DNA of 64,000 nt from Clytia hemisphaerica (Eukaryota; Cnidaria; Hydrozoa; Leptothecata; Clytiidae). Position numbers and translations under genes: made by a program. The stretch spans positions 2,431,101-2,495,100 of the forward strand of contig CACVBU010000600.1 in NCBI GenBank assembly GCA_902728285.1, written 5' to 3'. The notes under the pieces were generated by a model. The model was not told the origin of the DNA. It did not search any database and worked only from the letters and a program-made list of their open reading frames with translations. Positions 1 through 64,000 of this stretch are shown here, piece by piece. Within the stretch, counting starts at the first letter, position 1. Each line of letters begins with the position of its first letter.

Positions 1-84
1 TAGACATCAATGGTTTTCATTGAGTGTTTAATACTCTATCTTCCCCTGGCAGAACCATACAGCAGAAACGATGCTAACATTTCA

Positions 85-717
85 GAAGCATTCGACGAGC
101 CATTTTTACAAAATATCTGCTGTTCTTTGCTAGGAGGCGGTTTTTATGAAAAAGTGAGCAGCAGGTCTCATTGACTAGGAGGGTCAATGTACTTCAAAAC
201 ATCTGTTGTTCTATGTATTACATACAGGAGATAACGTCATCAGTGACCAGCAGATAGCATTTTCTAGGTAATGACGTCATCGCTGAACAACAGGCAAAAA
301 CTTTATAATGAATATTATATCCATCTGCTGTTTCGTTTTGTTATTTTCATGAGACAGGGTACAAACTGTCGGGATATTTTTGAAGAACAGCAGATCATAT
401 TTTCTAGACATTGAGATAGGGGTATAAACCCAAGAACAGCAGATAAAATTTTTTGAGACAGTGAGACAGGGGTGCATACAAAGAACAGCAGATCAAAATT
501 TTTGAGACACTTAGACAGGGTACAAACCCAAGAACAGCAGGTCAAATTTTCTATGGGACAGGGTACAAAACTAGGGTCTCAGGAATCGAAGAACAACAGA
601 GATGAATTTCTAGGAGCAGGATTTTTCCAGCATTGAGACCAACAGATCAAAATTTCTAGGTTGAAAATATACGTGAACAGCAGATATTCAAAAAAAGGTC
701 GTCGCTGGATGCTTGTG
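85..717. mobile_element. hAT-like motif-array transposon, copy A
   Basis: The ends are imperfect inverted repeats: the left starts GAAGCATTCGACGAGCC and the right ends GGTCGTCGCTGGATGCTTGTG. A near-8-bp target duplication flanks it (ACATTTCA at 77-84, ACATTTTCA at 718-726). Inside are about eight copies of a motif close to GAACAGCAGATCAAAATTT followed by TCTAGG, spaced roughly 50-60 bp. The first copy, next to the left end, is inverted. No transposase reading frame is visible, so it is non-autonomous. A second copy lies at 2802-3361. Confidence 0.75.
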
Positions 718-726
718 ACATTTTCA

Positions 727-2793
727 AGTTAAAAACCTAGAACTAAGCTGTTAATTGACCTGTATGTCCGTTGCAACCAATATGTTGATTTGATTAGTGA
801 GATGAAAATTATAATGAGATCAAAAAGTTATATTTTGTTCTTTTACTTTAAGAGGTGGTTGATAGAAGTGAAATATTTATAAGAACATTTTTGAGGTAAT
901 TGGCGAAGAAATTAATAATATGGTAAGAATATCACCATCATGGAATATGGCAACTGAACCTATAAGAATGTCATTTTTAGGGCAATTTACCATTGCCAAA
1001 TATTCCCCAGCAATGCTAAAAAGTTCCACCAAAATGCCAAATCTTTGTTTTAGGTATGTATTACATGCTAAATTTTGGCTCGATTTGGATCCAAATCTAA
1101 GACGATTTGGATCCAAATCTAAGAATAGCGTAAGAATATATTTCAGGATAATTTTTCTCAAAAGTTAAGAATATTCATGATGAATTGGAAAAACACCATT
1201 TTTGTAAAAAAAGCGTAACAGCATTGTGCCAACAATTAATACATTACCAAAAGGGCTGACCTTCCAGCGCAGCTGGTTTATTGAAATTGTATATTCCATG
1301 CTCTATTTACAAAAGGTATCCTTTCACAAAATAACAAAAAAGGTAAAATCCAATCTGTAAAAAATGTGTTTTTTAGGTAGATTTATTCCATTTTGGTGAT
1401 TCGATTTCAAAGTTCCTTGTTCAGATTCGACAAAAACACAACACAACACACACAAGTGCAGAAATAACTTCAGATCGACAGAAAATCTCCTTTTTATGAA
1501 ATTGTTTGAAAGTTTGCGGTTAATGTGAAAGTCTTTTTAAAGCGATGATCATTTGTAAACAAAACTATGAAATCCCATTGTGTTTCCTGCAATATTTTGC
1601 CATTAAGTGGGATAAATCTAAATCCAAATCTTTTATGACTCGGTGAGACTTTTAAGTAATTCTCTCTTCGAACACAATACAATCTACAGGAAGGGTATAC
1701 AATTTAGGATAGCTTTGTTGTCTCATACATGTCTCCTTGTAAGGCTCTCAAAAAGCAGACAGTAAGAATTTTCATGGCAGATTATTTTGATTAAGAGAAT
1801 TTACCACGAAACCAAAAAATAGGATATTACAGTCTATCAGAAAAGTAGAGTATTGTCGTAATGATTTCAAACGTACTTTCTTCTAGCTGAAGTAGATGTA
1901 GTAATACACCAAAGAGAGATACGACTGTAAAAACAAACAACATCATAAATTAAACTACGGTTAACAATATCATTAGAAGCACCGAATAAGCCAAAATAGT
2001 ATCAAATTTCCTTTATAAATTACGAGCCAAAACATAGCAAACATTGACATGACATACCATTTCCAAATCAAGCTTCGAAAGATTTTGAAACTCAGCTATT
2101 TATCCTATAAAGAATCAACTGTGTATTAAATCAAAACGTAAAAGAAAAACATACCTTGACACATACCAGTTCTTAACAGTGATCTGATTAAAAAACAAGT
2201 ATTACCATTCACAATCTCATGCATAAGAAAAAATATATATAAAAACTCGTCAATACCCTATAATTAGAGATAATAGTAGTTAATCTTTTGCTCAAGTTCT
2301 TGTCTTTAGGTTTCTCATGATTGCTAATTAAGGATGCTCAGATTTCAGAAATCAATAAAACTGAATCCTTCCTCAAATAAATACCTAATTATCATGTTTT
2401 ACATTTTTTCATGTTTATTGTATAAATCACATTGTAAACAAAGGCTTTAAGGATATTTGTTTGAAAATTCTTCACAGTATTTTGACAAATTTTCATATGA
2501 GTTCCCCTCCTCGGGGTTTTATTTTATTTTTATGAATGACATTTTAAATTTTGCAAATCTGCTGATAAGTTACAAAATTTGCAAAAATTTCTTCCCTTAT
2601 ATAAATTATGAATTTTAAATTCAGTCAATGTGATCTGCCAAATATATATTAATAATCATTTGTAAGCAGATATTATATCTATTGAATAAACCCCTAATAA
2701 CTGTGGAAAAAATATTCCACAGTAGTCCTTAAAATAGTTGTATTAGAGGTTTTGCTAATTATAAATCCAATTAAGACAATCAGTGTTCAAGTC
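727..2793. other. AT-rich stretch without a recognised gene
   Basis: No exon with supporting splice sites was found. A perfect 22-bp tandem duplication (unit starting CGATTTGGATCC) lies at 1081-1124. The rest is low-complexity AT-rich sequence. Confidence 0.5.
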
Positions 2794-2801
2794 AGCACTC
2801 A

Positions 2802-3361
2802 GAAGCAGCCAACGAGCCCATTTCCCTGAATATCTGTTTCCCTTTTCCAGGAGAGAACGTTTTTTGAAAAATGGGGAAACAGATCCGATTTTCTAGGAAA
2901 GACCTTTTCCTTAAAGCTATCTGTTTCCCTGCTCCAGCTGATGACGTCATCAGAGAGAAACAGATCAATATTTTTAGGAGATGACATGATAAATTGGGAA
3001 ACAGATATCTGTTTCCAAAAAAGATGATATTGCATTGGAAACAGATTGAGCTTTCTGGGGGAAAACAGATATCGATCACAAAGAGCAAGGGAAACAGATA
3101 AAATTTTTCAGAAGAGGGAAACAGATATCCTATTCCTTAGCTTGGGAGAACATATCAAAATTTTAATTCTGAAAATTGTGAAAACAGATCAAATTTTCTA
3201 GGGAGGATACTTTGAGATTAAAAATTTAGGTTTTGAGGAGAAATAGATCTTCATTTCTAGGAATGAGATTTTTGAAACTTTTGGCTAACAGATCAAATTT
3301 TCCAGGAAGGCTATGCCTGGGAAACAGATGTTAAAAAAAAGGACCTCGCTGGATGCTTTCG
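2802..3361. mobile_element. hAT-like motif-array transposon, copy B
   Basis: This has the same architecture as the copy at 85-717. It is flanked by an exact 8-bp duplication AGCACTCA (2794-2801 and 3362-3369). The left end begins GAAGCAGCCAACGAGCCC and the right end closes GGACCTCGCTGGATGCTTTCG. The internal motif is a different variant, GGGAAACAGATCAAATTTT followed by TCTAGG, repeated about eight times, with inverted copies near the left end. A central ATGACGTCATC is shared with copy A. Confidence 0.8.
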
Positions 3362-3369
3362 AGCACTCA

Positions 3370-5569
3370 ATACTGAATAAAATAATACAATAAATTTACT
3401 TGGTTAAAATCTTATTTTGGGGACAAGCTTAATTCATTCATTGTTTATATCAATCATACATCAAGACATGTAGTAATCAGGGATAGCCTTGTGATTGCAC
3501 ATGATTATTTACAGCTCTAAATTGTTGCAAATGCAAATGGTAAGAAAAAGAAAGTGGTGTTAATCAGGTATTTTTTTCGTGAGATATCCTTTATAATAGC
3601 ATTTTACCCATTGCCAGATGCTATAATGCATATAATATGCTATAAATGCCCTATGCATATGCAAGGGTGTGCTAGACATGAGTAGGACATTAATTAAAAT
3701 ACATATTGTTCTAATGCTAGAGTATCTAATTATTCAACATGACATTATGATTGGCATTAAATGTCATCCGTAAACACACAGGTTTACTGCGCTCAATGTT
3801 TGTGTATTTTTAAACCTAAGGTACCAAGAGTGTGGTTTTCTTAGGAAGAGCGCCCTCGCACACTATCCATTGGATCTGACTTGGTCTCTTTTTACCATAC
3901 TATTGGGGAGAAGAGCTGGATGACACCCATGACCACACCTACACAATCGTTTTTGAAATGTGATAAAGTAACACAATTAAAAAATATAAATTCATGAAAA
4001 GATATTTGTCTTTTCATCTCTGAAACATCTTAATTGTGGCTAGCTCCAAAACATCCTTATGCCGTTTGACGTGATATTACGTGTATAAGTTGGTATATTA
4101 GTCGTTTGGGAGAATGTAAAGGGTCTATTGAATAACAAATTACTCCAGTCAATAAATTATCTTCTACCTAGGTTTAACAGCTAGGTTGTGAAAAACAAAT
4201 CAAAGCACTTATCTACATGATTAATCATTCCTGCAAAAGCGTTGCAACATTTCTGATTGAAGCTTTCAATTGATCAAGGCTCTGGAATTGCAATTTTGGA
4301 GTTACTCCCCCAATCTGTTGTTTCATTAAAAAAGAAATCACATACAGTGAGATCAACCGATCTTTGGGACATCTCCTCAATCTCCTCAATTGTTGACCAC
4401 ATTTCTTGGAAACTGGCCACAAAGAAAACTAAGATACTTTGATCATTTCTTTATTTAGCTCTACCTTGGTATAGAGCACTTTGTCACCACTGATGTTGTT
4501 GATACTTTGATCGTTAATAAATTGATAAAAAAGTACTTTCTTTATGATTTAATACCCTCGTTTTCAACTTTTTAAATTTTTTTTTGGAAAGAAAAAAGTG
4601 TTTTACTTCTAGCATTTTTAGGCCATAGCTTTTTTTCTAGTTGACCAAATTTGACAAATGACCCCCTTAAAATTTAAGTTTATCCTTCCTTCCTAATTCT
4701 TTAAAAGTTTGTAGAACTTCAAAGAGGGGGACTTTTTCTGGGACACATGGTAATTTCCAGCTGGAATGGGTGGAGTAATTTAATATGCAGAACTGAGTCA
4801 ATAGGCCGTTACATTCTCCCTGGAAATGACTTTTCTGACACCCTTCTCCAGAGATAGGAATTATACAGTCAGGGAATTCCCTCTATTGCGGTATACTGCA
4901 ATTGTGGTAGTTTGCATTTGTGTTTAGCCTTATAAGGTTTATAAAGTCCCCAAGACAATTAATCAAAACTTGAAGACTTAAAATGAGACAAAATCACTGA
5001 TTGCAAACGTGCAGCAGCCAGAATATCAACCAACCAAATTTTTTCATTCAATTCTCGAGACAGCAATCGAATGCAATCGAATCTCAATCGAATATTACCG
5101 CAATTTTCAGATTCGATTGATATTCGATTGCATTCGATTGAGGGTTGATTGAGGTTGGATTGCGTTGGATTGCGTTCGATTGAGGTTTGATTGCGCGGTG
5201 CTGGCGGTTGCGTCATGGTTCCCGTTCTTTTGCTTCGCTAACATTGAAGCGCTTCTTTTTTTTGCGCGGGAAAACATGTGGTTTTGAACCTTGGCCTAAG
5301 GATTCGGCCCACAAGGTGAGTAAGGGCGGGATAAGAAACAAGCAAGTGTTATCATGAGGGCAGATTAGGTGAATGAAGTGCGTTTGACAAACAAATTTCA
5401 ATCGGTCGATTACGTTCGATTTGTGATTCGACTGGTTCGATCGTTGATTCCGTTCGATTTGAGATCGTCTGGAAATGATATAGCGCTTTTGCAGTATTAA
5501 TCTTTGATACACATTTTAGCAGGGCGCTAATGTGACTAACTGTCTAAAGGGGGTAACAGGCGGTCTATA
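3370..5569. other. Gene-free stretch with an ATTCGATTG-rich segment
   Basis: No supported exon. Roughly 5050-5200 and 5400-5470 are enriched in the short word ATTCGATTG and its complement AATCGAAT, a degenerate simple repeat. Confidence 0.45.
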
Positions 5570-5889
5570 AGGCGGTCATCGAAAAATTGTTCTATTTGCA
5601 TCACCCACCCGCATCAAATTTTCCGCTGATTTTCCGGTGCGGAGATGCGGAAAAAAATCTGGGAAAAGCAATTTGTTCTTTTAAAGTATATATAGCTTTT
5701 TTCTCAATTGCTCTGACGACCATCGAAAAAATTGTTTTGCTCGCGTTACCACCCGCCCCTGAGTTACTGGGGTGATTAAAAAAAAAACCTGGGAATGTTT
5801 TTGACCGCCTGTCCGCCCGCATGCATTTAATTTTTAACACCCGTTGCGACGCGAACAGAGAGCATTGAGCATTTTTTCGATGACCGCCT
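5570..5889. mobile_element. MITE, AGGCGGTCATCG ends
   Basis: Terminal inverted repeats AGGCGGTCATCGAAAAA at 5570-5586 and the complement at 5873-5889. The interior contains two diverged direct copies of a block that begins CATCGAAAAA and runs through an 'ACCCGC' segment to 'CTGGGAA'. No coding capacity. Confidence 0.6.
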
Positions 5890-7160
5890 AATTGGAACCA
5901 CCCACAATCGAAAAATCAAGAATCACTGATATTTTTACCTGCAAATCCAAATCAAGTGCTTTTTTACTCTTTTTTTCTACATGAGATTTCTGTTCTCAAT
6001 GAGCTCACCTTAGCCTAATTCTAAAATTGCTAAAATCCATATATTTTTGTTACTGCAACTGCATGGCATGCTCGACACCAAAATATTGTTTGTTTTTTTT
6101 TCAAACTACAAACACCAAAACTGACAAAACAAAAGCAAAAAATGGGCTAAACTCTAAACACTATCAAACCTGTATGCCCATCATGTATGCCACCTTACCT
6201 TGTTTGGTTTGTGTCTTCTAAGTTTTTTATTTACTCTCTTCTGGGCTTTCAATGGCAATCGATTTAATAAGTTGCACATTTAACGAGCACTATGTAAAAC
6301 ATAATGGTTGATTAAGTTTTTGTTAAAATGACAAAAATGACAGTGGATTGCTCTTTTTTTTTCAGATCCGTTTTTTTTTCTTCCTCCTTTTAACAAAATT
6401 TTTGCCAATAGCTTGAATGTACACCTCCTTTCTCAATAAAAATATTTAAACCTTTGTTTGCTTTCCTCGGTAATTAACAGAACGCTTTACAAAAGAGTGA
6501 AGCTTCATGGTTAGAAAAACAAGAAAACGAAAGTGAAACTTACGTAAAAAAGGCGCGAAAAAAATAAATTCGAAAATCCAACGTGGTCCAGGCAGCGTCC
6601 AGGCAGTCAAGATATGAGGAGAACGTCAGCAGCTCAAAACAAGCAATGACAAAATCCTTATCCTTCATATGACTTATCTTTTATCAACAAAAAGAAGATT
6701 GCAGATGCTCTTCATGTTGTAATAAGGTATCTATACCTACTTTTTTCTTTTCTAGAATCATTTTGATCATTGGCCTGCTGTCAGTGTTGTTGAGTTATTT
6801 GTTAGTTGAAACTGGCAATCTATGTGGCCTACCCTAGAAGCTGGCAATAGGTTGTTATTCTAATAGCTTGAGCTACATTAACAATCCCCTTCTGATCATG
6901 TCTCTATATTCTTTAGACATATTTAAATTTAAAAAGATAGAAAAGAATATTATGATGGATGGAGGAGAAAATATTTTAATACACAAAATACACAAAGTAA
7001 CTTTTAACTCTCTGACTGCTAGAGACTATAATAAGGAACATAATAGATTAAATCAGTTATTTTGACCTTTCTATTCTTCCCTTCTCTAAAGAAGCGTGAC
7101 AGAATAGAACAAGTACTCGAGTCTGTGAGTCTGTGAGTTAACAACTCAATACTCAGGCAA
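5890..7160. other. Gene-free AT-rich stretch
   Basis: Poly-T and poly-A tracts; no exon with credible splice signals was seen. Confidence 0.45.
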
Positions 7161-7168
7161 GCCTCTGC

Positions 7169-7684
7169 AGGACCCTCGAACACGCCCGGATTTCTCCGGG
7201 CGCATCCGGGCGCGTCCGGGCGGCTAAAATCAATAGATTTGCAAAAACGCCCGTATGCCGCCCGGGCCAGTCCGGGCGGCCTCCGGGCGCCTAAAAAAGG
7301 CAATTTGCAGACTTGAAATATTTTGATGCTTAAACATAATTATTTTAATAGTAAAACTGCATTTTAGGTAAAAGTCAACATTTAGTCAGTCAGCTCAGGT
7401 AAATCCTTGCATTTGCACGGGGTCCGCTACGTTGCATTTGCACAGGGTGGAAAATCAGAAAATTTAAGATTTTTCAATATGGTTTTACAATCAATTAACA
7501 CCATTCTTTTTGTTTAGAATCAATATTAAGAAGATGAATCAAATTCAATACCATTCAATGTACCAGGTAATCCTTTTTTATTGTCTTTGTATTCTAATTT
7601 GGAAAACAAGAATCGTTCTTCTTATGCTTTGATGTAACAGCCGCGGAATATTCCGGGCGGCATCCGGGCGTGTTCGAGGGTCCT
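7169..7684. mobile_element. hAT-like MITE with 8-bp target duplication
   Basis: Terminal inverted repeats AGGACCCTCGAACACGCCC match at both ends and are flanked by the exact direct repeat GCCTCTGC (7161-7168 and 7685-7692). Subterminal regions carry many CCGGGCG words. An 8-bp duplication is typical of hAT superfamily insertions. Non-autonomous, about 516 bp. Confidence 0.85.
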
Positions 7685-7692
7685 GCCTCTGC

Positions 7693-9220
7693 CTTTTATT
7701 TTTCCCAAAGGAGTAATGTGAGTAGGAGGCTGCGGTTACAAATAACTTGATTTCAGAACACAAGTTATTTGTGATCGCAGCCTAACAAATGACATTTTCT
7801 GTCCATTTAAAATTCTCGGTCTTATCAAAAAAATATAAAAAAGGGAAAATTCTTGTGTTTGTGGACAAATACATTTCATTTCCTCAATCTGATTGGGAGC
7901 GTCAAAACGAGCCATATTAAGAGTTGTTTCCGATTAGGGATCTGTTAAGGGAGTGATAACTCATTGAATGTACAAAACGTCTGGAACTCTGGCTATGAGG
8001 GATTGAAAAGACTGATTTGTTCGAAAGATTTCAAGGCTTTTATGAATTTCTTAAAGAAAACGTCTTACGGGTATTACAGCCAACAGCTGAAATCTAAAGG
8101 ATAAATAAAGAGCAATTTTTCATTCTTATATCTTCCTGTTGACCAAATCTAAACTATTCAAAAAGTCTTTTACAATATTGTTTAGAGATAATATGTAAGA
8201 CATCTTATTTATGTTCATTTCAAGTGATAACGGTGTTTTTAACTATTCAGTTGTTTATTTTAGATTTTTAGTTGCAAAATAATCAAAATCTAATAATTAT
8301 ACAAAATGAGTTATCCAAAAAGGATATAATAAATTGGATTGCTCTTTAAATATTTTACAGAAAGATAAAAGAAACTAAGATCAAAATCAAATCCAATTCA
8401 TGGGAAAATAAAATGCATAGGTTATAAAAGTCTTGTCATCACAAAAGTGGTATAAATTATAAAAAATCTTTTCTAGAAAAGTTTACTTTCAAATAAATAA
8501 AAATCCTGATGATATGCAAATCTTATTTTAATAGGCTATTTGGAAAATTAAAAAGCTTTCGTCAGGGCTAACTTCTTACATCCCAAGACATTCTTGGATT
8601 TCACCTTTCCTTTGAGTGAAAATTGAAAGTGAAATCTTTAATCATTTAAAAACCTCAAACTTTCAAAATAAAAGTCTCTTTTTGTCCAAGAAACAAAGCT
8701 GCCAGAGTAAGAAAATAAGCAAATCATATAAGGTTGGAAGTAACAAAAATAACTGCAGCTTTATTAGCTTTATTAATTCAGTGTTTCCAATTCTTTGTAC
8801 AGTGATTATATACAGTGTGTTTGGAAAAAGCAAAATAGAATTTTAGTTGATGAAAATAATTCATAATTTTCATTCAGCAATTACTTGATTTCTTTTTCAA
8901 AAAACTAGGTTCAAATGCATAGGGGAATCATCATGAACAAAGAATTTCCATATAGTTAGAAAATTCCGAAACCAGTGTGATTTTATGCATTTTTATTTAT
9001 GCCAGTATAACAATATATAGCAATGTATTAGATCTCAAGATTAAACGTCAATTTTTGGACTCCAATTTTATGGTATAATTCAGTTTGCTTTTTTCCAGGG
9101 ACCCCTGTATATTTACCATATTTTACACCAGTTTACCCCATGTTTTAAATTAGTATATGTTTCGTGTTAAAGAATTAGTTTACTAATTGATCAGTCAAAG
9201 TTAATATGAATCAAGATCCT
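7693..9220. other. Gene-free stretch downstream of the minus-strand gene
   Basis: No supported exon. A minus-strand AATAAA (plus-strand TTTATT at 8992-8997) lies about 225 bp past the stop codon of the gene at 9221-12741 and may be its poly(A) signal. Confidence 0.4.
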
Positions 9221-12200
9221 TTAAATAGCAGTATCAAAAGCTTCCTTACTGTTGAACGGTGATTGATATGTGTCCCGTTTTGGTCTCATAATAGTATGTT
9301 TCTTAAAGATTTCTGTATTGTATCTATTTCTGTATGACTCATCCGATGGGATGGTATTCCTTTCAAATTCCGAATCTGATTCCGAATCAGCAGGAGCACT
9401 TTCTGTTGATCTTGATCCAAGATCACCATCAGGAGATGTACCAGTAAGCCCTGAATCACTGGAATCAGCTAATCCTCCTAAGCCACCTGTCAATTCTGAA
9501 GAGTCGAGACCACCTGCTCCAGCTGAATCAAGACCAGTAGCTTCAGCTGAGTCATCTGCTGCTCCAACTTCTTTGGATGAACCCATCAGTGAGCTAAGTG
9601 AAGCTGCATCGAGACCTCCAGCTCCACCTAGGGAATCTTCACTAGCTGAATCTGTTGGTTTAGAACCACCAATGAGTGAACTCAAACTATCATCAGTAGC
9701 TTGTGTTGACTGTTGGCTTTCAGCTGTATTTGCATATGGGTCTGGTCCAGTACTGATATCAGCATTTGAGAAATCAGAGCCAGAAACTTTACCTGATTTT
9801 AAGAGATCCATAACAGCTTCGGTGCTCATACTACCTGCTTTAGAAAGTGATTTGGCAATTCCATCATCATCGCTAGTACCACCAGCTCCAGCTAATGCAG
9901 CTGTCGATTCTGCACTCTCAGCGCTTTCAGATCCAACAGCAGTTGTACTTTGACTTTTCGCCAGAGCTGCTCTCAATTCATCAGCAGCAGCTGAGGAGGA
10001 AGAGGAACCACCGGCAGCAGATGCACTGTTTTCACTTTTAGATGCTAATGCAGCTGATAGATCTCCTGTAGAATCTGAGCTTGCCGAAGCTGCAGTAGTA
10101 CCCTCTGAGGGTCCTCCAGCAAACATTCCATCTTGTTCTGTCATCTTCTTGACTTCGCTCATGTCTGCTTGGTCTTTCAATTTATCAACAGCAAACTCTT
10201 GAGCTTGTTTGTCACCAGCTTCGTCAGTCAATTGACTTTGAACGTATTTGACTTCATTAGTGTCTGAAGCCAAAGGAGATGAATCCATAGCAACGCCACC
10301 ACCTAAAAAGCAAAATGGATGTTTTTAAAATCTTATCCTGGAAAGATGTCTTTAAGTTTAGTTGATTTTTCATTTTTGGTTTGAGATAACTATGGAATGG
10401 TATAAGTTTTTCATTTTTTTATATGTTATCGTAACAACCGATATTACAGGCAAGAAAATGTCTCAGATCTATAATAGGCTTTTTGTAAATCTGTCAGTGT
10501 CTATATGGTATCAAATCAAGATTTCCAGGTGAAAGATGCATGTTGACCATTTCAGTTTATAATCTCTTTCTTAAAGTTTCCTCTCTTAGATTATGTTCAG
10601 ACGTTACAATTCCATTCCGCTCCGAATCGAAATGAAACCATTCTATTGGCTACATTAAAGTTTTACGTCACTTCTAACTAATAGAATGGCATCATTTTGT
10701 TTCGAAGCAAAACGAAACCGTCACGTGCGAACATGGTCCTAAAGTACATTATAAGACAAGTCAAGAGTCAACAAAAATATAAACATTTCTCTATACCTCC
10801 ACTGTTCAATTTATCTGTCAATCGATCCAATAGCCCTCCAACATCATGTTCACCAGCTAAAGGTTTTGCATTCCTCATTGCTGGGTCTGATGCAGACCCA
10901 CTGGAAGAAACTGGTTTCATCTCACCATTAGCCATCTTCATCACTGGATTTGAGTCTCCTGCATCACTTTTAAGTTCTGGTATCTTTGGTCGATCTGGTC
11001 CCATAGCAATTTCTGCATATGGATCTTTAGGTGCAGCCGGTGCAGCCATTTTCATTGGAGATGATGGTTTGGAATCTGATTTGGATGATTTGCTGCTATC
11101 ACTACCAGATTTGGTTCTTGAATCACCAGTTTTAATTAGATTTGCATTCTTATTTGCAATGACTTTTTCAACTTTCTCAATAGCTTTGCTTAAGGTGGCC
11201 TTGATAGCTTTAGCTGGATCTGCTGATGTCGCCATGTTTGATTTGGTTGATCCTTTCTCAATTTTCAATGATGTTTTCTGAGGAACAACGTTGGCTTTCT
11301 TCGCCCCCTTGGCATCAGTATTTTCAATCAATTTTGATAAACTCCATAAAGGTGAATGTTTCTTATTAGGTTTCTCAAGTTTATCTTTTCTCTCTTTCTC
11401 AACTACTGCTTTCTTAGTTGGTAACACAAGATATTCATGAGAGTCTTTATTGACATTAGATTTCTTAGCATTCTTCTCGGATGTTATCACTGATTCCTCA
11501 TTTTGACCAGGGATAGCACTGACTGCAGCTTCTTTTATCTCTACGTTGCTTTTCTTTGCATTATCACAATCACTTTCACCGTTATCTTCGGGAATGGATC
11601 GTTTTACACCACGTTCTATCGCACTGATATCGAGATTCAACCTCCCATTGGAAATGATACTTCGTTTTGTGTTGACTGATGCTTTTGCTGCACCACACCC
11701 TAAAATAGAATAATTTACTGTTCACACAATACTAGCTCGACAACAAATGTTAGAATCTTCGAGGTACATCGAGGTTTTGAGTTGGAAGGTTCCTTTTGTA
11801 ATAGCTTGTCCATCCGAAAATAAGAGAGGTCAACTATCCAAAGAGTGTACTATGTTTGATTGTTAGTTTATGTTTATGGCAACTCTGTGCAAGAGCAACT
11901 TTTCAGTTTAACTGAACTTTAGTTTAAATTATTCGTACTTCTCTGGCTATTTTTCTTATCTTACAAGGAAAGAATAGAAATGTAATATTACCCTTTTTGC
12001 TTTCCGCTGCACCTATAAAAAGAAAAAAAAATACTTTTTTCGATTTTGTTTTCTCTCTCTGGTTCTATCTAACTCAAGCATTAGATTTGTTTGATCAGAA
12101 TTTCAGGTAGCTTTTGCTAGAGCAATGAAATGTACTAAAAATAAAAAGCGAGTTTATACACCCACTTCTCACAGACCCATTGGGAACCCTTCCCACTGGA

Positions 12201-12741
12201 AAAATTGTCCAATATATCGTCGGCGCAAAAATTATCCTCCTTTTTTTGTCCACACTGAAAATAATCAAATAAACCAATCCTCGCTGCAAAATATAATGTT
12301 TTTTTCCATCCCCACTGACTTTTCTGACTTTAAAACAAAAGAATTGAAATCCCCACTCATAAATAATATGGGAACATCAATACCCATCGAGCTTTTTTCT
12401 GTTATTTTTATCCCCAATGACTGAAAAAATTCTACTGGGTCTGTGAGAAAGGCACGAGAAAAGGAAATTCATATATCTGAAAAAGCTAATTAAAATTCAG
12501 AAACAACGCTTTTTAAGCTAAAGGTCTAAACATTCAAACCAAGAAAGAAATCATAAGCTTGAGGATTAAGGTCCCTCAACCCCGGGGTGAGGTTACTGAT
12601 ATTGACGGCCGACAGGGACGCTGGAATTGAACCTTTCAGTTATGAACCTAAACAAAAATCCCCTGATTATAATACAGTACCTTGTGTGTTGCATGCAACA
12701 AGTACAACCACCAGGGTTAAGAAACAGTTGCACCGAACCAT
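9221..12741 (-). CDS. Secreted repetitive Lys-rich / acidic Ser-Gly protein, four exons
   Basis: Function not recognised. Four minus-strand exons join in frame: 12741-12681, 12012-11992 (a 21-nt microexon), 11699-10797 and 10302-9221. Together they give about 688 aa. Every junction has GT/AG borders and matching phase, and an in-frame stop lies just before the chosen ATG. Exon 1 encodes a signal peptide, MVRCNCFLTLVVVLVACNTQ. Exon 3 (about aa 28-328) is rich in Lys, Ser and Ala, with a recurring AKKSNV-like motif and a predicted basic character. Exon 4 (about aa 329-688) is rich in Ser, Ala, Gly and Asp, with repeats such as LSSLIGGSK and LSSLMGSSK. Near the C terminus is a furin-type site, RPKR. 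The composition resembles extracellular matrix, adhesive or mucin-like proteins, but this is inference from composition only. Introns 1 and 3 contain MITEs. Confidence 0.75.
10593..10734. mobile_element. Palindromic MITE, GTTCGCACGTGA family, copy 1
   Basis: A roughly 140-bp near-palindrome whose arms include CCATTCTATTGG / CTAATAGAATGG and the end GTCACGTGCGAACAT. It lies in intron 3 of the secreted-protein gene. A second copy is at 35012-35154. Confidence 0.7.
12157..12455. mobile_element. MITE, TCTCACAGACCCA family
   Basis: Ends are TACACCCACTTCTCACAGACC on the left and its diverged complement (GGGTCTGTGAGAAAGG) on the right. The interior alternates 'CCCACTGG' and 'CCCCACTGA' words. It is one of at least seven copies or fragments in the window and lies in intron 1 of the secreted-protein gene. 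Confidence 0.7.
12465..12560. repeat. Block shared with 43705-43800
   Basis: An approximately 85-95 bp non-coding block with words GAAAAAGCTAATTAAAATTC and CATTCAAACCAA, closely matched at 43705-43800. Here it lies in intron 1 of the minus-strand secreted-protein gene. Nature unknown: a transposon fragment or a duplicated regulatory element. Confidence 0.6.
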
Positions 12742-12831
12742 CTTTTTGTTCAATCAATGCCACATCGAATAATCAAGTACTATAAGAAATATAATAATAC
12801 TACGATCTTAGATGAACTATATTTTTAATTA

Positions 12832-12957
12832 ATGATATGCACCATTGTAATGTCTTCCACGGGCCCAACAGGTTGCAAGTAACGTATTGCGGACTGATAT
12901 TACGTCGCTTACAACCAATCAGCTATTGGGTCCGACATTGCAATTGTGCATATCATG
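12832..12957. mobile_element. Palindromic MITE, ATGATATGCAC ends
   Basis: Inverted ends ATGATATGCACCATTG and CAATTGTGCATATCAT, about 126 bp apart. A diverged partial copy sits at about 42420-42505. It lies just upstream of the first exon of the minus-strand secreted-protein gene. Confidence 0.6.
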
Positions 12958-13631
12958 AATATATACGATCATATAATTATCATTTTTCTCACTATATAAT
13001 TTGAGAATCTTATTTGAAAAGATCAGTGCTATGATGTTTTCTGCTTCAAAACCATATCCACTAGAAGCAAGAATAGAAGGTTTTCCAGGCCTGGACAGCT
13101 CAGCAATCAAACAAAGCTAACAGCATAAATTTTGTATAAAGTTTTCTTATGATTAACCGGAAAATATTCGGTACCTTTCCATAAAGCAACTTCAAAAATT
13201 AAACAAGCACCATGTCAAGTAATGATACAATACCTGGTATAAATTTTTTAATTCCTAGTTATTTGTTTGATATAAGAATTTTTTAAGTTTCGAAAAAAAT
13301 AATATTTTTCCGTTGGCCCCTGTTTCCTTTGTTTCGTTTAGCAGCCGCGACCAACACGAAAAGCTAACATCATTTTTGAAACAATTAACCATAGAAACTT
13401 CTATTCATAAAATGCAGTCAACCATGTGAAACAAATTCTTCTTTTTTTCCTTTTCTTTTTCTTTTTCTTTTGTATTTTTGATTGCAGCTAGATTCTTTTT
13501 TTGATCACATGTTTTCACGTTTGAATGTTTGAATTGAAATGTTTCAAAATCTTCTTAAGGTTTTGTGTATTATAAAAATACGTCTTTTTGCGAGAATCAT
13601 TATTTTCAAGCTCAAATTAAAAAAAAATCAT

Positions 13632-13687
13632 AAAGTATTGCTAAGCATATACTTAGCTAAAAGTATTGCTGAGCATATACTTAGCTA
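13632..13687. repeat. 28-bp tandem duplication
   Basis: The unit AAAGTATTGCTAAGCATATA plus CTTAGCT occurs twice in tandem with one substitution. Confidence 0.7.
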
Positions 13688-13987
13688 GGCTACGTCATAT
13701 CTTCCTTCGTTTCGAGCGTAAAACTCCTACAAGAGTATGGTCTAAAAGCCTGGATATGTCTATTGTGTAAACTAATACTTAGCGTCAATTATATCTCCCA
13801 AATTACAGAAAAGAACATGCATATTAATGTGCAATCTACTCTGTACATACAACATAGAGATAAGAATAATTTGATGATCAAAATAAGTATAAGTACTTTG
13901 TCAAGCAGAACGAGGCTCACAAAAATTTACCCTGTTCTTATAAAAAATTAAAAGGTTATTTTACTGTCCAATCTTTTCCCTCCAAAT

Positions 13988-14994
13988 CAGTGGCGTGGTG
14001 GCAGGGGGGGGGCAGGCCCGCCCCAGCGGAGCCCTTTTGAGAAGGGGCGCCGAAAAAAAGGGCGCCAAAAGAGATTTTTCAGGCGCCCCTAACGAAAGAT
14101 GGGCAATTGAAAAGCCAAAAATGGCGCCCCTAGTCATCTAAAAAACTCAGTATGTTTTGAAAATTAGAAAAAAATTAAAAATTAAACAATATTTAGAGTA
14201 CTAACCGATGAATTTAGGTTGGGTTTTATTATAGGTTTGCAGACTTATTTATGTGATAGAGTCTACAAGCATTTTCTCTTGTAGATAGGGTTGAATTTAA
14301 AAACAAATTTTAAATTTTTCTATATAAAAATTTGCAAAAAAATAAATCGGAAGGTTTTTAGTTTTTTTCCAACAGATGATGCTTTATCTTGTTTTTAGGT
14401 AAAAATTCCTGAGGATTTTTGAGATTTATGTTGATATAGTTTTCACTTAAGGAATTTGTTGTTGTTTTATTTTATCAATTTCTGGTTTTCTATGTTGTTG
14501 TTTTGTGGTTTTCCGAAGAGCTTTTGGAGGTCATCAGTTGACTCAGATCTACCCAGGTGAAGTTTTCGGCCCTTTAATTCAATAACTCCTCGTAGGGCCA
14601 TGTAGTATCAATTTGTTGTTTTATAGAGATACTACATCCTCAAAGCTCAATAATGTTTTTAAAAAATAATTTTGATAGCGCTATAATGTATCTGATTAGG
14701 AAACCATAATTAATTGATGGTTTAATTGCATTTATTTTGGTTCTATCGTAGAGTAGTGGTGAGATAATCAATATAAAATGATCAATAAGACTTCATACCT
14801 GACATTTTAAGTTTGGATATTTTTGATTATATCTGTCTTCTTCTGTTACATGCACAATTAACCAAAATTTTCTTAAATCGTATTCGTAAGGAAACGTAAC
14901 ATAAAAAGAGGGGGCGCCAAAAACAAAAAGCTTCTAAAAAGGGCGCCAAATTCTGCTTGGCCACCCCAGAAAAATTTTCCCACCACGCCACGCG
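13988..14994. mobile_element. Non-autonomous hAT element, CAGTGGCGTGG ends
   Basis: The left end is CAGTGGCGTGGTGGCAGG and the right end is its diverged complement ending CCACCACGCCACGCG. A 7-bp flanking duplication TCCAAAT is seen at 13981-13987 and 14995-15001 (7 of 8 if the next base is counted). CAGTGGCG ends are characteristic of hAT elements. Subterminal 'GGGCGCC' words recur at both ends. The interior is AT-rich without an open transposase. A relative begins at 63762. Confidence 0.75.
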
Positions 14995-15046
14995 TCCAAA
15001 TGTCCTCCGATTTTCCTTTCTTTGTCCAAATTATTTGCAGTAAACA

Positions 15047-15276
15047 CCTTTGATAAAAGCTTTTTTGTTAGAACATTCGAATTTTTTGAAACCTTCAGAT
15101 ATTACTAACTTTTTTGTAGTCAACAAATGTTTACATATATTCTTTTCACCATTTTTGTTCTTTTCCTAAGAAATTGGATGTTTTAGAATCCACAAAGCTT
15201 TTACATGTTCTTAACTTATTCTGAATATTTTGGCCATCGAAGCCTTATATAGTTTGTTCTTATAAAAAGTCGTGTA
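15047..15276. mobile_element. MITE, TACACGTTTTTTATAAGAAC family
   Basis: The right end TTCTTATAAAAAGTCGTGTA matches the family end, and the left end is diverged. The interior has the family words 'GAACATTCGAA' and 'TTTTGGCCATCGAAGCC'. Confidence 0.55.
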
Positions 15277-15511
15277 CACACAATCCTCTGTTGGGTTAAT
15301 GGTTGAGGATTCTGAAGATTGGCATAATTTCAACAAATCGAAAGTGCATTCAGCAGTGACAATGACATTTGAAAAATTGTTTAACTTTATGCTTAGAAAA
15401 GAAAATCCTACTGATTTGTCAAATTTGAACCTATTTTACTATACAGTATCTGTTATGTTCACACCATTGACTTCCAAGCTGGAAGGGCTATATTCGAGAC
15501 TCCTGGAATGA
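15277..15511 (+). other. Possible exon or transposon-derived open reading frame
   Basis: An open frame of about 78 codons directly follows the MITE right end and ends at a TGA. Its composition is protein-like, not low-complexity, with segments such as WHNFNKSKVHSAVTMTFEKL, but no family is recognised and no flanking splice acceptor was assigned. It could be the last exon of an unseen gene or a fragment of a mobile element. Confidence 0.2.
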
Positions 15512-16371
15512 AGCCACTTATTTCCCATCCAGAACGCCCGCGCGTGGTTTTAACACAAACGCCGGATTGAAAGTAAAATCTATCGCTAGATTTGAAAAAA
15601 GTCTTTCCTTTTCCTCTCCTTTCACGCCCCCTCGAAAGCTGCCCAACTGCCCAACCGCCCTAAGCTTATAACAGGAGACACTCAGCTTTGCAAATAAGCT
15701 AATGAGCGTGTAATTTATTCTTGTTCAAGAGACAGGCTCAGGGGAAGCAGGGAGGCTAGGGAGACTTAAGCTTCTCTGCTTTTAAGCAAATGATATTTTT
15801 TTCTCATATTCCTAGCAAATTTTATCCCATTTTGAGCCTTCAGTTTCTCCACTTTTTCACCTGAGAGATATATCGCTATAATCCAACTTTTGAAAGAACG
15901 GTCTGGTAGCTAAATGCTTAAGGTATTTAAAATCTGACTGATAAGTTTCAATCTAAAGGAGTAGTGTTGCCAAGCAATAATATTTCGACCAATTGCAAGA
16001 CTCGTTTGCTCATAATAATAGTATAGGAGGAAAAGTGACATCATCAAAATTGGGGGATGAATGCTGCATAATCGTTACCATATCAATGGCGTAAACAATT
16101 GAAATATGATTGAGAAATTCGATTTAAAGATGAATTTTTCATCAATCACATAAAAAATATTTTCAGAAAATAGATTTTTTTTTCCCTAAAATCAAATCGG
16201 AGAAAATCATTGAATCTTTAATGTTATGAGAATGAGCCCTTAAAAAAATCGGTCAAGAATGTATTCTTGATTAACATTAACATCAAGCGAAATCGAGTAT
16301 TGACTTTTTCGTAAATTTTTTTGTCCGAAATTCATCATTCTTAAAATTAACTACAATATAATTTTACAACT

Positions 16372-17531
16372 ATGTTGAAGTGTCTGAAATTTATAAACTT
16401 TGTGTTGCTGTTAGCTGCTTTGTTTGCTTCAATTGTTGGCCTTGTGACCAATTACATGATAGAACATAGCACCACTCAGCATCAGGGTTTATGGTTTTAT
16501 TGTAACGATGAAGAAGTAGGATGTCTTCATTTTGACCAAGATCCAACCATCATTATCAATGGTGGTGTACCAGGTTAGTGTTTTTATTAAAGTCATTTAG
16601 GTCATTGGAGTAGGAAAACCTGCGTTTTTTCAGCTGCTTTTTCGCTTAAACGAGTAACCTTCTAAAGTTTTGATACAAATATTCTTTTGAGAGAAATAGT
16701 TGTATATTTGAGGTAATTTCAAATTTAAGTTTTACCTAATTTTAATACTGCTGGTATTTAAGTTAAAAGGCCTGTTTGGATCGTTTTTATATATCTTTAT
16801 AAGAATCATTTTTCTCTTTCTTGCTTTCAGATTGGCATTACGCAGTATTTGGTTTATATGTTTGTGGTGTTGGTTTTCAGTTTTTCGCTTTTATGATTTT
16901 CTGGTTCATCTTTTGTAAACAAAAGAATACTAAATGTTATCGATGGCATAACGTCTTCTCATTGGTCGGATGTAAGTCACGTGTTTAGACTCTCAAAGGG
17001 GTGAAAAAACTCGAGGCTACCTGATAGATGTCTGAATTTTCTTTTCAATTCATTAGACGGGGCTAAACGTATGTTGCAATAAGAATTTTTAAGATATCAG
17101 AAGACTTAGTGAGGAGAAAGCTAAGAACCGGGGTATTACCGGAGAATTACTCTCGGGTTCTTGGTGATCCTTTCTTTGTGAGATTCTTTCTTTTGCCCTG
17201 CAATAAGTTTTTTCACTCAGAACAAATCTTTCTACTCAGAATCATGTTCGAACTTGATCTTTTTTTCGGGGAACCCTGTATGTTTTGACATTCTTTACAA
17301 GCTCACGAGTATTTTTTCTCCTTTATTTTAGGGATCGCTCTGGTTTGCGGTATGTCTTTGTATACCTACATGTTCTTGCAACGGATGGAGATTAACGGCT
17401 ACAAATGGGGCTACAGCTTTGGTTTTGGTTGGTTATCCGCCCTATTACATTTCCTATCCCTCATTCTGTCTTTCATGCTGATTATGATGGATCATCGACG
17501 TAATGACCCTTACAGTCAAAGCTTTAATTGA
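16372..17531 (+). CDS. Claudin-like four-transmembrane protein, three exons
   Basis: Exons 16372-16573, 16831-16971 and 17332-17531 join with GT/AG introns and matching phases (both introns in phase 1). They give a complete 180-aa protein from ATG to TGA. It has four hydrophobic helices, at roughly aa 5-27, 71-93, 113-133 and 145-167. The first extracellular loop carries GLWFYC (aa 39-44) and a second Cys at aa 51. This is the GLWxxC...C signature of the claudin/PMP22 superfamily, whose members act at the plasma membrane in cell contacts and paracellular barriers. The length is at the short end for claudins (about 200-230 aa). The C-terminal tail is short (HRRNDPYSQSFN) and lacks an obvious PDZ-binding motif. 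A different four-helix tetraspan family cannot be excluded. Confidence 0.8.
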
Positions 17532-17761
17532 ATATTGAGAAATTCAAGAACTTCTTTTAAGAATGATAACAGCAAAGAGAACAGTTGCAAGTGGTGAATA
17601 CAACCCCTTCTCACAGTCCCGGTAGGATTTTTTTTATCCAATGGGGATAAAAATAACGGACTGAAACTCGACGATGGGAATTGATATTTCCATATGTTTT
17701 ATGGCTTGGGATGTCAATTCATTTGTTTTAAGTCAGAAAATTCAGTGGGGATCGGAAATAT

Positions 17762-18404
17762 TCTCAACTTCAGTTGAGCTAGAATCTGAGAATGTCTGTG
17801 TGTCTGTCTGTCTGTGTGTGTGTGTCTGTCACCAAAACTTTGGGGCAGGCTGGAGACTTCAAAAATGGTCCGATTGGGCTGAAATTTTGCACACTTGATC
17901 CTTGGGCAAATCCCTGGGGGTATTTTTTTCATTTTTTCAAAATTTTAATTTTTGGGGCCTGGGGACGAGTTTTTCGCCAAAACGAGGCTAAAACTTTGGG
18001 GCAGGCTGGAGACTTCAAAAATGGTCCGATTTGGCTGAAATTTTGCACACTTGATCCTTGGGCAAATCCCTGGGGGTGTTTTTTTCATTTTTTCAAAATT
18101 TTGATTTTTGGGGCCTGGGGACGAGTTTTTCGCCAAAACGAGGCTAAAACTTTGGGGCAGGCTGGAGACTTCAAAAATGGTCCGATTTGGCTGAAATTTT
18201 GCACACTTGATCCTTGGGCAAATCCCTAGGGGTGTCTTTTTCATTTTTTCAAAATTTTGATTTTTGGGGCCTGGGGACGAGTTAAAACGAGGCTAAAACC
18301 CAAAATGCTATAATTTTTCTGAAGCCATTAAGTTTACAATTGGGCCTACGGATGATTTCAAAGATACTGAAGTTGAGCCAGTGCGGTTAGCACGTTCGAC
18401 AGTT
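17762..18404 (+). mobile_element. Helentron-like non-autonomous element, copy 1
   Basis: The left end is TCTCAACTTCAGTTGAGC. It is followed by a TGTC/TGTG microsatellite (about 17797-17826) and then a 156-bp tandem array. The conserved right end runs from 'GGGCCTACG' to GTGCGGTTAGCAC (a short GTGC/GCAC hairpin), followed by GTTCGACAGTT. A short hairpin close to the 3' end, no target duplication, a T-T insertion point and a central tandem array match Helentron-type Helitrons and the bivalve 'pearl' elements. No Rep/helicase frame is present. Confidence 0.65.
17834..18300 (+). repeat. 156-bp tandem array, about 3 units
   Basis: Units begin AAAACTTTGGGGCAGGCTGG at 17834, 17990 and 18146, an exact 156-bp spacing. 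The multi-frame open reading seen across it is a by-product of the repeat and is not a gene. Confidence 0.9.
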
Positions 18405-18877
18405 GTAGTGAGGATTTGTTTTATTTTTAGTTTAGTAATTTTCCACTGAGGGCGATATTTTGGTCAATTTTCCAGTGGGAAGGGGTCCCAGTGCAGTGGG
18501 TCGGTGAGAAGGGGATATGCGGAAAGCAGTAACAATATTTTTTATGTTTCTTTTTGTAAAATATGACAATTTTAGTATTTTTGTTTATAAATACAACTGT
18601 GAATTCTCCTTATGCATTGTATACATTTTATTGCTTAAACAAATTTTTAACTTGTTTTACTTACACTCAGTGGAATCTCCCTCTAAAAACGGACTTGAGC
18701 TTAAAGGTTCTAGTTTTACATAAGTGTTCCGGTTTCATATTAGACACATGTTTTATATCAGGCCGTCTCCTAAATTGTTACATTGTATTCGATTTCGTGC
18801 TGAAAAAAATTGTTTTTCTTTCCTTCTTTCTAAACCAATTGCTCCACACCCGTCTCAATTCAATGCGGAAAAGCTTG

Positions 18878-20364
18878 TTCTCAACTTCAGTTGAGCTAGA
18901 ATCTGACAATGTATGTATGTATGTATGTATGTATGTGTGTGTGTATGTATGTCTGCCGGAAAACTTTGGGGCAGGCTGGAGACTTCAAAAATGATCGGAT
19001 TTGGTTGAAATTTGGCACACTCGTTCCTTGGGTGAATGTCTGGGGGTGTTTTTTTCATTTTTTGAAAATTTTCATTTTTAAGGGCGTGGTCGCGAGTTTT
19101 CGCCAAAACGAGGCTAAAACTTTGGGGCAGGCTGGAGACTTTAAAAATCATCGATTTTGGTTGAAATTTGGCACACTTGTTCCTTGGGTGAATATATGGG
19201 GGTGTTTTTTTCATTTTTTGAAAATTTTCATTTTTAAGGGCGTGGTCACGAGTTTTCGCGCCAAAACGGGCTAAAACTTTGGGGCAGGCTGGAGACTTTA
19301 AAAATGATCGGATTTGGTTGAAATTTGGCACACTTGTTCCTTGGGTAAATATCTGGGGGTGTTTTTTTCATTTTTTGAAAATTTTCATTTTTAAGGGCGT
19401 GGTCGCGAGTTTTCGCCAAAACGAGGCTAAAACTTTGGGGCAGGCTGGAGACTTTAAAAATCATCGGATTTGGTTGAAATTTGGCACACTTGTTCCTTGG
19501 GTGAATATATGGGGGTGTTTTTTTCATTTTTTGAAAATTTTCATTTTTAAAGGCGTGGTCACGAAGTTTTCGCCAAAACGAGCTAAATTTTGGGCCATGA
19601 TGGAGACATCAAAAATGGTTGGATTTTGTGAAATTGGTACACTTGTTCCTTGGGTGAATATCTGGGGTGTTTTTTTCATTTTTTGAAAATTTTCATTTTT
19701 AAGGCGTGGTCGCGAGTTTTCGCCAAAACGAGGCTAAAACTTTGGGGCAGGCTGGAGACTTTAAAAATGATCGGATTTGGTTGAAATTTGGCACACTTGT
19801 TCCTTGGGTGAATATCTGGGCGTGGTCACGAGTTTTCGCCAAAACGAGGCTAAAATTTTGGGGCATGATGGAGACATCAAAAATGGTTGGATTTGGTTGA
19901 AATTTGGTACACTTGTTCCTTGGGTGAATATCTGGGGGTGATTTTTTCAATTTTCGAAAATTTTCCTTTTTAAGGGCGTGGTTAAATCAGGATTGTTGTG
20001 ATATGATGTCTGAATTCAAAGAAAGGGATTTATGTAAAAATTTGTAGGTTTAAAAGATGAAATAATGTAGAAACTTGATATTACCATTTCCTGCTCCACA
20101 ATTTACTTTAAACCAGTTTCGGTGACTTTCCTTAGCAATTTTTTTTCTTTTCTTAACGTCTAGTCTTAACATTAGTTTTTCAAATTTTATGATGATAATT
20201 TGAAATTTAACGGGAACTATTAATGACTAGTTTTTGCATTCAAAACAATTCTAGAACCCTCTATTTTTTATCAGACTTAGCCTATTAAGTTTACAACAAT
20301 TGGGCCTACGAATGATTGAAAAACACTGAAGTTGAGCCCAGTGCGGTTAGCACGTTCGACAGTT
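18878..20364 (+). mobile_element. Helentron-like non-autonomous element, copy 2
   Basis: The same left end (TTCTCAACTTCAGTTGAGC) and right end (GTGCGGTTAGCAC then GTTCGACAGTT) as the copy at 17762-18404, with a GTAT microsatellite at about 18909-18950 and a longer 156-bp array. The right-hand ~90 bp is about as conserved as the array. Confidence 0.65.
18960..19983 (+). repeat. 156-bp tandem array, about 7 units
   Basis: Unit starts at 18960, 19116, 19273, 19429, 19585, 19736 and 19852. The last spacing is shortened by an internal deletion of about 40 bp. Units are homologous to the array at 17834-18300, with GGTTGAAATTTGGCACACT replacing GGCTGAAATTTTGCACACT. Confidence 0.9.
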
Positions 20365-20988
20365 ATTTTAAACTTGATGAGAAAGCAATCGATATCAACT
20401 TAGTACTTAGTTTAAAATAAGACCTTTAAACTGGGTTTTTAGAAATTGTAGGTCCAGATCAGCGTTGCCGCCGATATTATGGAATTATAGAAATTGTAAA
20501 TACCTATGAGTTTGTAAATAGAACCTGACCTGTTTCATGTTCAAAATAAATAAGTTATAATGATAATTTTTCAACTTTGTCATTAATATTTTGAAATCGT
20601 ATCTTTTCTCGGACGATAGCGGACACCTTTTCGTATTATGATGGACATGATTTTATCCTTTTGTATTTACCACATTTTTCATTTTCAAAAATTTTCAAAG
20701 GCATTTCGTTTGTTTGTTTATGTTCTAAATCTTTAAACATACCAAACAATCTATTTTTGAACAAACGTTCGATAATCAAAGTACATAATGCCAATAAACA
20801 ATGTATTCCCAAAAAAGTTAGATGGCAATTTTTGCTGCATGTGTCTTTTATTTTAATAACATTGTAAACTAATTCTTAGGAATACAACATTACTAGATAT
20901 ATATTTGTGCTACCATTTATAAAGTAATGACAGCAGAAAATATTTGTCTCCTTATTATTAAAACAACGTATCGAACGCTGTGAAAAAA

Positions 20989-23900
20989 ATGTTTGCCATC
21001 ATTTTTCTTGGATTGAATTTTCTTGTCACCAGCAATCTCGCGCATGCTCAAAATGAACAATTTTCAATCATTTTCGGAGGCGATGTCTCTTTCAGTGGAA
21101 TCCAAAGGAGAATGGTTGAAAATGGGAAATGTTCTTATAATAATTCTTTTGATCAAATCCGATCATATTTGAAGCAGTCAGATGAAGTGTTTGTCAATCT
21201 GGAGACGCCAGTTGGCACTAAGGAACAAGTAGAATCGTTACCGAGATTTGAAGGAAAGAATATTCATTTAGTTGCAGAAGAAGAATGTTTAAGTGCTTTA
21301 CAGTAAGTATTATTGTTTGTCAATAAAAGAATTGTGATGATATACACATCTTTTTTATAATGCAATTCCAATTTTCGGGTCAGAGTTGGGGTTGCTTAGC
21401 ATTCTGACCACCCATGATATTATACCATATTGATGCTTATTGTGTCAAGGGCTATCGTTTGCCATGCTTAGATTATCTAAAAAGCGTTTCCTTTACAAAA
21501 TAGTGAAAGAAAATTGGCTAATTTCAGGGCTCAAGCCTTAGCAACCGGGTTGCTTATAAAAAAATGTGTATACTTTTTTTATAATAGTCAGGGGCTGAAT
21601 CAGGTCAACCTATACATTGAGTATGAACAACATTTTATTGCTGGAATTGGTAGTTTGGACCCTTAGGGTAATTTTAAGCCAGAGTCCCATTTTTCAATAT
21701 GGCGGTTCTTTCAAAATGGCGGATTTTTACAAAAATCCAAAAATGAAAAAATATGACGTTAAAAAACACCAAAAAGTCAGAACAACTTTTTGACACTGGA
21801 ATGGCTGGAGTTTCAAGGTTGGAGTAGTGGAAATAAAGGTGCAAATCCTGAAATACACCAATTTTGCTATAACCATGAGACCCGGGGGGGGGGGGGCACT
21901 GACCTTGATGGACGACGGGGACGTGCGGCTGGAGTTCGATCCTGTCGTCAGAACGAAAATTTTTCCAATTTCCACCCTAACAAGTGGCAAAAATGACTAA
22001 AAATAGATGAAAACTGAAAAGTTTTCTAATTTTTACCCTGAAAATTGTCCAAATAACCAAAAGTGGACCCTGTCAGATACACATCTTGAAAATTAGTAGA
22101 TTTGGGACCCCTCCCGGGTCATGAGAACATGATGAGAACAATTTGAAGATTAAGTTTATGTTGGTTACTTTCTAATATTGTTGGTCGGGTTGTAAACGAT
22201 TGAAATATGATGTGTTTTGTTTCAGGTACGCAGGTATTACATCAGTCAGTTTGGCTAATAATCATATATTCGATCGAAATCAAGAGGGCATTCATTCAAC
22301 AGTCAAATTGTTAGAAAAATATCAAATCAAATATGCTGGTGTAACCCCTGTGAAGGTACTAATGATAATTACTTTGATGGGATTTATTTTTGGTAATATG
22401 TCCCTCTAAACTTATTTTCGCAGATCATACCAAAATCCGCGAAACCTGTGAAAATTTACCCCATCAAAATACTCACCCATTCATATGACAAACTGCAATA
22501 ATTGCATATTTGCATATTTGGATATTTTTTAAAGTTTGCCAAAATTAAAGAATGGTCTCCCCTTTAAATTATTAATAAAATACTTACGAGTAGTGGTAGA
22601 ATAGAAGAATCACGCTGAAAATAGTATTCTGCGGAGAATTTTGTGGCCCTTTGCCTTTTTCTGTGTCCTAAAATATCCGTACATATAGACTATTCGACAC
22701 AAGTGTCGATATACTTTATAGAAATAATGTCATAGTCGTACACTGATAAGGGCCCAAGCGGTTTGTGTGAATGTGTGAATGGGCTTTTTCGGCTGCGTGA
22801 ACGTGAAAATCTACTTTTCGATTGCGTGAATTTCGAAAAAATGTGTAATTGCTTGAAATTTGATTCCCTGGGTGTGTCTGATAAGAACCTTTTTGGACTT
22901 GACTTTTCATTCTCAGGAAGAGTTGATGACCTGATTCAGGGGAGGGAGACAATTTTGGTAGCCGTTTATAATCACACATTTCTGTTCTTCACTAGCAACC
23001 GTTGATGTTCAAACGCAATGGAATCAAGATTGCAATAACAGCATATCTTCTGCCATCAGTAATCGGAAATATTGAACCATTCAAAGAAGGTTTAACTCTC
23101 CAAGAATATAAACCTAAACAGACAGTTAAAGATCTTCAAGAACTACGCAAGACGGTAAAATTGTATACTCGCTTGGGGACACGAGATGTTTTTTTCGCGT
23201 TGGTGCAATGCAGCATGCTCTATCCCACCAAAACAAGAAAAAAATGCGTGTCCCATTGTTTCATAGGACAAAAAGTGAGAAAAATACCCAACCGACACGC
23301 TGATTTTGTCCCTGGGACAAAAGTGAGATTTCACTTTTATTGGTAGAAAGAAAAATGGGGTGGAGACACGAGAAAGCGTTTCAGATTGGTGGGATGGAGC
23401 ATGTTGCATTGCACCAACGCGAAAAAAACTTCTCGTGTCCCCTCGTGCCTTTACAAAGGAGATTGATTTTTACGAGAACTAGATCGTTGGTGAAATCCGA
23501 ATAATATCGTGAATTCTAAATAGACTAATTAGAGTGCGGGAATTACTTCCAATAAAAATTAGACGGTATTATAAACTATAATTAGGCTTAAGGGATATAT
23601 ATTGCAGTTGAGCCAGTGTGGTATGTGTCAAGTTATACACCTATTAACCCTCAGAGGTGCGGCTTTTTAGGGAACCGCTAATGAATTTACAAGGAAGATT
23701 TGTTCTCGGCGCACGGCATTTTTATGCAACAACTAAATCAAACTAAGAAAATTCCTGCTAAAACTCTAAGAGACATTTTCCCGACCATGATTCTGATTAG
23801 AAGGTTGTTGCGTGTGTTTAACAAAATGTAAGAATATATATACCAACACAATAATCATTTTTGCAACAGTCATTATGATTAAAAAGAATTAACTTTCTTT

Positions 23901-26900
23901 ACAATTTTCATGACGGTAAAGTTACTGAGGATTGTTTTTTGTAAAAGTTATTCATAAAAGATATGTCTTATGACAATTAATATGACACAGAGAGAAAATT
24001 TGATAAACATTGCAAATTTAGTGAAAACACACACAAGAACTTTCTTTCTGTAGAAGTGGTAAGACTCTATACTTTTTTTCCGCAAGAGTTATGGTTTTAA
24101 AGGACCCAAACCTGCCAACTGATCGAAGTAATCGAAATGGTCCACGGTGTTCACAAGTTTGGTCCAACAGACAATACAAGACACTGTCCATGCTGCAACG
24201 GTGATTACTACCTATTCAAGTGTGAGGGCTTCAAAGCAAAACCAGATGACGAAAAAGTCAACTTTGTCAAGTCAAAGCGTCTATGTTTCGACTGTCTTGG
24301 TCAAGGACACGGTGTCAGTACCTGCAGCTCAAAAAAGACATGTTTTGCAAAGGGGTGTAAGAAGCATCACCATACTACAATCCACCAGGCAATAGTAAAT
24401 TTAGAGTCCAAGGCCAAACCCGAACTTTCTAAAGACAAAGATAGAAAGGACGGGCCAAAGTTACCAAGCATCAACATGACCAGAAACGATTACAACGTCT
24501 TCCTGAAAGTCGTCCCAGTAACAGTCACAAACTAAGCTGGTCATTCAGTCAATACTTACGCCCTCCTCGAGAGTGGGAGCCAGTGTACACTCATAACAAA
24601 GAGCCTTTGTCAATCACTCAAGTTGCCAGGGAATGTAAAGAAAGTTTCCTTTGGTACCATCAAAGACGAGGAGGAAAAGCAGGCCAAGATTGTCAACTTA
24701 AAGTTATCCTCCACAGATGGAAGCTTCGTCTCTCAAGTAAAGAATGTCTACTCTCTACATGAAGACAATTCAAGGTTCCAGGACAGACAGTTCCAGTAAC
24801 AGATGACCCTAAATGGGATTACATTTGAGACATCGATCTTCCTCAAGTAGAATCGAGACAAGTTTAAGTCCTCATTGGTGCCAACGTGCCAGCAGCTCTA
24901 CTGACCAAAGAAGTTCGAAAGGGAGCATCTGGTCTACCATATGCAACCAAGACACCTTTAGGATGGACCCTGTTCGGATTATACGAAGGAGGTGCATCAG
25001 GATCATTATGGATCAAACACATCAGACCAAGGGTCCACAAAGAGGAGAACAGACTGAACGACCTCGTCAAACAATTCTTGAACACTGAATCCTTCGGAAC
25101 AGAATTCGACATACAGGAACCAATGTCAGTGACGGATAAGAAGTTTCTAAAAGTGCTAGACGATGAAACTACCTTCGAAGACGGCCATTACGTCGTACCC
25201 ATGTTATGGGAGTCTGATGAGAAACTTCCTGACAGCTCACCAATGTCATCCAGGAGACTATCTTACCTCACCAAACGCTTCCAAAGGGACCAAGATTACT
25301 TTACCAAATACAAAGAAAATGTAGATAGTTACCTTAACCACAACTTTGCCAGGAAATTGACAAAGGAAGAATTCAAAGAAAAATCAACCAAATCATGGTA
25401 CCTTCCCCATCACGGAGTGATAAACGAGAATAAGCCAGGGAAGGTGAGAATGGTCTTCGATGCTGCTTCAAAGACCAAGAATCAAAGCTTGAACTACAGT
25501 CTTAGTACCGGTCCAGACTTGCTGAACAGTCTACTTATTTTTACGGTTCAGGAAACACAAAATAGCCATCGTCGCCGACATAGAGAAGATGTTCTATCAG
25601 GTTCGACTGAAACCTGAGGATACCGACTCATTGAGGTTCCTCTGGCACGATGATCCACATTCAAAGGAAGAGCCAGATCAATACAAGATGCTCGTCCATA
25701 TCCTTGGAGCCACATGTTCACCTTGCTGTGCTTCATACGCCCTTAGAAGAGCAATAACTGATCAGAAAAGGTAACTTTCCCTCAGATGTCATCAACACGC
25801 TCCTGAGGAACTCCTACGTTGACGATCTCCTCTCATCAGTAACCAACGAAGACGAGGGGAAAGAGCTGATAAAATCATCTGACATACTGATGGGAAATCG
25901 AGGATTCAATTTGACGAAATACAACAGCAATTCAAAGGAAGTCCTTCAAGCTGCTCCAGAACACAAACGTGCTTCGAATACCTCAATTGAATTTGAAAAC
26001 ACAGTCACTCGAGCTCTAGGTATCAAGTGGGATTTAAAGGAAGATTGTTTTCTCTACAACGTCAACGTCGATCCGAAACCTACTACCCTCACAAAGAGAC
26101 TGATCTTTACAAAAAGCATCAACAGTATCTGACCCTCTGGGCTTCCTAGCACCATTCACACTCAAAGCAAAACTGATCCTTCAAGATTTATAGCGTATGA
26201 AAGTCGAATGGGATGAACCACTAGATGCCAAGACAAACGAAGTTTGGACACAATGGCTAAAGGAGTTGCCACAACTATCAAAATCAGTCCGCATCTCCAG
26301 AAGTCTTGGTCTCATCCCTGAATCATCTCAACTTGTTCAGCTACATGTTTTCTGCGATGCTTCAGAAAGAGCCTTCGCTGCAACTGCCTACATACGAGTC
26401 GAAGAATGCGGCGCTACTCGTGTTCACATCATTATGGCAAAGACCAGAGTTGCACCAATAAACAGACGTCAACTGCAAGGTTCTCTAAAGAAACTTGATG
26501 TGTTCCTAGATGATCAAGGAGTTATGCGTGTCGGTGGTAGACTAAGGTATGGAGACTTCCCCTATGCATCCAAACATCAAATCGTCCTACCAGCCAAACA
26601 CCCTGCTGTCATCTTACTGGGCAGAAAGTTGCACAACCAATTCCGCCATGTTGGAAAAGGTCCAATACTTGTCAAGATACTGCGAAGCATATTCACCTGC
26701 CTCACAACACGAGCAATTCACTTAGAAGTTGCACCATCCTTAGAATCAGACGACTTCATCAACGTATTGGAACGCTGCATTTGTAGGAGAGGAAGCCCAA
26801 AGCTAATTCGTTCCGACTGTGGGACAAACTTTAAAGGAGCAAGCAATGAACTCAAGAAGGAACTAGAACGTATGGACTCTGCCAAGATCGACCGAAGCTT

Positions 26901-29076
26901 GAGACGTCAAAGCATTCAATGGGATTTCAACCCTCCAGAATCCCTACACATGGGTGGGGTATGGGAACGGATGGTTCGAAGTGTAAAGACGTCACTCAAT
27001 GCGATCATCACGGCCGAATACGTCGTGTTAAACGATTTCACTCTCTTGACAGTCCTCACTGAAGTAGAAGCCTTTGTCAACAGCAGACCACTAACGTCAG
27101 TCAGTGATGACACGTCTGACCTGGACGCGCTAACTCCAAACCACCAGAAACAAGTCCAGTCAATCACTCAACAATTCTGGGATAGATGGAGAAGGGAATA
27201 CCTTCCATCTCTAACCGCTCGAAACAAGTGGACTCGAGCTTCAAAAACCGTCCAGGTTGGTGACCTGGTCCTGGTACATGACACTAATTAAAGTATCGAG
27301 TTTGAACATGCGATTGAGTAGAAAAGTTTGTGTGTGTTATCGCTAAAATATAAGAACGTTCTCCATCACACAGGCTTATTACAAAAGGTAGTTACAACGT
27401 ATAAATTAATCGTAATGACAAAGAAAAAAGAGGGAGAGCTTAAAATACAATTTTGTGAACACGCACATAAAACTTTCTACTCATAGTTGTGTTTCGACTC
27501 GATACTTTAATTAGGGACACCCTGTACATTAATGTTTATAGGCAGACGCTGTTATCATTTACCTCCATTGGGACGTGGAATACGCTGCAATTCCTGAGAA
27601 AATAGCTACCTTTCATGACGTCCTCGAAAACGTACACAAATATGTTGACGTCATCATTGGCTCACATGCCCACGTGACTCAGCCTCATTTCTATTACAAA
27701 GATGTTTTGGTTGCACCTCAAATGGGAAATTTTTTATTCCCTATGCACTTGACAAGCTTTTTTGTAAGTCAAAATCTTTATCGGTGTTTCAGGTGGGTGT
27801 TTTTCTACTGTCGGCTTAAGCTGACAGAATTAACAGAACGTGTAATAAAACGCTGAATAGCCCAAAACTATTCATATAAGTTGATAAGTGGATGAAAAGA
27901 GATGGTTACACATTTATGTTTTCGTTTGTAAAAAATAATTTCATCTCCCACAGCAAATCTTTTGTATTTCCTGATCCGCCTATCCTCGCTCTTTTGTTCT
28001 CTCATACATGCCCTCGACCATGTATTAGATATAACGATTTTTCTCCTGTGTTGCTTTGGGAAATACAATATTTTTCTAAAAAGAAAAAAGTTAACGTGCA
28101 ATCATCTCTTTTCATCCAAAAATTATAGTTTGGGCTATTCATCCTTTTATGAAAAAGTTACATTAATCAAGTTAGCTTAAGCGTCAGTGAAAACACCCGG
28201 TGTAAATATGGTATTACTAGGTACTTACACAACCTTGATTTCATTTTTACCGGGCATTGAGAGAGTCCCTAGAGGCCCTAGAGGGTAGTGAGACGATTCT
28301 CGGCAGGTCATTGAGCCTACTTGCATTTTCTAAGGAATAATTCAAATTCACCATTTCATCATTTTTAGGTGTTTGACAGAAACGACATGAAAAATGATCC
28401 TGATTTGAAAGCTTATGAAGATTGGTGGTATCTGTACACGAAACTATTCGAAAATCCTTCTGCACATGCGCTACTCTACAAACTAGTTTTTGATGAGTTA
28501 GTTTTATAACCTTTCCGTCATGATACTAAGCCAAATATCAAGCCTGATGCCCAATTTAAACCAATGAAGGATGTAGTCGAAGGAGAGGGTTTTCTCTCCT
28601 GCGAAGGATGCCCATTTCCAAGTGGTCAGCGTGGCTTTCTCCCCTCGCTGTCAAAATCTAAGTTAAAAAAACCTGATATTTATCTTTCTTTAGAAGTATT
28701 CATATTTTTTAATATTTGAAAGATGTTTCTATGGGAGAATTTTCGTCAAATTTCTTTTTTACAATAAAATTTTTGTTTCCTACCAGAATAAGCTTTCGAG
28801 CCATTTCATTCTTTTGCTTCCAGGAATGGACTTGTTCCAGAATCCAGTCAATACATGGAGACAATCATTGACGTGTCCGAAAGACATTGTTTATATGTCC
28901 GTCCGAAAATATTGAAAGGAGACCCATGGAAAACAATATGCTCGGATGCTGATGATAATTGTATGGGAACTAGCCAGTGTAATCCGTTCGAATGTATTTT
29001 GCAGAATGGGAAAAGGATTAAATATAGTGAGAAACTACTGAAAGCGCTACGAGGCAATAAACCTGTCAAACATTGA
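20989..29076 (+). CDS. CapA/PgsA-like (PGA_cap) secreted protein, tandem copy 1
   Basis: Six exons: 20989-21302, 22226-22355, 22996-23154, 27542-27763, 28369-28496 and 28824-29076. All junctions keep frame and give 401 aa. The start is the ATG at 20989 because the upstream GTG frame is unlikely in an animal. A signal peptide (MFAIIFLGLNFLVTSNLAHA) precedes a metallophosphatase-like CapA domain. Conserved elements are GGDVSFSG (Asp32), VNLETP (Glu72), ANNHIFD (His118), LHWDVEY (His210), GSHAHV (His243, His245) and GNFLFP. The bacterial HWG.EY element reads HWDVEY. Bacterial CapA/PgsA acts in poly-gamma-glutamate capsule synthesis; the substrate in animals is not shown by the sequence. The C-terminal exon is Cys-rich. 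A BEL retrotransposon fills intron 3 without breaking the frame. The exon-5 donor is GTTAGT. Confidence 0.9.
21880..21950. repeat. Short repeat with a tRNA-like B-box word
   Basis: A segment after a G-run, running from CACTGACCTTGATGGACGAC through GGCTGGAGTTCGATCC. It resembles 12575-12640, suggesting an old SINE-like or MITE-terminal fragment. No full tRNA fold is seen. Confidence 0.3.
23175..23442. mobile_element. MITE, GGGGACACGAGA ends
   Basis: Perfect ends GGGGACACGAGA / TCTCGTGTCCCC extend into long arms with TTTTTTTCGCGTTGGTGCAA on both sides. It begins 20 bp after the exon-3 donor of CapA-like copy 1. Confidence 0.8.
24137..24535 (+). pseudogene. BEL gag C-terminal zinc-knuckle fragment
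   Basis: About 130 residues with Cys/His-rich clusters (CPCCNGDYYLFKCEGF, CFDCLGQGHGVSTC, and a terminal KKHHHTTIH) typical of BEL/Pao Gag. The N-terminal gag region is missing. It ends at a TAA just before the protease segment. Confidence 0.75.
24543..27291 (+). pseudogene. BEL pol remnant (protease, RT, RNase H, integrase)
   Basis: The reading frame is broken several times. Protease: LLESGSQCTLI near 24565 has Glu where the catalytic Asp of DSG is expected. RT: GKVRMVFDAASK (about 25440), FYQVRLKPED (about 25590) and YVDD (about 25817) lie in different frames. RNase H: LHVFCDAS (about 26345). The integrase core begins FTCLTTRAIHLEVA (about 26693), missing the upstream zinc finger and first catalytic Asp; the second Asp (IRSDCGTNF) and the ESLHMGG...WE region remain. 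The element cannot be autonomous. Confidence 0.85.
27854..28141. mobile_element. MITE, TGAATAGCCCAAA ends
   Basis: Inverted arms TGAATAGCCCAAAACTAT / ATAGTTTGGGCTATTCA extend to GGATGAAAAGAGATG in both. It lies in intron 4 of CapA-like copy 1. Confidence 0.75.
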
Positions 29077-30724
29077 TCAATAGAGTGTATGTTTCGAAGA
29101 CCACACCGTCTGACAATTTGCAAACTAGAATCGATATATTCATGCATGCATAAAATGGCATTTTTATGAAAGGAGTGAGCCTTGCTTTGGGGTAATTGAC
29201 AATTTCTAATTGAAAATGCTCTAAAAATGGCATTCTTAGCTTGTGTAGCAAAATTCCATGATAGTGATATTCTTATTTTTATAATGGACATTCTTATAAA
29301 GTGTATTCTTATAAAAAAAGAGCGTGTATCAATATGTTTCACAAAATTTGCTTCAGCAAATGACTAAACGTTGTTTTAACATTCATTTAACGTTATACCG
29401 ACACCTTGAACATGATATTAACATTATTTTGACGGCTAATTCAAAGCCAATCCACACTTCATTTAATGGTATAGAAATGAATTTATTTAAGGTTTCGGAT
29501 AAAATGTCGATTTTGCTTTTAATTTGCGTTCCGAAAATTAAACATGAGAAGCGTGCAATTCAAAAGGGTTATCCAAGTGATGCTATTCACACGTCGGCAA
29601 GCTCTCAACTAGTAACTTCTAGCAACTTCGCCACAGTTCCATTAGTAATCTAAAAGCTACTTCCCTTAGCAATTTATGTAAATTTCTGTAGAGAATAGGA
29701 TACTTATAAATGACGTGCGAGGGAGCACAGACGAGTGCGAGGGAGCACAGACGAGTGCGAGGGAGCACAAGACGAAATTATTTAAATTATTGTATACAGT
29801 TTTATAAAATAAAGGTTAGCGAATAGTTAGAAGAGGATGAGGGTATCCAAATATGAAGCATAACTAGAATTTTTTAATTCCTTATGGTTTCTTCCAAACA
29901 GCTCAGTTTTCAGAGACAGTCTGGGCACCCAATTTTGACCACCGGGGTTTGGAAGTTTTTGTCCGGGGGATTTCAGTTGATGATAACCTCGAAAATTAAA
30001 GTGAAAATTAAAGGAATAATGTGATAATGATATGTGATATGAGTAATGTATAATGATGTGTAAAAAATAAGAACATATGTATTTTTAAGCATTCTTAGAT
30101 AAAGCGGATTTTATATAAAGATGAGTAGGTAATATATTTAACACTTTTAGTATTTCGTACGGAAAATAAGTGTATTTTTGAGAGGCTTGAGCCCGACTAT
30201 TACTATCAGAATAAGTGTGAAACCTGCCTCGCAAAATTGATGTGTCTTTTTCTTTCTATCCTTTTCGAGTGTCTCATTTTGGAGAAATAGTAAATAAATA
30301 AAGTTATTTTCGGTTCGAAGATAAGAAAATAAACGTAAACAAGTTATTCGACAGAAAATGAGATTTTGAAACAATTTACCAAATGAAAGCTAACGACAAA
30401 CACATTTCAATTTAAATGGATACATTTAAGTTTATTTTAACTGTTGTCAAAAGAAGTCAGTACATTGTTCTTCGTAAACATTTAAAACGAACTCTAGTTT
30501 TTTAAATTTTATTTTCAACTGATGATCGTCTCCACGGCGTGAAACTATTAGTATTGAAATAAAACACCATTAACTTCATTCGGCGTATGCATTCGGCATA
30601 GTATAAGGGAGTATAAGTTTATATTATAAACTTTAAATTCGTTGAATCTTATCTTCCAAGTAAATAACGATTTAAGTCTAATGCAGCTTTTTCATTTTGG
30701 TTTATAACTCGACCGTTAAAGAAA
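29077..30724. other. Spacer between the two CapA-like genes
   Basis: About 1.65 kb. It contains a transposon end (TTCTTATAAAAAAAGAGCGTGTA, near 29305), a three-unit 20-bp repeat and an AATAAA near 29806 that could end copy 1. No further exon was seen. Confidence 0.45.
29711..29769. repeat. 20-bp tandem repeat, three units
   Basis: GTGCGAGGGAGCACAGACGA repeated three times downstream of CapA-like copy 1. Each unit contains the short palindromic pair GTGC...GCAC. Confidence 0.85.
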
Positions 30725-33700
30725 ATGTTGTTTTTTATTTTTCTTCGCTTATCAATAATTTGTTCTTGCACCGCACGCAACGTTAAGACAAGCGCTCAAA
30801 ACGAGGCGGAGCAATTTTCAATCATTTTTGGAGGTGATGTCTCTTTCAGTGGAATCCAAAGAAGAATGGTTGAAAATGGGAAATGTTCTTATAATAACTC
30901 TTTCGCTCAAATTCGATCATATTTGAAGCAATCAGATGAGGTGTTTGTCAATCTGGAGACGCCAATTGGTACCAAGGAACAAGTAGAATCGTTACCGAGA
31001 TTCAAAGGAAAAAATATTCATTTAGTTGCAGAAGAAGACTCCTTAAGTGCTTTAAAGTAAGTCTTATTTTTTCCCGAGTTTGGAAAAGTTATTGCAGTAT
31101 GCTTCCCTTTATATCAACAGACTTGCCATGAAAAAAAAAACAAAGAGCCAACTACACCCACATTTCACAAACCCATTGGAATCCCTTCCCATTGGAAAAT
31201 TCGGTGAAAATATCGTCTCCAATGGAAAATTATACCATAATTTTTGTCCTCGGTGAGAATAATCAGATAAGCAAATCCTCACTACAAAATATTGTGTTTT
31301 TTCCAACCCTGCTGATTTTCTCGCTCGAAAACAATGAAATTCATATCCCAAGCCATAAAATATGGGAATAATAAGCTCTAGTTCGTTATTTTTAACCCAC
31401 TGACTGAAAAAATCCTACCGGTTCTGTGAGAAATCCACTCCTGCCGACACTGGTTTACCTGGTTGGACAATGCAGTCTCATAGCACCTTTTCTTCATAAG
31501 AATTTTTTTCTATCAGGTACGCAGGTATTACATCAGTCAGTTTGGCTAACAATCATATATTCGATCGAAATCAAGAAGGCATTCAATCAACAGTCAAATT
31601 GTTAGAAAAATATCAAATCAAATATACTGGTGTTACTCCTTTAAAGGTATTAAAGTTAACTTTCTCCGAATGGAATTCGCCCGGGAAATCTAACTTGCTC
31701 GAAGATTTTGCACGTTTCTCCCTGTCTGCAACTTTGAATGAGACCAGGGAGAGGGTTTGGTACCTAGGCAAAACGGATGTCAGGTATGTGCGAGCCAAGG
31801 TTCTCATTTATACAGCCTCGAAAGTCTCTCTGATGGTTACAAATAACAATTTCACGAAAATCGAAAGTCCCCCCTCTCTAAGAGTTACGATTTTCAAAGA
31901 TTTGGACCAAAATTTTGTGAAAATCGACAAAAAATCTTGGGATAAAATCTCTCTAAGGGTCCCCCTGACTTACAAAATCTGCTTTAATTTCTATCTAGAA
32001 ACCGTTGATGTTCAAACGCAATGGAATCAAGATTGCAATAACAGCTTATTTGCTGCCACCAGTTATCGGAAACATGAAACTATTCAAAAAAGGTTTAACT
32101 CTCCAAGAATATAAACCTAAACAGACAGTTGAAGATCTTCAAGAACTACGCAAGACGGTAAACGATCTATTAAACACCCCTTCTCACAGACCCACCATTC
32201 CCACTGGAAAAATTGGCCAAAACATCGTCCCCGGTGGGAAATTATCCTCCAATTTTTGTCCCCACTGATAATAATCAAATAAACCAATCCTCGCTGCAAA
32301 TATTATACTATTTTTCCCATCATCACTGAATTTCTGACTTGAAAACAAAATAATTTAAATCCCCAGCCATAAAATATATAGGAATAATAATCCCCATCAA
32401 GTTTCAGTCCGTTATTTTCATCCCCACTGGATGGAAAAATCCTACCGCGTCTGTGAGAAGGGATGTTATTAACTACGGTAAGCCTAATGAATTGATAACT
32501 GTCGGATCTGCCCATAACTTTAAACAAAATTTCAACTGGTGACGTATGAAAGCCTAATTGACTTCAAATTAATATACCCGTTTTTTATTAGAACCTATCA
32601 CTAACCTTTATATATCCCTGGACCAAGTTACTCAATCCCGGCCAACCAAAAGTCTTTGATCGGAGTTTTTTTTGAAATTGGTACGCTAATGGCGGCACTA
32701 CACAATAGCGATGGAAATGCATCGAGAGCGCTAGATGTACTAGATTAGACGTTCTTCTCGGGTACCAATTCCAAAAAAAACTCCAATCAAAGATTGTGGA
32801 TATAGCTTGGTCTAGGGATATATAAAGGTCAGTGGAACCTCTACATTACCCTTTGACAATGCTATGACTTCTTCTTTTATAATCTAATGGCGAAATTAAC
32901 GGCATGGTTTGAGCTATAACTTTGAATTTCCCACATCCTAATGTCGTAATGACGATTTATAACTTCAATATTTTAATGGGATAAATTCTCGCGGGGATTA
33001 AATTTCGCGGATTTTGCGGATATTCGGGTGACATTCGTGAAATTAAGTCCCAATGGAAATTCGGAAAGGCGTTATCCGCGAAATATTTCCAAACAAAACT
33101 CAAAAAATGTCAAATACACTACTTTAAAATGTTTATTTGCATCAAAGAAGCCCTAATAATGCGTATTTCAATAACCAAAATGTATATTTAGTTGTAAAGG
33201 CACAAAATCATGAAAATATTGTCTTCCAATAGTGTCATCCGAGAAATTAAGTCCCCAAGAAATCTCAATATTTCGCAGATGAGCTTAACCACGAAATTTA
33301 ATCCCCGCAAAAATTAATCCCCGCGAAAATTTATCCCATTAAGGGCTCTGACCATAGTGAATTTTTCATAATTGCCGTGTTTAAAATGTGTCTTCTGACT
33401 GATGTAACCAGAAAAACTATGGCATGTTATACATTTTCTGTTAGACAAACTATTCCTGAATCTGAAAATTCAAAAATTGCATTGAAAACATTTGATGAAG
33501 AAGAAAATGAAGACTTTTGCGAGGAAGAGTATTTCAACTTTGAAGAGCTTAGTTTCGGCGAAGAAAAAACATTTTGAAAAAACTTTCGCAGTAGATGGTG
33601 TATCTTTTACCGAACAGTAAAAGTTTTTGCGGAAAATTTTTGTAAATGCTTTTTTGTCTCGAAATCTTCAAAATAGTGGTTTTTCATCAATTTTTCATCT

Positions 33701-36700
33701 GGATTTTGCTTAAAAAAACAATCATAACTTTTGACACCTCTTTTTAGAAAAATTTTCCGCAAAATTTAAAATAGTTCAATTCTTTGCGGAAAGTTTGAAA
33801 AAAGTTCGAAACAAAAAGGTTAATTACCCATTAAAACTTAGCACTTTTTATAAAAGAAGGTGATGCAACATATTATTAACGTCTTTTTAAAGTTCATAAC
33901 GTCATTTTTGCAATTAAGTTCTTAATTACTCTTAAGGGGTTTGATTAAAAAGAAGTTTATAAAGGCAATTCTTTGTTAAAAGTGTTAAAGAATCTAAAAC
34001 ATAACGTTTATGTTCAGATACTAAAATCAATTTTCTGACTATGGTCAGAGCCCTTAAAGAGGTCAAAGTCAATGATTTATTCGTATTAGGCTGACGTTGT
34101 CATTATTTACTTCCATTGGGATGTTGAATACGCTACACTCCCAGAACGTATGACTGAATTCTATGACGTCATTGAAAACATACACGAATATGTTGACGTC
34201 ATCATTGGCTCACATGCCCACGTGACTCAGCCTCATTTCTATTACAAAGATGTTTTGGTTGCACCTCAAATGGGAAATTTCTTATTCCCTATGCACTTGT
34301 CAAGCTTTTTTGTAAGTAGACAGCGTCAGTTTTTTCATTGTAAAAAAGGCCTTGGCAATTTTTGTGGAATCCTAAATTACTTTTAGCTTTAAAAAAAAAG
34401 GCAAAAAACTTCAGAATAACTTAGTCTTGGTACTTGGCAACATGTTGAAGATATGTCTGAGCTAAAAGACCATGACCTTTGATATCTTAATTGTCTTTTA
34501 TAGGATTAGAATATATAGCATCCGGGGGGGGGGCACTCGATTCAAAAACGACCATACGTGCGGCACAAAATTTGGCCTTTGAAATCAGTGCAGAGAGAGT
34601 TTGAGGAAAATTTGAGCAAATTTGAGCAAAAAACGACCCTTACGGTACACCTTCTTGAAAAATATGGTTAGATTTTCGAAATTTTACACCCTTAGAGTGC
34701 AATTTTCTCATCTTTGCTGATTTCGACCCTTACAGTGCACCTTTGGGAAGCTTGGAAAACTTATCCTTAAGGACCGCACATATGACACCACCCCCCCCCC
34801 CCCGGGATAACTTTACTTATGATTTTACTTTCATATATATTTTCAGCTATTTGACAGAAACGACATGCAAAATGATCCTGATTTAAAAGCTTATGAAGAT
34901 TGGTGGTATTTGTACACGAAACTATTCAAAAATCCTTCTGCACATGCTCTGCTCTACAAACTGGTTTTTGATAAGTAAGCTTTCTGTATTCTCCAAGTTG
35001 GCGTTTAAGCCCATGTTCGCACGTGACTGTTTCATTTCGCTCCACAACGAAATGAAGCCATTCTATTGGTTACATTCAAGTGTTACGTCACTTCTAATCA
35101 ATAGAATGGCTTCATTTCGTTTCGGAGCGAAACGGAACCGTCACGTGCGAAAATGGTCTAAAACGACCAAATAACGGCGTCTTTGTAACTTCTACATAAC
35201 GTGTCGAATAAAAGGTTGAGGGACGTTGTGTGTATATGTAGTTCTTGTTGTCGTTTTACGTTGCTTAGGTACACTGTAAAAAATAATTTTCTAAAAAGTA
35301 GATAAAAATTCTTAATACTAGATAAATTATCCCGCTTTCAAGATAAATTTTCTATTCCGATGGGTAAGAAATTTTATCTTGATTTGAGATGGCATAGATT
35401 TTTTATCTAGAAGAATTTTCTTGTTTTAAGATTAAAACCAAGTGCACATTTCAACCTAAATTATCTTGTTTTAAGATGATATTTTTCTCAAAACAGGATA
35501 ATATCATTAGATATTTTTTCTTGTCATATCTTGTTTTTAGATATTTTCACAATAGAGATCTTTCTTAATTTAAGTTGTTGTATATGGGAATTACCCAGTT
35601 GACACATTGTAAAGACAGAAATGGGTACCGACAGAAATGCGTGGTTTTCATTAAAATTGAGTCTGTATAATTTGAACCAAAAGGCTGGTGTTTCATCTTT
35701 TCTCCGTGATTAAAATGCCGCAAAAATCTCAAGCTCGACAGACCAACAATGCATCCATGGACGAATTTGAGATCTTTGGATCCTATCATCAACAAAAATA
35801 AAGTAGGCCTGTTGAAAGCCTTTCATATATACATCTTTAAGAGTAATAACAATTAACGAAAGTATTAACATGTATACACCTTTATTTATCTGTACGCAAA
35901 AATTCCATTCAAAAACAATTCCAAGTTAAAATCCTTAGTGTATGCGAGACTTTGCTCGATGAAGGGATGGTTAAATTTAAGGTACAATAGAACTACAAAA
36001 AAGAAACCCAATGATATGGTCATTCGATTGCACTGAAAAAAAGTTTGAAAAGTACGAAAACGAACTGTATAAATTATTAGCAAAAATAAGCTCTACAAAA
36101 GTTCTAAAAAACTCGATAGTAGTTATAAAAATAAACCACAAAATGAAATACACCCCTGTCTCACAACCCCGGTGGAACTTTTTTCCTCATTGGGGATAAG
36201 AATTTCAGTGCGAATAGTTTATTTCGAATAGGGAAGGAATCAAAGTTAATTTCCCAGTAGTGGGACTGAAATTTCAGGTTTTTTTCCTACCGGGACGAAA
36301 TTTTTGTCAAATTTTTCAGTTGGGCGGGGGTCCCAGCGGCTCTGTGAGATAGAGGTGTCGAAATCGCTGGGTAGAAATTCTGAAGTCTTTTACTGCATTA
36401 TTAAAGCTTTCGTAATGAGAATCTTTACAACAAGTGTCTTTGAAGACGATCCGGTGCTAGATTGTCATGCATGCAGGTAATCAGCTCTGTCTGTTGGATA
36501 GTATTCGTGGAGCAAGTAAAACAAAACCATTAAACATAAGAAACCGAGTGGAAGCGGCTCCACCGTCAAAATCTTGCTACCGCACACGATAAACGATTTT
36601 CATGTCCTAACTTCTACCATTAGTCTTGGCATCTCAGGCAAACAGTTCTTTCTTTCTTGCGTTCGGTTGATCAGTCTCCTGTAGAAAAGGAAATTAGAAT

Positions 36701-39700
36701 ATATTAGACTTCACAAGCCAACATAGCTCAAAGATGAGTAAGTGCTTCTTTCCACCTACGCTTGCTAAATGACTCTGAAGAGATTTTGTACTTGGAGTGA
36801 CGAAGACGCAAATATTGAAGGTGCTGGGTAAACAATTCAGAAGTTTTCTTACCTTTTGAAAACGACTTGTAGAGATGTAGACAAGTAGATGACGTTTCCC
36901 TTCAGGGTTTGCACTTCATTTTTCCTGAAAAAAAATACAAAGAGCTTTGATTTCAATATAAATGGCTTGTACCAGAAAAAGTCCAAAATAGTATTCAAGG
37001 TTTTTACGCAGAAGCAAACGAGCTACTCCATAAAGGTAGCCCGGTAGTCTGCACAATTAAGGTAGCACATGACTACAAATTGTTTCTGCACTGACTTGCC
37101 AATGTTACTGTTATCTTTCTAAGGTTTTGTAGAAGCAAACGGGCCGCTCCATTAAGGTAGCCCGGTAGTCTGCACAATTTAGGTAGCACATGACTACAAA
37201 TTGTTTCCACACTGACTTGCCAATGTTACTGTTATCTTTCTAAGGTTTTGTAGAAACAAACGGGCCGCTCCATTAAGGTAGCCCGGTAGTCTGCACAATT
37301 TAGGTAGCACATGACTACAAATTGTTTCCACACTGACTTGCCAATGTTACAGTAATTTTTCTAAGGTTTTGTAGAAGCAAACAGGCCGCTCCGTTAATGT
37401 AGCCCGGTAGTCTGCACAATTTAGGTAGCACATGACTACAAATTGTTTCCGCACTAACTTGCCAATGTTACAGTAATTTTTCTAAGGTTTTGTAGAAACA
37501 AACAGGCCGCTCCATTAAGGTAGCCCGGTAGTCTGCACAATTTAGGTAGCACATGACTACAAATTGTTTCTGCACTAGCTTGCCAATGTTACAGTAATCT
37601 TTTTAAGGTTTTGTAGAAACAAACAGGCCGCTCCATTAAGGTAGCCCGGTAGTCTGCACAATTTAGGTAGCACATGACTACAAATTGTTTCTGCACTGAC
37701 TTGCCAATGTTACTGTTATCTTTCTAAGGTTTTGTAGAAACAAACGGGCCGCTCCGTTAAGGTAGCCCGGTAGTCTGCACAATTTAGGTAGCACATGACT
37801 ACAAATTGTTTCTGCACTAGCTTGCCAATGTTACAGTAATCTTTTTAAGGTTTTGTAGAAACAAACAGGCCGCTCCATTAAGGTAGCCCGGTAGTCTGCA
37901 CAATTTAGGTAGCACATGACTACAAATTGTTTCTGCACTGACTTGCCAATGTTACTGTTATCTTTCTAAGGTTTTGTAGAAACAAACGGGCCGCTCCGTT
38001 AAGGTAGTCCGGTAGTCTGCACAATTTAGGTAGTACATGACTACAAATTGTAATTGCTGCCACGCATTTATGCTTGCCTATACGAAGTGTCTCATTCAAG
38101 AATATTGATATCGTTACGAATCTTGCTAGAATATATCCCTTATACTCTTGTGATCATTAAGTGAAACAGGCTCAAACCATATTTGTAAGATTGTAGGTAG
38201 GTAGGTAGGTTCAGTAAAGTTAACATATAAAAAAAGATACTTATCTTATAATCGCGTCTTGTCTTTGCTCTTCTCCCCTCAAAAAGAATCTCTTCATCAT
38301 ACATACAAAACTTCTCACAAAAAAAACTTCAAAAAAATGTTAAAACCTTCGTAGTGAAATTTTTCATTCAATAAACTATTCTTTTGATTAAAAACAAAAG
38401 AAGTTTTCATGCTTTAGTAAATACGATGGCCCCGAGGTTTCTCCACTTCTAAAAAAAGTTCTGAAAGTTTCAAGAAGAGAAGTAAAAATTTAAAGAAGGG
38501 AAGTAAATATTTCGAGAAGGGAAGTAAAAATTTTAAAAAGGCAAGTAAAATGTCTTTAAGTATCGAAATTGTGATTAAATTTCTACATTGGCGAGCTGCC
38601 AAAATGGTTTTAACCCTTTTTAAATTGTTTAAAGCACAAGACAACGTCTAAAACACGTGATCCTACAACAAAGATTATATAAATATAAGTACTCTCCCAA
38701 AGTGTTTTTATAATTTATGAAAAGCTTTATAACTTTTGCTTAAGGGATAGCTTTAAACGTTTAATCACACTAATCAACATAATTGCCATTACAAACATCC
38801 TCTGGAGTCTGGTAAGGGGTCTCTTTGTAATAACAATAAACTTTCTACGTCTGGGGTTGTAATCAAAACCACGTGGTATTTTTGTCATTTTTTACTTCTC
38901 TTCTTCATTTTTCAAAGCTTGAAAGAGAAGTAAAAAAATCAAGAAGAAAAGTAAAATTTTCAGTGAAGTAATACAAAAAAATTACTTCTCTTCTTAAAAT
39001 TTTTACTTCCCTTCTTCATTTTTTACTTCTCTTCTTGAATTGTCTTTTTCTAGAAGTGGAGAAACCTCGGGGCCATCGTAAGTAAATCCTTTTATTTCGC
39101 TTCGCGCACTTTCTCTATAGCTCTAGATATTTTATCTGACCGCCCTAGAATATAAGAAATTTTATCTAATTTTAAGATAACGTACACTTATTTCAAAACT
39201 CGAAAATTTTAATCTTAATTTAAGAAATGAGTTCTTAAAATCAGTTAAGTTTTCTTAAATTGAGATGACTATCTAGCTTAAGAAAATTATTTTTTACAGT
39301 GTAGCATTTAACATATTTTTATTTTTTTGTCGTTGGATAGTTCACTTTTTTGAGTGAGAATTTCTTTTCTTTCCCAGAAATTAACGTAGAAATGCTTAAA
39401 AACTGTTTTTTAGACGAGTAAAGTTTTGAATTGATTGGTCTTTCCAGGAATGGACTTGTTCCAGAATCCAGTCAATACATGGAGACAATCATTGACGTGT
39501 CCGAAAGACATTGTTTATATGTCCGTCCGAAAATACTGAAAGGAGACCCATGGAAAACCATTTGTAGTAACGATGATTATAATTGTATGGGAACGACGCG
39601 TTGTAACCATTTTGAGTGCACCTTGAAAGATGGCAAAGTCATTAAATATAAAAATAAATTATTGAATGCTTTACGTAGCAATGACTTGAATCGTTGCAGA

Positions 39701-39718
39701 GATAAAATAGAACTTTGA
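30725..39718 (+). CDS. CapA/PgsA-like (PGA_cap) secreted protein, tandem copy 2
   Basis: Six exons: 30725-31056, 31517-31646, 31999-32157, 34090-34311, 34847-34974 and 39448-39718. They keep frame and give 413 aa. Exons 2-5 have exactly the same lengths as in the upstream paralog (130, 159, 222, 128 nt). The signal peptide (MLFFIFLRLSIICSC...) differs from copy 1. All CapA-family elements are kept: GGDVSFSG, VNLETP, ANNHIFD, FHWDVEY, GSHAHV and GNFLFP. The C-terminal exon is longer by six codons and has an extra Cys. The copy looks functional. Introns are swollen by at least seven transposons, including a 4-kb element in intron 5. The enzymatic role in animals is not established by the sequence; surface or extracellular poly-gamma-glutamate chemistry is inferred from the bacterial family. 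Confidence 0.9.
31152..31438. mobile_element. MITE, TCTCACAGACCCA family
   Basis: Left arm ACACCCACATTTCACAAACC and right arm CCGGTTCTGTGAGAAA. In intron 1 of CapA-like copy 2. Confidence 0.65.
32171..32464. mobile_element. MITE, TCTCACAGACCCA family
   Basis: Left ACACCCCTTCTCACAGACCC and right CGCGTCTGTGAGAAGGG. It starts about 14 bp after the exon-3 donor of CapA-like copy 2. It is one of the best-preserved copies. Confidence 0.75.
32604..32829. mobile_element. MITE, ACCTTTATATATCCCT ends
   Basis: Inverted arms ACCTTTATATATCCCTGGAC / GTCTAGGGATATATAAAGGT continue through GGAGTTTTTTTTGAAATTGG. In intron 3 of CapA-like copy 2. Confidence 0.8.
32977..33338. mobile_element. TTAA-flanked MITE, TGGGATAAATT ends
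   Basis: Inverted ends TGGGATAAATTCTCGCGGGG / CCCCGCGAAAATTTATCCCA lie directly between TTAA (32973-32976) and TTAA (33339-33342). The piggyBac superfamily duplicates TTAA. The interior has further 'TTCGCGG' and 'GGGGATTAA' words. Confidence 0.8.
33343..34053. mobile_element. TTAA-flanked MITE, GGGCTCTGACCATAGT ends
   Basis: Perfect 16-bp ends GGGCTCTGACCATAGT / ACTATGGTCAGAGCCC between TTAA (33339-33342, shared with the previous element) and TTAA (34054-34057). Piggybac-like by target duplication. An open frame of 66 codons inside (33377-33577, Glu/Phe-rich) is not recognised. Confidence 0.8.
34522..34806. mobile_element. G-run-ended MITE with CCCTTACAGTGCA words
   Basis: The left end is CCGGGGGGGGGGCACTCG and the right end is a C-run closing CCCGG. 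Subterminal ACGACCATACGTGCGGC matches GGACCGCACATATG near the other end. The interior repeats 'CCCTTACRGTRCACC'. In intron 4 of CapA-like copy 2. Confidence 0.7.
35012..35154. mobile_element. Palindromic MITE, GTTCGCACGTGA family, copy 2
   Basis: Arms ATGTTCGCACGTGACTGTTT and AACCGTCACGTGCGAAAAT enclose CCATTCTATTGG / CAATAGAATGG. Same family as 10593-10734. Intron 5 of CapA-like copy 2. Confidence 0.75.
36149..36358. mobile_element. MITE, TCTCACAGACCCA family, nested
   Basis: Ends TACACCCCTGTCTCACAACC and GCTCTGTGAGATAGAGGTGT, inside the compound element at 35272-39301. Confidence 0.7.
37010..38050 (+). repeat. 121-bp tandem array, nine units
   Basis: Unit starts at 37010, 37131, 37252, 37373, 37494, 37615, 37736, 37857 and 37978, each exactly 121 bp apart; the last unit is partial. 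Each unit contains GGTAGCCCGGTAGTCTGCAC. Later units alternate two variants, giving a 242-bp higher-order repeat. A GTAG microsatellite follows near 38194-38210. Confidence 0.95.
38423..39079. mobile_element. Nested hAT-like MITE, ACGATGGCCCCGAGG ends
   Basis: Inverted ends ACGATGGCCCCGAGGTTTCT and its complement, continuing as arrays of 'AGAAGGGAAGTAAA' on the left and 'TTTACTTCCCTTCTT' on the right. Flanked by TAGTAAAT (38415-38422) and AAGTAAAT (39080-39087), a 7-of-8 match. Confidence 0.75.
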
Positions 39719-40828
39719 AACATTGATGGATGGATGGTAGTAATGTTTATTAATTCGTTATAAGTGTTAGCTTTATCTGGAACCTCCGAATTAGACCATT
39801 ATTTTGAGAAAGTTCCGACCCACTTCAGGCCAGCCCGGGGTCCACTTAAAGCTTTTCAATGGACTGGATGGCGCGATTAAGTGGCCCTTCTGACTGAACT
39901 TTGCTTTCTGATGATTTTGACGGCGCTGAGTCCAGTGAAGTAGACTAGAGGATATCACCATCGTGAATTTTTTTACTTTTGTTTTCAAAATTATAAGAAA
40001 ACAAAACAATAAAATGTATTCTATAACCCCATCAAAGTTTATTAAGCAATAATAAAGACATAAAAATACCTCCAGAATTTGAAAAAATAGTCAATAGCTC
40101 ACTGTTCTGTTTGTTCTTCTCCAAAAAGGAGCTGGATCTAGTGGCATAGAATTGCTACCACCTCAAGCAAAGCCGAAAAATGGAGCCTGTCAAATTACAC
40201 CGGGTAATTTATTAGCGCTATCCCCTCTATCAAAAAGCAATAAGTGGCCTCAGGGCTAGGTATATGGCAGTTGTCAATTTTGAGCTTTTGCATAGGCAGA
40301 CTGCAAAACTGTCCACCAGATTCTTGTTGTTTTTGGAAATTAATAATGGGGTGAAACCATGGCGAACGCCATGGGTGAAACAATATTTTTATTTGAAAAA
40401 AAGGTATTGTTAATTTGTTATTCATTGTTGTTTCTCATTCTCATTTTTTTTTAATTTTGTATTTTTTTTTTTCAAAATGGTGACCTCTCGTAAATTGCTC
40501 CTAGTCTGCTTCACTTGGACACAGTGTTATCTATGTTCATCAAAAAGCAAATTTCAGCCAAGACTCTTCAGGCCAATTTTTTATTGCTCCGTTGTTTTTA
40601 AGTCTTTCCACATTTTAAGACTGTGCAGCTAAGCCATGATAACTAAAAAGACTTTATGGTAAAAAAAAGGCGTAATCTGGTGTTTGAAAAATTCATTTTC
40701 GATTCAAGGTCCATCGAAGGGCTCTTGTTTCTTGATGCTTGCACCTTAGAAATAGTTACGTGTAATTTTTGTCACTAATTATAAAAAACGTTTTATAAAT
40801 ATTCAGGCAACGTAGCGGGTCAGCTAGG
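39719..40828. other. Gene-free stretch downstream of CapA-like copy 2
   Basis: AATAAA words near 40007 and 40050 are possible poly(A) signals for copy 2. No exon is recognised. Confidence 0.4.
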
Positions 40829-41048
40829 TACACGTCGTTTGATAAGAAGAAAACATATAAGAACATAAGGCTTCGATGGCCAAAATGTTAAGAACAAGTT
40901 AAGAACATTTTAAGGCTTTGTGGTCTCAAAACACCCTTTTTCTTCTAAAGGAAAATAGCCAAAAATACTCACAAAATGGTCAAAATAGGAAGTTAAGAAC
41001 ATCCGAAGGCTTCAAAAATTTTGGACGTTCTTATAAAAAAAACGTGTA
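40829..41048. mobile_element. MITE, TACACGTTTTTTATAAGAAC family
   Basis: Left TACACGTCGTTTGATAAGAA and right GTTCTTATAAAAAAAACGTGTA. The interior carries the family words GGCTTCGATGGCCAAAATGT and ACTCACAAAATGGT. Confidence 0.75.
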
Positions 41049-41959
41049 CAGGATATGAGTAAGATGATCAAAAGGGAAAAAAAGCTGTAATTCTAAATAT
41101 TTGTCCTTAGATTTTAAATTATCCTCAAATTTTAAAAATTTATTATAAATTATTCTTTTTAAAGACTCTAAACAAATTTATATTCTATTTCGTCTGTTAG
41201 TGTATTTTCTACAAAGAACTTCTTTTGGCTGAATGAATATTCAGCACGTCTTCACATAGAGCGTGACGTAGATCAGACTATTGATATAAAATAATGCTGA
41301 TCTGATCTCTGATTTATCATTCGTCGATTTAAAGCAAGTATACTACTCCAAATCTTTTTCTCCATTTTCTAATTAGTTATTATCTGTGAATGTCAATCAC
41401 GATATCATATAAATTCAAGTCCAAATGGCTGATCATAGATTAACGAGCAGCTTTCAAGATTTTGTCATCTCCTAATTAAAAAAAAAAATTGATTGAATCT
41501 CTGTATTCTGATCATATTCCTTAGAATCATTTACTTCTAGATGTTTAATGTCTGTAAATAAGCAAGGTTTTTGTTTCCTGGATCCTTCTTTCTAGGTGTT
41601 TATTGCTTGAAACTATCTGCGTCATGCGTTGGGTTCATGAACGTGACATCTGTTTTTCCATATTTTCCACGATTCCATATTTTTTCTTAATATGCACATA
41701 AAGTCGTGCAACTTCCTTTGAACCTCCCACAAAAAGATTTTGTGTCGCCATTTTTCGTGTCATCGAGGATTCAGAAATTTCAAATCGATCTCAGCAAGTG
41801 CCAGAACAAATTTTCCTTAGCACCACACACGTGCAGTCATTGCCAATTGCCAAGCTTCATCACACTGTGCTTCTTAAAGAGATGGCATCTTGTTCTTGCA
41901 AACTGCCTCAGCAACAAAATAACATCCTCAATCTTAACCAACAAAGTAGCCAAAGCCCC

Positions 41960-42695
41960 TCAAACTACAGATATGAACATCGGATCTGCTTCACCAGTTT
42001 CCTCCATTAATAAAATCGGTTTATTCTGATCATCGTATAAACATGTTGCAGAACCATTGAATGTCTTCTGCAATGGTATGAAACCTTTTCCATTGAGGGT
42101 GACTTTCTTTGTCTTTGAAGGGTCTATAGGACGATATACATCAATCTTAGTCGTCTTTTTAGGATCGATGGTTATGATTTTATCTTTTGATGTAGTTTTT
42201 TTCGTTGTTGTTGTTGTTGATTTACACCAATAACCTAAAATCAAAGTAAAAGGTTTGCTATGATGAAATATTCATTGTCATTGTAAGGCAAAACAGTTTT
42301 GAATGGATGGTGATTCTGACTTAAACGAATCACAACCAAGTTCAAATGTGCAAATCAGAAGAGAGTATGTGAATCTATCACATCTATCTATATGTATTGG
42401 CGACTCCTGACATATTTATTCATGGTATGCACCACTGCATGTCTAATGTCTTCTGACATTACATCACGGACCAAATAGCTGATTGGTTGTTAGAGACGAC
42501 TGATTTTGAATTACTAAAAGGGAAAGTAATTTCTGACTTCCATCTCTGGGAATTATCTGTAACTGTAAATAATTTAAAATCAGAAGAAAACGTTTTACCT
42601 CTTTCATGCAATGCGTTCAAGATGAAAAATATGAGGACCAAAGATAGAAATGTGCCACATGTGCATATCACCATCATCACATATGCTGGATACAT
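41960..42695 (-). CDS. Small signal-anchor or secreted Thr/Lys-rich protein, two exons
   Basis: Exons 42695-42599 and 42234-41960 on the minus strand join in frame (G|GT codon, GT/AG intron) and give about 123 aa. Exon 1 supplies a strongly hydrophobic N terminus (TCGTFLSLVLIFFILNAL, about aa 12-29), either an uncleaved signal anchor or a signal peptide. Exon 2 begins YWCKSTTTTTKKTTSKDK, a Thr/Lys-rich linker, followed by a less repetitive part with one Cys, NGSATCLYDDQNKP. The family is not recognised. The splice phase agreement and clean terminal stop are the support; overlapping plus-strand frames are treated as shadows. Confidence 0.55.
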
Positions 42696-43704
42696 TGTGC
42701 TTTCTTAACCAATCAGATTTCAACAATAAGCATTACCAGCCAATCAGTAATGACCAATAGTCTTGGAATTTGCTTTTTGTTTTATTGTACTGTAAAACAT
42801 AAAAGGATGGAATTAATAATCTTTGCGCTCACGAGTAGAATCACAACCATTATAATGATTTTTCATCAATCAAAATTTATAAATACATACTGATAATTAA
42901 TTTATCTAAAAAAGACACACTTAAAGATTAATTGAAAATGCGCTGATTAGCAAAGGTAGTGTTTTGTACAGGACATTCAAAATACCAGACGAATACACTC
43001 AACGTCTATATACGATTGTTAAGATGTTACTAAGGAACAATTAAGGATTTAAAAAACAATAGGTTATTCTGAGACTTTAAAGGCGGAGTTCATGGATATA
43101 AAAATGACGTCAATTTGTAGACTTCCTTGAATAAGCCTTGGCTGTTGGGAGTCTTCCAAGCCTCGAGCCTTGGTTAATTTGAACAGTTGATTGAAAAGAG
43201 CTGTTTGGAAATCCTAGAATTTTGTCTGATATGCTGATGAAAAAGTATTAAGTAAAACCCCTAGATTCTCATGTTACCAGCAAGTATTGAAAAGACACTT
43301 GAATATTCAACTTAAATAAAAGATACATACAGTACAGACTGCCTGAGACTAAACTATATCACTCTGTTAAGTCCTCCCAGAGACCTTATCAAGCAATTCT
43401 GTAGAACATGCTGTTTTCAATCCCATACGAGTATAATCAATAGTTAATTAATATCCAAAGATTATAGCTTTCATGATTGATTATGTTTGTATGGATTTCT
43501 ATCGATTATTCTTCGATTATCAGAGTCGATTAGCAATCGATTGCTCCGTCTAATTCACCTCTTCTACTCCCCGCATCCCTCCATCTTCTTTAGAATAACA
43601 CAAAGAACAAAAACTACTTCAAATCAATAACCCATATCTCTATCTATCGCTAGCAGTAATGAAAATTCAATCTAATCCATGAAATCTAACTCATCGCATC
43701 AAGT

Positions 43705-43800
43705 CTTTCATATATCCGAAAAAGCTAATTAAAATTCAGAAACAATGCCTGTTAAGCTAAAAGTCAAAAACATTCAAACCAAAAAAAGAAATATCACCAA
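43705..43800. repeat. Block shared with 12465-12560
   Basis: Same words, GAAAAAGCTAATTAAAATTC and CATTCAAACCAA, about 1 kb upstream of the small minus-strand gene at 41960-42695. Both copies are in the same orientation. Confidence 0.6.
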
Positions 43801-44446
43801 CTCATATTAATATTCGAATTAAGATCGACTCTAACTGCGTAACCTCATAAGAAAGGTCTCTGTCACACTGTGTAGAGAAAATACAAAAATCACTGCTCAT
43901 GTTTAAGCGTGGCCACTAGTGGTAAGAAATCAAAATCAACATAAAAAAGCTTAAACGAGTTATCAAAAGTTATTAGCTGATAATTGCAATCTGAGAGCCT
44001 GTGTAAATGAGAAAAACACAGCAAAAATGATTTATTCAAACGTGATTGCTACGAATTAAGCTTAATTAAAACGGCATATTTTCTTGCATAATGTATCCTG
44101 TTAGATAGTATAAGTTGATTAGATTATACAGTTAACCCCACCACATTTTGATAAATTAAATACCCGTCTACACTTGCTCACTTAAAGATGCCATTACATA
44201 CTTTGTAATTTACTTCTTACTTCTCTAGTTCGAGCTCGAATTAGCAAAGGTTAACTGTAGCTTTGCTTTATTTATAGATAAATGTTCGAAACTCTCGGAT
44301 TGACTAAGACTAAGTTTGGAAAAGCTTTTTAAAAGGGTTTTCACTTTTTAGTCTGCAAGTATCCAAAATAAATATACCATTGAAACAATACTTATGTTTT
44401 TAGCAATTTTTCAGAGATGTATTGAGTACTTTCCACAAAACATAAA

Positions 44447-44726
44447 AACACCCCTGTGTCACAGACCCACTGGGACCATAGCCCCACTGGAAAATTTGGC
44501 AAAAATTTCGCCCCCGATGGGAAAATACCCTGGAATTTCAGCCCCACTGGGAAATTGACTTTGATTTCATCTCCATTCGATATTCAATGTTTAAAAATTT
44601 TACCCCAAAACCATTCCAAGTGGATTTTTTAACCTTGGAACAATAGAATATCCATTGGAATTTCAAAAGGAATTTTTATCCATGCTGAGGAAAAAATTCC
44701 ACCAGGACTATGAGACAGGGGTGTAT
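44447..44726. mobile_element. MITE, TCTCACAGACCCA family
   Basis: Left ACACCCCTGTGTCACAGACC and right GGACTATGAGACAGGGGTGT. Confidence 0.75.
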
Positions 44727-44961
44727 ATAAAAATCCATCAGTCATACACCAGCTCGAACATACAAAAGATAAGCAATAAACCTTTAGATAGATACTATCC
44801 TTAAAACCCATACGAGATGCCACTAATTTTCCGGTGCAATAGGCTATATTTGTATCCGTTAAGACCTATAGGAGGTCAACTGGGCAGTCTTAGTCTTACG
44901 AAACAATATTAGAAAGTATAGTACAGTAGCTTAGCTATCTAACCAAATTAAGGTGTAGATG

Positions 44962-45181
44962 ATACGCGTTTTTTATAAGAACATGTAAAAGCCATGCATG
45001 AACATTAGGCCTCGAAGGCCAAAATATTTAGAACATTCTAAGGCGTTATGGACAATAATACTCACAAAAAGATAAAATTAAGAACATTTTGAGAACACTT
45101 TTAGGCTTAAAAATCAAAAAGTTAAGAAAGAACATTTGGAGTCTTCAAAAGCTTTGGGTGTTCTTATAAAAAAAACATGTA
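44962..45181. mobile_element. MITE, TACACGTTTTTTATAAGAAC family
   Basis: Left TACGCGTTTTTTATAAGAAC and right GTTCTTATAAAAAAAACATGTA, with the family word AGGCCTCGAAGGCCAAAATA. Confidence 0.8.
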
Positions 45182-45254
45182 TGGAGCATATAGCTTTCAT
45201 AAAGCACTCATCTGCACCACCTTTCTGTCATCATTTTGAAAATCTAGAGTCCTC

Positions 45255-45502
45255 TACGCGTTTTTTATAAGAAAAAACTATATAAGAAATTAAGGTTTCA
45301 ATGGCTAAAATATTAAGAACAAGTAAGGAACATTTTAAGGCTTCGCGGACGCGAAAGCACCCAATTTCTTAGGAATATGGACAGAAATACTCACAAAATG
45401 GTGAAAATAAGAACATGCTTGGAACATTGTTGGGCTTGAAATTCACAAAGTTAAGAACATCCGAAGGCTTCAAAAATGTTGGATGTTCTTATAAAAAATG
45501 CT
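45255..45502. mobile_element. MITE, TACACGTTTTTTATAAGAAC family
   Basis: Left TACGCGTTTTTTATAAGAAA and right TGTTCTTATAAAAAATGCTA, about 75 bp from the previous copy in the same orientation. Confidence 0.75.
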
Positions 45503-45789
45503 AGACACTAGGTGGAATAATCATTAGATAGCAACAGCCTCATGTTTTTCTTTTTGTTTCTTTTTTCTCAGAGGTCATACTCGAGACAAAAATAATCCCA
45601 CAGACATTTCCTTGATATTGAAGAGGGTCATTAAAACATGATAATTGTTTATTATACTGATTGTAATGTATGCTTGTTTTTATCAATTATCAATTGTTGT
45701 GAAGGAAATATCATTTTGGAGGTTGGGTCGCACAAATTCCCAAAAAAGTTGAAGCAAAGTCTCATTGACGCAATGAGAATCTTTGCGCC

Positions 45790-45936
45790 AATAGACCATA
45801 TCGGCTTTGTCGAATTCTCCCCGAATGATTACCCATGATGCATTGCGCAAAAAAATTCACGGACGATAAATCTAACCCTAACAATGCATCATGGGTAATC
45901 ATTTGGGGAGAATTCGGAAAGCCGATATCGTCTATT
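45790..45936. mobile_element. Hairpin MITE, AATAGACGATATCGGC arms
   Basis: Arms of about 55-60 bp run from AATAGACCATATCGGCTTT to AATGATTACCCATGATGCAT, with the complement ending at 45936. The spacer is only about 40 bp, so the sequence could fold into one long hairpin. Confidence 0.8.
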
Positions 45937-46652
45937 AGGGGATGAGAAACAACTCATTTTAGACTATTTTTACTCCTACATAGCCAGGGGGTACTTAGGC
46001 GAAATGGGTGCGGTGTATATTCTAAAAATTCGAAAGTAAAAAATCAACTCCCTCAAAGGATCATAAATTCTTGAAATTAGGCCTAAAATTTGAAAAATCC
46101 GGCTGAAATCTTGGGGAAATCTCTCTAGGGGTGCTAGAAACGTCAAATAATGGACACAATTTTCGAAATTCAGTCTCTTTATATTCATTCTCGGGCCCAT
46201 TTTCGAACTTTGGCTCGGAAATACCCGTCATTTCTCGGTATTCACTCAAGGATAAATTTGCAAAATTTTAGCTGACGCTGACATCACCAGACTGACTCAA
46301 ACGTTAGCCCCTTGTTTGGGAAAAACATGCCCCTTGACTCAAAAAATCTAACTTTTCATATCTAATTTTAGATTGAAAATTGTAGCCATTCGAAGTTTCA
46401 AAACAAAATGGACCCACTGCGAAAATAGCTGTAACCTTTGATCTAAAAAGATATAAAAAATTTTATCTCAATTTTCTTCTTTATTATTTTTCATCATCAT
46501 TTTAAATCTTTTTGGAATTTTTTTTTAATTTTTTAGTACGTTCACTCAAAATTATCTTTCCTACAAGGCATTATTTAAATGTTTCCTTTTCCATAAAAAT
46601 TGACCAAATAAATGTGCAGACTTTCAATTCTTTTAAAAAAGACTTTGGAGTA

Positions 46653-47317
46653 CCTTAAGGGAACTTATTTTGGCGGGAACTAATTTTGGTGGATTTGGCG
46701 AATTTAGTTCCCGCCAAAATTAAATATTTTGCTCACTCGCCAAAATAGGTTCCCGCCAAACTTAAATTCTTTGTTTCCTTGCCTAAATAACCCCTGAAAT
46801 TCATCAAAATTGCTCAAAATAGAACAGATTTACGCTGCCATTCGCCAGAATTACCTTAAAGGAAGAAATTTTGGCGGAAAGAAAATTTGGCGGATTTGGC
46901 GGATTTGGCGGATTTGGCCAGAATCCGCCAAATTAAGTTCCCGCCAAAATTTCTTTTTTCCGCCATCCGCCAAATTAAATTCCCGCCAAATTAAACTTTT
47001 TGAAAATATGATCTCTTTTAAGGTGGTTTTGCATTTTTTTTGCTGTTTTTACGCCATTTTAAGGATAAATTTTTCAGCAAACGCCAAATTAAATTCCCGC
47101 CAAATTTAGTTTTTTCGTCCGTCCGCCAAATTAAATTCCCTCTAAAAAACTTTTTTGGCCATCCGCCAAATTAAATTCCCGCCAAAATTTCTTCCTTTAA
47201 CGCTAAAATTAAAAAAAATTCACTATTCGTCAAAATAAGTTCCCGCTAAAATTAAAAGATTTTAGCATATTTGCTGCCCGCCAAAATTAGCTCCCGCCAA
47301 AAAAAGCTCCCTTAAGG
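46653..47317. mobile_element. Palindromic element of TTCCCGCCAAA repeats, TA-flanked
   Basis: Ends CCTTAAGGGAACTTATTTTG and AAAAAGCTCCCTTAAGG, flanked by TA (46651-46652 and 47318-47319). The interior is many copies of TTCCCGCCAAATTAAA in one orientation and its complement in the other. A nested second palindrome runs from CCTTAAAGGAAGAAATTTTG (about 46853) to AAAATTTCTTCCTTTA (about 47198). Confidence 0.85.
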
Positions 47318-47893
47318 TAGAACATTTTCGACACAGTACATCCATATGAAATTCCTCTTTCCATTCCTGGCACAACAAAAGCATGACCTACAGATGAATG
47401 ACATGCAATAACCGAAGCAATTTCATTGTATCCTTACCATGTTTGTTTAGTAGTTACAAGAGAGAAAGAAAACAAAATTTTTCGACTACGTAATCATACC
47501 AAAGCCGTATCATTAAAGAGGAGCCCAATTACGACCATACAACACTTAAGATAATGGAATAAAGTAGCAAATTAATTTAATTGTTTATTTAGATTAGCGC
47601 GGGTTACCAAGGGACTTTGTGAACAGGTTAATCCGAAATTGATATGATGTTGTTTTTTCATAATACCGGGTGTCCCAAAATGTAATTAGACAGACTGTGG
47701 TCCTCCAATGCTTTTGACTCAACGAGATACAGCTGAAGGCTAGATGTGAATCTCCTACATTGGATTTAAAGCCAACAAAGTCGCTACACTTACAGTAAAT
47801 TACTTGAGGCTTGGCTACTCTTATAATTTGATACTCAAGTTGTTTATATATTACTTCTTTTACTTAGGACTAAAATTGAGGCTTTAAATGTCT

Positions 47894-48039
47894 TACACAC
47901 TTTTTTTATAAGAATACTTTGGCTAAGGGTGAGCATTATTCTAATTTTTCTATTGTTCTAAACAATAGGCCTATTGTTCTAACTCTGAAATCTCACCCTG
48001 ATATTCTCATAGACGTTATTCTTATAAAAAAAACGTGTA
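47894..48039. mobile_element. Short MITE, TACACGTTTTTTATAAGAAC family
   Basis: Left TACACACTTTTTTTATAAGA and right TTCTTATAAAAAAAACGTGTA; internally shorter than other copies. Confidence 0.65.
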
Positions 48040-48353
48040 TTTCTTATACTCTGACCTTTCATTTGCCTAAAATTCGGCCTTTCTAGGTTCTGCTTTGTCC
48101 TTTGAATCGGACGTCCCATTTTCTCATAAATCTTTTTCTAATAAAATGGGTATAGATTAAATCCCTCATCTGAAATGGAGTACAAATCTCAAGGTATCTT
48201 TTTGCTCCGTATTAAGCTGTATCATTGCTTGATTTAATTTTAAATAAAGTAGTTGTTTTTGGTATATTAAAAACTTTGGTGGGAACTGACAATTAGTTCG
48301 AATAATAGAAATATTAAGAACATCAAACCCATCTTTTTTTATCTTAAATTTCT

Positions 48354-48500
48354 AACAGACCCACTGGGACCCCTTCCCACTGGAAAAATTGGTCAAAATC
48401 GTCCCCGGTGAAAATTAGTTTTCAACTTTTGTCCCCTCAATCCTCACTGCAAAATAGTATGCTATTTTTCCAGTCCTCGCGGATTTTTTTGATCTGAAAA
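48354..48500. mobile_element. Truncated MITE, TCTCACAGACCCA family
   Basis: Only the left part is present (ACAGACCCACTGGGACCCCT onward); it stops at the edge of the G-run-ended MITE that follows. Confidence 0.6.
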
Positions 48501-48507
48501 CAATGGA

Positions 48508-48772
48508 ATTGGGGGTACTTAAATGGAGGGTTCGGTATGTGCCGCCCTTAAGGGTACCTTTTTTTGGATTTCCAAATTCCTGCTAAGGGTCGGAAAATTT
48601 CAACTTTTTACCCACAGAAAGATTGAATTTGGTCAAATTTGTCCCAATAAGGGTTGTAAAATTCACAAAATTTTCCTTTGTTTTCTCCTTTTTAGTCCCG
48701 GTAAGAGTCCTAGGGTCGAAAGTCGGGCGGCACCCCACTCCCGTCAGCTGGCAACCCTAGTACCCCCCCGGG
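48508..48772. mobile_element. G-run-ended MITE
   Basis: Left end GGGGGTACTTAAATGG with TATGTGCCGCCC, and right end GGGCGGCACCCCACTCCC with TAGTACCCCCCCG. About 265 bp; related by its ends to elements at 34522, about 55275 and 61548. Confidence 0.7.
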
Positions 48773-50023
48773 CTTTGGTATCTACCAACCAAAGTTATCA
48801 TTCGAAGAACTTTTTGGCATATTTGATTTTCACCGTTGGGATCATATTGAGAGAAAAATTATCACTTTTACAAGTTTCTCTCCGATTCAGAATTCGAGCA
48901 TGAGGTCTGACCCGTCTAATCTGAAAGATATGAATTTTAGAAAGCATGGAGGACTTGACGGGGGACTGAGAATTATGTAGTTCGAGTTATAAAAAGATTC
49001 GAATAATAAAAGTTCACTGTCTAACAATATCGAACTCAACTTTTTTCAGCCAAATCGGCTGAAACTTATGTTTGCTATTGCGGTCTTGATCTAAGATTTA
49101 TAACGCAAATTATGATCACGCTTAAATCACTCAATTTAAGGTATGTTAATTTCAAAAACACTTAAAACAAAGATCGCCAAAAAAACATTTCACGCAATTC
49201 ACCCACTGTTCTTGTCGTTAATCGATACATTTAGAATTATGAAAAAGTACTCATCTGTGCGGTGATTTTATTATCAATCTTTAATTATTTACCATGTCAC
49301 CATGGCAACGGTTTTAATGCTTAATTACCGGTAGCGAGGATTTAAAGAAAGAATAAACTTCACAAACGCTCTTAAGTAATGTATGACTCTGACGATAGCG
49401 GGGAAGTGCTGAGAAATATTTTTAAAATCCGGACAGCCTAAATAAAAACAAGGCCATATCTTTGCTAGATCCATACTCTCTATTCAAAACTTACACCAAA
49501 TAAGCAAAAATCCAATCAGAAGCTACTCAGTGAGAGTATGGTATTTATAACCCTGTTTGAATTTGTTTACATTTGGTTTGAATTTCGTGCCAAAAAGCCG
49601 TTGATAAGGTCGACCAATCAGATTCGCGCACTTCCAATCAAAACAATAATATTGCGTGATTTCAACACTTGTTTGATAGCCAATAGAATTCTGCGACCAG
49701 ATTTGGCATCTACAAAAATATCCGGCTACCCTGTTATTTCTTTATTATTATTCGTTTTAACTAAATGCTATACTTGGAAACCACACGAATAAAGTAGACG
49801 GGTCTCCAGCTATATCTTTGCTTAAAAAAACGAGAACTGTCAAAAAACCTGGAAAAATAAGATCTTCTTTTTTCTCTTTAAATTTTTCAACGATCTCTAT
49901 CTAATTTTAAAATTATCATCATTTTAAAGGCATTTCTTTGTTTGTTTGTTTTCTTTATCCTTTGTTACCAGGTCAATAATGTAAACAAAAACCATTTTAT
50001 TAGTGTTTATGACCTCCACGCGA

Positions 50024-50280
50024 TACAAGTTTTTTATAAGAGCGTTCAAAATTTTTGAAGCCCTTGGATGTTCTTAACTTTTTGAGGTTAAATCTTAAAA
50101 ATATTCTTGAAATGTTCCTATTTTTACTTTTTTTGTGAGAATTGTTGTCCATTTTCCTAAGAAATCGAGTGTTTTAGAGTCCACAAATCTTCAAAATGTT
50201 CTTAACTCGTTCTTAATATTTTGGTTATATTTAAGCTGAAGCCTTATGTCTGATAGTTTGTTCTTATAAAAAACGTGTAC
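50024..50280. mobile_element. MITE, TACACGTTTTTTATAAGAAC family
   Basis: Left TACAAGTTTTTTATAAGAGC and right GTTCTTATAAAAAACGTGTA. Confidence 0.75.
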
Positions 50281-50490
50281 CTCGGTACGTGAAGACAATC
50301 AAAGAATTTCATGAATGAAAAACATTTTGATATTTCATTACGACTGAAAGATGAAAGATGTCAGAATGTCTTCAAATTAATTTTTGACAGGTCTCCTAAA
50401 TATAATTTGTTTGTTGATGTGATTTATGGGTTTTTTGTTTATGTACGTTGCAAACTGCTGATGGGTAGGAATAAGGGAGCGGTCATAAAG

Positions 50491-51719
50491 TATCTACTAG
50501 AGGGGGGTGGAGGATATTTTGAAAAATCCAAAAGAATTTCGCACCCCCTCCCCTAACCTGGAAAGAAATCGAGCCCCCCATCATAAGACCCAATATTTTT
50601 TCGCACCCCCCCCCCTACTAGAAAAATTTTTACACGAAAAAGAATTCATACAGATGCGGTACAAAGAGTATTATTTGTTTGTATGACAGTTTTTTATGTC
50701 AAAATAAGGTAAGGGAGATAGTTTAGCCCTGTTAAGTTAAAGTATAACAGGGCTAAGACAAGAATCATCAAGTGGTTTTCTCTGAGCTTCTGTAAGATTT
50801 ATTGGAAAAAAATACGGCTTATTTTCCCCAGTAGCGACCTGGCTTAATTTTCTGGGGGTGCAATATAAAATTGGCGCCCCTGGTATTTTTTGTCCTTATT
50901 TGCGCCCTCCATTATTCAGTGAAATTATTAAACTGTAAGAGCAGTATAGTTGAAAGTAACGCCCGGAATCTTTGAGTCAAGAAACTTGGAAATTTTTTTT
51001 TGTAATTTGAAATGTTAAGGTGTTTTGAACAAAGGAGGCGCAACCATGGTTTGCGCCAGCGGAAATTTTTTCAATTTTCAACTTTTAATCTGTCTAAAAT
51101 GCCCCATATTATAGCACCAAAAACAAAGCCACTCAAATAAAATACATGAGCTGTTGATACTTGAAATTGAAGTTTTGTACCTGATAATCTAATCAGATTA
51201 CAGTATTAGGTAATTTTTTTCAGAAAAATTTCCATAGGTTTTCCAGGGTCTGTCAAAGCCCTGTGTCTGTTAGTTAGTATGTAAGTTAGAAGACATTAGG
51301 AGATTCAATATTTTTCACCACCATTTTAGCTAAAAGACAATTTGTTCTGACAAATTTTTTTAGGAAGTACTTTTTCAAACAACTCTGATGAGCTGTGAGA
51401 GCCACTAATCTACTTCCCTCACCTAGTTCAATGTTACAAACCAAAAGGGCAAGGCGATGATGCCCAAATAATGGCAATATGAAATGTACATATATCCATT
51501 AAGATTAATTATGAGTTGTCGGCCGTGAGGCCGAAAAGTTTTTGAAATCTTCAAACGTAAAACTATGAAATTAGACTTCCTACATTTTCTCTTGAGTTTC
51601 CCAAAAAAAAATTGGAACCCCCCCTAAACCCTCAAAAGATTTTTGGAACCCCCCCCCTGAACCCTCGAAAAAAATTTCGAACCCCCCCCCTAGAATCCTC
51701 CACCCCCTCCTAGTAGATA
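50491..51719. mobile_element. 1.2-kb element, TATCTACTAGAGGGGG ends
   Basis: Inverted ends TATCTACTAGAGGGGGGTGG and the complement CCACCCCCTCCTAGTAGATA. Both subterminal regions carry spaced C-runs preceded by 'GAAC' or 'GCAC'. The interior is unrelated AT-rich sequence without a transposase frame. Confidence 0.75.
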
Positions 51720-52523
51720 ATTTAACATTGGTTGGTTTCTGGGTGGATTTGGGAGAATTTGTGAACATTTAAAACACATTCACATATCATATCGTTTTCT
51801 TTGGAAAATCACGATTACACTTATGCACAGTTCTCAGATAATTATATTGGTTTATTGCAGAAGAAGTCACATGATTACGTAATCATTCTTTGAACATGTC
51901 GCCCCTATCTTTTTTTAACTTTTTTTATTCAAATTTTAAGTAGGCATCTCTAATTGACATATACTTTTTAGGTTGATTTTTTGCATACTACTTGTCTTGT
52001 GCATTCAGACCGGTCCAAAATGGTCCATTTAGTCTAAATCTGTCTTAAAGCGGGACTATATCTAAGGATTAGAAAATGCTATTGACTTGAAACTTTGAAA
52101 AGTGTCAGGTTTTGCTGGTAAAAGCTCACAACCAGAATTTCAGGTAAAATGAACCGGCGGTTATGCTGAACAGGAGTATATTTTTGGTAAAATACGGACT
52201 AGTCTGTAAGGCAAAAGCTTCAGTTATTCTGTTTAGGAGGTCGGTGTGAATTTTGCATGTCGGTCCGCAAATTACGAAATACTCAATGGAACAAATTTTC
52301 CTCTTTAATTTGTCAAAACAGTATTCAAAGACTAATTCAGTCAAATAGAACGAGCCAATTCTAACCAAATTTTCATTCTGGTCTATCAATACCGACCCGA
52401 CGGTGTAGCTGAACAAAAAGTTTGAAAATCATCTTCATTCATTCATTTATACCACTTATGTTAAAATTTCAACGTCAAAGCAATTGTCAATCTTCATACT
52501 TTTAAGATTGCTTCCCCTAGTAA

Positions 52524-52620
52524 CCCAGCTGGCCCACAATGTTGTTTTAACGTTCATTTAACGTTATATGGACGTTGTGAACGTTATATAGACGTCGAAA
52601 CATGTTTTGTGCCAGCTGGG
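52524..52620. mobile_element. 97-bp MITE, CCCAGCTGGC ends, copy 1
   Basis: Ends CCCAGCTGGCCCACAA and TTGTGCCAGCTGGG. The interior is made of repeated AACGTT-type words. A copy of exactly the same length lies at 60668-60764. Confidence 0.8.
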
Positions 52621-53043
52621 AACAAATATGAGGCTCTTTGTGAGGTTAAGAGAACTAACTTCGGCGAATTACCATGAAATTCTTATTTTGAAGAAACATT
52701 TTTTTTTAATGAAAATACTAAAATACGTCAAAAAAGATTACCAAAGTACCAAAGAACTATCTCACGTTTGAATGACGTAATGTTTTCTATGGAAATACAC
52801 CGGTTTTAGTGGCAAATTTAAACTAGACAACAGTTGTATAAAATTTGCCGCTACTGGCAAAAACCGGGGTCTTTCCGTAGAAAACATTACGTCATGAATA
52901 TTATGAATACTTTACAACAGAAATAACCAGTCCAAAAAGATCGAAGTTGAAAGTCTTTATTTTTTCAAAACATCACATTATCAAGCATCAAACATCACCA
53001 TTAGAAGTCAATCATGGCGCGTTTTTCCAAATTTATTTTTCAG

Positions 53044-53381
53044 TGTGGAGCATGTTGTCAAAAACAGGAAACATTAAGTATATATTACTATCACAGATGA
53101 GCTCAATAATTAACAATGGTGTCTCCCAAATAAGTATAATTTTGTTGATTCTCTTTACATCACTAACTACGTATGATGAAAATGCTAGTTTCAAAAAATT
53201 AGACGCCGGTAAATTAGCAATTGTAACAATAGAATTATTTTCAAAGGTGAACTACTTAAATACTTGTATTGTAGCTTTTTGTTTTTACATTATAATAATT
53301 TTGTTTTTGCGAAACAATAATAGATTTTTGCGAATTTTTGCGAAAATGAGCGAAAAACAATCAAGTTACACTAAAGTCTAG
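53044..53381 (+). other. Candidate terminal exon of a membrane protein
   Basis: A pyrimidine tract and AG at 53042-53043 are followed by an open frame to TAG at 53381. It encodes about 112 residues with two hydrophobic segments (SQISIILLILFTSL and TCIVAFCFYIIIILFL) and a polar tail ending SSYTKV. No upstream exon was identified and no family is recognised. It may be the last exon of an undetected gene or a chance AT-rich frame. Confidence 0.3.
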
Positions 53382-55264
53382 AATCTATATCATAGGACTT
53401 TGCATGGTCAGTCATTTATTTGGTCATTTGGCTGATTCGATTTAAAAGTTGTGGCAATTTATGCATTTTTGATACATGCCATAACATACCAGAGCTATGT
53501 TTAGATCCTTGACACGGAGAAATCGGAAAGATTTTAAAGAATTTTTTTTTATGATATAGAAAAGAGGCGCTTTTATACTGATGAAGCAAAGTAGCCAAAA
53601 GAAATTTAGAAAGTTCTTTGTTCTTTTCGTTTTTCCAAATTTTCCAAATTAGCGTTAAAGCCATACTAAGTTTTGTCCACACATTCCATCAATAACATTT
53701 CAACAGTTAAGCTCTGGTGTTTTGATATTGATCCAAAAATTAGAGAGTTTCACAAAGTAGCACGGATTAGCACCAAGGCCACGCCCATTTTGTCAATAAA
53801 TTCTGTCCACAATTAATTATTGACACGTCATCTTTCTGGTGTTTTAATATTGATCCAAATATAATGAGGGGACTGGAACTAGTCAAAATGTGCAAAAAGC
53901 TGGCGATTTGAATCCTAAAAGGGGAATTCCCTAAATTACTGTTTTGACCACGCCCACTTTAATGACAGTTTTTGTAAAGACTTGCCCCATGTTATGTAAT
54001 CTTTCAATATCTTTTTTCAATTTTTTTACAAAGCTTTTTTAGACTCCCAATCCTGCAATCCAGCGAATCTACTTAAAAGTAGCACACAAAATTTGCTTTG
54101 ATTTCAGAAGTTTTTTGCGTATGGTCAGAGTTAGGCGTGAATATATATCAAAGATTAAAATTGAATATATGATTAGAACCAGCCCCTAGGGATAGAAAAT
54201 ATCATGTTACTTTATTTTTGTAATTGGGATGTCCTTCGATTTAAAAAGTGATACAAAAACCTCCCCTCTATTGTTCAAAAATGATTGAGAATAAAACTAA
54301 AATATTCGAAAGTGTTAAAAACAAATGGTGACGAAATAAAGTAAGAAAAAATTAAGTTTAATTCATTGGCGTAGGCTTAGGCTCAACCTTTTCACATAAA
54401 TGTTTAGAGGGAAAGAAGAAATATTTTTACCCTGAAAAATTTAAACCAAAAAGAAATGGAAGTACTTAAGGTAAGGTCATGTTAGGCTAAATCAGGGGAT
54501 ACTAGTTTTGTGAAATGACAGGGGATGCCACCCGATTTTTGAAAATAGGACATTTTATTTTTAGGGTCTAAAATTGAGGAAAACACCTAGATTTTGGGAA
54601 TTTTGGGACCCTTACTGGGACTTTTTTCCTAAAATATAATATAATAAATATTTGAGTTTTTTTTGTAACCCTTAGGGGAACTGAAATTAGATCTTAATGA
54701 CCCTTAAAGGGACTTCCAGGGGCTTTTAAGGTCCAAAAAAGATCCTCCATTTGCTTACCCTCCCCTGGGCTAAATCAATCAATCAATCAATCAATCGATT
54801 AACCACGATTTCTTTGGGCTCAAAAAAGGGATATAAGACTCTTGCAAGGTTTACCGAATTCATCATTCTTTGCAATTTTATTTTTCAATTTTGAATACCA
54901 ATGAAGTTCCATCATGTATCAGGTTCAAATGACTTTGTACAAATCATAAACAAATATTTCCCGACTTCAATAAAGGTTGATGAATATTGATCCTGTGTCA
55001 ATTGAAATAATTTTTAACTAACGATCTGTGATTCTAGAAAAGATAATTTCTTATAAAACAATTGTTTTGCGTAGACACGGTGGAGTCCGCAACAAAAAAT
55101 TTAGAGTAGGCTCATGAAATACACTCTTATAAGCATAGGGGCAAATATTAAATCCTGCGCAAGTGATGTTTTCAAAATCCCATTTTGTCCACAATAATTA
55201 CTATGGAGGTGATCCTAGACTAAACCAGACCGTTCCTTTTTTCAAAACAAGGTCTGTGGACTGG
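53382..55264. other. Gene-free stretch with a TCAA microsatellite
   Basis: No supported exon. A tandem TCAA run lies at about 54773-54796. Confidence 0.45.
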
Positions 55265-55738
55265 GCCGAGGGGAGGGGGGTACTAGGGCAAAATGGATTA
55301 CATTACAGGGATGTGCCACTGGTCAGGGTACCTTTTTTCACCTCCATGAATCCCAGGTAGGGTCACAAAACACCAAAATAGAAAAATTAGTCCTTCGTTG
55401 GGTGTTTCTTTTGGAAAATTTGGATAAAAAGTAGAACATTTTGAGAAAACTTTGTAACTTCAGTCCCATTCAGGGTCACTTTTTCCTCAAATTTTGGCAA
55501 ATTTTTTCAAAAACCAGTCCCACATAGGGTCCATTTTTCCAACCTCAGCGGAGCACCCTCGTCGGCATAGTGTGCAGAGGGGTCTGAACCCCCCCATTAA
55601 TATTTCATCCCCCCCTATAAAGGTATCCCCCCTATTTTTAAAATTTTTTGATCCCACACCATTTACAGGGGTCCGAGCCCCCAGCATATAATTTGTACTC
55701 CCAGTATTGGGGAAGAATTTTGATGAATGAAATATATT
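55265..55738. mobile_element. C-run element remnants left of the LINE
   Basis: A G-run end (GGGGGGTACTAGGGC at about 55275) starts a MITE-like segment. At about 55555-55605, CGTCGGCATAGTGTG...TGAACCCCCCC is matched in inverted orientation at about 59945-59990, on the far side of the LINE. This suggests the LINE inserted into a C-run-rich inverted-repeat element. Confidence 0.5.
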
Positions 55739-55824
55739 ATTTTTTTTTATTTATTTATTTATTTATTTACAGTAATATATTTCCCAGGTCTATCGACCTC
55801 TATGAAATAATCATGCTTAACATT

Positions 55825-58661
55825 TTACAATTTATGGAGATCTTTTTCCCATTCTGCGAGCAATTTTTCTTTGAAGTTGGCGACAGATGTTGCAGCTACA
55901 ACATCAACTCCAAGACCATTCCATATGTCAATACTTCTGTAGAACAACGAATTTGTTTGATACCCTCTGACACCATCATTTGCAAAGTTTCTTTGTAGTT
56001 CGTAATCGTGCTGACGTTTCGGGCGTTCGCGAAGGACAAACTTTTGACAGGCCGATGATTTATCATAAACGTGAAGATGTTTATATACTTCAACCATATC
56101 GCCAATTTTACGTCTGATTTTCAGTGTCGGAAGGTTAATCTTACGGAGACGGTATTCGTAAGATTTGTTCTTGTACCCGCTAACCAGTCTCGTGGCCCTT
56201 CGCTGAACACTCTCGATGGCATCGATGTGTTTGATGAGTCGTGGAGACCAAACGGCTTGAGCGTACTCAAGATGAGGTCGGACGAACGCTATAAAAAGAG
56301 TGCGGAGCATTTCTGGTGAAAGAAAGTCAAAACTTCTGCTGATCAGACCAACGATTGAGTTAGCTTTCTTGATTTTACCAAAGATGTGTTCTTCAAAATT
56401 CAGTTCCCCAACGATAATCACTCCGAGATCTTTTTCTTGATCCACATGCTCCAGGATTAACCCGTCTATGTTGTATGGATGGGCATGTTTGATGTTCCAA
56501 AATTTTCCTAGTGTTAGCACGTGGCATTTATCTGGGTGGAATCTGAGTAGCCAGTCCTTTGACCATCTTTCCATTGCATCGATATCATGTTGCAAGCGAA
56601 TGGCATCTTCAGCACTATTTATCTCCTCAACAAGCTTAGTGTCGTCTGCAAAGAGGTACATATCAGAGCTTGTAACCTCAGGTAGATCGTTGATATATAA
56701 CACAAAAAGTAATGGACCAAGAACACTTCCCTGTGGGACACCGCTGAGTACTTTACCTTCCTTGGATAGTTTACCATTTACCTTGACATACTGATATCGA
56801 TCCGACAGAAAGGATTTGATCCAGTCTAACGTGAATCCTTTGATACCGTATGCGTCGAGTTTCTTGAGTAATCTGCGGTGTGGAACTGTATCGAAGGCCT
56901 TGGCAAAGTCGAAATAGATAACATCTACCACTTTACTTTCTGATATTGAGTCTGAACATTTATCAAGGTAACTCAATAATTGTGTGACTGTTGATCTTTT
57001 CCCCAAGAATCCGTGTTGCTTGTCGGAAAGTAACTTTTTGTCAACTAGGAACTTCATTATTTGATCTTTAACAATTCTTTCCATCAATCTACAAGCAATA
57101 GAAGTCAAGCTAACTGGCCTGTAATTTTCTGCCAAGTTCTTTTTTCCTTTCTTATAGATCGGGGATACGTGCGCAATTTTCCAATCATCCGGTAGTGTAC
57201 TTTCTGCGAAGGATTTGGACATAACAATGTATAGGGGGACAGCAATATAGAAAGCTAACGCCTTCAACATAGCAGGATGTATCTCATCTGGTCCCAGTGA
57301 CTTGTTAGGGTTCAAGCCTTTCAGTTCTTTTCGGACCATTTCAATGGTGAGATCGAAAGTTACACATGAGTCTGTACGTGATGCAAACTCTGGTAGTGGT
57401 CCAGCAGGCTCTTGTGTAAAAACACTACAAAATTGATCCTGTAGTACGTCTGCTTTATCTTCATCCCTATAACAGAGTGATGAGTTATCCTTCGGGTCAA
57501 GAAGGAGAGGAGAAATTCCCGGTTTTGTTTTCATGGAGCTGCGAATATGTTTCCAGTTTCTTTGGACTTTTCTTCGCTTGATCACAGATTTGTTCTTCTA
57601 GCCTCCTTCTTGTCTGTGCTATTTTTCTACTTACAAGGTTTCTTGTTGTCACGTATTCAGCTCTACTTCTCTGTTCTGTTAATGTGCCAATCGACCTTAT
57701 CCATTTGCGGTGGAGACGACGCTTTTCTTTGATGGTTTTTCGGAGTTCTGTAGAAATCGCAAATTTCCTCTTTCTTTTATAAGAGTTTTCTTCTTTTGTG
57801 CATGGTACGTATTGGTTCCTAAGGTCAAGAAGTTTATCTCGTAACATATTCCAGCATTCATTAACATGTGTGACGTCTGCCCTGCTAATGAAACCAGTAA
57901 CCCATTCAGAATTTTCAAGATCTCCTTTCATCGCTTCGTAGTCTGCTTTATTGTAATTGTATTTCGCACCTACAGGCTCGGTTTCAAAATAACATTCAAA
58001 TGTGAATGAGAGAACACTATGATCGCTTTTGTCAAGGGGGGCTAGATAGGTTAGATTATTGACTTGGTGTTCTTCGTTTGTCAGGATTAGATCGATAAGG
58101 GAAGGTGTGTCCGTCCCTCTAGCTCGGGTGGGTTCATCAACGTGTTGGTAGAAAAAGGCGTCTCTTAGAGCGTTCAGGAATTTTTCATCTTCCTTTGTTT
58201 CGTCGTGAGGAGTGGACCAGTTTTTCCAGTTGATGTCTTTGTAGTTGAAATCACCGACGATACATTTGTGAGTATATTTGTTGTATTGACTTGTGTATAT
58301 GGATGACAATTCCACGACCGACTTTATTCAAGGAATTCGTTTCATAAGGCTCAGAGTAATCTTTGACGACATAGTCCTGAATCAAGCGCTCTTTTTTCCA
58401 TTTTTTTGGTTTTACTTCGCATATTGCTATAATATGGGGCTTTTCATTTAAAACTAGCTGGTCTAGTTCTCGTTTCTGTTTCTCTTTTTTCGTAAGCTGG
58501 TCTGCGTTTGTATACATAATGTTTAATTTTTGTCGTGTTTGTTTTTGTTTTTGCTTCTTATTTTCTACTTTATTTGTCAATGGTTTCTTAGTTAATTTTG
58601 GCGATTGGCCATTATCTTCTTGAGGCGGAACCCGTTTTTTGCGGAACCTATTACTCTCCAA
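55825..58661 (-). pseudogene. LINE ORF2: endonuclease and reverse transcriptase, disrupted
   Basis: Three overlapping frames. The endonuclease N-terminal part (LNIMYTNADQLTKK, IIAICEVKPKKW) is in frame until about 58300. Its C-terminal part (CIVGDFNYKDINW, TDTPSLIDLILTN, SDHSVLSF) continues in another frame. The region normally holding the central strands (a YRSP-type motif) is missing between them. A further frameshift near 57560 leads into an intact reverse transcriptase of about 560 residues to the stop at 55825. Its motifs are YRPVSLTS, DFAKAFDTVPH, GVPQGSVLGPLLF and YLFADDTK. The protein nicks target DNA and primes cDNA synthesis in active relatives. Confidence 0.9.
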
Positions 58662-59644
58662 ATTCCATCTTTTTCAGTCTGGTTCTTCGTTTTTGCGTCA
58701 GTTGCCTTTTCTTTATACTTCTTTCTTTGGTCTAAAGTTAGATCCTCGCAAACGCTCACACCCTTGTACATCTCTATCCCTTTCAATGCTGGAAGATTTC
58801 CAAACACACTATCCTTTTCCTCCTCACTGTTTAGAGTAACAATGAGTGGGCGCTTTTTCCCATCAGTTGATTTGCCAATTCTTGAGATACGTTTTATGTC
58901 TACTTTGACATGGAGCTTTTCAAGTGATGTTACCCATGTCTCATCTTTCTTAGGAGCATCATTTGTTGTTGTCTCTTCAACGCCGTGGATAATCAAGTTT
59001 TTTGACCGTCTGATTTGATCTCTTTCTTCCGCTGCCTCCTCATCACGGACTTCTTTGATAACAGTCTTGATATCATTGTTCGGAGTGGTGGTCTCACAAT
59101 TGGTAGAGACAACAGCAGCGGCGTATGATCTTTTACACTCTTCTTTAAGAGTTGACAGAATTTCCGTCCGGAAATCTTCTAGCTTCTTTTCTAGTTTGTT
59201 TTCGACGTATTCTACGGTGTGCAAGGCTGGATCATTAGAGAGTTTAGTTTTTAACTCTGTAAGCTCTTGTTTCTGAGATTCGACAATTTCAAGAAGATGT
59301 TGTTCTGTTGTTTTCAGTTTCTTGATCGTTTTTTCGTTTTCTTTGATAGTTTCTTTGAGTTTCGCTAATTCTGCGGCGGTTTTTAGTGACGGTTGTGTTG
59401 CAGCAGAGGTAACGAGATTCGAAAGGTCTTTAGAAACTGTAACGCAGTTTGGACAGACGTATTTACAGCTGGTTCTTCTGTCATCTTTAAAGCATTGTAG
59501 CATATATGGTGGTAATCTAGTGCAAAGAAAATGTACTAGTCTGTTGCACTTTGAACATGCCAAACTGTCTTGATTACGATCGTCTACACATGAGGCGGTG
59601 GTGCAAAGAGGATTTGGAGTTATCTTTTGTCTTGTGGACGTCAT
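58592..59644 (-). CDS. LINE ORF1 nucleic-acid-binding protein
   Basis: Intact 350-aa frame from ATG. The N terminus is a PHD-like Cys/His cluster (CSKCNRLVHFLC ... CKYVCPNC, about aa 32-77). A coiled coil follows at about aa 90-135 (KLKETIKENEKTIKKLKTTE). The C-terminal part begins RSKNLIIHGVEE at about aa 212 and resembles the RRM-like/transposase-22 ORF1 region of L1- and CR1-type elements. It overlaps the start of ORF2. In active LINEs this protein packages the element RNA. It remains open although ORF2 is damaged. Confidence 0.85.
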   Translation of the reverse strand: MTSTRQKITPNPLCTTASCVDDRNQDSLACSKCNRLVHFLCTRLPPYMLQCFKDDRRTSCKYVCPNCVTVSKDLSNLVTSAATQPSLKTAAELAKLKETIKENEKTIKKLKTTEQHLLEIVESQKQELTELKTKLSNDPALHTVEYVENKLEKKLEDFRTEILSTLKEECKRSYAAAVVSTNCETTTPNNDIKTVIKEVRDEEAAEERDQIRRSKNLIIHGVEETTTNDAPKKDETWVTSLEKLHVKVDIKRISRIGKSTDGKKRPLIVTLNSEEEKDSVFGNLPALKGIEMYKGVSVCEDLTLDQRKKYKEKATDAKTKNQTEKDGIWRVIGSAKNGFRLKKIMANRQN

Positions 59645-59721
59645 TGTAGATGTTTTAATGAGAATGCAGTTTTCGATGGTTGGATGTTGGCTGGTTTAAG
59701 TTGGTTTTAGTAGCGATTTTT

Positions 59722-60013
59722 CCCCGGGACTTGGTATTCAGTGTGAATTCGTACCAATAGTCAATGAACTTGAAAACACTAGCAAATAAACAGTAAACTA
59801 ATAATTTTTTAACCAAAAAGTTACTATCCCCCCCATTTTTATTTGATCCCCCCCCTATAAGCTCAAACCCCCCATTTTAACTGGAAAATTGCCCATCCCC
59901 CCTATAAAGCCTTCCTTGAAAACTCGGATCCCCCCCTTAAAAAAGGGGGGAGGTTCATACTATGCGTCGGTCGGCAAGGGTAGGACCCCCCCCCCCCGGG
60001 ACTTGGTTTTCAG
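59722..60013. repeat. C-run element remnant right of the LINE
   Basis: Contains CCCCCCTATAAA-type words, GGGGGGAGGTTCATACTATG (inverted relative to 55565-55605) and a direct repeat of CCCGGGACTTGGT.TTCAG at 59723-59741 and 59996-60013. Confidence 0.5.
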
Positions 60014-60132
60014 CTAGATGGTCGTTTTTGATTCTAGCATCCATCTTATGTCTATGTGCTAAAGTCTCTCTAAACTTGATGGAAGTTTAATTTTTTTGTA
60101 AGTATTTTTGTAATGTCTTGTTTTTTTTTCAG

Positions 60133-63100
60133 ATTTTACTATGTTCTTTGGCTTTGTTTGTTCCATTAACCGAATCATCGTTCGATTTCGAAGATTTTAT
60201 TTCCATTTTCCGAAAGAAGATATTAGAATGTTCGATGTCAAAAGGGAACTTGTTAAATTCAGGTAAGAACATTATTATCTACCCCTCAAGTGAGTTACGG
60301 CATGTCCAAGGTAAAAGTGAACCAGAACCCATTGGCCACGAGATATTAAAATTTTTAGTTTTATGACGTAATGTTATGTAATGTTTATGACGTCATAATA
60401 CAGGTTTTTGGGCTATAACTTCTTATAGCCTCAACTTAAATTTTTCATACACCTATCACGTTAATCTACATCACAAGGCGCTTCTTTCCAGCTATGTTTG
60501 ACATTTTGAAAGTGAGTGGAATTGGTTCACTTTTTCTTTGGACATGCCGTAACTCACTTGAGCCGTTCGATGCTTCAAAACCCGTTTAACAAAACATGAG
60601 AAACGTCTATTGTCCCTTTGCAGCAAGAGCCGAAGGGCAAAGGGTTTGGTGATGCTAGTGAAATCAACCCAGCTGGCACATAACGTTTTTTTGACGTTTA
60701 TCTAACGTTCAAACGTCCATATGACATTAGTTGAACGTTGAAACAACGTTTTGTACCAGCTGGGTCTATGGGGTCTTCCTCTCATTGCAATCACTATCGT
60801 ATTATTTCTTATCATCTCATAGGTCTTCAAGAGAGATGTAAAACACAACTGGATAGTTTCTTCTCCTGCTGGCCAAATACTCCCGTCAATACAACATACA
60901 TAACGAATTGTCCAAAGATTGCATACTATGAATGTAAGCCGTAGACTGTTGAATTCTACTATGAGTGAAAGAAAATTTGACAGGATTGTCCCAAGGGGGA
61001 TAATTGACTATCGTTATCAGGCTTCGAGCGATGGTCGAGTGGTCAAAGAGGTCAATACCACAATTCAGGGATTCACGGCTTAAATCCCCGCTTCTTCCAA
61101 TGTTTCATTCAATACATGGATAGTCGTGTATGTTGGTATTTGACCTCGTGAAAACAATCCAAAAGACTGTCTAAAATTCCTAGATTACTGATTTTATTCA
61201 CGTAAAATATAAACTTTCAAAATCGGATTCTTACAGCGCAGAATAAGTTACGAAATTTGACACCTTTACAGTGCAGAAACCGATAAAAAGTACACCCTTA
61301 CAGTACATCATTCTCTTCATCAGCTCTTTTCAATGGAACACCTCCCTTTCAAAAAGATAATTTTTGAGACATACAGATGGGAAATATACACATATACAAG
61401 ACTGCGAGCAGCACGCTATTGAATAATTTAGTTTAATTTCCTTCCTTACGAAGGAAGAATTTATTTCATTTGAAAATTTTAATATGAACAAGGTAATTTG
61501 TTACCCTTACAGTGCAAGTACAGGTAAAAGCATACCCTTACGCTCCCGGGGGGGGGGGTACTCGATTTATAAACCACTACATGTGCTGCCAAAAAATGGT
61601 ATTCAAAATCGGACCCTTACAGTGCAGCCTTTGAGCAGTGAAAAGGTACCCCTAGAGTGCATTTTACCGAACGTTTCTGAAAATTAAAGTGTAGTTTGAT
61701 TTCATGTCTGACACGTTTTTTTTTTATTAAAACACCAAAAATTTGGCTGAGCCTGGATGGTCTGGATGTGCTTATTTTTTTAGCAATTTTCAGCCTGAAA
61801 TGTTCTTAGATGCGTTCTTAAATTTTCAGACTACTCTAAATCGACAATATCATGCAAAATAAAGAGCACTTAAAAATTGGTAAAATTTGATAAAAATATT
61901 TGACTCTCGATTTAGAAAATCCATTCCTAAGTTTGTTTAAAACTGCTTGAAAAGAGGAAAAAATTGTAGTTTCTTGTCAATTTTTTCCAAACTGCTGGGC
62001 ATGTTCTTACGATGTTCTTAATTTTTCGACGAATTTCAGCCTCAATGTTCTTATAAACTGGGTTCTAATAAAAGAAAAAACGTGTATTTGCTCTAAAGCC
62101 AGATGAAAATGAGCCTGATATGTCGACACAATGTCTTAAGCAAATCAAAATGGATGCGAGTGAAAACTATAAAGATACATCAGATTTTTACTGTCAGAAG
62201 TGCAATCATAGTATAAGAAAGCCGCGGCTTTCTTATACTATGTATGGTGCAATTCAGCATTCGCCAAACACACCCTTATAGTAGGGGGTCAAGCCTGGGG
62301 TTCCGTGACATCTTTTCTACGACCTAACCATTTTTAGTCTATTCCAAAGAACAGTATATAATATATAAGGCGAAACCAATTCGATTAGTTGTTTTACGGG
62401 CCCGATCGACCCTGGATTCCCAAAAATCGAAATAAAAATAAAATTGATTTTGGTAGTAAACTTTTATTTTGATTACTTAACAGACTGCGAAATTTTCAAA
62501 ATTTCGGTAGTTTTTCCAAGGTTTCGAGAACTTTATGTTCAATTTTTCATTTTATTCATGAATTCGAGCTCTTTGTGTTTTTTTATTTTCTATTTCGCAT
62601 TTTTGTCAAGATTTAGTAGTTTTAGGAGATTTCATAGGTTAAATTCTACTTTCATTTTTATTTTTTTCGCCAACCGCCCGGCCCTCTTTGTTGGGTAGCT
62701 TGGCCTGTAAAACAACAAATAAAATTGGCGTCGCCTAAGATATTTTTGAGAGGGAGGACGCGGATTAGGCCCGGGAGAACTTTTTATGACCAAAATAGTG
62801 ACGCCATAGGCAAAACTGCAGTGTATCCAGCTAAAAGAAGACCCTTGTAGTGCACTCTATTAAAAGGACACCCTTACAGTGCGTTTCGAGGGTCTCGAAA
62901 AACCTAACCGGGCGGCACTTTCCGTGGGTCGGACCATATGAGTGTACTAGCTGAACCTTGAATGTCCCCCAGGGCTTTAAAGAATGATTGAAAAATTCAA
63001 CGTAACAAGTGGTCATTGAGAGTAAGGTTTAGTTTCTTCATTTCGAACTTCAACCTTTCCCAGGCAAGAAAAGATGCAGTCTTAGGATTTAAGCCGTTTT

Positions 63101-63550
63101 TTGATTGAATCTAGAGGTCTATTCTTTTCATATGGTACATTTTCCTGGTTGAAAATGGTTATTCTATCGATCCAGTGTTTTTATACACCTTTTCGACCGT
63201 AGTGGCACAGTCAGGCGCGTGCCACTTAATTATTTAATTATCCCCCTAAACTCGATCCAATCCTTTTTTGACACCTTTTTCTTTTGTCTATAGGTGTGAA
63301 AAAAGGACTGGGACGGTTTTAGTGGGTTAAAGCGGATAAAAAATGCCTGCACGGTGATTGGCGGCTACGGTCGAAAAGTTGTATTTATTCTGTTTTTTTG
63401 CTTCTAGCGGACACGGTATCAAGACGATGTTTCGCAAATCAAACATGGGAAAAAGTGAATTATAACCTACACTGTCGCAAATTGCCTTCTGAATTGGTGA
63501 CTAAACATAAACAAGAAATGTTGTTACAGTATGGACTCTATACGCAAGAG
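60133..63550 (+). CDS. Class B1 (secretin-family) GPCR, N-terminal exons, partial
   Basis: Three exons join in frame: 60133-60262, 60823-60933 and 63408-63550. They begin in the hydrophobic core of a signal peptide (ILLCSLALFVPLTESS), so a 5' exon with the Met is missing. They continue through a full hormone-receptor (HormR) domain. The six Cys have spacing C-x15-C-x9-C-x13-C-x14-C-x14-C. Conserved landmarks are FFSCWPNTP, NCPK, RRCFANQTWE and YNLHC. Such ectodomains bind peptide hormones (CRF, calcitonin, PDF, PTH types). The last visible exon ends LLQYGLYTQE at a GTAGGT donor, and the seven helices lie beyond the window. Which peptide it binds cannot be told. An adhesion GPCR with a HormR domain is less likely because the domain directly follows the signal peptide. 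Confidence 0.85.
60668..60764. mobile_element. 97-bp MITE, CCCAGCTGGC ends, copy 2
   Basis: Ends CCCAGCTGGCACATAACG and CGTTTTGTACCAGCTGGG. It has the same length as the copy at 52524-52620 and lies in an intron of the GPCR gene. Confidence 0.8.
61025..61100 (+). repeat. tRNA-related pseudogene or SINE head
   Basis: GCGATGGTCGAGTGGTCAAA resembles the 5' half of tRNA-Leu/Ser with an A box. GGATTCACGGCTTAAATCCC is a degraded T-arm region. A functional tRNA is not supported. Confidence 0.35.
61230..62950. mobile_element. Disrupted G-run MITE copies with CCCTTACAGTGCA words
   Basis: Repeated CCCTTACAGTGCA-type words at 61255-61330, 61500-61640 and 62850-62880, a G-run start at about 61548 and a GGGCGGCACTTTCC end near 62910 mark one or more broken copies of the family at 34522. 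A TACACGTTTTTTATAAGAAC-family MITE is inserted at 61709-62086. All lie in the GPCR intron. Confidence 0.5.
61709..62086. mobile_element. MITE, TACACGTTTTTTATAAGAAC family, diverged
   Basis: Left ACACGTTTTTTTTTTATT and right TAATAAAAGAAAAAACGTGTA, with internal 'TGTTCTTA' words; longer and more diverged than other copies. Confidence 0.5.
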
Positions 63551-63761
63551 GTAGGTCGGTGTAGGGTGGTACCAACTTCGTCCCCTCAGTTGTTATAATT
63601 CTCGGGTGGTTCATTTGTCAAAGTTGAGTTAGAATACACTCTTCTCGAGATGCATAAATTTATTGTTGTCCTCGTTTTCAAACAGATTTCATTGCTATAA
63701 AATTACATATTCACAATGATAATTGTGTTGTTTACACCTCATGAGACATTTTGAATTTCAA

Positions 63762-64000
63762 CAGTGGCGGCCTGGCAGGGGGTGCAGGGTGTGCAGTGCA
63801 CCACCCAGAAACACCTGAGAGGGGCGCTAAAAAAGCTTTTCAAGGGGGCGCCAAAAATCTTTTTGATGTTTGGTTGGGCTATTTTGCGCCCTTTGACACG
63901 TTTTTAGCGCCTTCTATAAGTGCAATGTAAATTTTTTTTCGCTTGCGGCGCTTCGTTTTATTTTACGAATTTTTTCAAAACTACTCTCAACATTGAGTTG
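63762..64000. mobile_element. hAT-like element, cut by the window end
   Basis: Starts CAGTGGCGGCCTGGCAGGGGG with internal GGGGCGC words, related to the ends of the element at 13988-14994. The right end is outside the window. Confidence 0.6.

Follow-up and report, generated by a model that had tools for sequence, protein, structure and literature searches.

What does a hydrozoan do with apparently secreted proteins of the bacterial CapA/PgsA family? The question is raised by positions 20989-39718 of the window (the whole 64,000-nucleotide stretch of Clytia hemisphaerica DNA that was analyzed), an interval filled by two intact CapA-family genes on the plus strand, gene A followed by gene B. Gene A starts with an ATG at 20989 and encodes a protein of 401 amino acids, gene B encodes one of 413 amino acids and its stop codon ends at 39718, and each is composed of six exons. 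All ten introns have GT-AG borders, and the exon pattern and phases match between the copies:

20989..21302, plus strand: gene A exon 1, with the ATG, the hydrophobic leader and the GDV and NLE motifs
22226..22355, plus strand: gene A exon 2, with the ANNHIFD motif
22996..23154, plus strand: gene A exon 3
23155..27541, plus strand: gene A intron 3, with pieces of a BEL/Pao-type retroelement
26194-27288: Peptidase_A17 and DUF5641, inside gene A intron 3
27542..27763, plus strand: gene A exon 4, with the HWDVEY, SHAH and GNF motifs
28369..28496, plus strand: gene A exon 5
28824..29076, plus strand: gene A exon 6 and stop, the cysteine-rich tail
30725..31056, plus strand: gene B exon 1, with the ATG, the hydrophobic leader and the GDV and NLE motifs
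31517..31646, plus strand: gene B exon 2, with the ANNHIFD motif
31999..32157, plus strand: gene B exon 3
34090..34311, plus strand: gene B exon 4, with the HWDVEY, SHAH and GNF motifs
34847..34974, plus strand: gene B exon 5
34975..39447, plus strand: gene B intron 5, with an 8.6-copy array of a 121-bp unit at 37010-38051
39448..39718, plus strand: gene B exon 6 and stop, the cysteine-rich tail

An earlier note on this DNA had described two adjacent, intact six-exon PGA_cap genes carrying the landmarks GDV, NLE, NNH, HW, SHAH and GNF as well as an HWDVEY element, and both genes were found in this form, with exons and introns mapped and with every landmark, HWDVEY included, in A and in B. The local duplication that it proposed is likewise borne out by the common exon pattern and phases, by the identity of 335 of 401 aligned residues between the proteins, and by an alignment restricted to exons: when locus A is aligned to locus B by blastn, each exon yields a single block (six in all) that overruns the exon edges by at most 16 nt, and 11-40 nt outside the exons only 3-15 of 30 flanking positions match. 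The coding sequences differ with a dN of 0.096 and a dS of 0.39 (NG86). Over 365 ungapped codons, 114 nucleotide changes result in 45 amino-acid differences, whereas in random placements of the same changes (n = 1000) the differences averaged 84 and never fell below 69, and 995 of the 1000 created a stop. Both genes are under purifying selection. Given that similarity between the introns is gone while coding constraint is seen, both copies are old and have been kept by selection. Gene knock-out is reported to work in Clytia (PMC6078951), and B is a second copy that would need to be removed along with A in such work. Both proteins have a hydrophobic segment near the N-terminus (highest mean over 19 residues 1.59 in A and 1.55 in B, against 1.15 and 1.17 beyond residue 30), on the basis of which they are apparently secreted. 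The C-terminal KIEL of B was considered as a signal for ER retention and discarded, as it falls outside the KDEL-type pattern that serves this purpose and is missing from A.

The best protein match of the genes is P0001, a UniRef entry of C. hemisphaerica with 407 residues, which is identical to A over residues 1-358 and to B over its last 89 residues. The part matching B starts at the exon 5/6 junction, and the record is composed of exons 1-5 of A and exon 6 of B. Identity of this extent by itself places the window in C. hemisphaerica or very close to it. Because exon 6 begins with 88 nt that are identical between the two copies, P0001 is most likely an annotation chimera, produced during gene modeling or transcript assembly, and we flag it as such. 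A separate full-length record of B was not among the matches listed (best 120 of 223; 114 of 114; best 120 of 471), and one may be hidden within the four-member cluster of P0001. Independently of the question of function, P0001 could also represent a real read-through transcript in which exon 5 of A is spliced to exon 6 of B, giving a third, mixed protein. The splice phases are compatible and the switch from A to B falls at the exon 5/6 junction, but such a transcript would skip exon 6 of A together with five exons of B, and the switch point coincides with the identical 88 nt, precisely where an assembler of transcripts or gene models would jump, so that we regard read-through as very improbable.

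Membership in the family is clear from PF09587 (PGA_cap; gathering score 27 bits), which matches A with 163.9 bits (E 6.4e-48) and B with 167.2 bits (E 6.4e-49). The motifs GD, NLE, ANNH, H and HxH are present in both copies, and each occurs in 84-89 of the 89 bacterial rows of an alignment in which 95 of 228 proteins were used, the 89 bacterial ones (taken from the 135 that remained once length limits and clustering at 70% identity had been applied) and six animal-like ones. The fold predicted for A and B comprises a calcineurin-like core plus further parts of the one solved CapA member. For the phylogenetic tree, 58 rows were retained: 27 of 80 loci (75 of the 80 had yielded an ORF), 22 bacterial and seven animal-like P-numbered proteins, and genes A and B; the fragments P0003, P0125, P0126, P0127 and P0232 and the chimera P0001 were omitted. 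Genes A and B, P0229 and six environmental sequences, nine animal-like proteins altogether, group together (support 100/99); a branch sets them apart from all other rows in 100% of 200 bootstrap replicates, and their stem is long (0.89). The six animal-like members of a preliminary quick tree with 63 rows agree with this grouping. Judging from their placement beside Clytia proteins, the environmental sequences (P0002, P0121-P0123, P0230, P0231) would be cnidarian. P0229, annotated as "capsule biosynthesis protein CapA-like" and listed on a 788-kb contig, is a second Clytia record and a diverged third CapA member: it shares species, family, cysteine tail and catalytic dyads with A and B, but lies at a path length of 2.08 from gene A and has HQG where these have HWD. 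Clytia hence possesses at least three CapA copies (A, B and P0229).

The earlier note held the genes to be resident and named grouping with a recent bacterial lineage as part of what would speak against this. We looked for such a grouping and found no close bacterial lineage joining the animal-like group in the 58-row tree; its nearest bacterial neighbors are P0242, P0256, P0259, P0037, L033 and P0124 (100/98). Recent bacterial contamination is ruled out by the matching introns, by a retroelement lying inside one of them, by the selection on the coding sequences and by the tree, in agreement with that note. A recent bacterial donor was also rejected, as no bacterial match exceeded about 34% identity among the matches listed and the animal-like group stands separate. 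We name no donor, because P0242, P0256 and P0259 have long branches, the root is a midpoint root only and the quick tree leaves the placement open. In the environmental fragments P0125 and P0127, similarity to Clytia ends within about three residues of intron 1, which suggests that this intron is old and shared.

The cnidarian pgsAA of Denker et al. 2008 (Curr Biol, doi 10.1016/j.cub.2008.07.031) was reportedly described from Clytia hemisphaerica itself. Papers citing that study tie the transfer of a gene of bacterial origin to stinging cells (PMC3189188, PMC4670088), in line with the report of a bacterial-derived pgsAA-like gene to which the earlier note alluded; one of them calls cnidarian pgsAA essential for polymer synthesis in nematocyte formation (PMC4670088), and the study is also cited regarding polyglutamate synthesis (PMC5566210). 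Genes of this type in this lineage have thus been in print since 2008; relative to pgsAA as the citing papers present it, a CapA/PgsA-family cnidarian gene with a tie to stinging cells, this work adds the tandem copy, the gene structure, the chimera, the diverged third member, the cysteine tail and the epimerase reading developed below. Among the open-literature matches listed, a set outside which most subscription papers fall, we found none that connects the animal gene with epimerization or with cnidarins. As regards the polymer itself, the exact cnidarian polyglutamate pathway is described as still unknown (PMC5566210), gamma-glutamyl transpeptidase is presented as the favored polymer maker (PMC5584322), and this enzyme and a related one are located in polar capsules (PMC5566210).

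In the usual account a bacterial "PGA synthase" gene gave cnidarians their polymer, and the earlier note stated that the bacterial family works in poly-gamma-glutamate synthesis. This is too loose: it stands in so far as earlier work found little or no polymer without pgsA, but a PgsA-type subunit is probably not the polymerase. Bacterial PgsA, which shares PF09587 with A and B by family name and is set alongside them by description, is reported as a surface-located part of a complex and is encoded together with PgsB and PgsC (PMC6029982, PMC5751247). Bacillus subtilis is reported to form 26 g/L of an L-rich polymer without pgsA versus 3 g/L with it, and the D/L ratio was 5/95 with pgsBC alone and 75/25 with pgsBCA; the pgsBC product was unchanged by feeding of D-Glu, and the authors themselves suggest an interaction of PgsA with a racemase or a conformational effect (PMC6029982). 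According to Ogasawara et al. 2019, as cited, PgsA converts L-Glu to D-Glu within the growing polymer, and the peptide epimerase MslH may act as PgsA does (PMC7168211).

A non-catalytic role, as a polymer binder or an assembly factor in polyglutamate synthesis, would accord with a review that assigns transport and stimulation of PgsBC to PgsA and states that its deletion blocks synthesis (PMC5751247), with two older studies in which polymer was absent or much reduced without PgsA (cited in PMC6029982) and with the designation of cnidarian pgsAA as essential, but not with the higher yield of B. subtilis in its absence. Moreover, the catalytic residues have been kept although members are only about 30-50% identical, and a mere binder would not need them. 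We know of no PgsB or PgsC partner from cnidarians. We regard this role as doubtful. Around six bacterial relatives, no pgsB- or pgsC-like Pfam domains were detected in ten flanking ORFs, and these relatives may not be PgsA proper.

For the active site, the only solved relative is MslH, an epimerase of the C-terminal Trp of a lasso peptide (PDB 8gq9, 8gqb, 8itg, 8ith; PMC10406935), which also ranks first among solved structures in both the profile and the predicted-fold comparison. In the proposed mechanism of this enzyme, the substrate places its C-terminal carboxylate at a Ca(II) site, and removal and return of the proton are ascribed to two dyads, His88/Asp91 and His295/Asp11 (PMC10406935). 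A and B are 16-17% identical to MslH over the aligned part; of its eight key residues, seven are found unchanged in A as well as in B, and at the eighth site both have the aspartate of HWD. The corresponding dyads, H118/D121 and H245/D32, occur in 10 of 10 animal-like rows of our residue table (in which the row of P0001 largely repeats gene A), and they are not specific to MslH, as they are also found in the bacterial rows (H118 in 89, D121 in 76, H245 in 88 and D32 in 88 of 89). Among the Ca(II) ligands, Glu44, Asn87 and His259 are kept in A and B, and the fourth, His261, is replaced by Asp, itself a possible metal ligand at this position. A and B further differ from MslH by a His in place of Gly293 and by their hydrophobic leader and cysteine tail. 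E72 is replaced by Asp in P0122 and P0123. As a signature of the animal group HWD was dismissed, since the ten animal-like rows have D in only four cases (P0001 duplicating A), G in four, M in one and L in one.

The MslH model NF038314 (cut-off 700) gives 32.1 bits for P0001, 26.5 for P0002 and no match for P0003; scores so far below the cut-off show that these proteins are not MslH equivalogs. Similarity to MslH was rejected as proof of function: a bacterial control scores equally, the MslH model gives bacterial members higher scores, and likeness to MslH is at least as strong in generic bacterial CapA proteins. The fold is therefore no evidence for the reaction. An NCBIfam match to NheB was at chance level (13.9 bits, E 0.021, cut-off 500).

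The next-best folds are those of phosphatases and 5'-nucleotidases, His243 and His245 form a GHxH-like pair and a further ligand could come from the extra Asp at position 212, all of which would fit a secreted hydrolase, such as a two-metal calcineurin-fold phosphoesterase or nucleotidase, acting on another extracellular substrate; on balance we consider this unlikely. In two-metal calcineurin-like phosphoesterases motif I reads DxH, and the residue at D+2 is Ser in the five of six animal-like rows that cover the site and His in 6 of 89 bacterial rows. This Ser is not decisive against a phosphoesterase, because the Fe(II)-site residues given for the phosphodiesterase YmdB include no DxH-type His of motif I (PMC10406935).

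Our preferred reading, with a probability of roughly 0.45, is that the cnidarian pgsAA/CapA gene, of old bacterial ancestry, is present here as two functional tandem copies, A and B, for which we propose an epimerase mechanism. The analysis itself establishes gene structure, selection, family membership, predicted fold and conservation of catalytic residues. After passing into the secretory pathway, the proteins would work inside the developing stinging capsule, whose lumen corresponds topologically to the cell exterior, where PgsA is also situated. There they would serve as metal-dependent peptide epimerases inverting the alpha-carbon of glutamate in gamma-linked chains supplied by another enzyme, perhaps gamma-glutamyl transpeptidase. 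Since every gamma-linked residue has a free alpha-carboxylate, internal units could be handled like the C-terminal residue of the MslH substrate. That A and B are gamma-glutamyl epimerases of the capsule lumen, a location, substrate and reaction that we infer, has in our view somewhat less than an even chance.

The idea arises from three observations that fit together, the reported conversion of L-Glu to D-Glu by PgsA, the different D/L ratios with pgsBC and pgsBCA, and the D-Glu of cnidarins. The latter are gamma-linked cyclic tetraglutamates containing D-Glu in two of three forms; all nine cnidarians tested contained them, eight other animals lacked them, and they were likewise missing from Alatina tentacle extract that was free of nematocysts (PMC7070617). 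Epimerization would explain why a lone subunit was useful after its transfer and would link the gene to the D-Glu-containing gamma-glutamates of cnidarians. Speaking against it, the nematocyst polymer is described in a review as short-chain L-PGA (PMC3815933), a racemase acting on free glutamate could supply the D-Glu of cnidarins, generic bacterial CapA proteins match MslH equally or better, and the little or no polymer seen without PgsA in older work also fits an assembly role. More tentatively still, a transferred CapA combined with a disulfide-rich tail might have given rise to a small cnidarian family of capsule-lumen epimerases introducing D-Glu into poly-gamma-glutamate and cnidarins, in which the HWD aspartate of the Clytia pair would be the metal ligand offered at the position of MslH His261. 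If true, this would be a transferred peptide epimerase in an animal, which might tune the pressure matrix of the capsule or shield this matrix from the animal's own gamma-glutamyl hydrolases.

Genes for glycosyl- and pyruvyl-transferases surround L033, a member of the nearest bacterial group, in a polysaccharide cluster, a setting that weighs against the epimerase reading and would be in line with a role outside stinging capsules, for example on surface glycans or on bacterial envelope material in mucus, gut or defense. Such roles may also have split between the at least three Clytia copies, of which one is strongly diverged. However, the papers cited above connect the published gene of cnidarians with stinging cells, and nothing in our analysis indicates another tissue, so that a non-capsule role appears improbable.

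Six cysteine sites were checked, one N-terminal and five in the tail. Cysteines at positions 48, 340, 357 and 364 of P0001 occur in 10 of 10 animal-like rows, and none of the 89 bacterial rows, many of them gapped there, has a cysteine at these positions or at 370 and 375. An ad hoc cysteine pattern matched one of 323 other proteins, the environmental P0256 of the nearest group, whose likeness is loose, and missed P0003, P0122, P0123 and P0126, all of which have a whole or partial tail; given this match and these misses, we do not claim the tail as strictly animal-only. The tail encoded by exon 6 would suit an oxidizing lumen, a purpose that we infer.

Set against window positions 20989-39718, which hold the tandem genes A and B, the public Clytia hemisphaerica CapA protein in UniRef (P0001) is, on sequence comparison, a chimera of the two genes, and this chimera is most likely an annotation artefact. 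P0001 also matches the PHROGs family phrog_23677, of unknown function (E 8.8e-17), and CapA-type genes therefore seem to be present in phages too.

In the tree, the animal-like group that contains genes A and B is adjoined by two environmental CapA proteins on long branches, P0256 and P0242. Each has three cysteines in its last 100 residues, and P0256 fits loosely the ad hoc cysteine pattern used to search for the C-terminal tail of the animal-like proteins. These two may represent intermediates or unrecognised eukaryotes. Elsewhere among the database CapA proteins a second Pfam domain is listed, namely PF01875 (P0236, P0257, P0292, P0298 and P0331), PF02643 (P0251 and P0286) or PF00144 (P0289).

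Within and around the gene pair, the window carries the following repeats, retroelements and long ORFs:

9224-10324, minus strand, long ORF
10771-11721, minus strand, long ORF
17834-18283, 156-bp repeat unit, first array upstream of gene A
18960-19824, 156-bp repeat unit, second array upstream of gene A
24100-27300, same strand as gene A, BEL/Pao-type retroelement pieces in gene A intron 3 (Pfam)
37010-38051, 121-bp tandem unit, 8.6 copies, inside gene B intron 5
55828-59695, minus strand, non-LTR-like retroelement (ORF and Pfam search)
55828-57597, minus strand, its reverse transcriptase ORF
57500-58327, minus strand, its endonuclease ORF

The Peptidase_A17 and DUF5641 matches of the BEL/Pao-type pieces lie within 26194-27288 only, and a Pfam search of 24868-25614 in the same intron returned no match. 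Likewise without Pfam match are a third minus-strand ORF of the non-LTR-like element (58595-59695) and both long ORFs, the first of which (9224-10324) is in part of low complexity.
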